64,000 bases of DNA from Gammaproteobacteria bacterium. Its GTDB lineage: Bacteria > Pseudomonadota > Gammaproteobacteria > Pseudomonadales > Halieaceae. How positions within the stretch are numbered: position 1 is the first letter of the stretch; every line of letters starts with the position of its first letter. Under the pieces are notes generated by a model. The model made no database searches, was not told the origin of the DNA, and worked only from the letters and a program-made list of their open reading frames with translations. The position numbers and the translations under genes are program-made. Below are positions 1 through 64,000 of this stretch, in pieces. The stretch is taken from the NCBI GenBank assembly GCA_024742415.1, contig JANSYN010000001.1, positions 186,001 through 250,000 of the forward strand, given 5' to 3'.

Positions 1-615
1 GATCGGTAGCTCCAGCTCGACGGAGTAGCCATTGTTGGCGTCCTGCCAGTGGCCGCGGATGCGTTCAGGGTCAATGCTGCGATCACGGCGGCCCAGTGGC
101 AATGCGCGTAAACTGCCGGGGGCAGCGGTGGAAATTGCATAGTCTTGCCCGCGCCCGTCCAGCCACAGCCGCAGTACCAGGCGGTCGCCATTGGGCAGCG
201 TCGAAAAGCCGGGGTTGTGATAGATCACGCGATCATCCTGCACATTAAATAGCAGGTACAGCGTGTCTGCCTGGCTTTGCGCACGTACTGCCACGCGCTC
301 GCTGCCGCTGCCGTAGTTGTGTTCGGGGATTTCTTCCCAACCGTCACCATAACCGTCGATGATCACCGGGCCCATCGTAGGCACCGCGTACAGGGATAGC
401 GTGGCGTCAGTGCTTGCACCGCGACGTTGTGGATACGGGTAGAGTAGCGCGGGATTCCTGGCAAGCACGGCGGCGATGGTCGTTGCGGTTGCCTGCAGGG
501 ACTGCGCTTGCCCCTGGCGCAGCGTGCTCTCGGTTTCTCGGATAAACTGACAGCCGGCCCAGGGCAGGGTAAGAAGCAGTAAACTGACCAGCAGGAGCTG
601 GGTGCGCAGGCGCAT
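1..615 (-). CDS. Sensor histidine kinase of dedicated sortase system (partial, N-terminal 205 residues)
   Basis: This is the 5' part of a gene that runs off the left edge. The start is ATG at 615 with an AGGAG ribosome site at the end of the preceding regulator gene, which stops only 3 bp away. The visible protein begins with a membrane/export segment (roughly residues 5-22) followed by a periplasmic region containing 'VIIDGYGDGWEEIP', which resembles a carbohydrate-binding-like sensor domain. The kinase core lies outside the window. Order and content (kinase, OmpR-type regulator, divergent sortase target and class GN sortase) match the proteobacterial dedicated sortase system, in which this kinase family is characteristic. 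Function is therefore inferred mainly from context: sensing at the envelope and phosphorylating the adjacent regulator. Confidence 0.75.
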   Translation of the reverse strand, partial: MRLRTQLLLVSLLLLTLPWAGCQFIRETESTLRQGQAQSLQATATTIAAVLARNPALLYPYPQRRGASTDATLSLYAVPTMGPVIIDGYGDGWEEIPEHNYGSGSERVAVRAQSQADTLYLLFNVQDDRVIYHNPGFSTLPNGDRLVLRLWLDGRGQDYAISTAAPGSLRALPLGRRDRSIDPERIRGHWQDANNGYSVELELPI

Positions 616-618
616 GGC

Positions 619-1311
619 TTAGTCTCCTGACCAGCGATAGCCCAATCCATAGACGGTGTCGATGCGGTCAAACTGTGGGTCCAGCTCCTCAAACTTGCGC
701 CGGATGCGTTTGATATGTGAGGTAATCGTGCTGTCATCCTGCACGACGCCTGCGGCACTCATTAACTGGTCACGACTTTTCACGTGGCCAGGGCGCTCAG
801 CAAGACTGTGCACAATGCGAAACTCGATTACCGTGAGTCCGAGGCTTTCGCCCCGCCAGCTCGCGGTGAGGCGTTCGCGGTTGATGCACAGTGCCTCGCG
901 CTCCAGGATATGCTCTTGACGCTCGGGCGCGCGCATTGCCCTGGCGCGACGCAGCAGCGCAGAAAGGCGCGCGAACATTTCGTTCAGGCTGATGTCCTTG
1001 GTGAAGTAGTCATCTGCACCCAGTCGCAGGCCGCTGACAATATCGAGTTCGGATTCCCTGGCGGTCAGGAAAACAATGGGCAAGTCCTGCCAGCGGCTGC
1101 GCATGTCACGGCACAGTTCGAACCCGGCTTCGGGTTCATCGCCAAGGCCTATATCAATGATGGCAAGATCGGGGAGGTCTTGTTCGAAGGCAGCCTGGGC
1201 ACTGGAGCGGTCGGCGTAGAGTGAGACCTGAAATCCCTGGCGATGCAGGGCATCGCGATAGTTTTCTGCAAGGGCACGCTCGTCCTCTACGATTGCGATA
1301 TGGGGTGGCAT
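619..1311 (-). CDS. OmpR/PhoB-family response regulator of dedicated sortase system
   Basis: A 230-residue two-domain regulator. The receiver domain (about 1-120) has the acidic pair near E9-D10, phosphoacceptor Asp53 in 'IIDIGLGD' and Lys105 in 'DYFTKD'. The C-terminal winged helix (about 130-230) contains 'DSTITSHIKRIRRKFEE' and ends in 'GLGYRW', typical of OmpR/PhoB DNA-binding domains. It is co-transcribed with the sensor kinase downstream (3-bp gap) and divergent from the sortase target gene, so it probably controls that gene. Three phased direct repeats in the divergent region are a plausible binding site. Family membership is clear; assignment to the sortase-dedicated subgroup rests on context. 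Confidence 0.88.
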   Translation of the reverse strand: MPPHIAIVEDERALAENYRDALHRQGFQVSLYADRSSAQAAFEQDLPDLAIIDIGLGDEPEAGFELCRDMRSRWQDLPIVFLTARESELDIVSGLRLGADDYFTKDISLNEMFARLSALLRRARAMRAPERQEHILEREALCINRERLTASWRGESLGLTVIEFRIVHSLAERPGHVKSRDQLMSAAGVVQDDSTITSHIKRIRRKFEELDPQFDRIDTVYGLGYRWSGD

Positions 1312-1379
1312 GACATTCCTTGGGCAGCAGGCCGTGGGAACGCCATGGTTTCAAAAAGCGGGCCGTGCGACAAGCGCTT

Positions 1380-1419
1380 GCCATAATTGGCCATAATTCA
1401 TCGCCTGATTGCCATAAAC
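1380..1419. promoter_or_regulatory. Phased direct repeats GCCATAATT, candidate response-regulator box
   Basis: In the divergent region between the response regulator and the sortase target there are three related 9-mers: GCCATAATT at 1380 and at 1390, and GCCATAAAC at 1411. Their start-to-start distances are 10 and 21 bp, about one and two helical turns. OmpR/PhoB-type regulators commonly bind direct repeats with this phasing. Binding by the adjacent regulator is an inference. Confidence 0.5.
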
Positions 1420-1481
1420 CTGGCCCTTTGCTGCCATTTCACCAGTGTTCAATGGCGCTATCCCTTCACAGGAGAGGCGCC

Positions 1482-3902
1482 ATGCTGCACACACTCGATC
1501 AACACGAATTCGAACACCACAAATTCGAACACCACAAGTTCGAACACCACAAGTTCGAACACCACAAGTTCGAACACCACAATACCGACGGCCACAGTCC
1601 CGACCTTCTCTTTTACGACCGCCTCACTCTCGACCGCCCCACTCTTGACCGCCCCACTCACGACCGCCGCAACGTTGCACACCACAGACCCGAGCAGCAT
1701 GAGGCCGGGCACCACAATGCCCAGCCTGTGGCGTGTAACGCCCTGCTGACAAGGGCCAATCGCCTGGTTTTTCGACTGCTCACAGCAGCGCTGGGCGTAC
1801 TGCTACTGATGCTGGTGTTGTCGGGTTCGGTGGCACGGGCAGCTGCGCAGACGGCGCAAGGTCTGGATCAGGTAACGACAGGTCAACTCCTGTTCACGGG
1901 TACAGCGGGGCAGTCCTTCCAGCCCGCCATCATGCAGCGCAGCAATGTGCACTTCTCGATTGCAGGAATGATTGCCACTGTCTCGCTGGAACAGGTTTTT
2001 CGCAATCACACCAGGGAGTTCGTTGAAGGTGTCTATGCCTTTCCGCTGCCGCCGGAGGCCGCGGTGCGCGCGCTGGAAATGCGCGTAGGTGAGCGACGTA
2101 TCACTGGCAAAGTTCGCGAGAAAGAAGCTGCAAAAAGTATCTACCGTGAAGCCAAACGTGCCGGCAGAAAAGCCAGCCTTGTCGAACAGCAAAGGCCCAA
2201 TCTGTTTACAAACCGCATTGCCAATATTGCGCCCGGTGAAGAGGTATCGATTCGATTGGAGTACGTGCAGCCTGTGCACTACCACAGTGGCAAGTTTTCG
2301 TTGCGCTTTCCCATGACGATCACGCCGCGTTTTATGCCAGGCGTGCCGTTGCGCGCGTCCGTTGCACAGGAGGCGTTGTCCACAGTAGCGGCGGACCCAT
2401 ATCTGGGCTGGGCGATGCCCACCGATGAGGTGCCGGATGCGCACCGTATTTCACCGCTGTTGCTGCCGCCGGGGCTGGACAACGGCCCGGCGCACAACCG
2501 GATTTCCCTGTCTGCAACGCTGGACATGGGCATGCCACTGTCCATGGTCAGCTCGCCCTACCATGAGATCGTGTTGTCACGGCGCGCAGGTGTCTATGAC
2601 CTGTCCTTACTGGACGGCAGCAGCGCGATGGATCGGGATTTTGTGCTTGAGTGGCAGCCCGTGGCGGGGAGCGTGCCGGAGGCTGCTTTTTTTACCCAGA
2701 AAGTGGACGACCAGTACTACGGCATGTTGATGGTTGTGCCGCCCGCGCAGCCCGCCGCGATCGCAAAGATACCCCGGCAAGTGATTTTTGTGATCGACAC
2801 CTCCGGCTCTATGGGCGGAACTTCGATCGAGCAGGCGCGAGCCAGCTTGAGTACTGCTTTGCGCCAGCTCACTCCCCGCGACACCTTCAATATTATTGCT
2901 TTTGACTCCAGTCATCGTGCCCTGCATCGCCAGCCCGTTCCCGCTACGGGACATTTTGTGCAGCAGGCGCTGGAGTTTGTGCGCATGCTGCACGCATCCG
3001 GTGGGACCCAGATGATGCCAGCCTTGCTGGCGGCGCTGCCGGTGGTGCAAGACCAGGGTAATGGCGAGGTTCCGCCGGCCCTGCGGCAGGTCGTGTTTAT
3101 CACCGACGGGGCCGTTGGCAATGAAGATGAACTGTTTCAGGCGATAAGCCAGCGCCTGGGCGACAGTCGATTATTCACCGTGGGTATTGGCTCTGCGCCC
3201 AATAGCTGGTTCATGCGCAAGGCCGCAGAATCTGGCAGGGGTACGCACACCTCTATTGGCAACCTGCAGGATGTGGGCCCTGCTATGGCATCATTGTTCG
3301 AGCAGTTGGCGCGCCCGGCCGCGGTAGACTTTGCCATAGAGTGGCCCGCAGCGGTGGAGGCCTGGCCCCGGCGCATACCGGATTTGTACTTCGGTGAGCC
3401 GCTGACTATTTCGGTCAGCTTTGGCGATACCGCACCTGTGGGCGACATCACAGTACGCGGCAGGGTAGGCGGAACACCCTGGCAGCGGCGTATTGGTGTG
3501 AACGTTGCTGCCGGCAGTGATCAACACCCGGGCGTTGCCAGCGTGTGGGCGCGCCGCAAAATCGCCGATCTGCTCGATGCGGGTTTACGTGGTCTTGATG
3601 CTGCCGCGGTACGCGACGCGGTGCTGCCGGTAGCGCTCGCGCATCAGTTACTCAGTCCGTTTACCAGTTTTGTTGCGGTAGAGGAGGTGGTCAGCCGGCC
3701 ACCGGAGGTTCCGTTTGCAGCGCATCCCGTGCCCAACACACAGCCCCTCGGTCAAGCCGCGCAGCCGTATGCGTATCCGGCAACCGCGACGACAGGTCCC
3801 GCTAAAATGTGGTTTGCCGTATTGCTGTTGTTTTTGGCGCTTGTTCTTCATGTGCTGCGCCAGGGAGAGCCCGACCATGCGGCGCCGCCCGAGCAGGACT
3901 AA
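1482..3902 (+). CDS. Marine proteobacterial sortase target protein (VIT + vWA domains)
   Basis: An 806-residue surface protein. ATG 1482 is chosen over an upstream in-frame ATG at 1320 because AGGAG lies 8 bases ahead. Residues 1-90 are an odd His-rich extension containing KFEHH repeats and 'LDRPT' repeats. A hydrophobic export segment follows at about 94-115 ('LLTAALGVLLLMLVLSG'). A VIT domain (roughly 150-270) and a von Willebrand A domain with MIDAS motif 'DTSGSMGG' (from residue 439) follow. The C-terminus has one hydrophobic helix ('MWFAVLLLFLALVLHVL') and a short charged tail, the layout of a sortase sorting signal; the motif itself is degenerate ('YPATATTGPA', not an intact LPXTG). The sortase gene overlaps its 3' end by 26 bp. 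Members of this family are usually the only sortase substrate in the genome. The N-terminal extension could be untranslated if a later GTG or TTG start is used. Confidence 0.85.
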   Translation: MLHTLDQHEFEHHKFEHHKFEHHKFEHHKFEHHNTDGHSPDLLFYDRLTLDRPTLDRPTHDRRNVAHHRPEQHEAGHHNAQPVACNALLTRANRLVFRLLTAALGVLLLMLVLSGSVARAAAQTAQGLDQVTTGQLLFTGTAGQSFQPAIMQRSNVHFSIAGMIATVSLEQVFRNHTREFVEGVYAFPLPPEAAVRALEMRVGERRITGKVREKEAAKSIYREAKRAGRKASLVEQQRPNLFTNRIANIAPGEEVSIRLEYVQPVHYHSGKFSLRFPMTITPRFMPGVPLRASVAQEALSTVAADPYLGWAMPTDEVPDAHRISPLLLPPGLDNGPAHNRISLSATLDMGMPLSMVSSPYHEIVLSRRAGVYDLSLLDGSSAMDRDFVLEWQPVAGSVPEAAFFTQKVDDQYYGMLMVVPPAQPAAIAKIPRQVIFVIDTSGSMGGTSIEQARASLSTALRQLTPRDTFNIIAFDSSHRALHRQPVPATGHFVQQALEFVRMLHASGGTQMMPALLAALPVVQDQGNGEVPPALRQVVFITDGAVGNEDELFQAISQRLGDSRLFTVGIGSAPNSWFMRKAAESGRGTHTSIGNLQDVGPAMASLFEQLARPAAVDFAIEWPAAVEAWPRRIPDLYFGEPLTISVSFGDTAPVGDITVRGRVGGTPWQRRIGVNVAAGSDQHPGVASVWARRKIADLLDAGLRGLDAAAVRDAVLPVALAHQLLSPFTSFVAVEEVVSRPPEVPFAAHPVPNTQPLGQAAQPYAYPATATTGPAKMWFAVLLLFLALVLHVLRQGEPDHAAPPEQD
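1507..1581 (+). repeat. Five tandem 15-bp repeats encoding KFEHH
   Basis: Five uninterrupted copies of (A)(A/G)TTCGAACACCACA at 1507, 1522, 1537, 1552 and 1567. Each contains TTCGAA, and they keep the frame of the sortase target gene, giving a His-rich pentapeptide array. Copies 1-2 carry AATTC and copies 3-5 carry AGTTC, which suggests recent slippage expansion. Confidence 0.95.
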
Positions 3903-4464
3903 CAGCCTGAACGTTGTGATCGCGCTGCTGGTGCTGGTGGGCCTGCAACAGTTTGGCGCGGCGGCGTTGATCAAGGGAAAGGCGTTGCTGGCCCCGCTGC
4001 TTATCGAGCGGGCATGGAGCGCTACGCTGCAGGCGCCCGGAGGTGTGGTGCGGCCGTGGCCATGGGCGGACACCTGGCCAGTGGCATGGCTGGAGATGCC
4101 GCGCAGGCGTGTGAGTTTGCCAGTGCTATCCGGCGACAGCGGAAACGTGCTGGCGTTTGCGCCAGGGCACGCACGCGCCTCGGCGCCGTTGGGCTCCACG
4201 GGATTGGCGGTGGTCGGCGGGCATCGCGATACGCATTTTGCGTTTCTTGCAGAAGTGGGCCTGGGCGAGCGTTTGCGTATTCAGCTGGCAGACGGTCAGT
4301 GGCGGGATTACCGCATTGCGGCAACGCGTATTGTGGATACCCGGGTCGAGGCGGTGCAGCCGCAGTACTTGGCCGAGGTCATCCTGCTGGTCACGTGCTA
4401 TCCGTTCAACGCGCTGACACCCAACGGCCCCCTGCGCTATGTGGTGCGGGCCGTTCCGGCATAG
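3877..4464 (+). CDS. Class GN sortase
   Basis: A 195-residue membrane-anchored transpeptidase. ATG 3877 is preferred to an in-frame start at 3715, which would overlap most of the upstream gene's tail. There is an N-terminal anchor helix (about 11-31) and then the sortase barrel. The catalytic triad candidates are visible: His116 in 'VVGGHRDTHF', Cys174 in 'LLVTCYPF' (the TLXTC-like motif) and Arg187 in 'GPLRYVVRA'. Length fits Gram-negative class GN sortases. The gene overlaps the 3' end of its presumed sole substrate by 26 bp, implying translational coupling. It would cleave the sorting signal of that protein at the inner-membrane/periplasm face; the acceptor in Gram-negatives is not established. 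Confidence 0.9.
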   Translation: MRRRPSRTNSLNVVIALLVLVGLQQFGAAALIKGKALLAPLLIERAWSATLQAPGGVVRPWPWADTWPVAWLEMPRRRVSLPVLSGDSGNVLAFAPGHARASAPLGSTGLAVVGGHRDTHFAFLAEVGLGERLRIQLADGQWRDYRIAATRIVDTRVEAVQPQYLAEVILLVTCYPFNALTPNGPLRYVVRAVPA

Positions 4465-4544
4465 CGCTGTGCGCAAGTACAGTGAATCTGTATTGGCCTG
4501 CTATACTCGCTGGAATCTCAACTGGAAACCACGCGGCAGATGCT

Positions 4545-5924
4545 ATGCGATTAAATCCTCTCGATGCAGTCTGGCTGGCGCTGGAGTCACGGGATACACC
4601 GATGCATGTCGGTACGCTCGCGATCTTCAGGCAGTCCAGGGGGGTGCCTGTAAAACAGCTTGCGCAAACCCTGCGCGAAGCCAGCGACATTGCCGAACCC
4701 TGGAATCTGCGCCTGGTTGATAGCGAGATAAAGTCGCTCGCCCCGCGCCTGGTGCAGGATCCCGGTTTTGATCTGGACTACCATTTTCGCCACTCAGCCT
4801 TGCCGCAACCCGGCGGCGAGCGGGAATTGGGTGTGGTGGTATCGCGCCTGCACAGCCAGCCGCTGGATCGTTACCGCCCCCTGTGGGAGTTCCACCTGAT
4901 TGAGGGGCTTGAGCGCGGTCGCTTCGCGATCTATTTCAAGGCACACCACGCGTTGATCGATAACGTCAATGCGGTGCCGATGTTCCTGGCCAGCCTGGCG
5001 TCAACCGCCGCGCGCCGTTCCGTTGCGCCGATCTGGACCATTCCGCTGGACCGCTCGCGCGACTTGTCCGCCGGCCTGGGTATGGGGGATTTTCTACAGG
5101 CGTTGTCTGACCCGCGCGATGTCATGGCTTCATTGCGACATGTCGGCAGTGGTTTGCGTCGCTCACTGCGTCAAAGAGACGGTGAGGGAAGTGTGCTGGT
5201 GCCGCGCGGCACGCCACGCTCTACCCTGAACAGGCGCATTAACTCGCAGCGTCGTTTTGCCACCCAGCAGTTTAGTGAGGAGCGTATTGTTGCCCTGGCG
5301 CAACAGGCCGACAGCACCGTCAACTCGGTTCTGGCCTACCTGTGCGGCACCTCGTTGCGCCGCTTCTTCAAGGAGTACAACGCGCTGCCGGACGAATCGC
5401 TGGTGGCTGCGCTGCCCGTGTCTTTGCAAGAGCGCAGCGAACTGTTACCTGGCAATGCCATTGCCGGCCTGCGCGTGGCCCTGGGCACGCATATCGGTGA
5501 CCCTTTGCGTCGCCTCGAGGCTGTCAAGGCGTCGATCGCGGCCGTGCGCGCTGATCGCGCTTCGTTGCCTCAGTCTTCGGTAACGCCCTATGTTTTGTTG
5601 CGCTCGGCACCGGTGTATGCAAGCCAGCTGCCTGTGGTGGGCAGTTTTGTACCTCCGCTGTTTAATTTGTCAGTTTCCAATACCCTTGGCAGTGACAAAG
5701 CTCGCTATCTGCAGGGCGCGCGTCTGGAGGCGATTTACCCGTTGAATCCGCTGTTGCAGTACAGCGCCTTGAGTATCGACTGCGTCAACTATGCGGGCAC
5801 TTTGAATATTGGCTTTACCGGCGCCCGCGACACGCTGCCCCATCTGCAGCGGCTGGCGGTGTACACGGGCAAGGCCGTTGAGGAACTGGAAGCGCTGCTG
5901 GCTGCTACCGGAGCTGCGGCATGA
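4545..5924 (+). CDS. Wax ester synthase / diacylglycerol acyltransferase (WS/DGAT) family protein
   Basis: A 459-residue acyltransferase that begins with the family-typical 'MRLNPLDAVWLALESRDTPM'. The catalytic motif HHXXXDG appears as 'HHALIDN' (residues 134-140), so the second His and Asp are kept but the usual Gly is Asn. The family signature 'PLDRYRPLWEFHLIEG' precedes it (about 107-121). WS/DGAT enzymes esterify acyl-CoA with fatty alcohols or diacylglycerol to make neutral storage lipids at the inner membrane. The start ATG 4545 gives this canonical N-terminus, although the frame is open further upstream. It overlaps the following hydrolase gene by 4 bp (ATGA), so the two are a translationally coupled pair. 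Confidence 0.88.
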   Translation: MRLNPLDAVWLALESRDTPMHVGTLAIFRQSRGVPVKQLAQTLREASDIAEPWNLRLVDSEIKSLAPRLVQDPGFDLDYHFRHSALPQPGGERELGVVVSRLHSQPLDRYRPLWEFHLIEGLERGRFAIYFKAHHALIDNVNAVPMFLASLASTAARRSVAPIWTIPLDRSRDLSAGLGMGDFLQALSDPRDVMASLRHVGSGLRRSLRQRDGEGSVLVPRGTPRSTLNRRINSQRRFATQQFSEERIVALAQQADSTVNSVLAYLCGTSLRRFFKEYNALPDESLVAALPVSLQERSELLPGNAIAGLRVALGTHIGDPLRRLEAVKASIAAVRADRASLPQSSVTPYVLLRSAPVYASQLPVVGSFVPPLFNLSVSNTLGSDKARYLQGARLEAIYPLNPLLQYSALSIDCVNYAGTLNIGFTGARDTLPHLQRLAVYTGKAVEELEALLAATGAAA

Positions 5925-7300
5925 ATGAACTGGTCAAGAAGGCACTGGCAGGGGGGCTGCTGGCAAACCGTCAGCTGGCCCAGATTGCGGCCAACACCAC
6001 GGACTGGCTGTTCAAGCGTGACACGCTGATCAAGTCCGGCCGTACCTGGTTTGAACTGGTCTATGACAGCGACCTGATGGCGGTGCGGTACTACGAGTTG
6101 CCCGACGAGGATGAAATCGAATTGCCCGATGGCACAGTGATGCCGATCCAGCGCAAGCAGCATGCCGTGCCACTGATCATTGTGCCGCCGTTGGGCGTGA
6201 CCACAGAAACCTTTGACCTGTTGCCGCAGCGCAGTCTCGTGAAGTACATGGTCGCCGCCGGATTCAGGGTCTACCTTGTCGATTGGGGTAAGCCGCGCAA
6301 GGAACATCGGCACCTGGACCTTGCTGATTACTCCCACGACATGATGAGCCAGGCCATTGCTGAAGTTCGCCGTCACGCGGGTGTGAAACCGGTGTCGCTC
6401 ATGGGTTGGTGCATGGGAGGGCTGTTCTGCTTGCTCTACCAGGGCCAGACGCTGGACCGTAACGTGCGGAACGTGGTCACCGTTGCCAGCCCGATTGACC
6501 TCGAAAGTGGCAGTGGTGTGATTGCCGGTGTGGCCAGTATTGCGCACGCGCTTGACGGGCCGGGCCAATTAGCCAGCAAGTATTCCAGCCTGCTGCTGGA
6601 TACGCTGGACCCTGCCTTGCTGTCTACGCCGCCCTGGTTGACCACGCTGACCTTCAAGCTCACCGACCCGCTGAGCAGCGTGACCGGCTACTGGGATTTA
6701 ATGACCCACCTGTATGATCGCGAGTTTGTTGAGTCGCATTCCACCACCTCCGATTACCTGAACAATATGTTGCTGTATCCCGGTGGCGTGCTGCGTGATA
6801 TGGCAGTGAAGGTAGTGGGAGACAACCAACTGGCCAAGGGTCGTTTGGAATTTGGCGACTCAGTTGCGCGCCTGGACAAGATCCGCAGCAATTTTCTGGG
6901 TTTTGCCGGCGAAGGTGACAAACTCGTGCCGGCCAACGTGGCCCAGTGTATTGCCGATGTCATAGCCTCCGAAGACAAGGATTTTCGCGTTGCTCCCGGT
7001 GGCCATATGGGTGTGATTATCGGCAGCAAGGCGGTGAACGCCGTCTGGTCAGAAACGGCCGCATGGCTGGCGAAACGCTCCGCCACCGATGCCCATGACG
7101 GTGTCGGGGCTGCGTTAAAGCCTGCAAACACCCGCACGCGATCATCATCAGCTCCTAAGCCGAAAGCCAGGCCGAAAGCCAAGCCGAAAGCTAAGCCGAA
7201 AGCTAAGCCGAAAGCTAAGCCGAAAGCTAAGCCGAAAGCTAAGCCGAAAGTCAGGCCGAAAGTCAGGCCGAAAGCCCGGGATAAGTCCAGGCCAGCTTGA
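5921..7300 (+). CDS. PhaC-like alpha/beta hydrolase with lysine-rich repeat tail
   Basis: A 459-residue protein whose first ~370 residues are an alpha/beta-hydrolase core resembling polyhydroxyalkanoate synthases. The nucleophile motif is 'GWCMGG' (Cys164), the G-X-C-X-G form found in PhaC rather than the Ser of lipases. 'GEGDKLVP' supplies the likely Asp and 'PGGHMGV' the likely His. From about residue 400 the protein becomes a KPKA repeat array rich in Lys, Pro and Ala, like histone H1/AlgP-type tails. It starts inside the stop codon of the WS/DGAT gene. It may polymerise hydroxyacyl-CoAs or act as a thioester hydrolase in storage-lipid turnover; the coupling with WS/DGAT favours a role at storage granules. 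The tail could bind nucleic acid or the granule surface (inference). Confidence 0.78.
   Translation: MNELVKKALAGGLLANRQLAQIAANTTDWLFKRDTLIKSGRTWFELVYDSDLMAVRYYELPDEDEIELPDGTVMPIQRKQHAVPLIIVPPLGVTTETFDLLPQRSLVKYMVAAGFRVYLVDWGKPRKEHRHLDLADYSHDMMSQAIAEVRRHAGVKPVSLMGWCMGGLFCLLYQGQTLDRNVRNVVTVASPIDLESGSGVIAGVASIAHALDGPGQLASKYSSLLLDTLDPALLSTPPWLTTLTFKLTDPLSSVTGYWDLMTHLYDREFVESHSTTSDYLNNMLLYPGGVLRDMAVKVVGDNQLAKGRLEFGDSVARLDKIRSNFLGFAGEGDKLVPANVAQCIADVIASEDKDFRVAPGGHMGVIIGSKAVNAVWSETAAWLAKRSATDAHDGVGAALKPANTRTRSSSAPKPKARPKAKPKAKPKAKPKAKPKAKPKAKPKVRPKVRPKARDKSRPA
7157..7276 (+). repeat. Ten 12-bp tandem repeats encoding KPKA
   Basis: Ten contiguous copies of A(A/G)GCCGAAAGCY or close variants. The central five are identical; the outer copies carry GTC or GCC endings and encode RPKV/RPKA. 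The array stays in frame and forms the basic C-terminal tail of the PhaC-like protein. Copy number is likely unstable. Confidence 0.95.
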
Positions 7301-7529
7301 GCTTCAACCCTGCAAGACACAACCGGGCAGCCTCGCTGATCCTGCCCGATACTTGCGGGGCGATGGCTTTGTCTGTCCATTCGGTGGTGATATTGCCAGC
7401 CAGCCAGCGTTCATCTGCCGGCCCCACCTGTGTTAGCATTACCGCTTGAATTTCTCTCAGCCGTACTGATCAAAGACAAGCTGACCCACGTGGCCTTTAG
7501 TAGGGGCCACCACTGAAAAAGGAAGGCTC

Positions 7530-9461
7530 ATGCCCGTTATCACTCTGCCCGATGGCAGCCAGCGCTCGTTTGAAAATCCTGTTTCCGTTCACGCGGTAGC
7601 CGCCGACATAGGCCCAGGCCTTGCCAAGGCAGCATTGGCCGGTGTGGTCGATGGTCGTGAGGTGGACACCTCCCACGTCATAGAAACCGATGCCCAACTT
7701 GCCATTATCACCGACAAGGATGAAGCCGGCCTGGAGGTTTTGCGCCACTCAACCGCGCATCTTCTGGCGCAGGCAACCCAGCAGTTGTTTCCCGGTGTAC
7801 AGGTCACGATTGGCCCGGTAATCGAAGACGGCTTTTACTACGACTTTGCCACTGGCAATAACTTCACGCCGGAAGACCTGGAGAAGATCGAAAAGCGCAT
7901 GGAAGAGATCGCGCAGGATGACCTGCCGATCGAGCGCATCGTCATGAGCCGCGACAAGGCCATAGAGATATTCCGCAACATGGGCGAGCGCTACAAGGTG
8001 CAGATAATCGAGGAGCTGCCAGAAGACGAGGAAATATCCCTCTATCGTCAAGGCGCCTGGATGGACCTGTGCCGTGGCCCGCATGCCCCCAGCACCGGCA
8101 AGTTAAAGGCCTTCAAGTTAACCAAGGTGGCAGGTGCCTACTGGCGCGGTGATTCCAGCAACAAGATGTTGCAACGGATATACGGTACCGCCTGGGCCAA
8201 TAAGAAGCAGCTCAAGCAGTACCTTACCCGTATAGAAGAAGCTGAAAAACGCGACCATCGCAAGATTGCCAAGAAACTCGACCTCTTCCACACGCAGGAG
8301 GAGGCCCCGGGTATGGTCTTTTGGCATCCGGCCGGCTGGAGTATCTACCAGACGATCGAGCAATACATGCGCGCGCAGCAGGTCAGGCACGGTTACCAGG
8401 AAATCAAAACCCCACAGCTGGTGGATATGTCGCTGTGGGAGCGCTCCGGCCATGCCGATAAGTTTTCTGACGATATGTTCATGCTGCGGTCTGAAGACCG
8501 TGAGTTTGCAGTAAAACCGATGAACTGTCCCTGCCATGTGCAGGTGTTTAACCAGGGGCTGAAGTCTTATCGCGATCTGCCCCTGCGGCTGGCGGAGTTC
8601 GGCTCCTGCCATCGCAACGAGCCGTCTGGCTCCCTGCACGGGATCATGCGTGTACGGGGGTTTGTGCAGGACGACGCACATATTTTCTGTACGGAAGAGC
8701 AGATCCAGCCCGAGGTGTCCGCGTTTATCGACTTTCTGCATGCGGTGTACGCGGATTTCGGCTTTAGCGAAGTGATCTATCGCCTGTCGACTCGCCCCGA
8801 GCAGCGGGTTGGGACTGACAGCGATTGGGACAGGGCAGAAAAGGCCCTGGCCGACGCTCTGGATGCGCAAAACCTGCCCTGGGAGGAACTGCCAGGTGAG
8901 GGCGCGTTCTATGGCCCCAAAATAGAGTTTTCCCTGAAGGACTGTATTGGTCGAATCTGGCAGTTAGGTACCATCCAGGTGGACTTTTCGACGCCCGGCC
9001 GTCTCGATGCGCAGTACGTGGCTGAAGACGGCAGTCGCCAGGTGCCGGTGATGTTACACCGCGCTATCCTGGGGTCGTTTGAGCGTTTTATCGGGATTTT
9101 GATCGAACATTACGAAGGCGTGTTTCCCTCCTGGCTGGCCCCAACGCAGGCGGTTGTCCTCAATATCACAGATAAGCAGTCCGATTATGCCCGACATGTG
9201 GAAGAATCCTTGAAAAACAAGGGCTTTCGGGTCGTTTCGGACTTGAGAAATGAAAAAATCGGCTTTAAAATCCGCGAGCACACGATTCTGAAGGTTCCCT
9301 ACCTGCTCGTGGTCGGGGACAAAGAAGTAGAATCACACTCTGTGGCCGTGCGTGCCCGTCATGGTGAGGACCTCGGATCGATGGATCTGGAGGCGTTTGT
9401 TAACCACCTCACCGACGACGTAGCATGTCGCGGCCGTATTGCATTGGAGAATCAGCATTAA
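7530..9461 (+). CDS. thrS: Threonine--tRNA ligase
   Basis: A 643-residue class II synthetase, the same size as the E. coli enzyme. It has an N-terminal TGS domain (1-62, '[20 protein letters not shown]'), the editing domain beginning '[20 protein letters not shown]', and a catalytic core with '[10 protein letters not shown]' (zinc-binding Cys) and '[18 protein letters not shown]' (motif 3). An anticodon-binding domain closes the protein. The start has a good AAGGAAGG site. It heads the conserved translation block, and its stop overlaps the AUU start of infC. Confidence 0.98.
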
Positions 9462-9981
9462 GAAGGACAGTAGTAAGAAAGCGCTCATCAATGAGCAAAT
9501 TACGTTCGATCCTGTACGCCTCGTCGGGGCAGAAGGAGAACAGGTTGGCATCGTCCCGCTCAGCGAGGCGCTGGCCGCTGCTGAGGCGGCAAGCATGGAC
9601 CTGGTGCTGATAGCGGATTCTGACCCCGCAGTCTGTAAGGTGATGGACTACGGCAAGCATGTGTTTGAAGCCAAGAAACAAAAGTCTGCGCAGAAGAAGA
9701 AGCAGAAGCGAACACAAGTCAAAGAAATGAAGTTTCGTCCAGGGACGGAGGAAGGAGACTATCAGGTAAAACTACGCAACCTGACGCGTTTCCTTGAAAG
9801 CGGCGATAAAGCCAAAGTAACGCTGCGCTATCGCGGGCGAGAAATGGCTCACCAGGAAATCGGCATGGAGCTACTCAAGCGGGTAGAAGCTGATCTGGCG
9901 GAATTGGGCAGTGTCGAGCAGTTCCCGAAAATGGAAGGCCGACAGTTGACCATGGTAATCGCACCCAAGAAGAAGGGTTGA
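9457..9981 (+). CDS. infC: Translation initiation factor IF-3 (AUU start)
   Basis: A 174-residue IF-3 with N-domain '[20 protein letters not shown]', a Lys-rich linker and the C-domain ending 'MVIAPKKKG'. The start is placed at ATT 9457, with GGAGA 6-7 bases upstream. The only alternative in frame is a TTG at 9439 with no ribosome site. The ATT overlaps the thrS stop (ATTAA). An AUU start is the known basis of IF-3 autoregulation in enterobacteria, because IF-3 itself rejects non-canonical starts, so the same feedback is expected here. Confidence 0.96.
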
Positions 9982-10041
9982 CGGCCTGTGAATGCCTCAA
10001 CACCTTTCATTTAATGATCGTCAAATGCGGAGTATTTGATT

Positions 10042-10236
10042 ATGCCTAAAGCAAAAATTCACAGTGGTGCCTCCAAGCGGTTCAAAAAGACCGCCGGCGG
10101 CTACAAGCGTAAGAGCGCGAACAAAAGTCACATCCTGACTAAAATGACCACCAAGCGGAAACGCCAGCTGCGTGGAACTTCACTCGTTGATAAACGCGAT
10201 GAAGTTCTGGTTGATCGCCTGCTGCGCGCCAAGTAA
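10042..10236 (+). CDS. rpmI: 50S ribosomal protein L35
   Basis: A 64-residue basic protein starting '[20 protein letters not shown]', canonical for bL35. An in-frame TTG two codons upstream is ignored because the family starts at MPK and GGAG lies 9 bases before ATG 10042. It sits between infC and rplT as in nearly all gammaproteobacteria. Translation may be coupled to L20 repression as in E. coli (known for the family, not tested here). Confidence 0.98.
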
Positions 10237-10264
10237 CCCGGTCACTTAATAAAGGAGAAGACTT

Positions 10265-10624
10265 ATGCCTCGCGTAAAACGTGGTGTGGTGGCGCATCGT
10301 CGTCACAAGAAGATATTAAAGCAGGCCAAGGGTTACTACGGTGCTCGAAGCCGCGTATTCAGAGTGGCCAAGCAGGCCGTTACCAAAGCAGGGCAATATG
10401 CCTACCGTGATCGACGCCAGCGCAAGCGCCAGTTTCGCTCGCTGTGGATTACGCGCATAAATGCCCAGGCACGTGCGAACGGTCTGAGCTACAGCCGCCT
10501 GATCAATGGTTTGAAGAAGGCCGAAGTTGGCCTTGATCGTCGCGTACTGGCAGATCTTGCCGTACACGACAAACCGGCTTTTGCCGCGATTGTGGAGCAA
10601 GCGAAAGCAGCGCTTGCTGCTTAA
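10265..10624 (+). CDS. rplT: 50S ribosomal protein L20
   Basis: A 119-residue protein beginning '[20 protein letters not shown]', with the long basic N-terminal helix and a C-terminal globular part containing '[12 protein letters not shown]', all typical of bL20. An AAAGGAG site precedes the ATG. A strong intrinsic terminator follows 55 bp after the stop, closing the thrS-infC-rpmI-rplT unit. Confidence 0.98.
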
Positions 10625-10679
10625 GCCCACCCCCTGCCGCCTGCGTAATGCGGCATCGCTGGCTACACGGTAAACTCAT

Positions 10680-10714
10680 GAAGGGAAAGGGCGTTGCTCT
10701 TTCCCTTCTTTTTT
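10680..10714 (+). terminator. Rho-independent terminator after rplT
   Basis: A perfect 10-bp stem (GAAGGGAAAG with CTTTCCCTTC) around a 9-nt loop, followed immediately by TTTTTT. It separates the L20 transcript from pheST. Confidence 0.95.
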
Positions 10715-10857
10715 GTGGATTCAGGGTGTGGTGTGAGCCTTATCGGGCCGCAATCCGTTGACGCCCCGTTCAAGTAACTACAGCCAGGTGGTTACCCTGC
10801 GGATGACGTGGCAGGAAGACGAGGGCCGGGCAGGCCCAACCACTAAAGCAACATTGA

Positions 10858-11880
<1,023 letters not shown>

Positions 11881-11917
11881 GCCAACCACTCCCTTACCGG
11901 CACGGAGAAGAGCAACA

Positions 11918-14293
11918 GTGAAAATCAGTGAGCAATGGCTACGAGAGTGGGTCAACCCCGCAATTGATACGCAAACCCTGGCAGACCAGCTGACCATGGC
12001 CGGGCTTGAGATCGATGCCATAGAGCCAGTGGCGGGCCGCTTTAGTGGCGTGATCGTTGCTGAAATACTCAGCGCCGAGCCGCATCCGGATGCCGACAAA
12101 CTGCGTGTATGCCAGGTCAATACCGGTACGGCGACGCTGCAGATCGTTTGCGGTGCACCCAACGCCCGCGCCGGTCTGAAGGCGCCCCTGGCGGTGGTCG
12201 GTGGGGAGCTTCCCGGAGATTTCAAAATCAAGGCCGCGAAACTGCGCGGGGTAGAGTCCTGTGGCATGTTGTGCGCAGAGCAGGAGCTGGGCTTGTCAGA
12301 GGCAGCCGACGGCTTGATGGAATTGTCGCCGGACGCCCCTGTGGGAACAGACCTGCGTGACTACCTGCAACTGGATGACCAGCTACTGGAGATCGGGCTC
12401 ACTCCGAACCGGGCCGACTGCTTGAGCATTCGTGGAATAGCCAGGGAAGTGGCGCTGCTCAACGACGCGGCCCTCACCGCAGTGGCGTGCGAGCCGGTAG
12501 CCGCATCGATCGATGATGCGCTGGCCATTACTTTGCAGGCGGCGGAGCGCTGTCCGCATTTTACCGGCCGCGTATTGCGCAATGTGGATGTGTCTCGCCC
12601 CAGTCCCTTGTGGCTGCGCGAGAAACTGCGCCGCTGCGGCCTGCGTTCTATCGATGCCGTGGTGGATGTCACCAACTATGTGATGCTTGAGCTGGGCCAG
12701 CCTATGCACGCGTTTGACCTTGATCGATTGCAAGGCGGTATCTCGGTGCGCACCGCGCTGCCTGGTGAATCACTGGCCTTGCTGGACGGCAGCGAAGTCG
12801 AGCTCTCTGACGACATTCTGGTAATTGCCGATGACGCCCAGGCGCTGGCCATGGCCGGTATTATGGGTGGCGCGCACAGCGCGGTCAGCGAGACCACCCA
12901 AAACCTGTTCCTGGAGGTGGCCTTCTTTACGCCACACCTGCTGGCCGGTAAGGCACGTGGCTTCGGCATGCACACCGACGCGTCCCACCGCTTTGAGCGC
13001 GGCGTGGATTTCAAGCTGCAAGTACAGGCCATGGAGCGGGCAACCGCGCTGCTGCTGGATATTGTTGGCGGTGAGGCGGGCCCCATCATCGAACAGACCG
13101 CTGCGCAGCACATGCCACAGCGCACCGATGTGCGGTTGCGCGCCAGCCGAATCCGCAAGCTGCTGGGTTTTGAGCTGGCCGCTGCGGATGTCGAGCGCAT
13201 TCTTACCGGGCTGGGTCTTGGCGTAACGGCTAGTGACGCCGGCTGGAACTGCAGTGTGCCGAGCTGGCGTTTCGATATCAGTATCGAGGAGGACCTGCTG
13301 GAAGAACTGGCGCGTATCTACGGCTATAACAACCTGCCCGCATCACACGTGCACGCGGAGTTGCAGATTGCCGCGCGGGTGGAATCGCAGCTGCCATTGC
13401 GCCATTTGCGCAGGCACCTGGCAGCGCGCGGCTATCGCGAGGCCATCACCTACAGCTTTGTCGATCCGCGATTGCAGGCTTTGTTCGATCCCGGTGTGGC
13501 GCCTGTGCCCCTGACCAACCCGATATCGGCCGACATGTCGGTGATGCGTACGAGCCTGATACCGGGGCTGGTGGATGCGGCCCTGCGCAATGCCAAGCGC
13601 CAGCAGCCGCGTGCCAGTCTTTTTGAAACGGGCTCGCGCTTCATCAAGACTGGCGATCAGCTCGACCAGGTGCCGACATTGGCGATGGTCGTTATGGGCG
13701 CGCGCGGGGATGAGTCCTGGACTGGTAAATCCGCGTCAGCGGATTTTTTCGACCTCAAGGGCGACGTACAGAGCCTGCTGGCGCTGGGCCGGCAGGGCAG
13801 GGCATTTGACTTTGTGGCCGCCGAGCGCGATGGGCTGCATCCGGGCCAAACGGCGATGATTACCCACAATGGCCAGAGTGTCGGCTACCTCGGTGCCCTG
13901 CACCCGGGTGTAGCGCGCGAGCTGGGCCTGGATTTGCCGCTGTTTGCCTGTGAAGTGGCGCTGGCGTCCGTGCTGGATGGGGTGTTGCCCACGCTTACCG
14001 AGCTTTCCAGGTTCCCTGAGATCCGCCGCGACGTGGCCGTTGTTGTAGACCGGGACCTGCCCGTAGCAGACCTGATGAAAGCGGTTGAGTCAGCGGCAGG
14101 CGATTATCTGACCGACTTAACCCTGTTTGATGTCTATACCGGCGAAGGCATTGATCCTAAACGGAAAAGTCTTGCCCTGGGTTTGACTTTCCGTGATCAA
14201 TCGCGCACTCTTGGGGATGAGGATGTTAATCCTGCGGTCGGTCAAGTCATTGATCTACTGGAAAAAAATTATAACGCCGAGCTCAGGAACTAG
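11918..14293 (+). CDS. pheT: Phenylalanine--tRNA ligase beta subunit
   Basis: A 791-residue subunit (E. coli about 795). GTG 11918 is chosen because it gives the family start '(M)[13 protein letters not shown]' and has GGAGA upstream; the frame is open further upstream inside pheS. Domains in order: tRNA-binding EMAP-like fold (about 40-150), B3/B4 editing region, B5 domain, catalytic-like core and C-terminal anticodon-binding (FDX-ACB) domain. It is co-transcribed with pheS and ihfA. Confidence 0.97.
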
Positions 14294-14303
14294 GTACGGG
14301 AAC

Positions 14304-14612
14304 ATGACCGCTCTGACAAAATCCGAAATGGCTGAACGCCTCTTCGAGGAGCTGGGTCTTAACAAACGCGAAGCGAAAGAAATCGTCGAATTGTTTTTCG
14401 AAGAGATTCGTAGTTGCCTTGAGAGCAATGAACAGGTGAAGCTCTCCGGGTTCGGCAATTTCGATTTGCGTGACAAGAGCCAGCGACCGGGCCGCAACCC
14501 GAAAACGGGCGAAGAGATTCCAATCTCAGCACGCCGCGTGGTGACGTTCCGTCCCGGCCAAAAGCTCAAAGCCCGAGTAGAAGAATATGCTGGAACCGAC
14601 CCACAACAATGA
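14304..14612 (+). CDS. ihfA: Integration host factor subunit alpha
   Basis: A 102-residue HU/IHF-fold protein beginning '[20 protein letters not shown]' with the beta-arm '[20 protein letters not shown]'. ATG 14304 gives the canonical length; an upstream in-frame ATG would add a spurious 37 residues from the pheT 3' end. It pairs with IHF-beta (elsewhere) to bend DNA, which is relevant to the sigma-54 promoter seen at 52341-52358. The gene lies 10 bp after pheT and overlaps the merR-like gene. Confidence 0.97.
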
Positions 14613-14949
14613 ACTCCCCGCAATACCGGGTAAGCGTTATTTCACCATTGGTGAAGTGAGCGAGCTGTGCGCCGTCAAGCCGCACGTTCTGCGCTACTGG
14701 GAGCAGGAGTTTCCGCAGTTGAAACCCGTCAAGCGCCGTGGCAACCGCCGCTACTACCAGCGCGAAGACGTGTTAACCATCCGCCAGATTCGAGCACTGT
14801 TGTACGAGCAGGGCTATACGATCGGTGGTGCACGACAGCGCATGACAGACGACGATGAAGGCGCCGTGTCAGTGCACGTGCAGGCGGTGATCAAGGAAAC
14901 GATAGAGGAACTGGAAGACGTACTGAAGGTCCTGGCACCGGGTAAATAG
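14587..14949 (+). CDS. MerR-family transcriptional regulator
   Basis: A 120-residue regulator with the MerR winged helix-turn-helix from residue 18 ('[20 protein letters not shown]') followed by '[20 protein letters not shown]' and a short coiled coil ending near residue 115. No metal-binding cysteines are evident, so it belongs to the effector-unknown class regularly found behind ihfA in gammaproteobacteria. It overlaps ihfA by 26 bp. Confidence 0.93.
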
Positions 14950-14952
14950 CCT

Positions 14953-14980
14953 TTGTTAAAGAGCGTGGTTTGCGTATAAT
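14953..14980 (+). promoter_or_regulatory. Sigma-70 promoter of the tRNA-Pro gene
   Basis: TTGTTA (14953-14958) and a perfect TATAAT (14975-14980) with 16-bp spacing, 25 bp upstream of the tRNA. A GC-rich stretch follows the -10, as in stable-RNA promoters. Confidence 0.75.
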
Positions 14981-15005
14981 CCTGCGCTCGCCAACACGGC
15001 AATTT

Positions 15006-15082
15006 CGGGGCGTAGCGCAGTCTGGTAGCGCACCACACTGGGGGTGTGGTGGTCGTAGGTTCAAATCCTGCCGTCCCGACCA
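15006..15082 (+). tRNA. tRNA-Pro (GGG)
   Basis: A 77-nt cloverleaf with encoded CCA. Acceptor CGGGGCG pairs with CGTCCCG (one G-U). The D arm is GCGC...GCGC, and the anticodon stem CCACA/TGTGG encloses a loop with anticodon GGG. The T arm contains GTTCAAATC. The gene has its own promoter and terminator. Confidence 0.97.
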
Positions 15083-15110
15083 AAATGAGTAACCTATGTA
15101 TCGGGTTGCT

Positions 15111-15146
15111 AAAAAAGGGGCCATCTTCACGGGTGGCCTTTTTTTT
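15111..15146 (+). terminator. Rho-independent terminator after tRNA-Pro
   Basis: GGCCA (15119-15123) pairs with TGGCC (15134-15138), extended by A-T and G-U pairs between the upstream A-run and the downstream T-run, with a 10-nt loop and at least eight T residues. Confidence 0.88.
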
Positions 15147-15542
15147 GCCTTGATTATTTGCAGGCAGTCGACACAGCCGGGTAGCACTCCATTTGGCTCT
15201 AAGGCTCTGCCCATTCAAGGGGACTGGCATCCTTTCTGTAGCGATAGCCAGTGCAGTCCCACCCGCAGTGGGTCAACACTTGCAACCGATACTTCTCATA
15301 GCTGTCAGAACCTTAGCTACTGCGCTGGATTATTTCAATTTCAGTGTGCGAGCGCTCGGCACCCCGCCGGTGGAGGAGCAATAAGTACCGATTCCATAAA
15401 TACGCTTTGCATCATCTTCCTTGCGCGTCACTCGCCGTGATCGCAGCGCAATATCGTTGGCGGCTATTTCTGCCAGGACTTCACAGCCGCAAGCCGCAAC
15501 ATCCTCGCGTGTACTTTCCCTCGCCAGCGTATCGTAAAAAAG
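15147..15542. other. Gene-poor stretch, possible decayed or tiny minus-strand gene
   Basis: No family could be recognised. A minus-strand open frame at 15330-15557 (75 codons) would give a small protein with two Cys and a Ser/Gly-rich C-terminus, but there is no clear ribosome site and no resemblance that I can name. The rest shows no repeat, RNA gene or strong promoter. Confidence 0.3.
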
Positions 15543-15558
15543 TGTGACGAAGATCACA
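15543..15558 (+). promoter_or_regulatory. CRP-type binding site
   Basis: TGTGA-CGAAGA-TCACA has both half-sites of the CRP consensus with the correct 6-bp spacer. It lies about 200 bp upstream of the haem lipoprotein gene and 10 bp upstream of a TTGATA element. Control by a CRP/Vfr homologue is inferred. Confidence 0.6.
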
Positions 15559-15751
15559 GTGCAGGTCTTGATATAGCCTTTGGTTGTGTCGCGATATAAC
15601 TATAAAAATAGGTATTTCTCCAGTTTTTGCTATCTGCAGCTTTGCTTCTTCCCTACGATGCTCCTCGTCCGCTGACAAAAACAAACCGCAACGGACAGCC
15701 CTCAAAAAGTGTGTCTCATTCATCTTCCTGTGTTGGGGGCTTCAACGCTGT

Positions 15752-18655
15752 ATGTGTGTTTTTCGTAAGATGTTGTCTGTATGGGTCTTTGCCGTTTCCC
15801 TGGTTGCCTGTGGTGGTGGCGGTGGAGGAGGGGGCTCCGAGGCCTTGTCTATTCCTGCCAATGAGTCGGCTGCGGATGAGCCGATTATTGTCGGCCCGTT
15901 TGTACCGCGCGTTCCCCTTGAGACACCGCCAGAGGATCCAGTAGCGCCAGGGCCCGTTGCGCCGCCGGTTTCTCCGCAGTTTCCGTCGACGCCAGTGCAA
16001 CCGCCGCAGCAGGACGATATACCTGATCCGGCACCGCCTGGACCCACGCCAGATCCGGCACCAGCGCCTGCGCCCGAGCCCGAGCCAGAGCCAGAGCCCG
16101 AGCCGGATTTGCCTCCCACGGACTTCGAAGATGACACCCAGAATGAGCCCAGCCAGGACCTGCCCCCTGAACCGACGCCACCTGTAGAGCAGCCTGCGCC
16201 CGCGCCACCTTCAGATGACGGTGGCCCCGTAGGGCAAAGTGATATTCGGGGTATCGTCTATACGCGGCAACCGCGAGCTCGAGTGCCCGTGCCGGGTACT
16301 CCGCTGGAAGACGCTTCCAATTGGCAGCACGTGTCGGATGTGGCCCGCATCAATAAGTACATCGGTGAAGCCGACGTGGTACTGGACGATCTCAAGGGTA
16401 ATCAACAGGTCATTCATAACTGCACCGAATCGGCTGAAATCTGCGTAGCACAGGAAGCTCGGGTTAGCCCTGACGGCAGTAAGATTGCCTATTCAGTAGG
16501 CTATGGTAATCGCCTGGGTGAAGTAATCATCAACCGCGTCGCTATGGGCGTGTTCGATATTCCCGAACTCACCCATGCACGCATCTTTATCTACGATCTC
16601 ACCACAGGGCAGAGCACGCCTGTGCCGAATCATCAGCCCGGCTTCATCGACCGTCAACCGGAATGGCTGGACAACGACACGTTGGTCTTTGCCAGCAACC
16701 GGGAAGGCGTTTATCCGCACAAGAGCCAGTTTAGCCAGCATCGCGGTACGTATCCGGATGGACGACGACGTTGGGCGGGTGCGGAGTATGGCGTATCGCA
16801 GTTCTATGGTTATCGGAATGAAAGCAAATCGATGCAGATCTGGACGATGGATATCGATGGGACGAACGCGCGTAACATCAGTCCACATGAAACCATGGCG
16901 CTGGCGCCAATGGTTATGAGCAATGGCGATATTCTGTATTCCTGCTGGAACGGTCATGGCAACGAAGCCTTTGATGGCAGGTTCCGCAATACCAATAACC
17001 CCGGCACCGAGGTGAATAAATGGTGGCTGTGCCAGGTGGATGGCAACGGGGCAGGGGGGCACGTTGTGCTCAATGGCCACACTTCGCCATTGTTGAAAAC
17101 GCGCGAGTGGCTGGATCCGGGTGTTACCGGCGGTGAAGGCGCGTCCAAACTACGTGCAATTCGCTCGGTGGCAGAGATTCGCAAGGATTACCTTGCCGTT
17201 ACCAATTATTATCGCGGCAATCACACCGGCAGTATGGGTATTGTGTATGGCATGAAGTATCAAACGCCTGGCATTGAGGGTGTTTCGCGCTTGAACAACT
17301 TTGAGCACCACGTATTCAACAGTGACCGCGAGGGCTCAGGGCGCTACATCCCCAGCGATTTTATTGCGCTAACGCCTTACGGAAACGACCAGGACATCGC
17401 CCCGCGCAGGGACGCCAGTGGCCGCGTGCTGGGTAAGGCCGGCTACGCCAGTGCGCTGCCTGAGACAGATGACTACATGATTACCCATGCGCGGGGTCTG
17501 TGTTATGAAGCAACGCGCTTTGAGTGGGGCAATCGTGACTGGACCGGCGGCGAGCCACTATGCCAGAAGGGAATCTACCGGGTGAAAGTCAATCAGGTGA
17601 CCGACCCTTTTGATACCACGCAGATGGAGTTGATCGCCGGTGGTGATGAATGGCAGATCTTTGACGCGGATGCGGTGGCGACCTATCAGGAACTGTGGGG
17701 GCAAGCCCGACCCGACAGGCCGCAGCCCCTGCGTGGTGACCGCTGTTTCCTGCAGGTCGTGGATGCTCGAGCGGCCGAGTTGCAGCCGCCCAATCCATAT
17801 AACTGGTCTGAAAACCTCTATGAGCAGTGCTCCAGCCAGGGTTGTGCCGTGAATACAGAGGACCCACAGTTCCATGCCGACCAGATGCATTACCTGACTG
17901 TCTATGAAGTTGACATGTGGGATGTGAGTTACTCCGACGGCAACCAGACGGTATTCGGCCAAACGACTAACAATCATGGCTTCAAGAAGGTCGGTGTGTG
18001 GGGTTTTCAGGCGCTAGAGGATGACGGCTCCATTCGCATGGAAGTGCCCTGCGAAACCCCGCTGCAAATCGTCGGCCAGGATGAATCCACCATGACCATT
18101 GCCCACGATGACAAGGTGCACTCACTGCGCCGCGGCGAAACCCGCACCTGCCACGGTTGTCATGACGGACATTCAGAGGAGCGGGCCGCGCAGCTGGGCG
18201 AGCCAGCGATAGAGCGCTTTGCGCGCACCATTGCGGCTGCAACCCAGCGCCCGACACCGAACAACGCTTACCGCACTACCTGGAAAGATGTAGAGCCCAT
18301 ACTGGTCAATCGTTGCAGTAGTTGTCACCAGGACATGACCAACGATGACGGACTGCTGGATTCGCGCATCGCCTGGGATTATGAGCAGATCGACTGGCCC
18401 TGGATGACGCCGCAACCGGTGGCGAACGATACTTTCCGCCTGCCGCGTCCCTACACCAGTAAATGGGTAGGCAAGCTGGCGCGTAATTCCCTATTATACT
18501 GGAAGTGTATGGGAGAGCGTCTGGACGGGCGCACAGACCGACAGTATCCGGATGACATCGACTTTGGTGCGGCACACCCTCGAGTTGCAGATGTTGCCGA
18601 ATGCCAGACTATCGGTCGCTGGATCGACCAGGGAATACAGCGCGATCCGGATTGA
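15752..18655 (+). CDS. Lipoprotein with beta-propeller-like region and two c-type haem motifs (hydrazine synthase alpha-like)
   Basis: A 967-residue exported lipoprotein. ATG 15752 gives a short signal peptide ending in lipobox 'LVAC' followed by a poly-Gly run; the frame is open for 56 more codons upstream, but these would spoil the signal. A Pro/Glu-rich linker (about 50-150) leads to a TolB/PD40-like repeat region ('IWTMDIDGTNARNISPHETM', 'VSPDGSKIAYSVGYGN'). The C-terminal part has two haem-attachment motifs: C800-H-G-C-H and C855-S-S-C-H. This arrangement is like proteins annotated for the middle domain of the hydrazine synthase alpha subunit, which are common outside anammox bacteria and of unknown function. 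It probably acts in electron transfer or oxidation at the outer membrane or periplasm. Hydrazine synthesis itself is not implied. Confidence 0.72.
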   Translation: MCVFRKMLSVWVFAVSLVACGGGGGGGGSEALSIPANESAADEPIIVGPFVPRVPLETPPEDPVAPGPVAPPVSPQFPSTPVQPPQQDDIPDPAPPGPTPDPAPAPAPEPEPEPEPEPDLPPTDFEDDTQNEPSQDLPPEPTPPVEQPAPAPPSDDGGPVGQSDIRGIVYTRQPRARVPVPGTPLEDASNWQHVSDVARINKYIGEADVVLDDLKGNQQVIHNCTESAEICVAQEARVSPDGSKIAYSVGYGNRLGEVIINRVAMGVFDIPELTHARIFIYDLTTGQSTPVPNHQPGFIDRQPEWLDNDTLVFASNREGVYPHKSQFSQHRGTYPDGRRRWAGAEYGVSQFYGYRNESKSMQIWTMDIDGTNARNISPHETMALAPMVMSNGDILYSCWNGHGNEAFDGRFRNTNNPGTEVNKWWLCQVDGNGAGGHVVLNGHTSPLLKTREWLDPGVTGGEGASKLRAIRSVAEIRKDYLAVTNYYRGNHTGSMGIVYGMKYQTPGIEGVSRLNNFEHHVFNSDREGSGRYIPSDFIALTPYGNDQDIAPRRDASGRVLGKAGYASALPETDDYMITHARGLCYEATRFEWGNRDWTGGEPLCQKGIYRVKVNQVTDPFDTTQMELIAGGDEWQIFDADAVATYQELWGQARPDRPQPLRGDRCFLQVVDARAAELQPPNPYNWSENLYEQCSSQGCAVNTEDPQFHADQMHYLTVYEVDMWDVSYSDGNQTVFGQTTNNHGFKKVGVWGFQALEDDGSIRMEVPCETPLQIVGQDESTMTIAHDDKVHSLRRGETRTCHGCHDGHSEERAAQLGEPAIERFARTIAAATQRPTPNNAYRTTWKDVEPILVNRCSSCHQDMTNDDGLLDSRIAWDYEQIDWPWMTPQPVANDTFRLPRPYTSKWVGKLARNSLLYWKCMGERLDGRTDRQYPDDIDFGAAHPRVADVAECQTIGRWIDQGIQRDPD

Positions 18656-18708
18656 ACTCCGCTCCCTGGGCTTGCCAATGAGGGCTGGTGTGCAAAGGGA
18701 GAGAGTTA

Positions 18709-19149
18709 ATGAGAAACAAAAAGCGCGTTGGTGTGATCACGTTGTTGCTTGCTGCGGGGCTGTCTCAGCTTGCGTGCGCCGCAACCGTGGAGAAAACCGT
18801 GCAGCCTGAGGAACTACTGGGCAATTGGCAGGTTGAGACCGTACAGGACCGCCCAGTGGTCGACAGAAGTCCGGCCTCTATCGCATTTGCTAAAGACGGG
18901 AGTTTCAGCGGCAATGCATCGTGCAATCGAATGGCCGGTGAGTACGTGTGGAAAGAGGGCAAGCTGGAGCTGGGGCAGGCAGCGGTGACGCGAATGGCCT
19001 GTCCGCCCGCACTGATGGAGCAGGAACAAAGGCTACTGGCGGCACTGGCCCTGGTAGCGCAGGCGCGCCTGGAAAACGGCCTGCTGCTGTTGGAAGACAT
19101 CGCGGGCAACTTGATGATCAGGGCGGCACCACACAACTTGCAGGAGTAG
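18709..19149 (+). CDS. META-domain exported protein
   Basis: A 146-residue protein with a signal peptide (residues 1-26, ending 'LACAA') and a META domain: 'LLGNWQVETV', 'GSFSGNASCNRMAGEYVW' and 'TRMACPPALMEQEQRLLAAL', including the paired cysteines typical of HslJ-like proteins. ATG 18709 follows an AAGGGAGAG site. META proteins are periplasmic or outer-membrane stress-related proteins without a defined reaction. It follows the haem lipoprotein by 53 bp and may be co-transcribed. Confidence 0.82.
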   Translation: MRNKKRVGVITLLLAAGLSQLACAATVEKTVQPEELLGNWQVETVQDRPVVDRSPASIAFAKDGSFSGNASCNRMAGEYVWKEGKLELGQAAVTRMACPPALMEQEQRLLAALALVAQARLENGLLLLEDIAGNLMIRAAPHNLQE

Positions 19150-19228
19150 TCCAGGCAGCCATCTCACACAGCGTTCACGCCACAGCGACTGCAATGGCAC
19201 TGCTGCACCGTTCCACTGTGGATGGGGC

Positions 19229-20683
19229 CTATAGGTGTAGGGCAGCAATGATTTCATTGCGCAGGTCGCGCGGGTCAATGACTTTGTCGAAGGCCATCGC
19301 ATCCGCTGGCACCCAGGCACCTGACTGAACCTGCGCGATGTGTTGCGCCTCTTCAGCACTGGCCCTGGCGGCCTGAGCTCCACCAATTGCTGGCACACCG
19401 CCCAGGTTCACAGAGGGCAGCGCCAGGCTCAGGGTTTGTTGATCCCAGGGGTTCATTCCCATGACTGAGCTGCCAAAGCCAAAGGCTTTGCGCAGTACGG
19501 CAACGATCTTGTTGCCGCGATAGCGTCGCTGCGCCAGGAACATGTCTGCGGCAGCCTTGAGCACCCCCGATGCTTCTGACGCAGGGCCCGGCAGTACGCC
19601 CGGGTTGTCGACCAGACTTATCAGCGGCAACCCAAAGTTGCTGGCGACTTCGATAAAATGACTGGCCTTGCGCGCACCGTCGGTCGTGATCGCACCGGCC
19701 TCAGACGCGGGTTGGTTTGCAATGATCATGCAAGGTGAGCCGCCGATGCGTGCGAGCGCGGTAAGCATACTGCGACCGAACCCCGGCTGTAGCTCGAACA
19801 GTGACCGGGAATCGACCAACATATGCAGTACATCGCGCATGTCGTAGGCCTGGTTGGGCTGCGGCGGGAGAATATCCAATAAGGAATCGAGGCGACGCGG
19901 TTGGGCATGCTGCTGGCTTGCAGGCGGCTGCGGTGACGCCACCAGTGAGAGAAAATAACGCGCCATGGCGAAGCAATCCTCTTCGGTGGCGCCCATATTG
20001 TGCGCGATTCCGCTGCGCGTGGTGTGCATTGGCGCGCCACCGAGTGCTTCGGGCGATGTATCTATCCCCAGTGCCGCCTTGATCAACGGTGGCCCGGCGG
20101 TGAACATCGAGGCAACTTCAGCCATGATGATCAGGTCTGCAAACACACCGGTCAGGGCGCCGTGTCCCGCCGATGTGCCCAGCACCAGCGTTACCACGGG
20201 CACAATGCCCTTGAGATCGGCCACCAGTTGTAGATCGTTGGGTGCATTCGGGTAGCGATCGCGCTGGTTGTCACTGCGTTCGCCCGCGCCATCGAGTATG
20301 AGTACCAATGGCAGTCGCCGTTCCATTGCCAGCCTGACCAGTCGAGTTCGCTTGGCAGCGTTGGGGTGCCCGATGGAGCCGCCCTTGACCGTAAAATCCT
20401 CCGCAATCAAGACAACAGCGCGGCCCTCGATAGCGGCTGTGCCTCCGACAAGGCCATCGGCAGGAATGGCACTACCATCGGCTGGATGGTGGCCGCCGGC
20501 CAGCGCGCCGTACTCGGAGAAGCTCTTGTCATCGCACAGTGCCTGTATGCGCTCGCGCGCCGTTTTACGCCCGCGCGCATGTTGCCTGGCGATCTTGTCT
20601 TCACCACCCATGGCCTGTGCGGACTGCATGCGTCGCTGCTGTTCGTCCAGCAGGTGCTGCCAGCCCTCTCGATACTCCGTCAC
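19229..20683 (-). CDS. Acyl-CoA carboxylase, carboxyltransferase (beta) subunit
   Basis: A 484-residue carboxyltransferase of the propionyl-/methylcrotonyl-CoA carboxylase type. The N-half has 'GRKTARERIQALCDDKSFSE' and an oxyanion-forming 'GTSAGHGAL'; the C-half has 'DNPGVLPG' and 'RKAFGFGSSVMGMNPWD'. It should transfer carboxyl from carboxybiotin to an acyl-CoA. No biotin carboxylase or biotin-carrier gene is adjacent, so the partner must be encoded elsewhere. Substrate cannot be told from sequence; catabolism of propionyl-CoA released from steroid or branched chains is a plausible fit with the neighbours. Confidence 0.85.
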   Translation of the reverse strand: MTEYREGWQHLLDEQQRRMQSAQAMGGEDKIARQHARGRKTARERIQALCDDKSFSEYGALAGGHHPADGSAIPADGLVGGTAAIEGRAVVLIAEDFTVKGGSIGHPNAAKRTRLVRLAMERRLPLVLILDGAGERSDNQRDRYPNAPNDLQLVADLKGIVPVVTLVLGTSAGHGALTGVFADLIIMAEVASMFTAGPPLIKAALGIDTSPEALGGAPMHTTRSGIAHNMGATEEDCFAMARYFLSLVASPQPPASQQHAQPRRLDSLLDILPPQPNQAYDMRDVLHMLVDSRSLFELQPGFGRSMLTALARIGGSPCMIIANQPASEAGAITTDGARKASHFIEVASNFGLPLISLVDNPGVLPGPASEASGVLKAAADMFLAQRRYRGNKIVAVLRKAFGFGSSVMGMNPWDQQTLSLALPSVNLGGVPAIGGAQAARASAEEAQHIAQVQSGAWVPADAMAFDKVIDPRDLRNEIIAALHL

Positions 20684-21037
20684 GGTGTTTTACCCCCTGG
20701 CTAATTGTGTCTTGCAGGGCAACATACGGCAGGACTTTCGCCATCACAATAGGCAGCTAAGGCGCAGGGGTTCGCCGTTGGCGCTGCAGGAGTTACTGTT
20801 GCGCGCACAGCGCGGTGTCATTTGCGAGTTGCAGTGCCGGTGCTGCAGGCCGCTGTTGGCAGACCAAGCCAGGGGCGCGGTGGTTGGCCGAGCTTGCCAG
20901 GTCGCGTTCTGATTAAGCTATTGCAGTGGGGGCGACGCGTCGTCATTGTGGCGTGAGTGCGTTTGGCGCGTGCGCGGCGTAAAATGGGGCTGCGGTATTG
21001 ACCCCGTTGTTCTATTGATCAATCAAGGAGAATTCAC
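20684..21037. other. Intergenic region before crotonase gene
   Basis: No gene is recognisable in these 354 bp. A 10-bp perfect palindrome ATTGATCAAT (21014-21023) sits just before the ribosome site of the crotonase and could be an operator. No convincing promoter pair was found. Confidence 0.35.
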
Positions 21038-21838
21038 TTGGCAGAGACAGGCGTGTTGTTGGTTCACACTGAAGGAGCGCTGGAGCGCGTAACGCTCAAT
21101 CGGCCGGGGGCCGGCAATGCGCTCAATGGCGAACTCGTCGATGCGCTGGTTGCCTATTTCGAAGGGCTGCGCGAACGCGAAGCGGTGCGCGTGGTTGTGT
21201 TGCAGGCGAACGGCAAGCATTTTTGTGCCGGACTCGATCTCAACCCCGACGCCTTTGGCCCACAGGAAAGAACACCGCGCAGTATCTGGACGCTGCAGCG
21301 CCGCATCGCGCGTATCTACGTGGCAATGCGCAAGTGCCCGCAGCCGATCATTGCGCTGGTGCAGGGGGCAGCCTGCGGCGGCGGGTTCAGTCTTGCGCTG
21401 GCTTCGGACATTCGCATCCTCAGCGAAGACGCGAAGATGAACGCAGCGTATATCAAAATAGGGCTGACCGGCTGCGACATGGGCAGCAGCTACTTTCTGC
21501 CGCGCCTTGTGGGCACCTCTGTCGCTGCAGAATTTTTGATGACCGGACGTTTCATGCAGGCAGAACGCGCGCTGGCGGTTAACCTGGCGTCGGCAGTTGT
21601 CAGCCGCGAGGCGCTGCCTGAGGCGGCCAATGAGTATGTTGACGATATGCTGCTGACCTCACCGCTGGGCCTGCGTTTAACCAAGGATGCACTGAACGTG
21701 AGCGTTGATGCGTCCAGTTTGGAAGCTGTTATGGCACTGGAAGACCGGCATCAATCCCTGCTGGCAATGACGGAAGATGCACAGGAAGCGGGGCTCGCTT
21801 TTTTCGAAAAGCGTGCGCCGAATTATCGCGATCGCTAG
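21038..21838 (+). CDS. Enoyl-CoA hydratase/isomerase (crotonase) family protein
   Basis: A 266-residue crotonase. The start is TTG 21038 with AGGAG 7 bases upstream, giving 'MAETGVLLVHTEGALERVTL'. The CoA-binding 'HFCAGLDLNPDAFG' and oxyanion motif 'QGAACGGGFSLALASDIRI' are present. The position of the first catalytic Glu of classical hydratases (GGGCEL) is Ser here ('GGGFSL'), and the second is in 'GLTGCDMGSS', where an Asp is found. The enzyme may therefore be a hydratase variant, isomerase or hydrolase. It stands alone upstream of the steroid genes; an EchA19-like role in steroid side-chain oxidation is possible but unproven. Confidence 0.85.
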   Translation: MAETGVLLVHTEGALERVTLNRPGAGNALNGELVDALVAYFEGLREREAVRVVVLQANGKHFCAGLDLNPDAFGPQERTPRSIWTLQRRIARIYVAMRKCPQPIIALVQGAACGGGFSLALASDIRILSEDAKMNAAYIKIGLTGCDMGSSYFLPRLVGTSVAAEFLMTGRFMQAERALAVNLASAVVSREALPEAANEYVDDMLLTSPLGLRLTKDALNVSVDASSLEAVMALEDRHQSLLAMTEDAQEAGLAFFEKRAPNYRDR

Positions 21839-21892
21839 CGCTTAAGTGGCCGCCGTGCGGCTAATTACCGTGAAAAGTGCCGGTTTTTGGTG

Positions 21893-21898
21893 TATAAT
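21893..21898 (+). promoter_or_regulatory. TATAAT -10 element before small basic protein gene
   Basis: A perfect TATAAT 32 bp upstream of ATG 21930. The best -35 is the weak TGAAAA (21871-21876) at 16-bp spacing. Confidence 0.5.
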
Positions 21899-21929
21899 AC
21901 GTGGCCACTTTCAGGAAATTGGTCAGAAT

Positions 21930-22118
21930 ATGCCTCGTAAACCGACTCGCGCGCCAGCCAAACCCAAAGCACCGGCTGCTGTAGAGACCTCCGAAACGAT
22001 CGCCCAGCAAACCGCTGCCTTTCTCAAGGGTGGCAGTAAAATAACAGTCATCGATTCAGGCGTTAGCGGCCAGCAAAGCATGGCGGCGAACAAGCATATA
22101 AAAATCGGTAACCGCTAG
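21930..22118 (+). CDS. Small basic conserved-looking protein, SutA-like C-terminus (62 aa)
   Basis: A 62-residue protein with a Lys/Pro/Ala-rich N-terminus ('MPRKPTRAPAKPKAPAA'), a predicted helix 'ETIAQQTAAFLKGGSKITVI' and a basic tail ('NKHIKIGNR'). ATG 21930 has AGGAAA about 12 bases upstream and a perfect -10 nearby; the frame extends further upstream but without support. The 'AFLKGGSKITVI...' segment recalls the C-terminal part of SutA-type RNA-polymerase-binding proteins ('FLxxGGKV'), a weak similarity from memory only. It could equally be an unrelated small nucleic-acid-binding protein. Confidence 0.55.
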   Translation: MPRKPTRAPAKPKAPAAVETSETIAQQTAAFLKGGSKITVIDSGVSGQQSMAANKHIKIGNR

Positions 22119-22200
22119 GACGTCACCGCCCGGCCATTGTGCAGGCGATTCACACACGCTCTTTTTGTGACTGGCTCGAACGCATTGGACAGCCGCCAAT

Positions 22201-22278
22201 GGTGTGTGATGGGCCTAAACACGTTGGGTGTGTGCAAGGCTTCAGCACTTCAGGTGTGTGAAAGACTTCAACACGTTG
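22201..22278. repeat. Three imperfect 26-bp tandem repeats
   Basis: Three back-to-back units start at 22201, 22227 and 22253. Each begins GGTGTGTG and carries (A)CAC at position 19-22; units 1 and 3 end in AACACGTTG. Each unit has a GTGT...ACAC dyad. They lie in the 219-bp gap between the small basic protein and the 3' end of the Rieske oxygenase gene. Confidence 0.85.
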
Positions 22279-22337
22279 CCAAAGGCGTCTGTACATGGAG
22301 ACGTGTCGCATAATGGCCCCGGCGCCTATGCCGGTGC

Positions 22338-23378
22338 CTATGCCGGTGGCAGAAAGAACTGCTCGTACCATTTTCTCAGCTTGTTGATGGGTCCGTCTCC
22401 GTCACACAGGATCGGGTTGTCCCGATAGATTTTGTCCTTCCAGATTTCCACGTCCTGGCCAAACGCCAGGTGGGCCATCTGCGGATACATAAGGGTAAAC
22501 TCCTCGGGCAGCGGGCGCTCATCAAGACTGCTAAAAATCACCGCAGAGCACAGGTCCAGTTCGTTATCGTTCACCGGTGTATGGCAATTGACCCACCACG
22601 ATCTGAAACTCACCTCCGCGCTTTTTGACTCGGTGTAGTAGTACATGATTGAGGGGCCGTGGTAGGTCGCATCGCCCCAGGCATCGGCGTCTTCACCGGC
22701 CTGGTCGTCGCGCATGTCCTGAAGGTCAAAGCCGGCGTTGGGAGGCACAATCATCCGGGCGCTGGCATCACGATCTACAGTGGAAAGCTGGGTGACGGTG
22801 CGTTCGCCAAAGCGATTTTCAAACTTGCGCACAATACCGCCGTGCACGTGCGGGAAGTGCGCCACATCGACAATGTTTTCGATCACATCGCAGGCTTTTG
22901 CCTGGATACGTGAGCGGTAAAACTGCCAGTCGCCCCATTGGGATTCTCCCCAGGGATCAATGCGTGGCAGGTAGTTCTCCGGTGGATTGTCTGCCCGGTC
23001 GTACCACAGCGCGATAAAGCCGTTGATTTCCAGCACGGACCAGCTTCCAAGGGCGTTGACCGCCTTATCGGGGATGGTGCTGGCGTAGGGAATGTCGACA
23101 CATTGCCCTTGCGCGTTGAACGTCCAGCCGTGAAACGGGCAGGCGATGTTGTCGCCCAGAACGCGGCCTTCACCGCTTGCAAGGTGCGCGCCCAGGTGAG
23201 GGCAATGTGCATCGACGATGCCCACGTTGCCGGACTCACCGCGATAGGCCACAAGCTCACGCTCAAAATAGTGCAGACGCTTCACCTGGCCTACCGCCAG
23301 TTCCTGCGAGAACAGCACGATGTGCCAGCCGCGTGCATAGTTGCCGGGCTGCAGGAATGCATACCTGGGTGTCGTCAT
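22338..23378 (-). CDS. kshA: Rieske-type oxygenase, 3-ketosteroid 9alpha-hydroxylase (KshA)-like
   Basis: A 346-residue terminal oxygenase. The N-terminal Rieske domain shows 'CPHLGAH' and 'CPFHGWTF' (Cys-X-His ... Cys-X2-His, about residues 59-82). The mononuclear-iron motif is 'ENIVDVAHFPHVHG', supplying Asn/Asp and two His ligands. Layout and the stretch after the Rieske site ('QGQCVDIPYASTIP') resemble KshA, which 9alpha-hydroxylates 3-ketosteroids so that ring B opens. Its start overlaps the stop of the KstD-like gene by 4 bp (ATGA), strong support for a shared steroid role. The reductase KshB is not in this window. Other Rieske monooxygenases of steroid or terpenoid substrates cannot be excluded. 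Confidence 0.78.
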   Translation of the reverse strand: MTTPRYAFLQPGNYARGWHIVLFSQELAVGQVKRLHYFERELVAYRGESGNVGIVDAHCPHLGAHLASGEGRVLGDNIACPFHGWTFNAQGQCVDIPYASTIPDKAVNALGSWSVLEINGFIALWYDRADNPPENYLPRIDPWGESQWGDWQFYRSRIQAKACDVIENIVDVAHFPHVHGGIVRKFENRFGERTVTQLSTVDRDASARMIVPPNAGFDLQDMRDDQAGEDADAWGDATYHGPSIMYYYTESKSAEVSFRSWWVNCHTPVNDNELDLCSAVIFSSLDERPLPEEFTLMYPQMAHLAFGQDVEIWKDKIYRDNPILCDGDGPINKLRKWYEQFFLPPA

Positions 23379-25090
23379 GTGTTTTGCTCCTGCGGGTGAT
23401 TCGCAAACGCATGCTGGGCGGCGATATAGGCAAACGTCATCGCCGAACCAATGGTAGCGCCTGCCCCCGGATAGGTATTTCCCATGACGGCGGCACTGGC
23501 ATTGCCTGCAGCATAGAGGCCAGGAATAACCCTGCCATCGGCATACAGCACCCGGGCGAACTCATCACACAGTAATCCTCCCTTGGTGTCGAGGTCGCCA
23601 GGCTCACAACGCAGCGCATAGTAGGGCGGCGTGTCCAGCGCTGCGAGTGACGGGTTGGGTGTGACCTTCGGGTCCGCGTAGTAGCGATCGTGGAGCGACT
23701 CACCGCGGCCAAACTCCGGGTCTTCTCCCTTTACGGCGTGTTCATTGAAGCGCGCTACCGTGTTTGCCAGCGCTTGTGCAGGCATACCCAGTTTGTCGGC
23801 TAGCGCTTCAAGCGTGTTTGCCCTGGTGAGCAATCCAGACGTAAAGTTTTCGGGGGGCAGGGTTTTATCCGCCTCTACCTTGCCGGGCTTGATATGGCCA
23901 ATCGGATACTTGCTGCGGTAGGTTGCATCAAATACCAGATAGCAGGGGATGGTCTGTTCTCCACGGGCGTTGGCAGCATATTGTGCCTTGACGAAATCCT
24001 CGTAAGGCTGCGCTTCATTGGTAAAACGCTTGCCAAGGCCGTTGACGATGATGGAACCCGGATTGGATTTTCCAGAGATTAACGCGAGCACTCGACCGTC
24101 TGGAATCCGGTAGCTGGGCGACCACCAGGCGCAGTTCATAAAGCCCAGGCCGGCACCGATTGCTTCGCCCATGGTAACGGCATCGCCGGTCGCGCCCGGG
24201 GCCGCTGCGGTCCAGTCACTGCCAATAGGCGCTTGCTGAAAACGTTGGCGCATGGCCGCGTTGTGCGAGAAACCACCGGTGCCCAGCAACACGCCGCGGC
24301 GTGCGTGTATGCGCTTGCTGACGCCGGCATGTACAACGCTGGCGCCAACCACCTGGCCATCTTCGGTAATCAATTGCTGCATGGGTGCGTCCAGCCACAG
24401 GGGAATATCACGTTCCTGCAGTGATTTACGCAGTCGCGCAACCAGCGCCGGGCCAAGGCAGAGGCGGTTGTCGCGCTGCCGCCGCAGGCGCGCAGGCACA
24501 TCGAGCAGGTAGCGCAACAGGAGTTTGGCGCCCAGCAGGTAGGAGCGCCAGCTCATATCCTGCAGTAGTCGGCCTTCGATCACGGTGATGTTGAAGGGCA
24601 GCATAAGATCATCGTAATGTCCCAGGCGAATGTGCTGGCCGTCTGCGCCCAGAGCCTTGAGGTTAAACGGGGCGTTGTCCATGGAGCGCCCCCCGGATTT
24701 GTAGCCAGGCGCTGTTTCGTAGTAGTCCATGTAAGAGGGCAGGGGGGAGTAATCCACATGACTGTGCTGCATCATAAACCTGAGCATTTCCGCGGCGCGC
24801 TCCGCATACGCGCGGACCCTTGGCTGGGGCACATCCTCGCCAATGAGTGCGCGCAGGTATGCATAGCCCTCTTCGGCGCTGTCGGTGATGCCCGCGTCTG
24901 CCTGGCGGTGATTGCCGGGAATCCACGCAACGCCGCCGGACTTCGCCGTGGTGCCGCCGTACACGCTTTCCTTTTCAACGACCAGCACGTTGCCGCCAAG
25001 CTGGTGGGCAACGATAGCGCCTGTCATGCCGGCAGCGCCGGCACCTGCCACGAGCCAGTCGGTTTCTAAATCCCAGTGAAAGTCTGACAT
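23375..25090 (-). CDS. kstD: 3-ketosteroid dehydrogenase (KstD-like) flavoprotein
   Basis: A 571-residue FAD protein of the fumarate reductase/KstD family. The dinucleotide-binding motif 'VAGAGAAGMTGAIVAHQLG' is at about 14-32, followed by 'VEKESVYGGTTAKSGG'. The C-terminus carries 'GNTYPGAGATIGSAMTFAYI', characteristic of 3-ketosteroid Delta1/Delta4 dehydrogenases. It would introduce a ring A double bond, using FAD. It is the first gene of a two-gene operon with the Rieske oxygenase and is divergent from an alcohol dehydrogenase; a dyad operator candidate lies between. Whether it is a Delta1 or Delta4 enzyme cannot be decided here. Confidence 0.83.
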   Translation of the reverse strand: MSDFHWDLETDWLVAGAGAAGMTGAIVAHQLGGNVLVVEKESVYGGTTAKSGGVAWIPGNHRQADAGITDSAEEGYAYLRALIGEDVPQPRVRAYAERAAEMLRFMMQHSHVDYSPLPSYMDYYETAPGYKSGGRSMDNAPFNLKALGADGQHIRLGHYDDLMLPFNITVIEGRLLQDMSWRSYLLGAKLLLRYLLDVPARLRRQRDNRLCLGPALVARLRKSLQERDIPLWLDAPMQQLITEDGQVVGASVVHAGVSKRIHARRGVLLGTGGFSHNAAMRQRFQQAPIGSDWTAAAPGATGDAVTMGEAIGAGLGFMNCAWWSPSYRIPDGRVLALISGKSNPGSIIVNGLGKRFTNEAQPYEDFVKAQYAANARGEQTIPCYLVFDATYRSKYPIGHIKPGKVEADKTLPPENFTSGLLTRANTLEALADKLGMPAQALANTVARFNEHAVKGEDPEFGRGESLHDRYYADPKVTPNPSLAALDTPPYYALRCEPGDLDTKGGLLCDEFARVLYADGRVIPGLYAAGNASAAVMGNTYPGAGATIGSAMTFAYIAAQHAFANHPQEQNT

Positions 25091-25148
25091 ACTGCCCCTG
25101 TCTGTCTGCCTGCCTGATAGACCCGGAGTGTGGCAGCGCAGCCGATGG

Positions 25149-25166
25149 GTAACCAGCCAAGGTTAC
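25149..25166. promoter_or_regulatory. Inverted repeat in the kstD / alcohol dehydrogenase divergent promoter
   Basis: GTAACC-AGCCAA-GGTTAC is a perfect 6-bp dyad with a 6-bp spacer, placed between the two divergent genes. It is a candidate operator shared by both directions. Confidence 0.5.
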
Positions 25167-25261
25167 AAAACGCTGATCGCGGTTCAATAATACGGCCACG
25201 GTAGTTGACCGCGTACGAGCCCGGCCTCTACTGTGCAGTGAATTCAAGAGGAAGCCAGCCA

Positions 25262-26281
25262 ATGCCCGTAATCCCGCAAGCGCGTATCCACGGTGTGAAT
25301 GACCTGCGGGTGGATATGCTCGAACCGCCGGTCTGTGGTAGCAATGACGTTATTGTCCAGGTGCGTCAATGTGGCATCTGCGGCAGTGACCTGGGTTACC
25401 TGGGTATGGGTGGTTTGACCGGTCCTGACACTCCCATGCCGATTGGTCACGAACTCTGGGGCCTGGTGGTCGAGGCGGGTGTCAACGTTACCCATGTAGG
25501 CATTGGCGATGCGGTGGTCGTGCAACCGATGAGTAATGGCCTGAATATCGGCAACGGCGGCGGTGAGGGAGGTTTTACCCCGCTGCTGCTGGTGAAAGAA
25601 GCGGCGCTGCATCCGGACAGCACCATGAAACTGCCAGACAACATTCCGGTGACCTACGGCGCGCTCGTTGAACCCCTGGCGGTTGCCCAGCATAGCGCCA
25701 ATCGCGTGCAGGCCAGCGCACAGGATAAGGCAGTGATTTATGGCGGCGGCCCGATCGGGCTGTCGATACTGCAGGTGTTGCAGTATCGCAACCTCGCAGA
25801 CATCGTGGTTGTGGATTTGGCCGAGAAACGCCTGCAGGCTGCGCGCGACATGGGCGCCATCGCCCTGCGCGGCGATGATCCGCAGCTCACCCAACAGCTG
25901 GTTGAGGTGCACGGCGCGAGCGACTTTTTTGGCATGCCTCTGCCCGCCAGTTCGGTGTTGTTTGAGGCCACCGGCGCACGATCGGTGTTTGAGAACATGC
26001 TGCAAACTGCAGGGCCCGGTAGCCGCATTTGCCTGACTGGCGTGCACAAGGAGGCGGCCAGTATCGATTTGCTGGCGTTACTGGCGAAGGAGGTGTCGAT
26101 TATCCCGGCAATGGGCTATCAGCACGAGTTTGTTGAAGTGTTTGAAATGCTCGCGTCCGGTCGACTGGACCCGGCCGCAATGGTAACGCATGAGTTTGCG
26201 CTGTCTGATCTTGAGCAGGCCTTTGCAACCGCGCGCGATGCGGAATCAGCCATAAAAGTGATGATTGACTGCCAGTCGTAA
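25262..26281 (+). CDS. Zinc-type medium-chain alcohol dehydrogenase
   Basis: A 339-residue MDR dehydrogenase. Catalytic zinc ligands are visible in 'QCGICGSDLGYLG' (Cys near residue 38) and 'IGHELWG' (His); the nucleotide fold has 'VIYGGGPIGLSILQVLQYRN'. The usual four-Cys structural zinc lobe is absent, replaced by a Gly-rich loop ('GNGGGEGG'). ATG 25262 follows GAGGAAG; the frame opens further upstream without a site. It begins a plus-strand operon with an SDR and a DUF3604 gene, opposite kstD, suggesting oxidation of a hydroxylated steroid or lipid. Confidence 0.85.
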   Translation: MPVIPQARIHGVNDLRVDMLEPPVCGSNDVIVQVRQCGICGSDLGYLGMGGLTGPDTPMPIGHELWGLVVEAGVNVTHVGIGDAVVVQPMSNGLNIGNGGGEGGFTPLLLVKEAALHPDSTMKLPDNIPVTYGALVEPLAVAQHSANRVQASAQDKAVIYGGGPIGLSILQVLQYRNLADIVVVDLAEKRLQAARDMGAIALRGDDPQLTQQLVEVHGASDFFGMPLPASSVLFEATGARSVFENMLQTAGPGSRICLTGVHKEAASIDLLALLAKEVSIIPAMGYQHEFVEVFEMLASGRLDPAAMVTHEFALSDLEQAFATARDAESAIKVMIDCQS

Positions 26282-26304
26282 CTCAACCCTACTTTGAGGT
26301 AACT

Positions 26305-27132
26305 ATGCAAACATTGGAAAATAAAGTCGCTGTAATCACCGGGGCCGGCTCAGGCATTGGCGAGGGCATCGCACGCGCAGCAGCGGCGGCCGGTATGCAG
26401 GTGGTTGTGGCGGATATCGACCTGGCCAGCGCGCAGCGTGTTGCCGACAGTATCGGCGAGCAGGCGATGGCCTGTTATGTTGACGTGACCCAGCTGGATT
26501 CAGTGGAGGCGATGCGCGATGCCGCGCTGCATCACTTTGGCGCGGTGCACCTGCTGTGCAACAACGCCGGTGTCTGGATCGGTGCGCTGATGGTCGAGGC
26601 CGACATCAAGGACTGGCAGTTCCTGGTCAACGTCAACCTGTTTGGTGTTATCCACGGCATCAAGGCGTTCCTGCCGCTGCTGGTAGAGCAGGGCGAAGGC
26701 CATATCGTCAATACCGCGTCTATGGGCGGGCTGATTTCAGGGCCGCCCGAGGGGCTGTACACAACCACAAAATTTGCCGTGGTGGGCTTGTCGGAATCCC
26801 TGTTGATGGAGGTGGCAGACAAGGGCGTGGGAGTTTCGGTATTGTGCCCCGGCCTGGTGGATACCAACCTGACAACCAAGTCATTCGAAGTACGCCCGGC
26901 CCAGTTCGACCCGGGTGTGCGACACGACCAGCCCGCGCCGGATACTGCCAGCGGCCTGTCCCCTTTGGCCGTGGGTGAACGTGTTGTTGATGCGGTGCGC
27001 GAGGGTGAGTTTTACATAATCACGCATGACGATTACCGCGACATCATTGCCATGCGCCACCAGGGTATTATTGATGCGCTCGATGCCCATGCACGCCGCT
27101 ATGGGTCAACCTCCGGCCGGGACACCCAATGA
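26305..27132 (+). CDS. Short-chain dehydrogenase/reductase
   Basis: A 275-residue classical SDR. The cofactor motif is 'TGAGSGIGEG' and the active site has 'NTASMGG' (Ser) and 'YTTTK' (Tyr-X3-Lys). Asp of 'VVADIDLASAQ' after beta2 suggests NAD(H). The gene follows the alcohol dehydrogenase by 23 bp and overlaps the DUF3604 gene by 4 bp (ATGA). Substrate is probably a hydroxysteroid or hydroxyacyl compound by context. Confidence 0.88.
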   Translation: MQTLENKVAVITGAGSGIGEGIARAAAAAGMQVVVADIDLASAQRVADSIGEQAMACYVDVTQLDSVEAMRDAALHHFGAVHLLCNNAGVWIGALMVEADIKDWQFLVNVNLFGVIHGIKAFLPLLVEQGEGHIVNTASMGGLISGPPEGLYTTTKFAVVGLSESLLMEVADKGVGVSVLCPGLVDTNLTTKSFEVRPAQFDPGVRHDQPAPDTASGLSPLAVGERVVDAVREGEFYIITHDDYRDIIAMRHQGIIDALDAHARRYGSTSGRDTQ

Positions 27133-29066
27133 TTCCGAAGCGATGGCTGCCGAGCGCCGCTTTGCGGGTACTGCCTTGGGCGCTGTGCATTGCCGGTCTG
27201 GCGCTTCCTGCCAGCGCCGCATCGCTCGCACCGCCGGAATACTCGGAGGCGCGTGAACCCTGTCGTGATCGCAGTGCTATAAAACGGCCCTATTTCGGCG
27301 ACTTTCACGTCCACACGCGCTACTCGCTTGATGCCAATACGCAGGGGACGCGAACGACGCCCGCGCAGGCCTACGATTTTGCGCGCGGTGCGCGTATAGA
27401 CATCCAGCCCTGGACCGACAGTGGCAAGGGTGTGCGTTCGCTACAGTTGAGTCGTCCGCTGGATTTTGCCATGGTCTCGGATCATGCCGAGCTGATTGGC
27501 GAGGTGTATATGTGCAATACGCCAGGTGTTGAGGGCTATAACGCCTGGCAATGCATGTTCTACCGACAGTTTCCCCGCGGCGCGTTTTACCTGTTTAACT
27601 TTATGTCATCGATGAAAGCCCGGCACATGGGGCAGTGCGGCGAAAACGATGAACTCTGCCTGCAGGCCGCTCGTGTGCCCTGGAAAGAAATGCAGGTAGC
27701 GGCAGAAAAAGCCTATGACCGCAGCGCACAGTGCAGTTTCACCACCTTCATCGGTTATGAGTGGACGGGCGTGCAACCGGGGTCGGGCGGCAACCTGCAC
27801 CGCAACATTGTGTTTCGCAATGCGGAAGTGCCTGAACTGCCCTTTAGTTACATTGACGGCCCTTCAGCAGAGCAGCTGTGGGAGGCGCTCGATACGCAGT
27901 GTATCGACGCGGATAACCGCTGCGACGCGCTGTCGATACCGCATAACTCGAACATGAGTGCCGGTCACATGTTTGCGCAGGTGGATTCCGATGGCTCAGC
28001 GCTGACGGCGGAACTCGCGCGACAGCGCATTCGCCTGGAGCCTGTGATGGAAGTCATGCAGCATAAAGGTGCTTCGGAGTGCTACTACAAGGCGGGGCTG
28101 GCGACTGACGAGCTGTGCGCGTTTGAACAATTGCCGCGCGATAACATCGCCGGCTTCAATAATCCTCCGCAACCGGATACCGGCTTTTTGCGTGAGGTGC
28201 TGGCCAAGGGGCTTACGCTGCAGCGCGAGTTGGGGGTGAATCCGTATCGCCTTGGCGTTATTGCCAGTACCGATACTCATCTGGGCACGCCTGGTGCAGC
28301 GCAAGAGGATAACTACCTGGGGCACGGCGGCGACGGTGTGCCGGCGCGCAACGCGGTGCCTCCGGGCTTGCCGGATCACCTGGAGTACAACCCGGGAGGG
28401 CTGGCAGTTATCTGGGCCCACGAGAACAGCCGAGACGCGCTGTTCGAGGGCCTGAAAAACCGCGAAACCTACGGCACCAGCGGCCCGCGGATTGTCAGTC
28501 GTTTCTTTGGTGCCGATGATTTTCCCAGTGACCTGTGTGAGCAGAAGGATCACATTCAGCACGCCTATGCCAACGGCGTGCCCATGGGTTCTGCACTGCT
28601 CGTCGCCGAAGGCGGCAAGCCGACGTTCCTGGTCGCTGCCGGGCAGGACCCTGGCACCGATGAGCAGCCCGCAACGCCACTGCAGCGCGTGCAGATTATC
28701 AAGGGCAAGGTGACCGCGCAGGGCCAGTACCAGGAAAAAGTGGTGGATGTCGCCGGGAGCGCGCATAACGGTGCCACCGTGGACCTGCAAACCTGCCAGA
28801 CGAGCGGCCCGGGGTATGCGCAGTTGTGTGGCGTATGGACTGACGAGGATTTCAACCCGCATGAACAGGCGTTCTACTACACGCGCGTGATAGAGAACCC
28901 TACCTGCCGTTGGAGTCAGCGAATCTGTGCGGCGCACAAGGTAGATTGCAACAACCCGGCTACGATAGGTGATGGGCTGGAAGGTTGTTGTGCTGCCGAA
29001 CATCGCCCCGTGATCCAGGAGCGCGCCTGGTCTTCGCCCATCTGGTATGAGCCGGCAGACTCCTAG
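27129..29066 (+). CDS. DUF3604 protein, exported
   Basis: A 645-residue protein with a signal peptide (about 1-30, 'LPWALCIAGLALPASAAS') and a PHP-like metal-binding motif 'YFGDFHVHTRYSLDA', plus 'VSDHAELIGEV', 'SIPHNSNMSAG' and 'ASTDTHLGTPG', which supply His/Asp residues arranged as in amidohydrolase/PHP folds. It ends in 'QERAWSSPIWYEP', shared with the second copy at 49168. The reaction of DUF3604 is unknown; the motifs suggest a periplasmic metallo-hydrolase. It is translationally coupled to the SDR upstream, and its stop overlaps that of the convergent TetR gene. Confidence 0.85.
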   Translation: MIPKRWLPSAALRVLPWALCIAGLALPASAASLAPPEYSEAREPCRDRSAIKRPYFGDFHVHTRYSLDANTQGTRTTPAQAYDFARGARIDIQPWTDSGKGVRSLQLSRPLDFAMVSDHAELIGEVYMCNTPGVEGYNAWQCMFYRQFPRGAFYLFNFMSSMKARHMGQCGENDELCLQAARVPWKEMQVAAEKAYDRSAQCSFTTFIGYEWTGVQPGSGGNLHRNIVFRNAEVPELPFSYIDGPSAEQLWEALDTQCIDADNRCDALSIPHNSNMSAGHMFAQVDSDGSALTAELARQRIRLEPVMEVMQHKGASECYYKAGLATDELCAFEQLPRDNIAGFNNPPQPDTGFLREVLAKGLTLQRELGVNPYRLGVIASTDTHLGTPGAAQEDNYLGHGGDGVPARNAVPPGLPDHLEYNPGGLAVIWAHENSRDALFEGLKNRETYGTSGPRIVSRFFGADDFPSDLCEQKDHIQHAYANGVPMGSALLVAEGGKPTFLVAAGQDPGTDEQPATPLQRVQIIKGKVTAQGQYQEKVVDVAGSAHNGATVDLQTCQTSGPGYAQLCGVWTDEDFNPHEQAFYYTRVIENPTCRWSQRICAAHKVDCNNPATIGDGLEGCCAAEHRPVIQERAWSSPIWYEPADS

Positions 29067-29722
29067 GCAGGCTGCAAGGCAGGTGCCCTGAGCAACGATT
29101 CAACGGCTAGCGCGACCTGTTCAAACAGCTCCCAACGGTAGCCGGGCGCCTGCACGGACTCTGCCGCTCGGCAGCTGTCGGCCAGGCCGTGAAACGTTAT
29201 CAGGACGGTGAGAAACCGGCGCTGTCTTGCTTCATGGTCTGGCAAATGAGCCAGCGCCCTGTTCATGTAGGATCTGAGCGTCTGTTCGACATGAAAGGTC
29301 AGGCCGGCAGGGGATTGGGTGCTGAGCGTTTTGCTGTTCAGGGCACCTACCTGCGACAGGATCTTTACGTAGTGTACACCGGCGTGATCTTGCTCAATGT
29401 ACTGCGCCAGAGGCATCACGAGGCTGCGCGCGGCTGCCTCGGCGGCATCGGCACTGCGCGTTGTTTCGCTGGCAATGAACTGTGTTCTCAAGGCATTCAC
29501 GCGGCCTGCGTGAAGATCGATAATGGCCTGCAGTAACCCTTCGCGTGAGCCAAAGTGGTACTGCAGCGCGTTGCGGTTCTTCTGCCCCGCGGCAACGGTA
29601 ATCTCGTTCAGCGATACCGCTTCAACGCCGCAATTGGCAAACAACTCCTGGGCGGCAACAATAAAGCGTTCCCGTGTGCGCGCGGAACGATCAGCATGCT
29701 TGTTGCCGGTAGCCTCGTTCAT
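29063..29722 (-). CDS. TetR-family transcriptional regulator
   Basis: A 219-residue regulator. The N-terminal HTH spans 'RERFIVAAQELFANCGVEAV' and 'SLNEITVAAGQKNRNALQYH', which includes the family 'YHFGSREGLL' continuation. The C-terminal ligand domain is unassigned. The open frame extends 83 codons upstream without features, so ATG 29722 is used; the ribosome site is weak, and ATG 29764 is an alternative. It is divergent from the SLC13 permease and convergent with the DUF3604 operon, so either may be its target. Confidence 0.85.
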   Translation of the reverse strand: MNEATGNKHADRSARTRERFIVAAQELFANCGVEAVSLNEITVAAGQKNRNALQYHFGSREGLLQAIIDLHAGRVNALRTQFIASETTRSADAAEAAARSLVMPLAQYIEQDHAGVHYVKILSQVGALNSKTLSTQSPAGLTFHVEQTLRSYMNRALAHLPDHEARQRRFLTVLITFHGLADSCRAAESVQAPGYRWELFEQVALAVESLLRAPALQPA

Positions 29723-29933
29723 GGGAGATTCGCCGCAGCGTTCTGGCCTGTCATCGCCGGTCATAATACCATTGAAACTTACTGAGCGAGCAATCGGCCG
29801 AGCCACCGCGGCGGTGGTGTGCCCGCCGCCTATTGCCTGATCGGCCACTACTGCGACCATAGCGGCTATTGTCGCCCCTTCGTCCGGCGCGTATGCTTCC
29901 CACACTACAATAAAGGGAGCGTGGAAGTGCTCA

Positions 29934-31658
29934 ATGTTTGACCAGATACTGGTCGCAGTGTTGTTTGCCAACCTGTTGTACTGTCTGATTTTTACGCACT
30001 GGCCTGCCGTATGGGTGTTTGTGGGCTCGATGCTCGTGGCCTATTTCACCGGCCTGGTGGACACTGCCGAAGTGCTCGACAAAGCAACAAACACCGGCGT
30101 AGTCACCCTGGTATTGTTGCTGTTGGTGTCCATTGGCCTGGAGAAACTCTCCTGGTTGTCGCGCCTGTCGCATACGCTGGTAACCCCCAGTTATACACGC
30201 AGCGTGCTGCGCCTGGGTGCGGCGACGGCGTTTTTCTCCGCGTTCGTTAACAACACTGCGGTCGTCGCAACCCTGGCACACACGGTGCGCAGTAACCGTC
30301 ACCACCCTGCCTCCAAGCTCCTGATCCCCTTGTCCTATGCCGCCATTCTGGGTGGCACCATGACGTTGATTGGCACCTCTACCAACCTGATCGTGAGCAG
30401 TTTTCTGGAAGATGCCACCGGCGAGGGCCTGGCATTCTTTGATTTCCTGATAGTGGGTGGGGCTGCCACGCTTGCCGGGTTGTTTGCCATTCTCCTGAGT
30501 TCGCGGCTGTTGCCGTCTGGCAGCGCGGCAACGATCGATATCAATGAGTACGTGATCGAAGCAGAGGTGAGTGAAGCCTCTGACCTCATCGGTAAAACCA
30601 TCCTGGAGAACAAACTGCGCGATCTGGGTGATTTGTTCTTGGTCGAGATTGTGCGCGGCGATTACCTGATTTCTCCGGTTGCGCCCCAGGAGCGCATTCG
30701 TGCACGCGACAAGCTGATTTTCTCCGGTGATATCAAGCAGGTGCAGGCGCTCGAACAGTTCGATGGCCTGAGCCTGTTCGCCCTTGAAGAGGGCCTGCTG
30801 CGTGAGAACATGATCGAAGTGATCGTGATGCCCAACGCGACGATTGAAGGCAAAACGGTGAAGGAAAGTGCGTTCCGGTCGCAGTTTGACGCTGCCGTTG
30901 TGGGTATGCGTCGTGGCGGTAAACGCCTGTCAGGTAAGATCGGGAATATTACGATCCAGGCCGGCGACAGCATGATGTTGGCGGTGGGTCCGGATTTCAA
31001 CGAACGCAAAAACCTCGACAAGAACTTTGCGGTGATTAATGACGCTGTGGTTGAGCCGCGCGTCACGCCATTCCAGAACTCGTTTATTACCGCCGCCCTG
31101 ATTCTCGTCGTCGCGCTGGCGACCCTGGAGATTGTGCCGCTGATCAAGGGCGTGGCAGGTTTGCTCGTCGTTATGCTGGGTCTGCGTGTTGTGGGTGGCT
31201 CGGAACTGCGCCGCCGTTTTCCATTCGAGCTGTGGCTGATTATCGCCTCGGCTCTGACCTTGTCGCAGGCGCTGACCAATTCCGGCCTGGTGGATATGCT
31301 TGCCTCTACCTTGCATAGCAACCTGTCACTGATCGGCCCCTGGGGTGCGATGGTCGGTATCTACATTGGTACGCTGTTGCTCACAGAAACAATGACCAAC
31401 AACGCCGCTGCGGCGCTGTCTTTTCCCATTGCCTTTGGTCTGGCAGAAAGCTACGGCGTGAGCGTGATGCCGTTTGTGATGGCTGTGGCCTATGGTGCCA
31501 GCGCGAGTTTCCTGACGCCCTACGGTTACACCACCAACCTGATGGTGCAAAACCTCGGGGGTTATGAGTTCCGTGACTATTCGCGTGCCGGTTTTCCGGT
31601 GTCCCTGGTATACAGCTGTGTGGTGATTTTTCTGATACCGCAGATCTTTCCCTTTTAG
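29934..31658 (+). CDS. SLC13-family permease with RCK_C (TrkA-C) domains
   Basis: A 574-residue membrane transporter with about ten hydrophobic segments. The N-half contains 'NNTAVVATLAHTV' and the C-half 'TMTNNAAAALSFPIAFG', the paired re-entrant 'SNT/NNT'-type motifs of DASS/SLC13 carriers. Two RCK_C regulatory domains occupy roughly 195-365 between the halves. Such proteins import anions (dicarboxylate, sulfate). The start is uncertain between ATG 29934 and nearby codons. A 15-bp hairpin region separates it from the convergent SDR. Confidence 0.85.
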   Translation: MFDQILVAVLFANLLYCLIFTHWPAVWVFVGSMLVAYFTGLVDTAEVLDKATNTGVVTLVLLLLVSIGLEKLSWLSRLSHTLVTPSYTRSVLRLGAATAFFSAFVNNTAVVATLAHTVRSNRHHPASKLLIPLSYAAILGGTMTLIGTSTNLIVSSFLEDATGEGLAFFDFLIVGGAATLAGLFAILLSSRLLPSGSAATIDINEYVIEAEVSEASDLIGKTILENKLRDLGDLFLVEIVRGDYLISPVAPQERIRARDKLIFSGDIKQVQALEQFDGLSLFALEEGLLRENMIEVIVMPNATIEGKTVKESAFRSQFDAAVVGMRRGGKRLSGKIGNITIQAGDSMMLAVGPDFNERKNLDKNFAVINDAVVEPRVTPFQNSFITAALILVVALATLEIVPLIKGVAGLLVVMLGLRVVGGSELRRRFPFELWLIIASALTLSQALTNSGLVDMLASTLHSNLSLIGPWGAMVGIYIGTLLLTETMTNNAAAALSFPIAFGLAESYGVSVMPFVMAVAYGASASFLTPYGYTTNLMVQNLGGYEFRDYSRAGFPVSLVYSCVVIFLIPQIFPF

Positions 31659-31672
31659 CCTGTCTTGCGCTT

Positions 31673-31698
31673 GCCGCCGTGCATTGCGCAACGGCGGC
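31673..31698. terminator. Hairpin between convergent genes
   Basis: GCCGCCGT and ACGGCGGC form a perfect 8-bp stem around a 10-nt loop, between the permease stop (31658) and the convergent SDR stop (31712). No T-run is present, so termination is inferred from placement only. Confidence 0.5.
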
Positions 31699-31711
31699 CC
31701 ATACCGTTCAA

Positions 31712-32461
31712 CTAGCCCATGCCGACGCTGAAGCCGCCGTCGACGGGCAAAGTCTGGCCGGTAATCCAGGCAGCAGCGGGTGACGTCAGGAACAGCACCG
31801 CTGCGGCGATGTCTTCCGGCTCACCGGTACGTTTGATGCCCTGGCGTTTGAGCGTTTCGTCTACCATGTCCTGCATGTGCTCCAGGACGGGGGCGGTGAG
31901 ATTGGAACGGGTCAGGCCCGCTGCCACGGCGTTGGCGCGAATGCCCAGAGTGCCCCAGCTCATGCCCAGCGTTTTCACCAGTTGTACCAGGCCAGCCTTG
32001 GCGGGGCCGTAGCCGGGCGTCCATTCAAAACCGAAGTAGGATGTCATCGAGGCGATGCCAATGACACTGGCGCCGCCGGTAAACTCACTGGCCGCCAGCA
32101 GCTCCTTGCATGCCGTACTCAGGTGAAAAACACTGGACAGGTTGATGGCCAGCGACTCATCGAAGCCGTCATGTTCCCACTCATTGCCCAGCGAACCACC
32201 GGCGTTGTTGACCAGTATGTCCAGTCGTTGCAGCGAGCCGGCAAAGGCAAGCAGTGCGCTACGATCACCCATATCCAGCGAACGGTAGTCCAGTCCCGAG
32301 AGGTCGGCGTCATACTCCTGCGCCGCGGCTTTGCGTCCGGTCACGATAACCTGGGCGCCTGCCTCGCGATACGCTCGCGCGCAGGCAAGGCCGATACCGC
32401 TGGTGCCGCCGGTCACAACCACACTGGCGTTGCTGTAATCGTACTCGATACCTTGAAACAT
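31712..32461 (-). CDS. Short-chain dehydrogenase/reductase
   Basis: A 249-residue classical SDR with 'TGGTSGIGLA', NNAG ('LVNNAGGSLG'), 'GIASMTS' and 'YGPAK'. Arg after beta2 ('VTGRKAAAQ') suggests NADP(H). It is second in a minus-strand pair behind another SDR (25-bp gap). The pair likely handles a hydroxy/keto conversion in lipid or steroid breakdown; substrate unknown. Confidence 0.87.
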   Translation of the reverse strand: MFQGIEYDYSNASVVVTGGTSGIGLACARAYREAGAQVIVTGRKAAAQEYDADLSGLDYRSLDMGDRSALLAFAGSLQRLDILVNNAGGSLGNEWEHDGFDESLAINLSSVFHLSTACKELLAASEFTGGASVIGIASMTSYFGFEWTPGYGPAKAGLVQLVKTLGMSWGTLGIRANAVAAGLTRSNLTAPVLEHMQDMVDETLKRQGIKRTGEPEDIAAAVLFLTSPAAAWITGQTLPVDGGFSVGMG

Positions 32462-32486
32462 AATGACTCCTTAGCTTGACGCTGCA

Positions 32487-33254
32487 CTACAGCTGCGGCA
32501 GCGCATCTTCCACCAGGCCGGCATGCCAGCCACCATCGGCGATGAATTCCGAGCCGGTACTGTAACTGGCCTCGTCTCCCGCCAGGAAAACGGTCACAGC
32601 GGCCACTTCCTCGGGCAATCCAACACGCGGCAGTGCGTGATGTGTGTAAAAGTTATCGGCCTGTTCCTGGGTCATGAACTCGTTGCCATGCATCGCCGTG
32701 AAGATACCACCGGGGTGCACACTGTTCACGCGAATGCGGTACTTGCCCATCTCCAGGGCGGCGGCTTTGGTCATGCCTCGCACGGCCCACTTGGTCGCAG
32801 AATAGGCGGTGAGTGAGTTCTTGGACTGCAGGCCGTCAATGGATGAAACATTGATGATGGAGCCGCCGCCGTTTTCCTTGAGCGTCTCGAACACCGCCTG
32901 CATGCCAAGAAACACGCCAAGCTGGTTGATACGCACGATGTTCATGAAATCCTCTTCGGTAGTCTCCATGATCGTTTTTTGCATAACGATGGCCGCGTTG
33001 TTCACCAGTACCTGCAGGTTGCCCATGTCCCGGGCTGCGGCAACGGCGTTGTCCCATGCAGACTTCTGCGTGACATCCATGTGGATGAACTCGGCGCTGT
33101 CACCCAGTGTCTGCGCCAGCGCGGCTCCGGGTTCGTCGAGCACGTCGGCGATGAGTACCCTGGCGCCGTCCCTGACCAAGCCGCGTACCGTGGCTTCACC
33201 CATACCGCGTGCGCCACCGGTGACGATGGCGACTTTTCCTGACAGGCGTGACAT
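32487..33254 (-). CDS. Short-chain dehydrogenase/reductase
   Basis: A 255-residue classical SDR: 'TGGARGMGEAT', Asp after beta2 ('LIADVLDEPG', NAD-type), 'LVNNAAIV', 'NVSSIDGLQ' and 'YSATK'. It resembles 3alpha/20beta-hydroxysteroid dehydrogenase-like SDRs in overall motif set, but no specific substrate can be assigned. It leads the two-gene minus-strand unit; the 315-bp upstream region holds a dyad. Confidence 0.87.
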   Translation of the reverse strand: MSRLSGKVAIVTGGARGMGEATVRGLVRDGARVLIADVLDEPGAALAQTLGDSAEFIHMDVTQKSAWDNAVAAARDMGNLQVLVNNAAIVMQKTIMETTEEDFMNIVRINQLGVFLGMQAVFETLKENGGGSIINVSSIDGLQSKNSLTAYSATKWAVRGMTKAAALEMGKYRIRVNSVHPGGIFTAMHGNEFMTQEQADNFYTHHALPRVGLPEEVAAVTVFLAGDEASYSTGSEFIADGGWHAGLVEDALPQL

Positions 33255-33286
33255 TGCAGTTCCTCTTTAAATTTATGGGTTGTCTG

Positions 33287-33305
33287 GTGCACGTGCATTG
33301 TGCAC
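33287..33305. promoter_or_regulatory. Paired GTGCAC palindromes upstream of SDR pair
   Basis: GTGCAC-GTGCATT-GTGCAC: two self-complementary hexamers 13 bp apart, 33 bp upstream of the SDR start. This is a candidate operator. The rest of the 33255-33569 gap shows no gene. Confidence 0.45.
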
Positions 33306-33569
33306 TACACGGGTGACCGCTGCCGAGCCCAGTGCCTGGCCGGCGGGTATCGGATTGGCAATCAGCCCGGTCGACCAGTATACGTCACCCGGGCGCCCTG
33401 GTGCGTGTCCGGCCGCTGTGTTTGCGTGTCAAGAGAGAGTCGTGGTTCAGCGTTTTGTAATGCGGCGCCATTCGCGGTAGTGGCGTGCTGCTGCACGGGC
33501 TCGCCAGGGGGTGAATCCTGTGGCCGTTGCGCGTAAGCTTTACCGGTCGATCAACAGCGGAGTTTGCAC

Positions 33570-33995
33570 ATGTCACTGAAGTATTTGCAAAGCAAGCGGG
33601 AGCACCCGGCGCGTACGGCGGCGATGAAATCAATCCAGGCGGTCGAGAGCAAGGATCGTGCAGCCTGGTTGGCCATGTGGCGCGAGGACGGTTTGCTGCA
33701 GGATCCTGTCGGTGTGTCGCCATTGGACCCGGAAGGGCAGGGCCACCAGGGCATTGAAGCCATTACCGCCTTTTACGACAATGTCATTGCGCAGGGCGAT
33801 GTCCGTTTTTTCATCCGTGAATCCTTCGCAGCCGGTAACGAGTGTGCCAACGTGGGCACCATTACCACGCGCGGTGCCGACGGTTCGGTGGCGCGATGCG
33901 AGCTGGTTATGCTGTACTGCGTGGACGACGAAGGCAAGGTGAAATCGCTGCGCGCGTTCTGGGAATTTGATGACCTCATGGAAACCTATTTTTAG
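33570..33995 (+). CDS. SnoaL/ketosteroid-isomerase-like protein
   Basis: A 141-residue NTF2-fold protein. ATG 33570 has GCGGAG 7 bases upstream. The motif 'DGLLQDPVGVSP' aligns with the 'ATVEDPVGSEP' of steroid Delta5-isomerase, so the proton-shuttling Asp (Asp38 in KSI) is kept. My manual alignment does not show counterparts of Tyr14 or Asp99 (a Met appears at the latter), so true isomerase activity is uncertain. It stands between the SDR pair and a small lipoprotein. Confidence 0.72.
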   Translation: MSLKYLQSKREHPARTAAMKSIQAVESKDRAAWLAMWREDGLLQDPVGVSPLDPEGQGHQGIEAITAFYDNVIAQGDVRFFIRESFAAGNECANVGTITTRGADGSVARCELVMLYCVDDEGKVKSLRAFWEFDDLMETYF

Positions 33996-34056
33996 GCGCT
34001 GCGATGGTCTTGTGGGTCTATGGCGGCACAGCCATTACAAGGATCTGGAGTAGTTT

Positions 34057-34290
34057 ATGCCCTGTCGGGTGAACCTGATACTGACGTTTACGCTGCTGGG
34101 CGTGCTGGCGGCCTGCTCGAACAAGCAGCTTTATACGGCTGTCCAGCAGAATCGGCAGCAGGAATGCGCGAAGCTGCCACAACAGCAGTATGAGGATTGC
34201 ATGCGACACTACCAGCAATCCTATGAGGCGTTCGACAGGGAGCGGCGTGCACTGTTGGAGGGCCAACCACCGGGCGAAGTGGCGCCCTGA
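34057..34290 (+). CDS. Small lipoprotein (77 aa)
   Basis: A signal peptide with lipobox 'LAAC' (cleavage before Cys20) is followed by a Gln/Tyr-rich helical stretch with two Cys ('ECAKLPQQQYEDC') and a short Pro/Glu tail. It resembles small lipoproteins scattered in marine gammaproteobacteria; no function is known. It lies 61 bp after the KSI-like gene, with its own weak ribosome site. Confidence 0.72.
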   Translation: MPCRVNLILTFTLLGVLAACSNKQLYTAVQQNRQQECAKLPQQQYEDCMRHYQQSYEAFDRERRALLEGQPPGEVAP

Positions 34291-34321
34291 ACGTGGGTGC
34301 CCCGGTTTTTTTAATCGCTGC

Positions 34322-35089
34322 CTACTTTTCGCTGCGGCCCTTTTCCAGAACCCCTTTCCTGCGCTGTTCGATCATCGCGCCAGTGGCCAGCTTCGCCCAC
34401 TGTGTTGCCTGCGCTTCTTCCCACGGCAGCGCATCCACAAGAGGCATGGAGTAGCCCTCGTCAATCATGGCGCGGTAGCGTGACAGGACCTGCGGTACAC
34501 AGGCAACCATGTTGGCGGCCATTTCCATTGCCTTGGGCAGCAGTGCCTCGGGTTGAAGTACGTGGTTGACCAACCCCCATTCATAGGCCTTTTGTGCGTC
34601 GATGGCAGCGCCGGTGAAGGCGATCTCGCGCGCCCTTGACAGGCCTATCAGCCGTGGCAGCTTCTGACTGAGCCCCCAGCCCGGTAGCATGCCGACGCGC
34701 GCGTGGGTGTCGGCAAAGCGCGCGTTTTCCGAGGCAATGATAATGTCGCAGGCCAGCGCCATTTCAAAGCCGCCGGTAATGCAATGCCCATTGATGGCGC
34801 CGATAATCGGCCCGTTGAAATCTTCCATAGCACGGGCAACAACGTTATTGACCTCTTCGGCGGTGTTGTCGGTTGCACCGGAGCCCAGTTCTTTCAGGTC
34901 AAATCCTGCGCAAAAGGCTTTGCCAGTGCCGGTGAGTATCAGCACACGGATATCTTCGTCTTCCGTGCAGCGCTTGAACGCTGCGACGAAATCTCTGCGC
35001 AGTTCGCGCGACAGGGCGTTCATGGCATCGGGGCGATTCAGTGTGACAACGGCAAAACCCTCGTGTTTTTCCACATTAACGGTGCTCAT
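34322..35089 (-). CDS. Enoyl-CoA hydratase (crotonase) family protein
   Basis: A 255-residue crotonase with 'KAFCAGFDLKELG' and 'GHCITGGFEMALACDIII', where the first catalytic Glu is retained. The second catalytic Glu position is in 'GMLPGWGLSQKLPRLIG', where it is Gly-Trp-Gly, so hydratase activity is uncertain. It is the last gene of the minus-strand MarR-SDR-crotonase operon, 3 bp behind the SDR. Confidence 0.87.
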   Translation of the reverse strand: MSTVNVEKHEGFAVVTLNRPDAMNALSRELRRDFVAAFKRCTEDEDIRVLILTGTGKAFCAGFDLKELGSGATDNTAEEVNNVVARAMEDFNGPIIGAINGHCITGGFEMALACDIIIASENARFADTHARVGMLPGWGLSQKLPRLIGLSRAREIAFTGAAIDAQKAYEWGLVNHVLQPEALLPKAMEMAANMVACVPQVLSRYRAMIDEGYSMPLVDALPWEEAQATQWAKLATGAMIEQRRKGVLEKGRSEK

Positions 35090-35092
35090 GAT

Positions 35093-35965
35093 CTAGTTCT
35101 CCAGCAGTGAAGGTGCATCCAACAGGTCCAGTTCCCTGGCAATGGCGGGACACCGCAGGACCTCTTCTGGTTGCCACTCGGGCAGCGGTTCGTTGTCGGC
35201 CAGCCAGGCAACCACGGCGGCGATGGCTGCCGGCGAGCAGGGGCGAAAGCGCGCCATGACCTCTTCGTCGATGCCGGCCAGGCGCATGACTTCGGTAACG
35301 ACCAGCCCGGGTTCAAGGTTCATGGCCCGCAGGCCGCAGTCGGGATGTTCGGCGCGCAGTGACCCAACCATGCGTGACAGCGCGGCCTTGGAGGAGGGGT
35401 AGGCAAACCCCCAACCGCCTTTATCTGCCGCGGCCGGCGGATTGGCGAACGCGGAGTGCGACACCATGTTGAAAAGGGTGCCGCTGCGTCGCGCCAGCAT
35501 GCCCGGCAGCACCGCACGCACCAAGGCTAAAGGCGTGAAGATGTTGGCGCGATAGATATTCCACAGTTGTTCGTCTGATACCTCCAGTAGCGGCTCCAGG
35601 TTGCCGGTGCCCTGGTAGACGGCATTGTTGAACAGCAGGTCGATCCTGCCGAAATGTGCCAGTGCCTGTTGCGCCGCGCCGACGAGCGACTCTGGTTCAA
35701 GAATGTCGCCACGCAGGCACAGGGCTTCACCGCCTGCGGCGCGCACCGCAGCAGCGGTGGACTCAAGGCTGCCGGGCAGGGCCTGAGAGCTGCCCACGTG
35801 GTCATGTGATTCGCCTTCGCTGAGGGTGCGCGCCGTGATGGCGACGCTATAGCCGGCGCGTGCCAGGGCAACGGCGCTCTCTGCGCCAATACCACGGCTC
35901 GCACCGGTGATGAATGCGACTTTATCGTGGCCGGTCGGGCGTGCAGGTTCCGGTGCGCTATTCAT
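35093..35965 (-). CDS. Short-chain dehydrogenase/reductase
   Basis: A 290-residue SDR with 'TGASRGIGAE', Arg after beta2 ('ITARTLSEG', NADP-type), 'FNNAVYQG', 'NMVSHSA' and 'YPSSK'. ATG 35965 is chosen over a frame start at 35986 because GGAGAG precedes it. It overlaps the MarR stop by 8 bp and the crotonase follows 3 bp later, so the three are one operon. Confidence 0.86.
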   Translation of the reverse strand: MNSAPEPARPTGHDKVAFITGASRGIGAESAVALARAGYSVAITARTLSEGESHDHVGSSQALPGSLESTAAAVRAAGGEALCLRGDILEPESLVGAAQQALAHFGRIDLLFNNAVYQGTGNLEPLLEVSDEQLWNIYRANIFTPLALVRAVLPGMLARRSGTLFNMVSHSAFANPPAAADKGGWGFAYPSSKAALSRMVGSLRAEHPDCGLRAMNLEPGLVVTEVMRLAGIDEEVMARFRPCSPAAIAAVVAWLADNEPLPEWQPEEVLRCPAIARELDLLDAPSLLEN

Positions 35966-36416
35966 TGTTGCTCTCTCCGTGCTCAAGCAGCCGTGTGAGT
36001 GTGTCGAAGGTGTCGTTCATGCGACGGGTGCCAGCGATGGCGGCGTATTGCTCCCAGACGGTTTCCGTGGAGCGCGCCAGCTCATTGATGAACGCCTGGC
36101 CGCGATCGGTAAAGGCAATGCGCTTGGCGCGTGAGTCCTGTGGGTCTACGGTGCGCTCTACAATGCCCAGCGCTTCCATCTCATGAACGATTTTCATCAT
36201 GGATTGGGGGCGAATGCCAGCCGCCTCGGCCAGCTCCACGGCGCGACAGGGCCCAAAGCGGCCCACATGCAGTATTACGGCGCGGTGGCGGGCATTCACG
36301 CCCTTGACGCCGCGCGCCTTCAGGTCGGCGTCCAGACGACGCTGGAAATCATCAGCTGCCAGCATGAGTGCCTGGCCGATCCCTGTGCGTCGTTGTTGTG
36401 CTTTGCCCGTGGCCAT
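35958..36416 (-). CDS. MarR-family transcriptional regulator
   Basis: A 152-residue winged-helix regulator. 'CRAVELAEAAGIRPQSMMKI' is the recognition HTH and 'VDPQDSRAKRIAFTDRGQAF' the wing, both family-typical. It heads the SDR-crotonase operon and faces the LLM monooxygenase gene. Two overlapping-style dyads in the 73-bp divergent gap are the likely autoregulatory operators. Confidence 0.9.
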   Translation of the reverse strand: MATGKAQQRRTGIGQALMLAADDFQRRLDADLKARGVKGVNARHRAVILHVGRFGPCRAVELAEAAGIRPQSMMKIVHEMEALGIVERTVDPQDSRAKRIAFTDRGQAFINELARSTETVWEQYAAIAGTRRMNDTFDTLTRLLEHGESNNE

Positions 36417-36433
36417 TGCTGAGTTGCTTTTTG

Positions 36434-36471
36434 TAACTAATCAGTTAATCTTATAATCAGTTTAGCTGATT
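36434..36471. promoter_or_regulatory. Two dyad operators flanking a TATAAT element (MarR control region)
   Basis: TAACT-AATC-AGTTA at 36434-36447 and AATCAG-TTTAG-CTGATT at 36455-36471; both contain AATCAG/CTGATT-type half-sites. A perfect TATAAT (36452-36457) overlaps the left edge of the second dyad, with TTGTAA (36431) as a weak -35. A regulator bound here would block the plus-strand promoter. Confidence 0.7.
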
Positions 36472-36489
36472 AAAAGCAGAGGTCAATCC

Positions 36490-37515
36490 ATGTTTGAAGT
36501 GTTTGCCGCAACGCCAGAAGACATGGGGCCGGGTGATATCGCTGCCCACGCCGCGCGTGCCGAGGCCATGGGCTTTGATGGACTGCATGTGCCCGATGCC
36601 ATCCACGACGGCTTGTTGCTGGCGGCACTGGCACTCAATGCAACCCGCCGGCTGATCGTAGGAACTGCCGTACTGGTTGCCTTTCCACGCAGCCCGATGA
36701 CAACCGCGATCGCCGCCTGGGACCTGCAGAAGATGTCGGGTGGACGCTTTGAAGTAGGGCTGGGCACGCAGGTAAAGGCCAACATCGAGAAACGCTACAG
36801 CGCGCGCTGGGATTCACCGGTGCCGCAGATGCGAGAATACGTGCAGGCGATGCGCGCCGTTTTTGACACCTTTCAGACCGGTGCCAGGCTGAACTTTGAA
36901 GGCGAGCACTACCAGTTGACCAAGATGCAGCCCTTTTTTAACCCCGGGCCGATCGACCACCCCGACATACCGATTTTGTGTGGCGCGGTGGGCCCAGCGA
37001 TGACGCGCATGGTGGGGCGTGTTGCAGACGGCATGATCACCCACCCCACCAATACGCCACCCGCGTATATCCGCCAGGTATGCCTGCCCAGGCTGCAGGC
37101 CGGTTTTGCCAAGGCCGGTCATGAGGGTTCCGGGTTCAAACTGATACTGGGCCCACTAACCGCTACCGGCAAGGATGAAGCCGAGGTACAGGCCAACTGG
37201 GAAAAGCAGCGCAACATGCTGGGTTTTCTGTACTCAACCCCAGCCTACTGGCCCAGCCTGGAGTTGTTTGGCTGGCAGGATAAAGGCCAGCAATTGCTGG
37301 ACATGACACGTGCCGGCGAATGGGGTGCGATGCGCGATATCGTTACCGATGAGATGCTGGAAAAGTTCGTACCGCGCGGCACCTATGCCGAGATCGCACA
37401 GGTGTACAAGGACCGCTATGGTGAACTGACGCGACGCGTGACCTTTCCGATACCCGCGGATCCGGCAGATGATCAGCATGTGGCGGCAGTGATCGCGGCC
37501 TTGCACGGCCACTAG
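36490..37515 (+). CDS. LLM-class flavin/F420-dependent oxidoreductase
   Basis: A 341-residue luciferase-like protein. The N-terminus 'MFEVFAATPEDMGPGDIAAH' and the motifs 'IVGTAVLVAFPRSP' and 'GGRFEVGLGTQVKANIEKRY' fit the LLM subgroup often annotated F420-dependent. ATG 36490 is 18 bp beyond the MarR dyads. Whether it uses FMN or F420 is not visible. It is likely co-regulated with the MarR operon and may be read through into the cupin-P450 operon 134 bp downstream. Confidence 0.85.
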   Translation: MFEVFAATPEDMGPGDIAAHAARAEAMGFDGLHVPDAIHDGLLLAALALNATRRLIVGTAVLVAFPRSPMTTAIAAWDLQKMSGGRFEVGLGTQVKANIEKRYSARWDSPVPQMREYVQAMRAVFDTFQTGARLNFEGEHYQLTKMQPFFNPGPIDHPDIPILCGAVGPAMTRMVGRVADGMITHPTNTPPAYIRQVCLPRLQAGFAKAGHEGSGFKLILGPLTATGKDEAEVQANWEKQRNMLGFLYSTPAYWPSLELFGWQDKGQQLLDMTRAGEWGAMRDIVTDEMLEKFVPRGTYAEIAQVYKDRYGELTRRVTFPIPADPADDQHVAAVIAALHGH

Positions 37516-37568
37516 ACACCCCGTGCTGCTTCTGGCGCAATAGTTTATGCCAGTCTGTGGAGAATAGA

Positions 37569-37625
37569 GCAGGCGGGTTCCAAACGCCTGCAGTGTGCGC
37601 TACATAATAACCGTAACCCGTTATT
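37569..37625. promoter_or_regulatory. Two dyads between LLM gene and cupin gene
   Basis: GCAGGCG...CGCCTGC (37569-37591, 9-nt loop) may terminate or insulate the LLM transcript. AATAAC-N8-GTTATT (37606-37625), 24 bp before the cupin ATG, is a candidate operator for the P450 operon. Confidence 0.45.
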
Positions 37626-37649
37626 GTGAATGAGATGAGGAACGCAAGC

Positions 37650-38096
37650 ATGAGTCACCCCGAAGCAGTACACATCGGTGCAGACGACATTCCCTTTATC
37701 GACATAGGCGATGGCAGCAAGCTGCGCGTGTTGCAGGTGCGCCCCAAGGAGGGCCTGTGGATTATCGAGAACATCTTTCAGGCAGGCTATGAAGTGGAGA
37801 TGCACAAGCACACCGGGCCGGTGTTTGGCTACACACAGCGGGGCGCGTGGAAGTACAAGGAATACGACTACGTGAACCGTGCCGGCTCCTTTTTGTATGA
37901 ACCGGCAGGCTCCGTGCATACTCTGACCTGCATAGAGGACGATACCCAGGTCTGGTTCCAGATGTATGGCTCGAATATCAACCTGGACGCCGATGGCAAT
38001 ATCACCTCTGTGATCGATGGCGCTACGACGCTGGAGTTCTATCTGGCAATGTGCGCTGAAATGGGCCTGCCCACTCCACCGGTAATCATGGAATAA
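37650..38096 (+). CDS. Cupin-fold protein (dihydroxyacetophenone dioxygenase-like)
   Basis: A 148-residue single cupin. 'GYEVEMHKHTGPVFGYTQRG' and 'PAGSVHTLTC' carry the metal-binding His residues in the usual two cupin motifs. ATG 37650 has GAGGA upstream. The overall form resembles the 2,4'-dihydroxyacetophenone dioxygenase family, but substrate is unknown. It leads a six-gene plus-strand operon with P450, sulfotransferase and SDRs. Confidence 0.78.
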   Translation: MSHPEAVHIGADDIPFIDIGDGSKLRVLQVRPKEGLWIIENIFQAGYEVEMHKHTGPVFGYTQRGAWKYKEYDYVNRAGSFLYEPAGSVHTLTCIEDDTQVWFQMYGSNINLDADGNITSVIDGATTLEFYLAMCAEMGLPTPPVIME

Positions 38097-38105
38097 CGCC
38101 AAACG

Positions 38106-39305
38106 ATGAAAATTGACGTCTACGATCCTGACAGTTACACCGCCGGCATCCCGCATGCGCAATTCGCCTGGCTGCGCGCCAACGACCCGGTACACTGGCA
38201 TGAGCATCCCGCGGGGTACGGCTATTGGGTGCTGACCAGGCATGCAGACGTCCTGAGCGTTTCCAGGGATTTTAAAACCTTTTCGGCCGAGCGCGGCTTC
38301 GTCATGGTCGACGATCTGCCGCCGGATATTCTGGAGATGACTCGCAACCAGCTTTTGGGCATGGACCCACCCAGGCATGGGCCGTTGCGCCGTGCGGTGA
38401 TTACGCGATTCACCTCGCGCATGCTGGCAGCACTTGAACCGCAGGTGCGCCAGATTGCGCGCGATGTCATGGCGCAGATCAAAAAGCCGACGGAAGTCAA
38501 TTTTGTGGAGAGCCTGGCCGGCGATCTGCCTACCGCTGTAATCTGCTCGATGCTGGAAATACCGCGTGACATGTGGGGCCAGATCCGCCACTGGTCAGAT
38601 TTGCAGACCTCCAGCAGCGACCCCGACCTGGGTGGAACGCAAGAGGAGGTGACCCAGGCGAGTGTCGATATGGGCACGTACGGTTTCGAGCTTGCCATGC
38701 AGCGCAAGGAACAGGGCGGTGACGATCTCATCTCGCTACTCATCAACCAGGAGGTAGAAGGGCATCTGGTCACTGAGATGGAATTTGCGTCGCTGTTTGT
38801 CCAACTCACCGTGGCAGGTAATGAAACCACGCGCGGTCTGATCAGCAGCGGCATGCACCAGTTATTGCAACAACCCGAGCTGCTGCAACAGCTGCGTGAG
38901 CATCCCGAACAACTGCCCACCGCCATAGAAGAAATGCTGCGCTGGACCTGCCCGTTGCATTACTTTCGGCGCACCGCGGTCAGCGATACCGAGATCCGCG
39001 GCCAGAAAATCAGCGCCGGTGATCGCGTAGTCCTGATGTACAGCTCAGCCAACTTCGATGAAGCGGTCTTTGCCGACCCTATGACGTTTGACATTACGCG
39101 CGACCCAAATCCCCATATGGCCTTTGGGCACGGTATTCACCTGTGCCTGGGTGCGAACCTGGCGCGCATGGAGGCCCGCGTTTTCTTTGAGGAGTTCTTC
39201 TCCTATTTTGCATCGATCGAAAGCACGGGTGAGCCGGTTTTTATCCGCTCGAACAGCATCCATGGCTATAAAGACATGCCCGTGTTGCTGACCCCGGCAG
39301 CCTGA
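38106..39305 (+). CDS. Cytochrome P450, CYP125-like
   Basis: A 399-residue soluble P450. The I-helix has 'VAGNETTRGLISSGM', the K-helix 'EEMLRW' (ExxR), and the haem loop 'FGHGIHLCLGANLARME' with Cys347. 'YSSANFDEAVFADP' and 'NPHMAFG' closely resemble CYP125/CYP142 enzymes that oxidise the terminal carbon of the cholesterol side chain. Nine bp separate it from the cupin and 6 bp from the sulfotransferase. A side-chain hydroxylase role on sterols or terpenoids is inferred; redox partners are not in this window. Confidence 0.85.
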   Translation: MKIDVYDPDSYTAGIPHAQFAWLRANDPVHWHEHPAGYGYWVLTRHADVLSVSRDFKTFSAERGFVMVDDLPPDILEMTRNQLLGMDPPRHGPLRRAVITRFTSRMLAALEPQVRQIARDVMAQIKKPTEVNFVESLAGDLPTAVICSMLEIPRDMWGQIRHWSDLQTSSSDPDLGGTQEEVTQASVDMGTYGFELAMQRKEQGGDDLISLLINQEVEGHLVTEMEFASLFVQLTVAGNETTRGLISSGMHQLLQQPELLQQLREHPEQLPTAIEEMLRWTCPLHYFRRTAVSDTEIRGQKISAGDRVVLMYSSANFDEAVFADPMTFDITRDPNPHMAFGHGIHLCLGANLARMEARVFFEEFFSYFASIESTGEPVFIRSNSIHGYKDMPVLLTPAA

Positions 39306-39311
39306 CGCTCC

Positions 39312-40475
39312 ATGTATTTTGACGTGCAGTACTACTGGCGGGTGCTGCGTCACGTCTGGTCACTGAACGACTGGCCGGGGCGCAGGCAAACGCTGTTCAA
39401 ACTTCTGATACTGGTTCCACTTGGTTACGTGATTAACGCGGCCTGTTTCGTGCTGGATTATCTGCTCTTCCCGTCGCTATGGCGACAGTCGGTGCGCCAG
39501 CCGGTATTTATTGTTGGGCATGCGCGCTCGGGTACTACCCTGTGCCATCGGCTGCTTGCCGCCGATGGTGATACGTTCAGCTACTTTCTCTACTGGGAGA
39601 TGTTCTTTCCATCGCTGCTGCAAAAAAAGCTGATGGGTGCACTTGGCGTGTTGGACAAGAAGCTGCTCGGTGGTTTCTGCAACAGGAAGCTGGTCGCCTG
39701 GGATGATCGTACCTTTGGCCGCTACCGGCACATCCATAATATGAGCCTGTGGAATTCTGAGGAAGACCAGTTCGTCATGCGTGGTGCCTTTGTCACCCAG
39801 CAATGGTCTCTGGACATTCCGATGATGCACAAGCTGGACATCTTCCATGTCGACCAGATGCCCCTGCAAAAGCGGCGTCGCTGGCTGCGCCACTACAAGG
39901 AATGCGTTAAACGCCAGCTCGTGTTTAATGGCGGCGACAAGATTCACCTGGCGAAAAACCCGCTGATGAGCGGTTGGGTGCAGTCGCTGATCGATACGTT
40001 TCCCGACGCCCGCATTATCGTCATGCTGCGCAATCCGCTGGAGTGTATACCGAGCGTCCTGAAGCTGGTTGAGGTTACCTGGCAGGGCAAGGGCTGGTCA
40101 CGGGATCAGTATGCGCTGTCTTTGAAACTGTTGACGGATGTCTCTTTCGAGAGCTTTACCCATCCGCGCGATGTGCTAAAGGCCAACCCGGCAACGGCGC
40201 AAGTCGCCGTAGACTACCGTGACATTACAGCCCAGCCGCGCAACACGGTGCATGCGATCTACGCGGCTATTGGCTTACAGGTTTCGCCCGAGTTCGATGA
40301 CTACCTCAGGGCGCAGGAAGATCGCGAGCGTGGCCACACGACGCATTTTCGCTACAGCATCGATGAGTTCGACGTGACGGCCGAGCGTATAGAATCTGAG
40401 CTGGCGGACTTTTTTGCCGCCTATGGCTGGCCATCCCAGTCCGAGGTGGCAACAGGCATTGAGGAGAACGTATGA
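39312..40475 (+). CDS. Sulfotransferase family protein
   Basis: A 387-residue protein with the 5'-phosphosulfate-binding loop 'VFIVGHARSGTTLCHRLL' (about 57-74) and a 3'-phosphate-binding region around 'FPDARIIVMLRNPLECIPS'. The N-terminus has a hydrophobic segment (about 30-50), suggesting membrane association. PAPS-dependent sulfonation of a hydroxyl group is expected. It sits between the P450 and an SDR (4-bp ATGA overlap with the latter), an unusual place for a conjugating enzyme among catabolic genes. Confidence 0.82.
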   Translation: MYFDVQYYWRVLRHVWSLNDWPGRRQTLFKLLILVPLGYVINAACFVLDYLLFPSLWRQSVRQPVFIVGHARSGTTLCHRLLAADGDTFSYFLYWEMFFPSLLQKKLMGALGVLDKKLLGGFCNRKLVAWDDRTFGRYRHIHNMSLWNSEEDQFVMRGAFVTQQWSLDIPMMHKLDIFHVDQMPLQKRRRWLRHYKECVKRQLVFNGGDKIHLAKNPLMSGWVQSLIDTFPDARIIVMLRNPLECIPSVLKLVEVTWQGKGWSRDQYALSLKLLTDVSFESFTHPRDVLKANPATAQVAVDYRDITAQPRNTVHAIYAAIGLQVSPEFDDYLRAQEDRERGHTTHFRYSIDEFDVTAERIESELADFFAAYGWPSQSEVATGIEENV

Positions 40476-41356
40476 AGCAACCCACGGATGAGTCTGCTTA
40501 CGAAGGTGCAGCACTGCGCGGCAGAAACGCATTGATTACAGGTGCCTCGCGCGGCATCGGGTTGGCCATTGCCCGCCGGTTTGCCGCAGAGGGTGCCGCC
40601 GTGGTTCTGTGTGCATCGCGCCTTGGGGCTCACGGTAAACTCAAGGGTACGCTGCAGGAGGCCGTGGACGAGATCAACGCGGCCGGTGGTAGCGCTGCCG
40701 CAGAAGTGTGTGACCTGTCGGATCACGAGGCGCGTGCGCAGTTGGTTGAACGCGCCGGGCGGCACTTTGGCCCGCTGGATATTGTGGTTAACAATGCGGC
40801 TGCTTCGACCATGCAGTTGCCCTCGCAGGTGACCAGGGAGCAGCGCAACTTTATGTACGAGGTGAACCTGAATGCCCCGATTGATCTTGCACAGCAGGTG
40901 CTGCCGGCGATGCGTAAACGCGGCAGCGGCTGGATACTGAATATCAGCAGCGCCAGCGCCCGGCAACCGGTGGTGCCGTACCGTGATTCTCAAATCGCTG
41001 CCCACGTGATTACCGCCTATGGCGCAACCAAGGCGGCGCTGGACCGCTACACCCAGGGTCTTGCGCACGAAGTGGCAGGCGATGGCGTGTGTATCAATAC
41101 ACTGGCGCCCGAGAGTATCGTGCTGACCGAGGGAGCCAGTTATGTGCGCGATATTGCACGCCGTAGCCCGGACATGGCAGAGCCGGTAGAGACCATGGCC
41201 GAGGCTGCTCTGGCATTGTGCTCGGGGCGCCATATTGGGCAAGTCTGTTTCAGTCGCCAGCTCTTGCATGCGCTGGGCCGGCCCGTGTTCAGTCTGGACG
41301 GGCAGGAGCGACTGGGTGATGCATTCCTGCCAGCCGATGTTGAAGCTACCGCGTAA
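40472..41356 (+). CDS. Short-chain dehydrogenase/reductase
   Basis: A 294-residue SDR with 'TGASRGIGLAIARRF', 'VVNNAAAST', 'NISSASARQP' and 'YGATK'. It has a longer C-terminus than the classical 250 residues. It starts inside the sulfotransferase stop codon and probably acts on the product of the P450 step. Confidence 0.87.
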   Translation: MKQPTDESAYEGAALRGRNALITGASRGIGLAIARRFAAEGAAVVLCASRLGAHGKLKGTLQEAVDEINAAGGSAAAEVCDLSDHEARAQLVERAGRHFGPLDIVVNNAAASTMQLPSQVTREQRNFMYEVNLNAPIDLAQQVLPAMRKRGSGWILNISSASARQPVVPYRDSQIAAHVITAYGATKAALDRYTQGLAHEVAGDGVCINTLAPESIVLTEGASYVRDIARRSPDMAEPVETMAEAALALCSGRHIGQVCFSRQLLHALGRPVFSLDGQERLGDAFLPADVEATA

Positions 41357-41424
41357 CCGCGCAGCGCAGCAGTGCTTGATAAGCATCGTGCAAACTACCT
41401 TGGATGGCAGATCAGGAGTACACA

Positions 41425-42822
41425 ATGAGTGAACAGGATGTAGACACCGTGCAGGCGCTGCGTGCTGCCTGGGACGACATGATTCAGTCCCTGCAGGAGG
41501 CGCGTGATGCGATCGATCACCCCGAGCTGATGCCGCCCCCGGGCAGCGAGCGCAATCTCGCCGAGGGGTACCGCTATCTGATGGGGTTCGTTCATTATGG
41601 CATTGAGCGCGCGTTTCACGAAGACCCGCAGCGGCCGCACTTTCGCAATGCCCTGTCTATCATCAATCGCAGCACTATTGATAATGCCGATGCGGTGTAT
41701 TTTTATGCCCCGCTTGACGGCAAAGCCAGCTATCGACTTCAGGGGAAGGTGGAGGATTGGCGCCACTGGCGCAATGAACCGCCTCTCGAGGGCCAACCCA
41801 AAGCGCCGTTTTACCTGATCTTTGAAACCATGTCAGGCGTAATGGCTGGCGATTCCGGCTCGCTGCGCGAGTTGACGCCGGGCGTAAAGGTGCAGACCGG
41901 CCGCCTGGATTCCTCGGAGCTCCAGGTAGAAGCCGATGGTAGTTTTGAGATACTCCTGGCGCCAGAGCGGCCAGCGGATTACAGCGGCAACTTCATTGCC
42001 ACGTTGAAGGTTGTTGACCAGCCTCATCCCTTTGATCCCGATGTTCCCGCGCAGCGCTATGCCAACGTGGTCAGCGGTCGGCAGCTGTTTTGCGACTGGG
42101 AGAACGAAGTCCCTATTCATCTGGAACTCGAGCAGATCGGCGCGGAGGGTACGCATGGTGCGCCGTATGATGCAGTGACCGCCGCCGCCCAGATACGGCA
42201 GTGCGGCGACCTCGTGCGCAGCCATATGCGCTACTGGAATGAGTTCTGGACTATTCTTATGGGCACTTATGGCGAACGCGAGGGCAGTATTCCCGGGGTG
42301 GCTTTCCCGCGTAACGCGTTCAATCAGGTCAATGCCGCTGCAGGTAGCACCGGCGGCGGGCAGAGTACGAACCTGTATGCCGGTGGCGTGTTTGAGTTGG
42401 CGCCGGATGAAGCGCTGATCATTGAAAACCGTGTGCAGGTGCCCCCGCAGTATATCGGTTTTCAACTGGGCAACCTCTGGGGGGAATCCATAGAATATGC
42501 CAACCAGACGGGCAGTCTTAACGGCTACCAGATGACGCCCGATGAGGATGGTGTGTTTCGCATGGTGGTTGCGCACCGGGACCCGGGCGTTGCCAACTGG
42601 CTTGACACCAGTGGTCATCCCGAGGGTTTTTTAACGGCGCGCTGGGCCTACAGTTCGACGCCGGACAAGGCAGAGTGGCCGCAGATCACTGCGAGCAAGG
42701 TGCGCTTTGACGACATCGCAAAACACCTGCCGGAAAACACGGCCAGACTGGACCCGGCGCAGCGACGCCAGCAGGTCAGAATTCGCCAGCGTCACGTGCG
42801 CCGGCGTTACAGGGCGTTTTAA
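41425..42822 (+). CDS. DUF1214-like protein of unknown function
   Basis: A 465-residue soluble protein without signal peptide. ATG 41425 follows AGGAG. Recognisable stretches are 'LAEGYRYLMGFVHYGIERAF', 'AVYFYAPLDGKASYRLQGKV' and 'DPGVANWLDTSGHPEGFLTA', the last matching the DUF1214-type beta-sandwich proteins ('D.. ..NWLDT.GH..G.....RW'). Proteins of this sort recur in steroid and terpenoid degradation clusters without known activity. The C-terminus is strongly basic ('RRQQVRIRQRHVRRRYRAF'). Confidence 0.65.
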   Translation: MSEQDVDTVQALRAAWDDMIQSLQEARDAIDHPELMPPPGSERNLAEGYRYLMGFVHYGIERAFHEDPQRPHFRNALSIINRSTIDNADAVYFYAPLDGKASYRLQGKVEDWRHWRNEPPLEGQPKAPFYLIFETMSGVMAGDSGSLRELTPGVKVQTGRLDSSELQVEADGSFEILLAPERPADYSGNFIATLKVVDQPHPFDPDVPAQRYANVVSGRQLFCDWENEVPIHLELEQIGAEGTHGAPYDAVTAAAQIRQCGDLVRSHMRYWNEFWTILMGTYGEREGSIPGVAFPRNAFNQVNAAAGSTGGGQSTNLYAGGVFELAPDEALIIENRVQVPPQYIGFQLGNLWGESIEYANQTGSLNGYQMTPDEDGVFRMVVAHRDPGVANWLDTSGHPEGFLTARWAYSSTPDKAEWPQITASKVRFDDIAKHLPENTARLDPAQRRQQVRIRQRHVRRRYRAF

Positions 42823-42843
42823 TGTCCGTCGGGAGAGCACAAC

Positions 42844-43614
42844 ATGACCGCTAAAGTCGCGCTCGTAATGGGGGCAGGGGCAGGTACCGGCCGCGCCACT
42901 GCGCTGGCGTTCCAGCGCGAGGGTGCGCAGGTGGTGATCGCCGACATCAACGAAGAGGGTGGCAGGGAAACGCTCCACCAGGTGCAGGCGCAGGGCGGTG
43001 AAGGTATTTTTGTGCGCGCTGATATGGGTGTGGCTGCCGATGTGCAAGCGACAGTTGAAGCCGCCGTGGCCGCCTTTGGTGGCTTGCATATGGTAAGCAA
43101 CAATGCCGCGCTTGGCCTGCGCAGCAAACCAGTAACAGACATCACTGAACAGGAGTGGGATCGCTGTATGTCTGTCACCCTGCGCGGCGTATGGCTGTGT
43201 ATGAAGTACCAGCTGCCGGTAATCGAGGCGTCCGGCGGGGGTGCGATAGTGAACATCGCCTCAGTGTCAGGATTGCGCGGCGAGGCCTTGCAAGGCCCCT
43301 ACGCCGCCGCCAAGGGAGGCGTGATTACCCTGAGCAAAACTGTCGCGGTGGAATATGCCAAACGCGGCGTGCGTGTGAATACCGTTTGCCCCGGCGGTAT
43401 TAACTCCGGCGGCATGGCGTTCTACCTTGATAGCCTTCCCGATGATCTGCGCCAGAAGACGCTCGACGCTCATGCCATGGGCCGCCTGGCGGAGCCGCAC
43501 GAGATCGCCGATGCCGTAGTGTACCTGTGCAGCGATCGCGCATCGTTTATTACCGGGCAGGACCTGGCCGTGGACGGCGGGATACTGGTGCGCTCCAACG
43601 TGGTGGCCCTGTAG
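42844..43614 (+). CDS. Short-chain dehydrogenase/reductase
   Basis: A 256-residue classical SDR: 'MGAGAGTGRATALAF' (the second Gly-rich position is Thr, slightly atypical), Asp after beta2 ('VIADINEEGG'), 'VSNNAALG', 'NIASVSGLRG' and 'YAAAK'. It is the last gene of the plus-strand P450 operon and is convergent with the next SDR. A weak AGCGCC/GGCGCT hairpin follows its stop. Confidence 0.87.
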   Translation: MTAKVALVMGAGAGTGRATALAFQREGAQVVIADINEEGGRETLHQVQAQGGEGIFVRADMGVAADVQATVEAAVAAFGGLHMVSNNAALGLRSKPVTDITEQEWDRCMSVTLRGVWLCMKYQLPVIEASGGGAIVNIASVSGLRGEALQGPYAAAKGGVITLSKTVAVEYAKRGVRVNTVCPGGINSGGMAFYLDSLPDDLRQKTLDAHAMGRLAEPHEIADAVVYLCSDRASFITGQDLAVDGGILVRSNVVAL

Positions 43615-43676
43615 AGCGCCGTGATGGGCGCTGCTTGAAGCGGTTCTGAAGCGCTCCGCCAAGGCCAAAGAACACA

Positions 43677-44498
43677 CTAGGTGTCGCCTGCAATATCCTG
43701 GTTGTTGAGCGCCGTCAGGTCGAAGTCGGGTATGTGCATCTGTGGCGTTTTACCGCCGTCAACCGGCAGAATGACGCCGGTAATAAACCCTGCCGCGTCG
43801 GAACCAAGGAAGCAGATAGCCTCGGCCATTTCCTCAGGTGTGCCAATGCGCTGCATGGGAATAGCACCTGCCATGGCGTCCTGCATGGCCTTGTTTTTCA
43901 TGGTTGAGGCTTCCAGCCCCGGGGTCATCACTGCGCCGGGTGCGACCACATTGACGCGCACATTGTACGGCGCAGCCTCCATGGCGGCGCACTGTGTGAA
44001 CTGGTTGACCGCCGCCTTTGCTGCCGAATAGGCACCGGCGGCAAAACCGGCGCGCAGACTGCTCACCGAAGAAACATTCACGATCGATCCACTGCCTTGT
44101 GGTTGCATTATTTTCATGGCCGCCTGCACGCCGATAAACACACTTTCCACGCACACCCCGAAGTTGGCGCGCCATTGTTCGATCGTCTGGTCGAGGATCA
44201 TGCCGCCGACCACAGAGGGAGCGTTATTGACCAGCAGATCCAGGCGCCCATGTTCGGCGGCCGTGTCTGCAATCAGGGCAGCAAAGGCGTCCAGATCAGA
44301 CACGTCCAGTGCGACACCGCAGAAGCTGCCACCGTTGGCGGTAATCTCCTGGGCCAGTTCGTCGAGTTTTGCCTGGCGCCGGGCGCAGGCCACCACGTGT
44401 GCACCCTCTGCGGCGAGTTGCAGGGCAGTCGCGCGTCCAATGCCCATGCTGCCGCCAGTAACAATGGCGACTTTGCCTTCATAGCGTTTTGAGCTCAT
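43677..44498 (-). CDS. Short-chain dehydrogenase/reductase
   Basis: A 273-residue SDR: 'TGGSMGIGRATALQL', Arg after beta2 ('ACARRQAKL', NADP-type), 'LVNNAPSV', 'NVSSVSSLRAG' and 'YSAAK'. It is the second gene of a minus-strand pair, 23 bp behind the fused MaoC gene, and may oxidise the hydroxyacyl-CoA made by that hydratase. Confidence 0.87.
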   Translation of the reverse strand: MSSKRYEGKVAIVTGGSMGIGRATALQLAAEGAHVVACARRQAKLDELAQEITANGGSFCGVALDVSDLDAFAALIADTAAEHGRLDLLVNNAPSVVGGMILDQTIEQWRANFGVCVESVFIGVQAAMKIMQPQGSGSIVNVSSVSSLRAGFAAGAYSAAKAAVNQFTQCAAMEAAPYNVRVNVVAPGAVMTPGLEASTMKNKAMQDAMAGAIPMQRIGTPEEMAEAICFLGSDAAGFITGVILPVDGGKTPQMHIPDFDLTALNNQDIAGDT

Positions 44499-44521
44499 AA
44501 CATGTTCTCTCTCGACCCGAT

Positions 44522-45547
44522 TTATTCGGTTAGGATAAGGCTCGCGCTGCCCGCCACATGCACGCCGAGCGAGTTCTTGCCCGCGAACTCAATGTTGGCG
44601 GCGGGGCCAGCGTCTGTGATCGAGGCGACCTTCCCCTGCAGTACCATGGTATCGCCTGGTGTATTCGGTGCGAGCAATTTAAGCTGCATGCGCTGCAGGC
44701 GACTGCCAGGGCCGGCCCAGTCTGTCAGGTAACGGGCACACAGTCCGCAGGTCGTCAGGATATTCATAAAAATATCCGGCATACCTGCGGCGACCGCGGC
44801 CGGTGCATTGTGATGCACATCGACGAAATCCTGGCCGGCCAGCGCACCGGCAATAATCAGCTTATGTGTAATGGGTATTGTCAGCGCTGGCAATTCATCG
44901 CCGGCAGTGATGTCCTGCCTCCTGATGTTTGCAAAGGCCGGCGTCGCTGCGCCCGCCGCAGGTGCACAAGCGTCTGTTGCTTGTGCGGGCGCCTGTTGCT
45001 TTGAGCCGGTATTAGCCGCGCGGTATTGAAAGTAGGTAATATACGCCTCGGCAAACAGCGCGTCGTTCTGGTCAAAGTACTGCGCGTGTTCAACGAAGAA
45101 GTATCCCCGGCCCAGTGCGGTTGTCTTCAGTTCACTGATTGAGGCAATCGTATTGTACAGATGGACGCGGTCGCCCTCGGCCAGCAAGCGATGAAAGTGC
45201 ATGTCGTAGCTCACGGCAACGTTGCTGTCGAAGCCGTGCGCGCTGAGCACTTCCATTACTTCATACGGTTCGGCGTCTGTAGAGCCGCTGGCATAACGCA
45301 TGTTCACATCACGCATCGTCCACATCTGCATCATGGCCGGTGGCGCAATGGCCTTATCGATACCCTGCTGCCGCTGGTATTCTGCATCAAGGTACAGCGG
45401 GTTACGATCTCCCATCGCGCAGCACCACTGCCAGATCTGTGTACGACTGACGGGGTTGTGGCTCAGGTAGGGCCCCTTGCGTGTGCCCGTCAGGCTGCTT
45501 GTGTCGAGTTCGGACTGTGGTTCAGTCTGTGACGTCATGCTGTTCAT
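44522..45547 (-). CDS. Fused double-hotdog MaoC hydratase (ChsH2-N + ChsH1-type)
   Basis: A 341-residue protein. The N-half (about 20-180) resembles the FAS1-DH-like hotdog of ChsH2: 'MGDRNPLYLDAEYQRQQGI', 'KAIAPPAMMQMWTM', 'GRGYFFVEHAQYFDQND'. The C-half (about 205-341) resembles ChsH1: 'DFVDVHHNAPAAVAAGMPD', 'FMNILTTCGLCARYLTDWAG', with the hydratase Asp/His pair. An Ala/Gln-rich linker joins them. Separate ChsH1 and ChsH2 genes exist at 55411-56813, so this is a single-chain paralogue without the zinc/OB (DUF35) domain. It should hydrate a bulky 2-enoyl-CoA. ATG 45547 is chosen over a frame start at 45601; ATG 45538 is an alternative. Confidence 0.8.
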   Translation of the reverse strand: MNSMTSQTEPQSELDTSSLTGTRKGPYLSHNPVSRTQIWQWCCAMGDRNPLYLDAEYQRQQGIDKAIAPPAMMQMWTMRDVNMRYASGSTDAEPYEVMEVLSAHGFDSNVAVSYDMHFHRLLAEGDRVHLYNTIASISELKTTALGRGYFFVEHAQYFDQNDALFAEAYITYFQYRAANTGSKQQAPAQATDACAPAAGAATPAFANIRRQDITAGDELPALTIPITHKLIIAGALAGQDFVDVHHNAPAAVAAGMPDIFMNILTTCGLCARYLTDWAGPGSRLQRMQLKLLAPNTPGDTMVLQGKVASITDAGPAANIEFAGKNSLGVHVAGSASLILTE

Positions 45548-45724
45548 GTTCCGGCAGTTTGCGGCTCTAAAGTAAGCTGATCTGTCGCGATTGGCCATCA
45601 CTGCTTGGTTCTATTGTATTAACAAATTCTGCCACTTTTGGCGGCTATCTGGGTAAGTGAATTGCGGGATCGTCACGGTTGGTTCAACTATGGTCGCGGT
45701 GCTCCGGGGTTTGCTCTCGGTGAT

Positions 45725-45879
45725 GGTACCGATCAGCGTGCGGGACCTTCACAAGCCGTTCAGCCTCACGCGGCTCGAACGGCAAAGAGACTCACCCCGT
45801 GAGGCTGAACGGCCTGCGACTCAGCGCATAGGCTGCGGATCAGGTGCCAGCGATAAAGGACTTCAGCAGTCGTGAGCCT
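45725..45879. repeat. 155-bp direct repeat, copy 1
   Basis: This copy matches copy 2 (45908-46062) without gaps at an offset of 183 bp; I count 11 mismatches. It contains a 17-bp inverted repeat, CCTCACG-rich left arm at 45754-45770 and right arm at 45798-45814 (one mismatch at the outer pair). An internal GAACGGC could pair with the left arm instead. It lies in the 572-bp gap between the fused MaoC and an SDR. Confidence 0.9.
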
Positions 45880-45907
45880 TCCAATCCTGGTTTGTTCGCG
45901 GTGTCCT

Positions 45908-46062
45908 GGCACCGAGCAGCGTGCGGGACCGTCACAGGCCGTTCAGCCTCACGCGGCTCGAACGGCAAAGATACTCACCCCGTGAGGCTGAACGGCCTGC
46001 GACTCAGTGCATAGGGTGCGGATCAGGTGCCTGTGATGAAGGACCTCAGCAGTCGTGAGCCT
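45908..46062. repeat. 155-bp direct repeat, copy 2
   Basis: Here the inverted repeat is perfect: GGCCGTTCAGCCTCACG (45937-45953) and CGTGAGGCTGAACGGCC (45981-45997) around a 27-nt loop. As in copy 1 the loop carries a second GAACGGC able to pair with the first arm. No open frame of note and no transposase is associated. Confidence 0.9.
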
Positions 46063-46119
46063 CTAATGCAGCCATTGCGACGGCCACTCGGCCTGCTTAA
46101 GATTCCGGTCAGCGCAGCG

Positions 46120-47034
46120 CTAGAACGGCGGAACGGTATAGCCGCCCCACACCGGTACGTAACTGTCGTTGTAGTGCTCGCCAAGGGCAGTGTGTAAATC
46201 ATCCACGGACCATTTCTGCGCGCCCTTGGGATTGGCAATCGCATCCAGCAACTTCGGCCGTTGCAAAATGCTGACTTCACTGCCCCAGACCACCATCACC
46301 TCGCCAGAAATCCTGCCGGCCTCGGGAGAGGCCAGATAGCCGACCAGTGGCGCAACGTTGGCGGGGTCAAAAGCGTGAAAGCCGCCGTCTGCTGGCGGCG
46401 CAAACATTTCGGCGGTTTGGCCGCCGGCGGTCATGTCTGTCAGGGCGCGTGGCATGATGACATTGCTGGTAATGCCGTACTTGTCCAGGAGCTGTGCGGC
46501 GCCCATGGCCATGGCGATGATGCCAGCTTTCGCCGCGGCATAGTTGGGCTGCCCGGCCGAACCGTAGATAGCTGCTTCGGAAGAAGTGCTGATCAGGCGG
46601 CCGTAAACAGCCTCACCGGCCTTGGCTTTTTCGCGCCAGTGCGCGGTGGCGTTGCGCATGTTCACGAAGTGGCCGCGTAAGTGGACGCGAACAACGGAAT
46701 CAAACTCGTCATCGGACATGCCAAAAATGGTCTTGTCGCGGCAGAATCCGGCGTTGTTGATCATGATGTTCATGTCGCCGAAGGTGTCCAGCGTGGTCTT
46801 CATGAGGTTTTCAGCATCGGCCGAATCGGCACAATCACCGAACACCGCGATGGCTTCTCCGCCAAAGCTCTTGATTTCTTCCACAGCGCTGTGCGCTGCT
46901 TCGGCCGCGTCGGGGCGGTCGATGTCATTGATGACAACGCGTGCACCCTGGCGGGCCAATTGTATGGCTTCTTCGCGGCCCAGCCCGCGGCCAGCTCCGG
47001 TGATAACGGCAACTTTGCCGGTCAGGTCTCCCAT
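46120..47034 (-). CDS. SDR, Hsd4A/MFE-2-like hydroxyacyl-CoA or 17beta-hydroxysteroid dehydrogenase
   Basis: A 304-residue SDR with 'TGAGRGLGREEAIQLARQG', 'VINDIDRPDAAEA' (NAD-type Asp), 'IMINNAGFCRDKTIFGMSDD', 'STSSEAAIYGS' and 'YAAAK'. The 'VRVHLRGHFVNMRNATAHWR' segment and the ~50-residue C-terminal extension are characteristic of the MFE-2-type group that includes actinobacterial Hsd4A. It follows the FadA5-like thiolase in one operon (106-bp gap, AGGAG site), fitting a role just before thiolysis of the steroid side chain. Confidence 0.83.
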   Translation of the reverse strand: MGDLTGKVAVITGAGRGLGREEAIQLARQGARVVINDIDRPDAAEAAHSAVEEIKSFGGEAIAVFGDCADSADAENLMKTTLDTFGDMNIMINNAGFCRDKTIFGMSDDEFDSVVRVHLRGHFVNMRNATAHWREKAKAGEAVYGRLISTSSEAAIYGSAGQPNYAAAKAGIIAMAMGAAQLLDKYGITSNVIMPRALTDMTAGGQTAEMFAPPADGGFHAFDPANVAPLVGYLASPEAGRISGEVMVVWGSEVSILQRPKLLDAIANPKGAQKWSVDDLHTALGEHYNDSYVPVWGGYTVPPF

Positions 47035-47140
47035 GAATTTACTCCTTTCATAATGTTGTTGCTGGCTGCTCGCAGGTCGACGCGCGGTTCGCGGTGAACA
47101 GCGCGTCGCCCACTGGCAGTCGATGGATCACGGCGGGGCG

Positions 47141-48316
47141 CTAGATACGCTCGATGATTGTGCCTGTGCCCACTGAAGAGCCACAACACATGGTGATCAG
47201 CGCCGTGTTCTTGTCAGAGCGTTCCAACTCATGCAGTGCGGTAGTGATGAGTCGGGCACCGGTTGAGCCGACCGGGTGTCCCAGAGCTATCGCGCCGCCG
47301 TTGACGTTGACCTTGTCCATGTCTGCGTTGTACACCGACGCCCAGGACAGGACGACGGCTGCGAAAGCCTCGTTCACTTCGACCAGGTCGATATCCGCCA
47401 TTGTCATGCCGGTTTTTTTCAGTAATGCGGCTGTCGCATCCACGGGGCCGTCCAGCAGGTAGTAGGGATCTGTGCCAACGACGCAATCAGCGAGGATGCG
47501 TGCGCGAGGCTTCAGGCCGCGGGCTCTGGCCTCGTCTGCCGTCATCCACAGTACGGCGGCAGAGCCGTCTGATATCTGCGAGGAGTTACCGGGTGTGTGG
47601 ATTTGTCCTTCCATCACGGGATTGAGGCTGGCAAGTCCCTCAAGTGTAGTGTCGCGCAGGCCCTGGTCCCGATTAACGGTGCGTGTCTGGCCGGTGGGTT
47701 TGCCGTCATCGCCAAGAATTGGGGCTTCTACTGAAAATATTTCGCGATCGAAGCGGCCTTCCTCCCAGGCGCGTTTGGCCCGGGTCTGTGAGTTGAACGC
47801 CAGTTCGTCGGCCATCTCACGCGTGATGCCGCGGTTGTCTGCGATGCGCTGAGCGCTGGAAAACTGGTCGGGTGTGGAATCCCAGGGCCAGTTCTCGGGC
47901 ACAAAATAGCCAGGTCCATTCATCACGTTGGCCCCGAGCCCGACGCGGCTCATTGACTCCACCCCCGCTGCAATTCCGATGTTGACAGAGCCCGAACCGA
48001 TCAACGCAGAGATTACGTGGTTGGCGGTTTGTGCCGAGCCGCACTGGTTATCCAGTGTCGTACCGCCGGTGCTGTAGTCATTGCCCAGGGTAAGCCAGGC
48101 ATTGCGCGCGATATTGCCTGCCTGTTCTCCGGCCTGGGTGACGCAGCCTGCGGCGAGGTAGTCAACGTCTGCCATTTCCAGACCTGCGCGCTTGAGCAGT
48201 TCGGTATAGGACAGTGCCAGCAGTTGCGTGGCATGAAAATCGGTTAAATCGCCAACGCCGGGTTTGCCTCTGGCGATGGGCGTTCTGACGGCTTCTACGA
48301 TGACGGCTTCGCGCAT
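47141..48316 (-). CDS. fadA5: Steroid 3-ketoacyl-CoA thiolase, FadA5-like
   Basis: A 391-residue thiolase. The nucleophile is Cys92 ('LDNQCGSAQTANH'); His347 ('AIALGHPVGSTG') and Cys377 ('ITMCCG') complete the site, with His347 and Cys377 at the same numbers as in mycobacterial FadA5. Long shared stretches include 'EGRFDREI', 'SSQISDGSAAVLWM', 'VNVNGGAIALGHPVG' and 'LITTALHELERSDKNTALIT'. FadA5 removes acetyl-CoA from the cholesterol side chain. It heads a minus-strand unit with the Hsd4A-like SDR. Symbol given by resemblance recalled from memory. Confidence 0.87.
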   Translation of the reverse strand: MREAVIVEAVRTPIARGKPGVGDLTDFHATQLLALSYTELLKRAGLEMADVDYLAAGCVTQAGEQAGNIARNAWLTLGNDYSTGGTTLDNQCGSAQTANHVISALIGSGSVNIGIAAGVESMSRVGLGANVMNGPGYFVPENWPWDSTPDQFSSAQRIADNRGITREMADELAFNSQTRAKRAWEEGRFDREIFSVEAPILGDDGKPTGQTRTVNRDQGLRDTTLEGLASLNPVMEGQIHTPGNSSQISDGSAAVLWMTADEARARGLKPRARILADCVVGTDPYYLLDGPVDATAALLKKTGMTMADIDLVEVNEAFAAVVLSWASVYNADMDKVNVNGGAIALGHPVGSTGARLITTALHELERSDKNTALITMCCGSSVGTGTIIERI

Positions 48317-48596
48317 GGTGTGTCCTCTGGTTCAGGGCGAGCGCGCGTTACGGGCAGCAGCGCAGCAGTCGCCGGAGTATGGGAAGTTTGGCGGCACAGT
48401 GTACGACAATCGAGGCCTGCCGCAATGACCATTCAGCTCAATCTGGGGGACACATTCTGCCTGCATTCAGTGCCCGGGGCAGTGATCGCCGGCCTGGTAA
48501 GGGCGGCTGGTATAGATGATTAAGCCAGCGGCGAATTGGTGTGTATTGGCCCGCGTGTACCATGGTGCCTTGCACATTTGGCAGGAGGCAAGACCG

Positions 48597-49064
48597 ATGA
48601 AACAGTATGCATACAACGACGTAGACGCTCTGCAGGAGCTGGTTTCTGACGAGTTCGGTGACTGGAGTGAAGAGCTGGAAATCTCACAGGAACTGGTCAA
48701 CCAGTTCGCCGAAATGACGGGCGACTTCAACTGGATACACCTTGATCAGGAGCGTGCCGAGAAAGAAAGCCCCTTTGGTACGACGATCGCCCACGGCTTC
48801 CTGACGCTGGTGATGATGCCAAAAATGCGGGGTACGGCAACCTACGAAATTACCGGTTTCAACAGCATCGCCAACTACGGTTCCGACAAGCTACGTTTTA
48901 CCGGTGCGGTTCCCGTTGGAAGCCGCGTGCGCTTGCGCAGCCGCGTGAAGGAAATCAGCGCCACGCCCAAGGGTACCAAAGTGGTGCAGGAGCAGCATAT
49001 TCATGTGTCGGGACAAGATGATCGCCCGGCGCTGGTTTATGAACTGATCTTCATTTATCTGTAG
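48597..49064 (+). CDS. MaoC-family (R)-specific enoyl-CoA hydratase
   Basis: A 155-residue single hotdog. ATG 48597 has AGGAGG upstream; the frame is open 27 codons earlier without support. The hydratase motif 'MTGDFNWIHLDQERAEKESP' followed by 'GTTIAHGFLTLVMMP' contains the Asp and His of the R-hydratase site. It is divergent from the FadA5-SDR unit across a 280-bp gap and could supply the hydration step of the same cycle. Confidence 0.9.
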   Translation: MKQYAYNDVDALQELVSDEFGDWSEELEISQELVNQFAEMTGDFNWIHLDQERAEKESPFGTTIAHGFLTLVMMPKMRGTATYEITGFNSIANYGSDKLRFTGAVPVGSRVRLRSRVKEISATPKGTKVVQEQHIHVSGQDDRPALVYELIFIYL

Positions 49065-49167
49065 CGCTTCTGTCAGGAGCGCTTCTAGCCGGTTTTGACA
49101 TGCACTCAGTGCTAAGCTGCCAGTAGCGCAGGATCGTTGAGCGAGCCCATCTGCGCGTCAGGGTTGG

Positions 49168-51270
49168 ATGACGAATCACCAACAGAAAATAACAAGAGTG
49201 CAAACAGTGAAGAAACTCATCCTGATGATAACAGTCGTCTTGCTGCTGCTGGTCATTCTGGCGGCAACGGTGCTGTGGTTTACCGGTGGCCAGGAGCTCT
49301 ATGCGGTGGCTGCGGCAACCTCGGCAGAAACGGTCGCTGATGATTATGCGTTGCAGGATGATGCGGCCGTGGTGATTCCAAAACCGCGTGCACGTGAGCC
49401 TGCGGCCGCCAACCCGCTGAAAAACCTCTACTGGGGCGAGTTGCATGTCCATACGCAGGAAAGTTTCGACGCCAAGCTCTTTGGTAACAACCTGGGTCTG
49501 GACGATGCCTATCGTTTCGCCCGGGGCCAGGCGCTGCGCAGTGACGGCGGTGAATTGATGCAGTTGTCGCGGCCTCTGGATTTTATGGCGATCACTGATC
49601 ATGCAGAGAGCTTTGGCCTGCGCACGCGCTGCGCAGACAGCGGCTTGTCATGGAGTGAGCGCCTTAACTGCTACTTCCTTGAAACACCCAATACGGCGGT
49701 GTTTTTGATCATCGGTACTTTGGCCGGTGCCAGCGATGTCGTTCCCGAATCTGTGGGCAGGGCAGGCCACTACCAGAACCGTGCGCGTCCGCGGCCCAGT
49801 TACAATAGCTGGCCACTGTGCGCCGCTGACGAAGACCCACAGCGCTGCTTTCGGGACAGCAATTCGGATTGGGCGCGCTACAAGGCGTTGGCTGATGCGA
49901 ACAATGTGCCAGGCGAATTCACCACGTTTGCCGCCTACGAATACTCGGCGGCGATGTCCGCTTCGGGCAAACATCACCGCAATGTGATTTTCAACGGCGC
50001 AGACCTGCCTGAACACGCGGTGTCATCGCTGGATGTGGGCAATGCCATCGAGTTGTGGCAGGCGCTCGAAGCCACCTGCACAGGCGATTGTGATTTCATG
50101 ACCATCCCGCACAATATGAACAAGGGCTGGGGATTGTTTTACAGCCCCTATACCTGGGATGGCAAAGCCTACGATGAGGCTGCCTGGGCGCTGCGCAAGA
50201 AGCGCGAGCCGCTGGCTGAAATGTACCAGATCAAGGGCGCGTCCGAGTGTGCGCTGGGTGTTGGCTCCACGGATGAGGAATGCGGCTTCGGCCAGGTGCT
50301 GCCGCCCTGTGCTCAGGGCCAGCTCAGCGGCTGTGCGTTCACCACCAGTTTCGTTCGACAGGGGCTGCGAACAGGCCTGCAGTTGCAGCGTGACATTGGC
50401 TTCAACCCGATGACGTTCGGCTTTATTGCCGCAACCGATTCACACAATGCCAATCCAGGCGATGCTGAAGAGTGGGATTACGTTGGCAAGATAGGCACGG
50501 TCACCTCGCCCGCGCTGCGGCGCATGACGCAGTGGCCGGACCAACAGCCGTACGAATCAACGCTGCAACACCACACATCCGGAGGGCTGGCAGCGGTGTG
50601 GGCCAGGGAGAATACCCGCGATGCAATTTTCGCCGCCATGCAGCGCCGTGAAACCTACGCCACTTCGGGGCCGCGCATCGGCCTGCGCTTTTTTGCCGGC
50701 TGGGACGTTAATGCGTCATTGCTTGATAATCCCGATGCACTGCAAGTATTGAGCACCACGGCAGTACCGATGGGTGCAACACTGCCTGCCCGCGCCGGGG
50801 ATGCGTCGGCCACAGACGCCGCGCCAGCCAGCCCCGGTTTTTTTGTCTGGGCGGTGGCAGATACGATGAGTGCGCCGTTACAACGCATCCAGATGGTCAA
50901 GGGCTGGATTGACGCAGCGGGACAGACGCACGAGCGCGTGCAGGATATCGCCTGCGCTGACGGCCTTGTGGTGGACGCTTCCAGTGGGCGCTGTCCGGAT
51001 AACGGCGCCGACGTTGACACTGCTAGTTGTGCGTTGCTGGGCGATGCAGGTGCCGCGCAGTTGATGACGGTGTGGCACGACGATGAATTCGATGCGAACC
51101 AGAACGCTTTCTACTACGTGCGCGTGTTGCAAAATCCAACGTGTCGCTGGTCAACCTATGACGCCATCCGCCTGGGTAGGGCGCCGCCTGCGGCGGTACC
51201 AGCAACGCTGCGTGAGCGTGCGTGGTCTTCGCCGATCTGGACGGCAGCGCGCCGGACGGGCGCGCGTTAA
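49168..51270 (+). CDS. DUF3604 protein, membrane-anchored (second copy)
   Basis: A 700-residue paralogue of the protein at 27129-29066. It has an uncleaved-looking N-terminal helix ('MITVVLLLLVILAATVLWF', about 20-38) and then the same metal-site motifs: 'YWGELHVHTQESFDA', 'ITDHAESFGLR', 'TIPHNMNKGWG' and 'AATDSHNANPG'. It ends 'LRERAWSSPIWTAA'. Paired cysteines throughout suggest a periplasmic, disulfide-bonded fold. ATG 49168 is used; GTG 49207 is also possible. Function unknown; metallo-hydrolase activity inferred. It follows the MaoC gene by 103 bp. Confidence 0.85.
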   Translation: MTNHQQKITRVQTVKKLILMITVVLLLLVILAATVLWFTGGQELYAVAAATSAETVADDYALQDDAAVVIPKPRAREPAAANPLKNLYWGELHVHTQESFDAKLFGNNLGLDDAYRFARGQALRSDGGELMQLSRPLDFMAITDHAESFGLRTRCADSGLSWSERLNCYFLETPNTAVFLIIGTLAGASDVVPESVGRAGHYQNRARPRPSYNSWPLCAADEDPQRCFRDSNSDWARYKALADANNVPGEFTTFAAYEYSAAMSASGKHHRNVIFNGADLPEHAVSSLDVGNAIELWQALEATCTGDCDFMTIPHNMNKGWGLFYSPYTWDGKAYDEAAWALRKKREPLAEMYQIKGASECALGVGSTDEECGFGQVLPPCAQGQLSGCAFTTSFVRQGLRTGLQLQRDIGFNPMTFGFIAATDSHNANPGDAEEWDYVGKIGTVTSPALRRMTQWPDQQPYESTLQHHTSGGLAAVWARENTRDAIFAAMQRRETYATSGPRIGLRFFAGWDVNASLLDNPDALQVLSTTAVPMGATLPARAGDASATDAAPASPGFFVWAVADTMSAPLQRIQMVKGWIDAAGQTHERVQDIACADGLVVDASSGRCPDNGADVDTASCALLGDAGAAQLMTVWHDDEFDANQNAFYYVRVLQNPTCRWSTYDAIRLGRAPPAAVPATLRERAWSSPIWTAARRTGAR

Positions 51271-51292
51271 TACAGGCGATCAGTCACCGGGC

Positions 51293-52249
51293 TTAACGGT
51301 GGCTGCGCCCCGGGATGCCACGCCGCCATAAAAGCGATAGCAAGCCCAGGCCAAGCAATGGCAGCGAACCGGGTGCCGGTACATCGGTCGGCGGCTCTGT
51401 AGGGGGCGCCTGGAGTCCCAGAAATTCTCCCGAACTGGAAAACACTTCCACGCCATTGGCGAAGGTCTGCGAGTAGGTCGCAGTGTTTTCAAAGTCCAGG
51501 GTGTAGCTTTCCAGTCCAGAGCCTGAGCCCACCGTATCAAAGGCCATGAAGACATTGGTGTAGGTAAAAATGTCGAAGACTGCGCTGTTGCTCGTCAGTG
51601 CGATATTGACATCCACGCTGGCGCTGACAGATTCGAAGAAGTCGTTGGAGCCTGTGGGCTGCCAGTCCTCGACGGGAACTTCAAAAAGCGCTTGTGAATA
51701 GGCGTTTGCCAGTGCCGCAGGCAGGGGCACACAGTTCAGGGGGTCTTGTTCATAACACGGGTCGTTGGCATAGAAGAGAAAATTGTCGGCGTTTGCAATA
51801 CCCGCCTCCAGAACAACCACGCCAATATCATAGACGACTGTAGGCACGGGAGCGCCCGGAGCGGCTGGCCCCAGTTGGCCACTGATGTCGCCTTCAATAC
51901 CAAAACTGATACCCCAGTTGGTTCCCAGTCCACCATTAACAGTGACGCGTTCGCCGAAGCCCCCAAAGGCCTGCAGGCCCACGGCAGAAGAAAACAGTTC
52001 GTCGGCGTACATTTTTACCGTGCCGTCTACCAGGCTGACGGTAGATCGCGAGGTGCCCACAACGCCTTGTGTTTGCGAGGCAGTGGTGGGACCGTTAACC
52101 GTGAGTCCATCCTGAAACTCACCGCCACCGACCCGCAGCCCAGGGCGTACATAATAACTGGGGCCGTCCAGTGGCATCGCCATCAACGGCAGCGAGGCGA
52201 TACTGCCAGCGGCGAAGCATAAAACAATCGCAAGTTTACAAACTTTCAT
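51293..52249 (-). CDS. PEP-CTERM sorting-signal protein
   Basis: A 318-residue secreted protein with a signal peptide (about 1-25) and a low-complexity beta-rich body. The C-terminus is 'VPAPGSLPLLGLGLLSLLWR' followed by a basic tail: the PEP-CTERM pattern (here P-A-P), a hydrophobic helix and Arg residues. It should be processed by an exosortase (EpsH/XrtA type, not in the window) and is distinct from the class GN sortase substrate. A sigma-54 promoter lies about 92 bp upstream. The stop lies 22 bp from the convergent DUF3604 stop. Confidence 0.83.
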   Translation of the reverse strand: MKVCKLAIVLCFAAGSIASLPLMAMPLDGPSYYVRPGLRVGGGEFQDGLTVNGPTTASQTQGVVGTSRSTVSLVDGTVKMYADELFSSAVGLQAFGGFGERVTVNGGLGTNWGISFGIEGDISGQLGPAAPGAPVPTVVYDIGVVVLEAGIANADNFLFYANDPCYEQDPLNCVPLPAALANAYSQALFEVPVEDWQPTGSNDFFESVSASVDVNIALTSNSAVFDIFTYTNVFMAFDTVGSGSGLESYTLDFENTATYSQTFANGVEVFSSSGEFLGLQAPPTEPPTDVPAPGSLPLLGLGLLSLLWRRGIPGRSHR

Positions 52250-52340
52250 TGATACCTTCCTTGCGCAATCCCTTTGCGCGTTTTGAGCTATGTCTGTATC
52301 CGCCAGCCGTATTTGGGATGGCGACGAGCCAAGGCAGGGG

Positions 52341-52358
52341 ACGCAAATATCGGGCCAG
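52341..52358 (-). promoter_or_regulatory. Sigma-54 promoter of the PEP-CTERM gene
   Basis: On the minus strand, CTGGCCCGATATTTGCGT fits the -24/-12 consensus YTGGCACGrNNNTTGCW with two mismatches. The invariant GG and GC are separated by the required 10 bp. It lies 92-109 bp ahead of the start codon. PEP-CTERM genes in other bacteria are known to depend on RpoN with the PrsK/PrsR two-component pair. Confidence 0.68.
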
Positions 52359-52390
52359 CTGTCGCAAATCCGCTGAATTCAAAGAAAAAA

Positions 52391-52438
52391 TTTACACCTC
52401 TGTGACTGTCGGACATGTCAGCAAAAACAGGGTGTAAA
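52391..52438. promoter_or_regulatory. Long inverted repeat upstream of the sigma-54 promoter (enhancer or attenuator)
   Basis: TTTACACC (52391-52398) and GGTGTAAA (52431-52438) are perfect complements, extendable with one bulge (CTGT/ACAG). The centre carries the palindrome GACATGTC. On the minus strand the hairpin is followed by TTTTTTCTTT, so it could terminate transcription entering from upstream; it could also be the activator-binding site about 30-80 bp behind the -24 element. The rest of the 52250-52656 gap shows no gene. Confidence 0.5.
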
Positions 52439-52656
52439 ATAAATTGACGCCGGGATGGGCTCAGTCAGGGGCGTGGTGCGGGCAGCTTGCTGAGTATTGG
52501 ATAAAATAGCGCAGGGGTTTAGCCCGGCATGATCACGCATGCTCGAAAAGTTGACCGATAAGCAGGTGGGTAGGCGGTGTGCAGCGAAGTTCGGGAGTTT
52601 TGGGGAAAAAAAAGAGATACTCAAAGTCGGGTTGAAACTGTCAAAGGGAGCTTTAA

Positions 52657-54219
52657 GTGCGCAGCATTTCAGTGCAAAGAAATGGTAACACGCAATGGGT
52701 ATTCGCGCTGCTGGCGAGTGTTCTGCTCCACGGGTGTGGCACTAATCCGGTTACTGGGGAAACCGAGCTGCAATTCATTTCAACCACGCAGGAAATACGC
52801 ATGGGAGAGCAGGCGTATTTTCCGACACGCCAGGTGCAGGGGGGAGATTACGTGGTGCATCCCCAGGTTACCGATTATGTCAGGCGCGTGAATGGACGTT
52901 TAACGGCGGTGGCGCATCGGGACCTGCCATTTGAGATTGTTGTGCTGAACAGTTCGGTGCCCAATGCCTGGGCCATGCCCGGAGGCAAGATGGCGATCAA
53001 CCGCGGTTTGCTGGTGCAGTTGCAAAGCGAGGCGGAACTGGCTGCCGTGCTTGGCCATGAGATCGTGCACTCGGCCGCGCGGCACAGTGCGCAGGCACAG
53101 GAGCGTGGCATGCTGCTTCAAGGCGGCTTGATGGCGGCGCAGATAGCCGGTGCGGGCAGTGACTACCGCGATCTTATCGCAGGCGGGGCCATGCTGGGCG
53201 CGCAGTTGATTAGCACCCGCTATGGCCGCGAAGCGGAGCTGGAATCAGACCGCTACGGTATGGAATATATGTTCGCCGCCGGTTACAACCCCGCCGCGGC
53301 GATTGATCTGCAGAACACGTTTGTCAAGCTCTCCCAGGGCAGGCCATCAAGTTGGGTCGATGGATTGTTCGCCTCACACCCGCCTTCTGAAGAACGTGTG
53401 GCGCGCAATCGCGAAACTGCCGCGCGCCTGGGTGGTACGAATCTGGAGTATGGGAGGGAGCGCTACAGAAAAGCGATTGCCCCCCTGCTGCAGGACCAGC
53501 CCGCCTACGATGCCCATGATGCCGCATTGAAGGCCGCGCAGGGGAACGAATTTCAGCAGGCCAATGCATTGATAGACAAGGCCATCAGGTTGCAGCCGGC
53601 GGAGGCGAAGTTCTACGGCTTGAAGGGTGATCTGGCGCTTGCAGGTAAGCAGTATGCGCAGGCGTCACGCTGGTACGACAAGGCGATAGACCGGTATCCG
53701 CAGTACTTTGCATTTCACCTGCAGCAAGGGCTGGCGAAAAAGGAAAGCGGCGATGCCGCAGGTGCCAGGCGGGCGCTGGAGCGCAGTAATCAACTGGTGC
53801 CCACACCCATTGCACAGAAGTTGCTCGGGGATCTGGCGATTCTCGCCGGCGATGAAACAACTGCCGTACAGTACTACCAGGCGGCATCAACCTCGCGGTC
53901 CGAGACGGGCGAAGCCGCGCGGGTTGCTCTTGCCAGAATCGAGTTGGAGGAGAATCCCGCAAAATACGTGAAGAGCCAACTGATGCTCGATAAGCAGGGC
54001 AGGATTGTGGTGGTGATACAGAATCAGGCCCCGGTGGCGGTGCAGGCAGTGGAGGTTCTGGTAGTGCCTGTTGACCAGGCTGGTCGTCAATCCGGAGCAG
54101 GCCAACGCTATGCGTTGCGCCAAACGCTGGCGTCCGGCGCGCAAACCCGTGTTGTGACGAGTCTGCCGGCACAGGCAAGGCTGCGCGCGGTGGTGAGCCG
54201 AGCACAGCTTGTCCGTTAG
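52657..54219 (+). CDS. M48-family metalloprotease lipoprotein with TPR repeats (BepA-like)
   Basis: A 520-residue protein. GTG 52657 has AGGGAG 6 bases upstream and gives a signal peptide with lipobox 'LLHGC' (Cys27). The zinc site is 'GHEIVHSAARH' (HEXXH at 134-138) with third ligand Glu194 in 'EAELESDRYG'. TPR-like repeats fill about 270-430, followed by a small beta-rich C-terminal domain. BepA-type proteins degrade or assist misassembled outer-membrane proteins. It is divergent from the PEP-CTERM gene and convergent with the ltp2-like gene, 13 bp apart. Confidence 0.9.
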   Translation: MRSISVQRNGNTQWVFALLASVLLHGCGTNPVTGETELQFISTTQEIRMGEQAYFPTRQVQGGDYVVHPQVTDYVRRVNGRLTAVAHRDLPFEIVVLNSSVPNAWAMPGGKMAINRGLLVQLQSEAELAAVLGHEIVHSAARHSAQAQERGMLLQGGLMAAQIAGAGSDYRDLIAGGAMLGAQLISTRYGREAELESDRYGMEYMFAAGYNPAAAIDLQNTFVKLSQGRPSSWVDGLFASHPPSEERVARNRETAARLGGTNLEYGRERYRKAIAPLLQDQPAYDAHDAALKAAQGNEFQQANALIDKAIRLQPAEAKFYGLKGDLALAGKQYAQASRWYDKAIDRYPQYFAFHLQQGLAKKESGDAAGARRALERSNQLVPTPIAQKLLGDLAILAGDETTAVQYYQAASTSRSETGEAARVALARIELEENPAKYVKSQLMLDKQGRIVVVIQNQAPVAVQAVEVLVVPVDQAGRQSGAGQRYALRQTLASGAQTRVVTSLPAQARLRAVVSRAQLVR

Positions 54220-54232
54220 GGTTGGCGGCGCG

Positions 54233-55408
54233 TTAGTCCAGCTTGCCGAGCAGCGCGCCGCCAGTGGGTATGCCAACACCGGAGGTGACCAGTGCGTGGT
54301 TGACGTCTTTTTCTGGTTGGTTGCGAGACTGCCCGCGCACCAGCCGCGTTGCTTCGACGATGCCGTTCACACCGTGTATGTATGCCTCCGAGAGCTGTCC
54401 GCCGTGGGTGTTGGTAGGCAGGCGTCCGTCCGGACGCAGTGCGCCATCGAGCACAAAGTCACCTGATTCGCCAAAGCCACAAAATCCCCAGGCTTCGAGC
54501 TGCCACAGCACGATAGGCGAGAACGCGTCATAAATGACGGCGGCGTCGATATCGTCAACGGTCAGGCCGCTCATCTCGAAACAATTTTTGGCGGCGATCT
54601 CCATTTCCGGAATCGCGGCGAACTCCTCGCGATAAAAGGAGGTCATTTGTTCCTGGTCGGCTGCGGCTGCCTGCGCGATGCCGCGCACGCTGACGCCCGG
54701 CTGCCGCAGGTCGCGTGCCCGTTCCGGTGTGGTGACGATCACGCAGGAGCCGCCGTCACTTTCCTGACAGCAATCAAACAATTGCAGTGGATCAGCAATC
54801 ATGCGGGCGGCGTCATACTCTGCGCGATCGAAGTTGCGCTGGTAGAAAAACGCATTGGGATTGTTCAGGGCATACTGGCGCGTGGAATGCGCCACCTCAA
54901 AGAGCGCATCCCTGGTCACGCCTGTGTTGTGCATCCAGCGCTGCGTGAACATCGCGACCCATGATGCGGGTGTCAATAAGCCATAGGGCATGTACCAGCC
55001 CCAGTGAATGGCATCGGCGGTCATGATGTCGCCGGAGACGCCATCTGAAAAGCGGTGGCCGGAGCGACCGTTAAGGGCCCGGTAGACTGCAACGCACTCT
55101 GCCATGCCCGTTGCTACTGCCATAACAGCCTGGTGCAGGCTGCCGGTGGCGGCGCCGCCGCCGTAGTGCGAGCGTCCCCAGAAGGTCATGTCGCCACAGC
55201 CAACGGCGCGCGCTACTTCAATCTCGTCGTTGCTGTCCATGGTGAAGGTCGCGAAACCGTCGATATCGGAAGGCTTCAGCCCGGCATCATCAATCGCGCC
55301 CTTGACGGCCTGGGCCGCCAGCGACAGCTCGGAAACGCCGGAGTTCTTTGAAAACTCAGTATTGGCAACGCCGACAATCACGGCCTTGTCCTTGATATTG
55401 GCAACCAT
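54233..55408 (-). CDS. ltp2: Thiolase-fold lipid-transfer protein, steroid retro-aldolase Ltp2-like
   Basis: A 391-residue non-decarboxylating thiolase-fold protein. Hallmarks shared with mycobacterial Ltp2 are 'FSKNSGVSELSLAAQAV', 'FATFTMDSNDEIEVARAVG', 'HYGGGAATGSLHQAV', 'LFDCCQESDGGSCVIV' and 'PTNTHGGQLSEAYIHGVNGI'. Ltp2 with ChsH2's DUF35 domain splits the 17-hydroxy side-chain CoA thioester into a 17-ketosteroid and propionyl-CoA. The gene is last in the operon after chsH2 and chsH1, 2 bp from chsH1, the same grouping as in the mycobacterial igr operon. Confidence 0.87.
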   Translation of the reverse strand: MVANIKDKAVIVGVANTEFSKNSGVSELSLAAQAVKGAIDDAGLKPSDIDGFATFTMDSNDEIEVARAVGCGDMTFWGRSHYGGGAATGSLHQAVMAVATGMAECVAVYRALNGRSGHRFSDGVSGDIMTADAIHWGWYMPYGLLTPASWVAMFTQRWMHNTGVTRDALFEVAHSTRQYALNNPNAFFYQRNFDRAEYDAARMIADPLQLFDCCQESDGGSCVIVTTPERARDLRQPGVSVRGIAQAAAADQEQMTSFYREEFAAIPEMEIAAKNCFEMSGLTVDDIDAAVIYDAFSPIVLWQLEAWGFCGFGESGDFVLDGALRPDGRLPTNTHGGQLSEAYIHGVNGIVEATRLVRGQSRNQPEKDVNHALVTSGVGIPTGGALLGKLD

Positions 55409-55410
55409 GA

Positions 55411-55842
55411 TCAGGCCTCCTGCGGCAGTGTCAGTTGAACGGTGCCCTGCATGTGCATGCCCCAGATATTGTTTTCGCCGAGCACGGTGATATCCACGCG
55501 CCCGGTACTTGCGTCTACGGCAGTCACTTCGCCGGTCATGGTCATTACCATACCGGGTAGGTTCGGGGCACCCAGCTTGAGGTCAATCGAGTTGACGAAC
55601 GCCTCGGGGCCGGACCAGTCAGTGGCATAGCGCGTCATCAGGCCCTGGCTGGTCAGGATGTTCATAAACACGTCGGGTAGCCCGGTGGCCTGTGCCTCCG
55701 CCTTGCTGTGGTGTACGGGTTCGAAGTCGCGTGTGGCCAGTGCGCCGCACACCACCAGGCCCGTGGTGATATCGATGTCAACCGCTTCGAGTGTGTCGCC
55801 GACGGAAACTTCGGCGCAGGTCAGTGTCTTGTAGTCAGTCAT
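55411..55842 (-). CDS. chsH1: MaoC hydratase subunit, ChsH1-like
   Basis: A 143-residue single hotdog with the hydratase Asp/His in 'ATRDFEPVHHSKAEA' and 'GLPDVFMNILTSQGLMTRYA'. In Mycobacterium ChsH1 is the catalytic half of a heterotetramer with ChsH2 that hydrates the three-carbon steroid side-chain enoyl-CoA. The gene sits 11 bp after chsH2 and 2 bp before ltp2, so subunits are probably co-translated. Confidence 0.87.
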   Translation of the reverse strand: MTDYKTLTCAEVSVGDTLEAVDIDITTGLVVCGALATRDFEPVHHSKAEAQATGLPDVFMNILTSQGLMTRYATDWSGPEAFVNSIDLKLGAPNLPGMVMTMTGEVTAVDASTGRVDITVLGENNIWGMHMQGTVQLTLPQEA

Positions 55843-55853
55843 GATCAGACTCC

Positions 55854-56813
55854 TTACGCCGGGTAGAATTGGGGTAGCATGGTTTTGTCATCAACTTGCT
55901 CAACCTTGCCTTTGAGCTTCATGCCGATGAACACATCGTCGTACTCACAATCGACGATGTTCGACACGATGTTCGTGCCCTCGGCCAGTTGAATAACGGC
56001 ACAGATTGGGTCCTTCGGATAGCCGGGAATTTTCGGATGGCGCAGCGCCGTGTAAGAGAGCACCTCGCCTTCTAGGGTTGACTCGATGGAGTCCCAGGCC
56101 ATGGATTGACACTGGCCACACATGGGGCGGGGAGGGTGGCGCAATGTCTGGCAGTCCTTGCAGCGCTGGATCAGCACCTTGCCCTCGTCGCAGGCCTCCC
56201 ACCACCAGCCGTTGTCGTGGCCGCGCGGAGAAGCGATGCGCGTGGGAACCTCGAGTGCGTTATCGTCAGCGGCAGCCGCTGCAGGTAGCTCCTGTGGGAT
56301 GAACTTCAACACCTTGAAGCGCTGTGTGCCGACCACCTCGCCGTTCTGGTCGGTGAAGGTCGACAGTGTCTCGAAGAAGTATCCGGTGCCGCGCGATGTT
56401 GTCTTGCGCTCGGAGATATTGTCGATCACCATTTGTATGGTGATGTTGTCTCCGGGGCTGACCTCCTTGAAGTATTCCTGCTTGACGTTGGTGCCCAGCA
56501 CGCCGGTAAAGCCGTAGTCGTTGAACATGGCGACGAGGTTGGACTGCGCGTTGGGTGCGCGGCCCCTGGTGACCTGGAAACCCTCCTGCCCCCAGACATA
56601 CATCATCGCGGGCGGTGCAATGGTTTTGCCGCGCTTGCTGCTGGCGGCCCATGCCGGATCGAGATAAGCGGGGTTGGTTTCCCCGATGACTTCAGCCCAT
56701 TGGCGAATCATGGGCAGGTTGACGTCGTCCGGGGCCGGGGTGGGTGGGTATACTTCCTGGCCTACGAAGGCGTAAATCTTTTCTTCAAAGACTTTTTGCT
56801 CATCAGCGTTCAT
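55854..56813 (-). CDS. chsH2: MaoC/DUF35 two-domain subunit, ChsH2-like
   Basis: A 319-residue protein. The N-terminal hotdog (about 1-165) has 'GETNPAYLDPAWAASSKRGK' and 'IAPPAMMYVWGQEG'. The C-terminal part carries a zinc ribbon with four cysteines ('CKDCQTLRHPPRPMCGQCQS') and an OB fold, the DUF35 module that docks Ltp2 in the known complex. ATG 56813 gives the family-like start 'MNADEQKVFEEKIYAFVG'; the open frame reaches 56981 but those residues look non-coding. A 204-bp gap to the upstream acyl-CoA dehydrogenase includes a GGGCGC/GCGCCC hairpin, so a separate promoter is possible. Confidence 0.87.
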   Translation of the reverse strand: MNADEQKVFEEKIYAFVGQEVYPPTPAPDDVNLPMIRQWAEVIGETNPAYLDPAWAASSKRGKTIAPPAMMYVWGQEGFQVTRGRAPNAQSNLVAMFNDYGFTGVLGTNVKQEYFKEVSPGDNITIQMVIDNISERKTTSRGTGYFFETLSTFTDQNGEVVGTQRFKVLKFIPQELPAAAAADDNALEVPTRIASPRGHDNGWWWEACDEGKVLIQRCKDCQTLRHPPRPMCGQCQSMAWDSIESTLEGEVLSYTALRHPKIPGYPKDPICAVIQLAEGTNIVSNIVDCEYDDVFIGMKLKGKVEQVDDKTMLPQFYPA

Positions 56814-56982
56814 GGTGGAATGTCTTCCTCTTTGTCGGGGTAGCTCGTTTCGGAATGTATGCAGAAAAACCGTTATGGACGCGTCATCGTGCCTGTGCGT
56901 CAGTGTCCTGTTATGTCGTAGCGCACCGCTTGTTTTATTGCTGTGTTGAGCGGCGCTGGAAGTCTGCAGTTGTGGTCGCAAA

Positions 56983-57004
56983 GGGCGCCGCAGGAGCAGC
57001 GCCC
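56983..57004. other. Small hairpin between acyl-CoA dehydrogenase and chsH2 genes
   Basis: GGGCGC and GCGCCC with a 10-nt loop just downstream (minus-strand sense) of the dehydrogenase stop. No T-run; it might stabilise the upstream message end rather than terminate. Confidence 0.35.
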
Positions 57005-57017
57005 GGTGCGACAGCCG

Positions 57018-58190
57018 CTAGCGGTGTATCGGCATGCCCAGGCCATGGGTTGCAACGAGGCCGCGTAGCACTTCCACCACGCCACCGCCGAAGGTGTTGA
57101 TGGTAGCACGGCGGTATTCATGTTCCAGGTTGCCGTGCAGCACAGTGCCCTCACTGGTCGAGGCCACCAGCGCATGCGGGCCGACCACGTCCATCATCAG
57201 CCGGCACAACTCCAGCATGATTTCCGTAGAGTACACTTTGATGGCGGAAGGAAACACCGGATCCATCGACTGCTGGTCAAGCTGCCATGACATGCGCGCG
57301 TTCATGACGCGCATGGCTTCAAGGTGCGCGTAGCATTCCGCCAGGTTGCGCTGTGCGGTAGGGTCATCGATGACGCGACGACCGTTGGCATCGGTGGTGT
57401 TGCGAGCCCAGGCCATGATGTCGCGAAACAGCTTCCAGCCCTGTATGCCCCAGGCAGCCAGGCCAACCCGTTCGTGATTGAGTTGTTCGGTAATCAGGCG
57501 CCAGCCGCCGTTCTCTTCGCCGACAATCATATCCAGCGGCACTTTGACGTTGTCATAATAGGTCACGTTGGTATGGACGCCACCGACTGTGTTGATCGGT
57601 CCGCGCGAAAAGCCGGGGTCTTTGGTATCCGCAACCAGGATAGAGATGCCTTTGTGCTTTTTGACCTCTGTATCAGTGCGCACCGCCAGGAAAATGTAAT
57701 CTGCACCCTCGGCGCCACTGGTAAATATCTTACTGCCGTTGACCACGTAGTGATCGCCGTTTTTCACCGCAGAGGTGGTCAGTGCGGCAAGGTCAGTACC
57801 CGCGCTGGGCTCGGTGTAGCCGATCGCAAAGTGCAGTTCGCCGCTGGCGATGCCAGGCAGGAAGCGCGCCTTTTGTTCATCGGTACCCTGGCTCATGATG
57901 GCCGGGCCCACCGTATTGAGGGTTACGAAAGGGGTAGGGGCGCCGGCCAACAGCGCCTCTTCATAGCGGATAAGCTGCTCGCTTTCGGTCAGGCCGCGGC
58001 CGCCGTACTCCTCGGGCCAGCCGATGGCCAGCATGCCGTCCTTGCCCTGCTGCCGGATCAGCGCCTTGTAGAGGTCGCCGCTTTCAGCATTGCGCAGTTC
58101 CTCGCGATGTTCTGGCTTGATCAGCCCGCTGAAGTAGGCCCTGAATTCCTTGCGTAACTCGCGCTGGTGTTCTGTGTAATCGACAAACAT
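57018..58190 (-). CDS. Acyl-CoA dehydrogenase, steroid side-chain type subunit (FadE28/FadE29-like)
   Basis: A 390-residue flavoprotein. ATG 58190 has GGAGCGG upstream. FAD/substrate motifs 'GYTEPSAGTDLAALTTSAVK' and 'WQLDQQSMDPVFPSAIKVYS' are present. The C-terminus has 'INTFGGGVVEVLRGLVATHG', the FGGG..E..R form found in the subfamily that includes steroid-specific ACADs instead of the 'YEGT' catalytic loop of medium-chain enzymes. Such ACADs work as alpha2beta2 heterotetramers; the partner is probably the ACAD at 58984. It leads the minus-strand chsH2-chsH1-ltp2 operon. Confidence 0.86.
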   Translation of the reverse strand: MFVDYTEHQRELRKEFRAYFSGLIKPEHREELRNAESGDLYKALIRQQGKDGMLAIGWPEEYGGRGLTESEQLIRYEEALLAGAPTPFVTLNTVGPAIMSQGTDEQKARFLPGIASGELHFAIGYTEPSAGTDLAALTTSAVKNGDHYVVNGSKIFTSGAEGADYIFLAVRTDTEVKKHKGISILVADTKDPGFSRGPINTVGGVHTNVTYYDNVKVPLDMIVGEENGGWRLITEQLNHERVGLAAWGIQGWKLFRDIMAWARNTTDANGRRVIDDPTAQRNLAECYAHLEAMRVMNARMSWQLDQQSMDPVFPSAIKVYSTEIMLELCRLMMDVVGPHALVASTSEGTVLHGNLEHEYRRATINTFGGGVVEVLRGLVATHGLGMPIHR

Positions 58191-58219
58191 GGGTACCGCT
58201 CCGTGCAATTGATGGTTGT

Positions 58220-58247
58220 ATAATATTGATTTTGAATTCAAATTCAA
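58220..58247 (-). promoter_or_regulatory. Promoter with palindromic operator before the igr-like operon
   Basis: On the minus strand TTGAAT (58247-58242) and TATTAT (58225-58220) are spaced 16 bp. The 12-bp perfect palindrome TTTGAATTCAAA (58231-58242) fills the spacer and touches the -35. The TetR gene starts 20 bp to the right, so it probably represses both directions from this site. Confidence 0.65.
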
Positions 58248-58261
58248 CTATTTTGTGCGTC

Positions 58262-58972
58262 ATGTCCAGATCCGTTGCCAAACAGGAAGCCAAAGCCAGC
58301 ACCGGCGCACGCAGTGCGAAGGGCGAGCGCGCGCGGGCCGGTTTGAAGGAGGCGGCCCTGCGGGTGCTGGAGCGCGAGGGCTATCATCGCATGCGGATTT
58401 CCGACGTGACGCGTGAGGCGGGCGTGGCGCAGGGCCTGTTCTATCACTACTTCAAGGATCTCAAATCGCTGACCCTGGAAGTGCTCAGCGATTTCGCCAA
58501 TGCCGGGAACGACCCGGCACAGATTGAAAAAGACGTCGCCCGGGGCGACTGGTACGCCCGTATCTACGCACACAACCTGGTCATCGTGCGCAGCTATGCG
58601 CGCCGGCCCGGCATTATGCGCTGCCTGTTGCAGATGGCGGACGAGGACGAGGCATTCTCGGCCACGCTGCGCGGCAACTATCGCAACCAGCTGATGTGGC
58701 TGGTAGACCTGATGCCCAAACTGTTCCCGGATGTGCGTTTCCGCAAGCACCAGGCGCTGATGGTGGTGTATTCACTGGCAGGTATCGGGGAAGGGCTGCT
58801 GCGTGAGTATTTCATCAACGAAAGCAATACGCTGCGCGCCGCTGACCTGTCGGTAGAAGAATTCGCCGAGCTGTTATCCACCATGTATTACCGCGCCCTG
58901 TTCTTGCAAAACCCCGACGCGAAACAACTCAAATACACACGCAATCTCACCGCGATGGTGAGAGCTCACTGA
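58262..58972 (+). CDS. TetR-family regulator of the igr-like operon
   Basis: A 236-residue regulator. ATG 58262 is preferred to 58226, which would place the start inside the palindromic operator. HTH: 'MRISDVTREAGVAQGLFYHY' with 'FKDLKSLTLE'. The all-helical C-domain probably binds an acyl-CoA or steroid CoA ester, as KstR/KstR2 do in actinobacteria, though overall relation to those is not clear. It is followed by an ACAD gene 11 bp later and is divergent from the chsH2-chsH1-ltp2 operon. Confidence 0.88.
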   Translation: MSRSVAKQEAKASTGARSAKGERARAGLKEAALRVLEREGYHRMRISDVTREAGVAQGLFYHYFKDLKSLTLEVLSDFANAGNDPAQIEKDVARGDWYARIYAHNLVIVRSYARRPGIMRCLLQMADEDEAFSATLRGNYRNQLMWLVDLMPKLFPDVRFRKHQALMVVYSLAGIGEGLLREYFINESNTLRAADLSVEEFAELLSTMYYRALFLQNPDAKQLKYTRNLTAMVRAH

Positions 58973-58983
58973 GGTAGAAAACC

Positions 58984-60135
58984 ATGAATTTTTCGTTCAC
59001 TGAAGACCAACTGGCAATTCGTGACCTGGCCAGCCAGATTTTTGGCGACAGGGCCACCGATGAGTTCCTGCTGAGTTTCTCACGCACCGATGCCACCTAT
59101 GATGACGCCCTCTGGCAGACCCTGGGTGAGCAGGGTTTGCTGGGCATCGCCATCCCGGAGAGCGCCGGTGGTTCCGGCCTGGGCCTGATTGAGCTATGTC
59201 TGGTGCTCGAAGAGTTGGGTCGCCACGTGGCGCCTGTGCCGGTCTACGCCAGCCTGGTACTGGGCGGGCTGCCAATTGCGCAGTTCGGTAGCGATGAACA
59301 GCACGCACGCTACCTGCAGCCCCTGGCCAGCGGCGCTATAAAACTCAGTGCCGCCATTGCCGAGGAGGGTATGAACCCGGTGTTGGCTTCATCAGTGAGC
59401 GCGCAGCGCCAGGGCGATCAGTGGGTGCTCAACGGCGCTCGTTCTGTAGTGCCGGATGGGGCGGTGGCCAATGCCATTGTGGTGCCTGCCTCGACGGGTG
59501 AGGGCAAGACCACGTTTTTTATCGTCGACACGGCCGCCAGCGGCGTGCAGGTGACACCCATGGAAATCGGCCTGTCGAAACAGCGCGCGGCGCAGTTGAC
59601 GCTGACTGAGGTGACACTGGGCGACGACGCGGTGCTCGGCGCTGAAGGCGAAGGACAGGCCGTACTGGAGTGGCTGCTCGAGCGTGCCAATATTGGGCAT
59701 TGCGCGCTGCAGGTAGGCGTCACGGAAGAAGCCATGAAGCGCACGGCTGCCTACGTCAGCGAGCGCAAGCAGTTTGGTATTCCGCTGGGCTCTTTCCAGG
59801 CGCTGGCGATGCGTATGGCAGACAGCTATATCGACGTGGAAGCAATTCGCACCACCTACTGGCTGGCACTGTGGCGGCTCAGCGAAGGGCTGGATGCGCG
59901 CGCCGAAGTGCGTGCCGCCAAGTGGTGGGCCTGTGACGCTGCGCATCGTGTGGTGTCTACCTCGCAGCACCTGCACGGTGGTATGGGCGCGGATGTCGAG
60001 TATCCGATACACCGCTTCTTCCTGATGGCAAAGCTGATCAGCTACTCGCTGGGCAATGCCAGCCAGCAGTTGGAGCAACTGGGCAAGCTGCTTGCCGAGG
60101 ATGATTCTCTGGGCTTTCGCGCGCTGGAAGTGTAG
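58984..60135 (+). CDS. Acyl-CoA dehydrogenase, second subunit (FadE28/FadE29-like)
   Basis: A 383-residue flavoprotein starting 'MNFSFTEDQLAIRDLASQIF'. The mid-region has 'AIAEEGMNPVLASSV' and the C-terminal region 'HLHGGMGADVEYPIHRFFLM', typical of one member of the heteromeric steroid ACAD pairs. No canonical catalytic 'YEG' loop is visible at the end. Its coding next to the TetR and opposite the other ACAD suggests the two proteins form an alpha2beta2 enzyme that desaturates the steroid side-chain CoA ester. Confidence 0.86.
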   Translation: MNFSFTEDQLAIRDLASQIFGDRATDEFLLSFSRTDATYDDALWQTLGEQGLLGIAIPESAGGSGLGLIELCLVLEELGRHVAPVPVYASLVLGGLPIAQFGSDEQHARYLQPLASGAIKLSAAIAEEGMNPVLASSVSAQRQGDQWVLNGARSVVPDGAVANAIVVPASTGEGKTTFFIVDTAASGVQVTPMEIGLSKQRAAQLTLTEVTLGDDAVLGAEGEGQAVLEWLLERANIGHCALQVGVTEEAMKRTAAYVSERKQFGIPLGSFQALAMRMADSYIDVEAIRTTYWLALWRLSEGLDARAEVRAAKWWACDAAHRVVSTSQHLHGGMGADVEYPIHRFFLMAKLISYSLGNASQQLEQLGKLLAEDDSLGFRALEV

Positions 60136-60196
60136 CGTAAGCCTGCGCGACAACAACAATGTTATGGCCCGCGCCACGGCGGGGGCCGTGCACGCT

Positions 60197-60886
60197 ATGG
60201 AGGTGGTTTTGTCTGACACAACATCCGACACAACATCCGACACAACTTCTGGCACGTCACTGGAGGCCCGCATGGACAGGCTGGAATCCCTGGATGAGAT
60301 TCGCCAGTTGGTGGCCAAGTATTCTCTGTCTTTGGACATGCGCGATCTTGATGCGCACGTCAACCTGTTTGCCCATGATATTCGTGTCAGTCGCGAGCAC
60401 AGCGGGCGTGCGTACCTCAAGCGCTGGCTGGACGATACCCTGCGTTTGCAGTTCACTGGCACGTCGCACCATATCGGCAATCACATCATCGAGTTTGACG
60501 ACGCCGATCATGCCCACGGTGTGGTGTACTCCAAGAACGAGCATGAAACCCCGTGTGAGGATGGCTCAATAGAGTGGGTCATTATGCAAATGCTGTATTG
60601 GGATAACTACGAGCGAATCGACGGGCGCTGGTATTTTCGCCGCCGTTTGCCGTGCTACTGGTACGCCACCGACATCAACAAGCCGCCGGTGGGGGACAAC
60701 AAAATGCGCTGGCCAGACAGGGAGGCCTACGAAGGCGCCTACCACGCCCTGTGGCCAAGCTGGACGGAATTCTGGTCGTCACCACCTGGCGATGACGAGC
60801 CTCAGGTGGCCGCTCCGGCGCCGCTGGACGCCTTTTTGCAAACCATGCGTCGCGGCGCGCCGGAACCGCGTATCAGGGTCAGGTAA
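60197..60886 (+). CDS. SnoaL-like/NTF2-fold protein
   Basis: About 229 residues with an NTF2-like domain ('DEIRQLVAKYSLSLDMRDLD' and 'HHIGNHIIEFDDADHAHGVV'). Such proteins are ring cyclases, isomerases or dehydratases; the His pair and Tyr in 'VAKYSLSLD' are reminiscent of scytalone dehydratase-like members, but catalysis is unassigned. The start is uncertain: ATG 60197 is used, with TTG 60209 and ATG 60164 as alternatives. Three 12-bp repeats (60215-60250) encode the N-terminal 'SDTT' run. Confidence 0.7.
   Translation: MEVVLSDTTSDTTSDTTSGTSLEARMDRLESLDEIRQLVAKYSLSLDMRDLDAHVNLFAHDIRVSREHSGRAYLKRWLDDTLRLQFTGTSHHIGNHIIEFDDADHAHGVVYSKNEHETPCEDGSIEWVIMQMLYWDNYERIDGRWYFRRRLPCYWYATDINKPPVGDNKMRWPDREAYEGAYHALWPSWTEFWSSPPGDDEPQVAAPAPLDAFLQTMRRGAPEPRIRVR
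60215..60250 (+). repeat. Three 12-bp tandem repeats encoding SDTT
   Basis: GACACAACATCC-type units in tandem near the start of the SnoaL-like gene; the third copy carries one or two changes. They add a short Ser/Thr/Asp-rich N-terminus. Confidence 0.8.
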
Positions 60887-61013
60887 CTCGACTGTCCCGC
60901 GATGCGGCTGTATGGCCTTGCTGGCCGGTCGTCATCACTGCGTGGCCGCTATAGCACTGCGACAATAATAATCCAGGATTCAACCTTCGGACTTCATGAC
61001 AGTGGAAAGCACA

Positions 61014-62081
61014 ATGACAACAGACCTTTTTCAGCCCGTGACACTGGGTGCCCTGGCAATGAAAAACCGTATTGTCATGGCGCCCATGACGCGCAGTCGT
61101 GCCGACGTGCACGCCGTGCCAACCGCTGTGATGGTGGATTACTACCGACAGCGCGCCGGGGCCGGATTGATTATCTCGGAGGGCATAGCGCCGAGCGCCA
61201 ATGGCCTGGGCTACTGCCGCACACCGGGAATATACAACCCGCAGCAAATAGACGCCTGGCAGCAAGTCACGGCGGCGGTGCACGCCGAAGGCGGTCTGAT
61301 TGCCGCGCAAATCATGCACGTTGGCCGTGTAGCCAGCCATTACAACAAGCCGGCGGGTGCTGAAACCGTCGCGCCCTCGGCGCTGCAGGCGCGCGGTGAA
61401 ATGTATACCGACCAGGCCGGAATGCAGCCTCTGGATATGCCCCGCGAATTGGCACTTGATGAGATCGCCGGCGTGATCCAGGAGTACCGTGCAGCCACCG
61501 CCAACGCGATTGCGGCGGGATTCGATGCGGTAGAATTGCACTGCACCAGTGGCTACTTGCCGGCGCAGTTCCTGTGCACGGGCACGAACCAGCGCACCGA
61601 TGCCTACGGTGGCCCGGTTGACAACCGCACGCGCTTTGTCGTCGAGGTTTTACAGGCCATGACGGATGTTGCCGGTAGTGAGCGCGTCGGTATGCGTATC
61701 TGCCCCGACAACCCCTTCAATGACCTGCATGATGACGACCCGCAGGAAACCTTTGAAGCATTGCTCCAACAGGTGCAGCCCATGAACCTGGCGTACTTGC
61801 ATGCCATTCGTATGCCAACCGGACGCGTTGATGTGCCCGCACTGGGCCAGCGCTATGCTGCAGACAGACTGCTCATGAACGAGAGTTACACTTTCGAAGA
61901 AGCGCAAGCGGCAGTGGCGCAGGGCCAGGCGAGCGCGGTCTCGTTCGGACGCCCGTTCATTGCCAATCCTGATCTGGTCGAGCGCTGGCGACGCGGCGCG
62001 CCGCTGGCAAAGTTTGATCCCGCCACACTGTATTCACCCGGTGCCGCCGGGTATAGCGATTATCCTGATGCCGCAGCTTGA
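61014..62081 (+). CDS. Old yellow enzyme-family NADH:flavin oxidoreductase (alkene reductase)
   Basis: A 355-residue FMN TIM barrel: 'KNRIVMAPMTRSRA', 'YYRQRAGAGLIISEG', 'GGLIAAQIMHVGRVASHYNK' and 'NQRTDAYGGPVDNRTRF'. The substrate-anchoring pair of OYE (His-X2-Asn or His-X2-His before GYL) reads 'ELHCTSGYLPAQFL', that is His-X2-Ser, an unusual replacement. ATG 61014 is used; ATG 60996 is possible. It may reduce an unsaturated steroid or lipid carbonyl, in the way OYEs handle 1,4-dienones. Confidence 0.88.
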   Translation: MTTDLFQPVTLGALAMKNRIVMAPMTRSRADVHAVPTAVMVDYYRQRAGAGLIISEGIAPSANGLGYCRTPGIYNPQQIDAWQQVTAAVHAEGGLIAAQIMHVGRVASHYNKPAGAETVAPSALQARGEMYTDQAGMQPLDMPRELALDEIAGVIQEYRAATANAIAAGFDAVELHCTSGYLPAQFLCTGTNQRTDAYGGPVDNRTRFVVEVLQAMTDVAGSERVGMRICPDNPFNDLHDDDPQETFEALLQQVQPMNLAYLHAIRMPTGRVDVPALGQRYAADRLLMNESYTFEEAQAAVAQGQASAVSFGRPFIANPDLVERWRRGAPLAKFDPATLYSPGAAGYSDYPDAAA

Positions 62082-62195
62082 GCGCGCAGTGTCGCATCGT
62101 GTAACGCGCCACTCGCGCTACCCGTCTGCACAAGTGCTGTGCCTTGCCCTGCTTCATTCAAACCCATCCAATAACATGCATACGCGAGGTGCCCC

Positions 62196-63131
62196 ATGCC
62201 TGTAACCCCTGTTGAACTTGCCAACACTAAAATGCTCATCACTGGCCCTACGGGTCAGGTTGCCCTGCCGGTGGTGGAGCACTTTGCAAAGATAGCCGAC
62301 GTGTACGCCCTGGCGCGCTTTCGCAAGGAAGAGGACAGGGCGCAAATAGAGGCGTTGGGAGCAACCGTGATCGCCGCCGATCTTGCCGAGCCTGACACCC
62401 TTGCGGCCATTCCCGAGGACATCGACTACGTGCTCAATTTTGCCGTGGTGAAGTCCGGCGATTTTGACTATGACCTTGCGGCCAATGGCGAGGGCGTGGG
62501 TAATCTGATGATGCGCTGCAAAAACGCGAAGGCGTTTGTACATTTTTCATCGACGGCCGTGTATGAGTACGCAGGCCATGAGCCGCGCAGCGAGAACTCC
62601 CCACTGGGTGACAACCACCGGGTGATGTTTCCCACCTACAGTATCTCCAAGATCGCGGCGGAAACTGTCTGCAAGTTTGTGGCGCACCAGCAGGGAATAC
62701 CTACAACCATTGCGCGCCTGAGCGTGCCCTATGGCGATAACGGCGGTTGGATGTATTACCACATGTTGATGATGCAAGGCGGTGTGCCCATTGAACTGCA
62801 CCCGGATAAACCCAATGAGTACAACCCGCTGCATGTGAACGACTATATCGAAAAGATCCCCTACCTGTTGGGCGCGGCAACGCAAGAGGTGACGACCTTG
62901 AACTTTGGTGGTTCGGAAAAAGTCAGCATTGAACAGTGGTGTGACTACATTGCCCAGCTGACCGGTTTTGAGCCGGTGTTCAGCGAGAATCCCAAAGCGT
63001 TTGGCAGCCTGTGCATTGATACGCAGCGGATGCATGAACTGATCGGGGAGACCAGCATGGATTGGCGCGAGGGCATTCGCCGACAACTGGAAAATCTGGC
63101 GCCGGAAGTGCTGCTCAGCCAGGCGGGTTGA
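62196..63131 (+). CDS. NAD(P)-dependent extended SDR (epimerase/dehydratase family)
   Basis: A 311-residue extended SDR: 'LITGPTGQVALPVVEHFAKI' (Gly-X2-Gly-X2 variant), 'FVHFSSTAVYEYAG' and 'YSISK' (Tyr-X3-Lys), and 'GDNGGWMYYHMLMMQGGVPI' in the substrate half. Members act on sugars, sterols (3beta-HSD/cholesterol dehydrogenase) or lignans; the C-terminal half is not specific enough to choose. It is the last recognisable catabolic gene before the quinoprotein and is probably co-transcribed with the OYE gene, 114 bp upstream. Confidence 0.82.
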   Translation: MPVTPVELANTKMLITGPTGQVALPVVEHFAKIADVYALARFRKEEDRAQIEALGATVIAADLAEPDTLAAIPEDIDYVLNFAVVKSGDFDYDLAANGEGVGNLMMRCKNAKAFVHFSSTAVYEYAGHEPRSENSPLGDNHRVMFPTYSISKIAAETVCKFVAHQQGIPTTIARLSVPYGDNGGWMYYHMLMMQGGVPIELHPDKPNEYNPLHVNDYIEKIPYLLGAATQEVTTLNFGGSEKVSIEQWCDYIAQLTGFEPVFSENPKAFGSLCIDTQRMHELIGETSMDWREGIRRQLENLAPEVLLSQAG

Positions 63132-63229
63132 CAGGCCCGACACCGTGAGCAGTGCTCGGCGGGGTGACGGATGTACGGCGTGCGCTGTGTTCAGCCGCTC
63201 GCTGGCGATGCGGCGCGAATACCTGCAGG

Positions 63230-64000
63230 TTAGTTCAGTGGCGCTGCGCTTGTGCCGGCGGCGGTGGCGCTGGACGCCTCCGGCAGGGCAAACGCCAGGT
63301 ACTGATCGCCGGTGGGCGTGCCGAGTTTGCCGCCGCTGCAGGTGATCACAATGTACTGCCGGCCGTTCACGCTGTAGGTTGCCGGGGTCGAATAGCCCGC
63401 CGCCGGCAGCCGGTACTCCCACAGCAACTGGCCGTTGAGTTTGTCAAATATGCGCAGCTTTTCATCCGAGGTGGCGGCGATGATCAGCAGTCCGCCCGCG
63501 GTCACCACAGGTCCGCCATAGTTGCGTGTGCCGGTTGGGGCAATGCCTTCCCTGGTCAGTTGTTCGTACTCTCCCAGCGTGATTTGCCAACGCCGTTTGC
63601 CACTGCCAAGGTCTATCGCATTGAGCGTACCCCACGGCGGCGCCACGGCCGGATAAAAACGCTGGTCAACGAAATCGTTGTAGCCGGCAAAAATATAGGC
63701 AGTCTCGCGTGATGCCTCGGCCCCGGTTGGCAGCGGGGTGTCTTTTACCTGCTCATCAGCGGTGGAGTCGGCGGCGCCGCTGCGCGCGAAAACGTAGTCG
63801 ATGACGGCGTCGAGTTCGTGGCGAGGCAGGTGCGCAAAGCCCATCATGCGACCCTTGCCAGCGAGCACGGTGCGCATTGCCGTGCGCTTGCTGCTACGTT
63901 CGGACAGGCCAACAAGTGCGGGAGCGTAGGGATAAAAACCCTGCAAATCCAGCCCGTGGCAGCCACTGCACTGCTTGCGAAAAACCAGCTCGCCAACGCC
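63230..64000 (-). CDS. PQQ-binding-type dehydrogenase with cytochrome c motif (partial)
   Basis: The C-terminal 256 residues of a gene entering from the right edge. At the start of the visible part is a haem motif 'CSGCHGLDLQ', then beta-propeller blades: 'GTLNAIDLGSGKRRWQITLG', 'NYGGPVVTAGGLLIIAATSD', 'RIFDKLNGQLLWEYRLPAAG' and 'NGRQYIVITCSGG'. This is the C-terminal portion of membrane/periplasmic quinoprotein glucose or alcohol dehydrogenase-like proteins, with a cytochrome c insert. A small Ala/Ser-rich tail ends it. Substrate unknown. Confidence 0.82.
   Translation of the reverse strand, partial: GVGELVFRKQCSGCHGLDLQGFYPYAPALVGLSERSSKRTAMRTVLAGKGRMMGFAHLPRHELDAVIDYVFARSGAADSTADEQVKDTPLPTGAEASRETAYIFAGYNDFVDQRFYPAVAPPWGTLNAIDLGSGKRRWQITLGEYEQLTREGIAPTGTRNYGGPVVTAGGLLIIAATSDEKLRIFDKLNGQLLWEYRLPAAGYSTPATYSVNGRQYIVITCSGGKLGTPTGDQYLAFALPEASSATAAGTSAAPLN

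Follow-up and report, generated by a model that had tools for sequence, protein, structure and literature searches.

A DUF35-less single-chain fusion of ChsH2-like and ChsH1-like hydratase domains, linked to an SDR gene, in a sterol-degradation cluster of Halieaceae

The window analysed in this work, a stretch of 64,000 nucleotides from a Halieaceae genome (contig JANSYN010000001.1), holds on its minus strand a gene (44522..45547) for a predicted single-chain ChsH2-like/ChsH1-like double-hotdog enoyl-CoA hydratase of 341 amino acids, in which no zf-ChsH2 or OB_ChsH2_C (DUF35) match was found with Pfam at E 0.01. An SDR dehydrogenase gene accompanies it, and we slightly favour the reading that this hydratase and SDR pair serves sterol side-chain β-oxidation, uncoupled from the aldolase. 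The fused layout without DUF35 was already known; what seems to be new here is the descent of the two halves from ChsH2 and ChsH1. No description of this fusion was found in the titles and abstract openings of the papers listed by searches of the open-licence PMC literature.

The reading frame starts with the ATG at 45547, and an alternative GTG at 45601 would give a product of 359 amino acids. In this longer form, a ChsH2-type MaoC domain makes up the N-half (45017..45487, minus strand; profile envelope 39-195, Pfam FAS1_DH_region at residues 48-183) and a ChsH1-type MaoC domain with Asp and His (DFVDVHH) makes up the C-half (44525..44911, minus strand; profile envelope 231-359, Pfam MaoC_dehydratas at residues 240-327). 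When compared with the PDB by phmmer, the C-half matched ChsH1 (4wnb_B, E 5.2e-23, residues 234-356) and the N-half matched ChsH2 (4wnb_A, E 3.8e-18, residues 39-195), the top non-Chs match of the protein being at E 4.3e-7. The assignment of the halves made in an earlier note, ChsH2-type for the first and ChsH1-type for the second, was borne out by this search and by the trees of each half. An origin of the halves from unrelated MaoC families was ruled out by the PDB search, which was the broader test, and by both trees. The protein also remained below the cut-off of the fused HadA/HadB dehydratase family NF040620 (52.6 vs. 350 bits).

The fusion was read as one open frame in the window gene and at 27 other non-redundant loci, at 46-65% identity; two of these 27 (L039 and L076) were truncated by the contig end. 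A chance reading frame was ruled out by the 27 further loci together with NG86 dN/dS ratios under 0.25 in all five pairs (0.10-0.24); YN00 gave values of 0.14-0.34 in three of the five pairs, and dS was saturated in the pair that includes the window gene. Alignment A1 starts 6 bases upstream of the ATG and alignment A2 at the ATG itself.

The earlier note had made its reading depend on the active-site Asp and His being in place, and the catalytic Asp and His, as read from the sequence, appear to be in place in the C-half of all 28 fused rows. The His position of the N-half was occupied by Tyr in 25 rows, the window row among them, by Phe in one and by His in one (27 rows, owing to the contig-edge fragment L141); the N-half is probably non-catalytic, with Tyr replacing the hydratase His. 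The AlphaFold model of the fused chain (pLDDT 86, pTM 0.85) displayed a short helix in the N-half (96-103), a long helix in the C-half (263-278) and a disordered linker (182-198). For ChsH1, an excerpt of PMC11321319 describes an 18-residue central helix that makes its own pocket too small for steroids. Searches with the whole model (Foldseek and VIA) returned double-hotdog chains, fatty acid synthases and thioesterases among the matches listed; ChsH1 and ChsH2 were not among these, which is no evidence against kinship because both are single-hotdog chains.

In order to trace the ancestry of the protein, trees were built from N- and C-halves cut from the window, its relatives and the named loci, with Chs-type rows. 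The outgroup was L005, a distant pair of the own genome with a very long branch, omitted from the AU-test and Embleya trees. L003, L102 and L118 (copies of the window genes, L043 and L070) were dropped from the trees and neighbour counts, the fused-frame loci L083, L086, L093, L098 and L105 stayed outside both, and L050 and the nine chains of Acidimicrobiales were tallied separately from the fused rows. The 28 fused rows formed one clade in the N-half tree (support 100/99) and in the C-half tree (89/80, or 100/100 when the outgroup was omitted). Set against the separate genes, this clade was separate from the genome's own ChsH1 and ChsH2 in both trees. Its closest unfused kin were nine genomes of the f29 family and the Lysobacterales locus L117 (100/100 in the N-half tree; 94/79 in the C-half tree, where it was not a starred branch); f29 comprised at least 10 genomes among the matches listed, nine of which entered the trees (G322 was left out).

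In the ten loci of these kin (nine f29 loci and L117), the ChsH2-type gene runs on for 145-158 residues past its MaoC part, and this tail was confirmed by Pfam as DUF35 in L065 and is of equal size in the remaining nearest kin; ChsH1 follows directly, and then an Ltp2-like gene, in 10/10. Since the nearest unfused kin keep DUF35 in the trees of both halves, fusion and DUF35 loss are derived, and the claim that the fused protein has lost a docking domain was supported. By parsimony, the ancestor would have carried DUF35, with fusion and loss following. The DUF35 part and the stop codon sit between the two MaoC domains, and therefore a single in-frame deletion could both fuse the halves and drop the dock; we infer that such a deletion took place.

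These kin also bear on another explanation, according to which the fused protein serves C24-alkylated sterol side chains (those of algal phytosterols) and the unfused kin represent the aldolase version of that step. We regard it as very unlikely. The nearest kin make up an aldolase gene set of a second type, found near a cholesterol oxidase in L065, and only some of the CYP125-bearing genomes have the fused gene, both of which would suit this explanation, whereas the unfused kin of L117 have ChsE-type genes next to them, the arrangement known from C3 degradation. Second-type aldolase gene sets are presumably linked to C24 branches.

Among 50 named loci, 27 held a single chain of 329-415 amino acids and nine a three-domain chain; L108, L114, L119 and L120 gave partial matches near a contig end, and ten loci gave separated matches, of which nine were read and all nine were unfused. 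The named kin belonged mostly to Halieaceae (Halioglobus, Pseudohalioglobus and Seongchinamella) and to unclassified Gammaproteobacteria, with one Porticoccaceae. A single origin of all ChsH2-ChsH1 fusions was ruled out by AU tests on the tree of each half, indicating that the fusion arose more than once. This is the case of G024. Its 345-residue fusion (L050, 9563-10597) is without DUF35 by Pfam and of the canonical ChsH lineage, and a place in the main clade was rejected for each of its halves (AU P = 2e-160 and 0.0005); a small stand-alone DUF35-like gene (19459-19866) lies about 9 kb off, beside ChsE-type genes, and the genome had no CYP125 match at the threshold used. In Acidimicrobiales-type Actinomycetota (L121-L128 and L131), nine chains of 502-512 amino acids join a ChsH2-type MaoC domain, a DUF35 part and a ChsH1-type MaoC domain; their alignment to the window ChsH2 extends across the DUF35 part of the latter, and an Ltp2-like gene directly follows in 9/9, this being a fusion that keeps the dock. 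A common clade of these chains with the fused rows was rejected by the N-half (P = 8e-5) but not by the C-half (P = 0.12). An Embleya plasmid (Streptomycetaceae; L149:8001-9140) encodes a DUF35-less ChsH2-ChsH1-type fusion of 380 amino acids, a gene unannotated in the collection's table, which was excluded from the main clade by the N-half (P = 0.012) but not by the C-half (P = 0.77) in quick trees with a long branch. The Acidimicrobiales and Embleya fusions probably had separate origins as well.

Unfused pairs of a short ChsH2-like protein (175-190 amino acids) and a ChsH1-like one were observed in L133:9258-12538 (G038), L071:10946-11889 and L072:8827-9778; they leave no room for DUF35, and no Ltp2-like gene was found within the stretch, which makes them pairs without an aldolase that stop short of fusion.

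The statement of the earlier note that the two hotdogs are two polypeptides in known systems did not stand, as ChsH2-ChsH1 fusions recur elsewhere (G024, Acidimicrobiales and Embleya) and as the portion of PMC11321319 on Actinobacteria describes ChsH3, CasD and CasQ as hydratases of C5 steroid side chains with a fused double MaoC on one chain and no DUF35. By that description, their layout (two fused MaoC domains, no DUF35) is the same as that of the fused protein. ChsH3, CasD and CasQ are presumably MFE-2-type hydratases; if so, the shared layout would have had separate origins. Four PF22622 MFE-2-type Acidimicrobiales chains (of seven found), presumed to be ChsH3/CasD/CasQ-like, reached at best 29 bits against the fused protein and are thus nearly unrelated to it in sequence. 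PF22622, the N-terminal domain of MFE-2 hydratases, was not matched in the fused protein at E 0.01 nor found in its own genome at E 0.001, and, again unlike MFE-2 hydratase 2 of human and Candida, the hydratase is encoded apart from the SDR. The possibility that the fused gene replaces a missing MFE-2-type hydratase was tested and was unsupported by the distribution of PF22622, which was above the cut-off in 10/57 relatives and absent from many genomes both with and without the fused gene.

With the ChsH1-ChsH2 enzymes of Mycobacterium tuberculosis (4W78/4WNB) and Comamonas TA441 (ORF42/ORF40), the fused protein has in common the two MaoC lineages, each in its corresponding role, and by sequence also the location of the catalytic Asp and His on the ChsH1 side, with none on ChsH2. 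It differs from them in being one chain instead of two, in the absence of DUF35, and in that its gene has an SDR alongside and no Ltp2 gene of its own. Shy of Proteobacteria is also a MaoC hydratase of steroid side chains, but PMC11321319 describes this enzyme as a single MaoC domain preceded by DUF35 at the N-terminus and as a homodimer in complex with Sal, as compared with two halves and no DUF35 in the fused protein. The Acidimicrobiales chains, in turn, carry both MaoC types on one chain like the fused protein, but keep DUF35 and have an Ltp2-like neighbour. To our knowledge, it is unsettled why some steroid hydratases are tethered to the aldolase by DUF35 and others are not. The systems compared here form a natural series (two genes with DUF35, two genes with a stand-alone DUF35, one chain with it and one chain without it), allowing loss of the tether to be tested against the fate of the hydrated product, and the steroid pocket against side-chain length; the predicted compact single-chain steroid hydratase is also on offer for biocatalysis.

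We consider the window to be a sterol-degradation cluster because it contains P450, KshA-type, KstD-like, FadA5-type and Hsd4A-type genes and the chs set. The CYP125/CYP124-type P450 (38106..39305, plus strand; CYP125MRCA 404 bits, E 6e-120; CYP124 283 bits) would act in sterol side-chain oxidation, judging by this family match. The FadA5-type steroid 3-ketoacyl-CoA thiolase (47141..48316, minus strand) reached 598 bits with NCBIfam PRK07850 (cut-off 515). The Hsd4A/MFE-2-type SDR (46120..47034, minus strand) was named by context, with a weak family match (NCBIfam PRK07792 and PRK07791, both under the cut-off), and a single-domain MaoC hydratase (48516..49064, plus strand) was Rv0130-like and also PaaZ-like. 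The separate genes that the earlier note had located 10 kb away from the fused gene were found at about that distance, all on the minus strand: ChsH2 (55854..56981) with zinc ribbon and OB (DUF35) domains, ChsH1 (55411..55842) and an Ltp2-type aldolase (54233..55408; NCBIfam PRK07855, lipid-transfer protein, 557 bits vs. a cut-off of 469; Ltp2 name by context). Two ChsE-type acyl-CoA dehydrogenase subunits (57018..58247, minus strand, and 58984..60135, plus strand; names by context), a KshA-type oxygenase and a KstD-like flavoprotein, the latter also named by context, complete the set.

The SDR at 43677..44498 lies on the same minus strand, 23 bases downstream of the fused gene, and is likely its operon partner. 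The neighbourhood of both genes, pointed out in the earlier note, proved to be a tight genetic link, since an SDR directly followed the fused gene in 26/27 further non-redundant loci (window not counted). These SDRs were 66-88% identical to that of the window and on the same strand as the fused gene, with spacings from a 133-base overlap of the longest frames to a 64-base gap; in the 27th locus (L039) the contig ends there, the SDR of this genome being found on a different contig. A second SDR of the window (42844..43614, plus strand) is convergent, and its homologs (44-80% identical) occurred near the fused gene/SDR pair in several loci. FadA5 and Hsd4A-type genes lay no more than 9 kb upstream, on the strand of the fused gene, in 8/27 loci, several of the others being on short contigs.

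We propose that the fused gene codes for an (R)-type enoyl-CoA hydratase that is a pseudo-heterodimer within a single chain, and that it originated from an aldolase-linked ChsH2(MaoC-DUF35)-ChsH1 gene pair. The ChsH1-type C-half would supply the Asp/His dyad that adds water, and the ChsH2-type N-half, without the catalytic His, most likely forms the wide steroid pocket. Lacking DUF35, the protein would not hand its hydrated product to Ltp2; the neighbouring SDR would most likely oxidise the 3-hydroxyacyl-CoA to the 3-ketoacyl-CoA, and the FadA5-type thiolase would then cleave it, hydratase plus SDR plus thiolase thus replacing hydratase plus aldolase. The substrate would perhaps be, in the most tentative part of the proposal, the 2-methyl-branched C8 enoyl-CoA of the first cholesterol cycle, or a C5 chain. 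According to excerpts of PMC11321319 and PMC8399759, the equilibrium of ChsH1-ChsH2 is unfavourable and drawn forward by Ltp2; an untethered hydratase would therefore need another pull, which the SDR would give if the product were a secondary alcohol (C5 or C8 chains, not C17). As to the dock itself, the part of PMC12502768 on Comamonas TA441 presents the hydratase as active without DUF35, and DUF35 as indispensable for the aldolase; earlier work, as cited in an excerpt of PMC11321319, found DUF35 unimportant for hydratase or aldolase activity. In a further-reaching form, which we put forward tentatively and find somewhat doubtful, an in-frame deletion would have freed an aldolase-docked hydratase and switched steroid β-oxidation from retro-aldol cleavage to oxidation plus thiolysis, an SDR being recruited. 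The ChsH2-ChsH1 lineage would thereby have rebuilt a layout that Actinobacteria (ChsH3/CasD) and animals (MFE-2) presumably attained from a different lineage. Against the favoured reading, the cluster has another hydratase/SDR/thiolase set (48516, 46120 and 47141).

Alternatively, the fused protein could be a redundant hydratase of the C3 side chain, hydrating the C17(20) double bond, with Ltp2 bound to the DUF35 of the separate ChsH2 taking the product from solution; this seems unlikely. G363 (L070) has the fused gene and SDR immediately behind ChsH2-ChsH1-Ltp2, and according to PMC12502768 both activities were obtained in TA441 when the MaoC and DUF35 domains were expressed apart. However, a full ChsH1-ChsH2-Ltp2 set is already present in the window, and both trees keep the fused clade distinct from these own ChsH1 and ChsH2. 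A tertiary alcohol at C17 cannot be oxidised to a ketone, and for this reason the constant SDR partner would be left unexplained.

The protein might also hydrate the CoA ester of the opened ring system, in a ScdD-like manner, or belong with SDRs and a SnoaL-type protein to a module removing ring hydroxyls, which we judge improbable. In six of the 27 fused loci a SnoaL-type gene was nearby and FadA5 was not, one of the six also having an OYE-type gene; the SnoaL-type neighbours without FadA5 hint at ring-hydroxyl chemistry, and such a role would also agree with the SnoaL, OYE and SDR genes around the fused gene at several loci. The best PDB match of the SDR was a 7-alpha-hydroxysteroid dehydrogenase, though many SDRs tie. 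PMC13101464 describes ScdD of TA441 as a hydratase of the MaoC family that acts at the ring stage, with the ring genes scdB and scdH beside the chs cluster. Both halves of the fused protein are, in contrast, of side-chain hydratase lineage, and the linkage to FadA5 and Hsd4A-type genes in 8/27 loci also points away from the rings.

The distribution of the genes was surveyed in 57 genomes, the own genome included. The main-clade fused gene was present in 17 of them, as was the SDR at E 1e-90 among the matches listed, 16 genomes having both. In G012 the fused gene was present and the SDR was cut by the contig end (L038). In G038 (L132) an SDR 68% identical to that of the window lies directly behind ChsH2-ChsH1-Ltp2 and there is no fused gene; therefore, the SDR can serve another step. 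At the thresholds used, CYP125 was found in 27/57 genomes and the fused gene in 17/27 with CYP125 and 0/30 without it; these counts cover the 57 genomes, fused genomes such as G190, G206 and G363 being outside them. FadA5 occurred in 24/57 genomes (16/17 of those with the fused gene) and the MaoC of 48516 in 26/57 (17/17). These co-occurrence counts are not independent, because 16 of the 17 fused genomes belong to one genus. Ten CYP125-bearing relatives, six of them with FadA5, had no fused gene, which is thus no general requirement of sterol side-chain degradation; together with G038, they speak against a strict or essential role of the pair. An excerpt of PMC5790920 reports a cholesterol-grown Halieaceae isolate, BC51. 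A contig of isolate BC5_1 (L102) carries the fused gene, and from the names we infer that both are the same strain.

Some other observations were made in the same loci. In L037:1-2204 and L137:15488-18221, a second Ltp2-like gene (56% identical) and a stand-alone DUF35-type gene lie beside ChsE-type genes, and this set adjoins a canonical ChsH2-ChsH1-Ltp2 set, giving two aldolase systems per locus. In the window, adjoining crotonase-like and SDR-like genes (34322-35089 and 35093-35986, minus strand) near the side-chain genes recall, in likeness only, scdH and scdB beside the chs genes of Comamonas TA441 as given in an excerpt of PMC13101464. The window also encodes two DUF3604-like proteins, one recognised by Pfam (27129-29066) and the other by resemblance (49168-51270).
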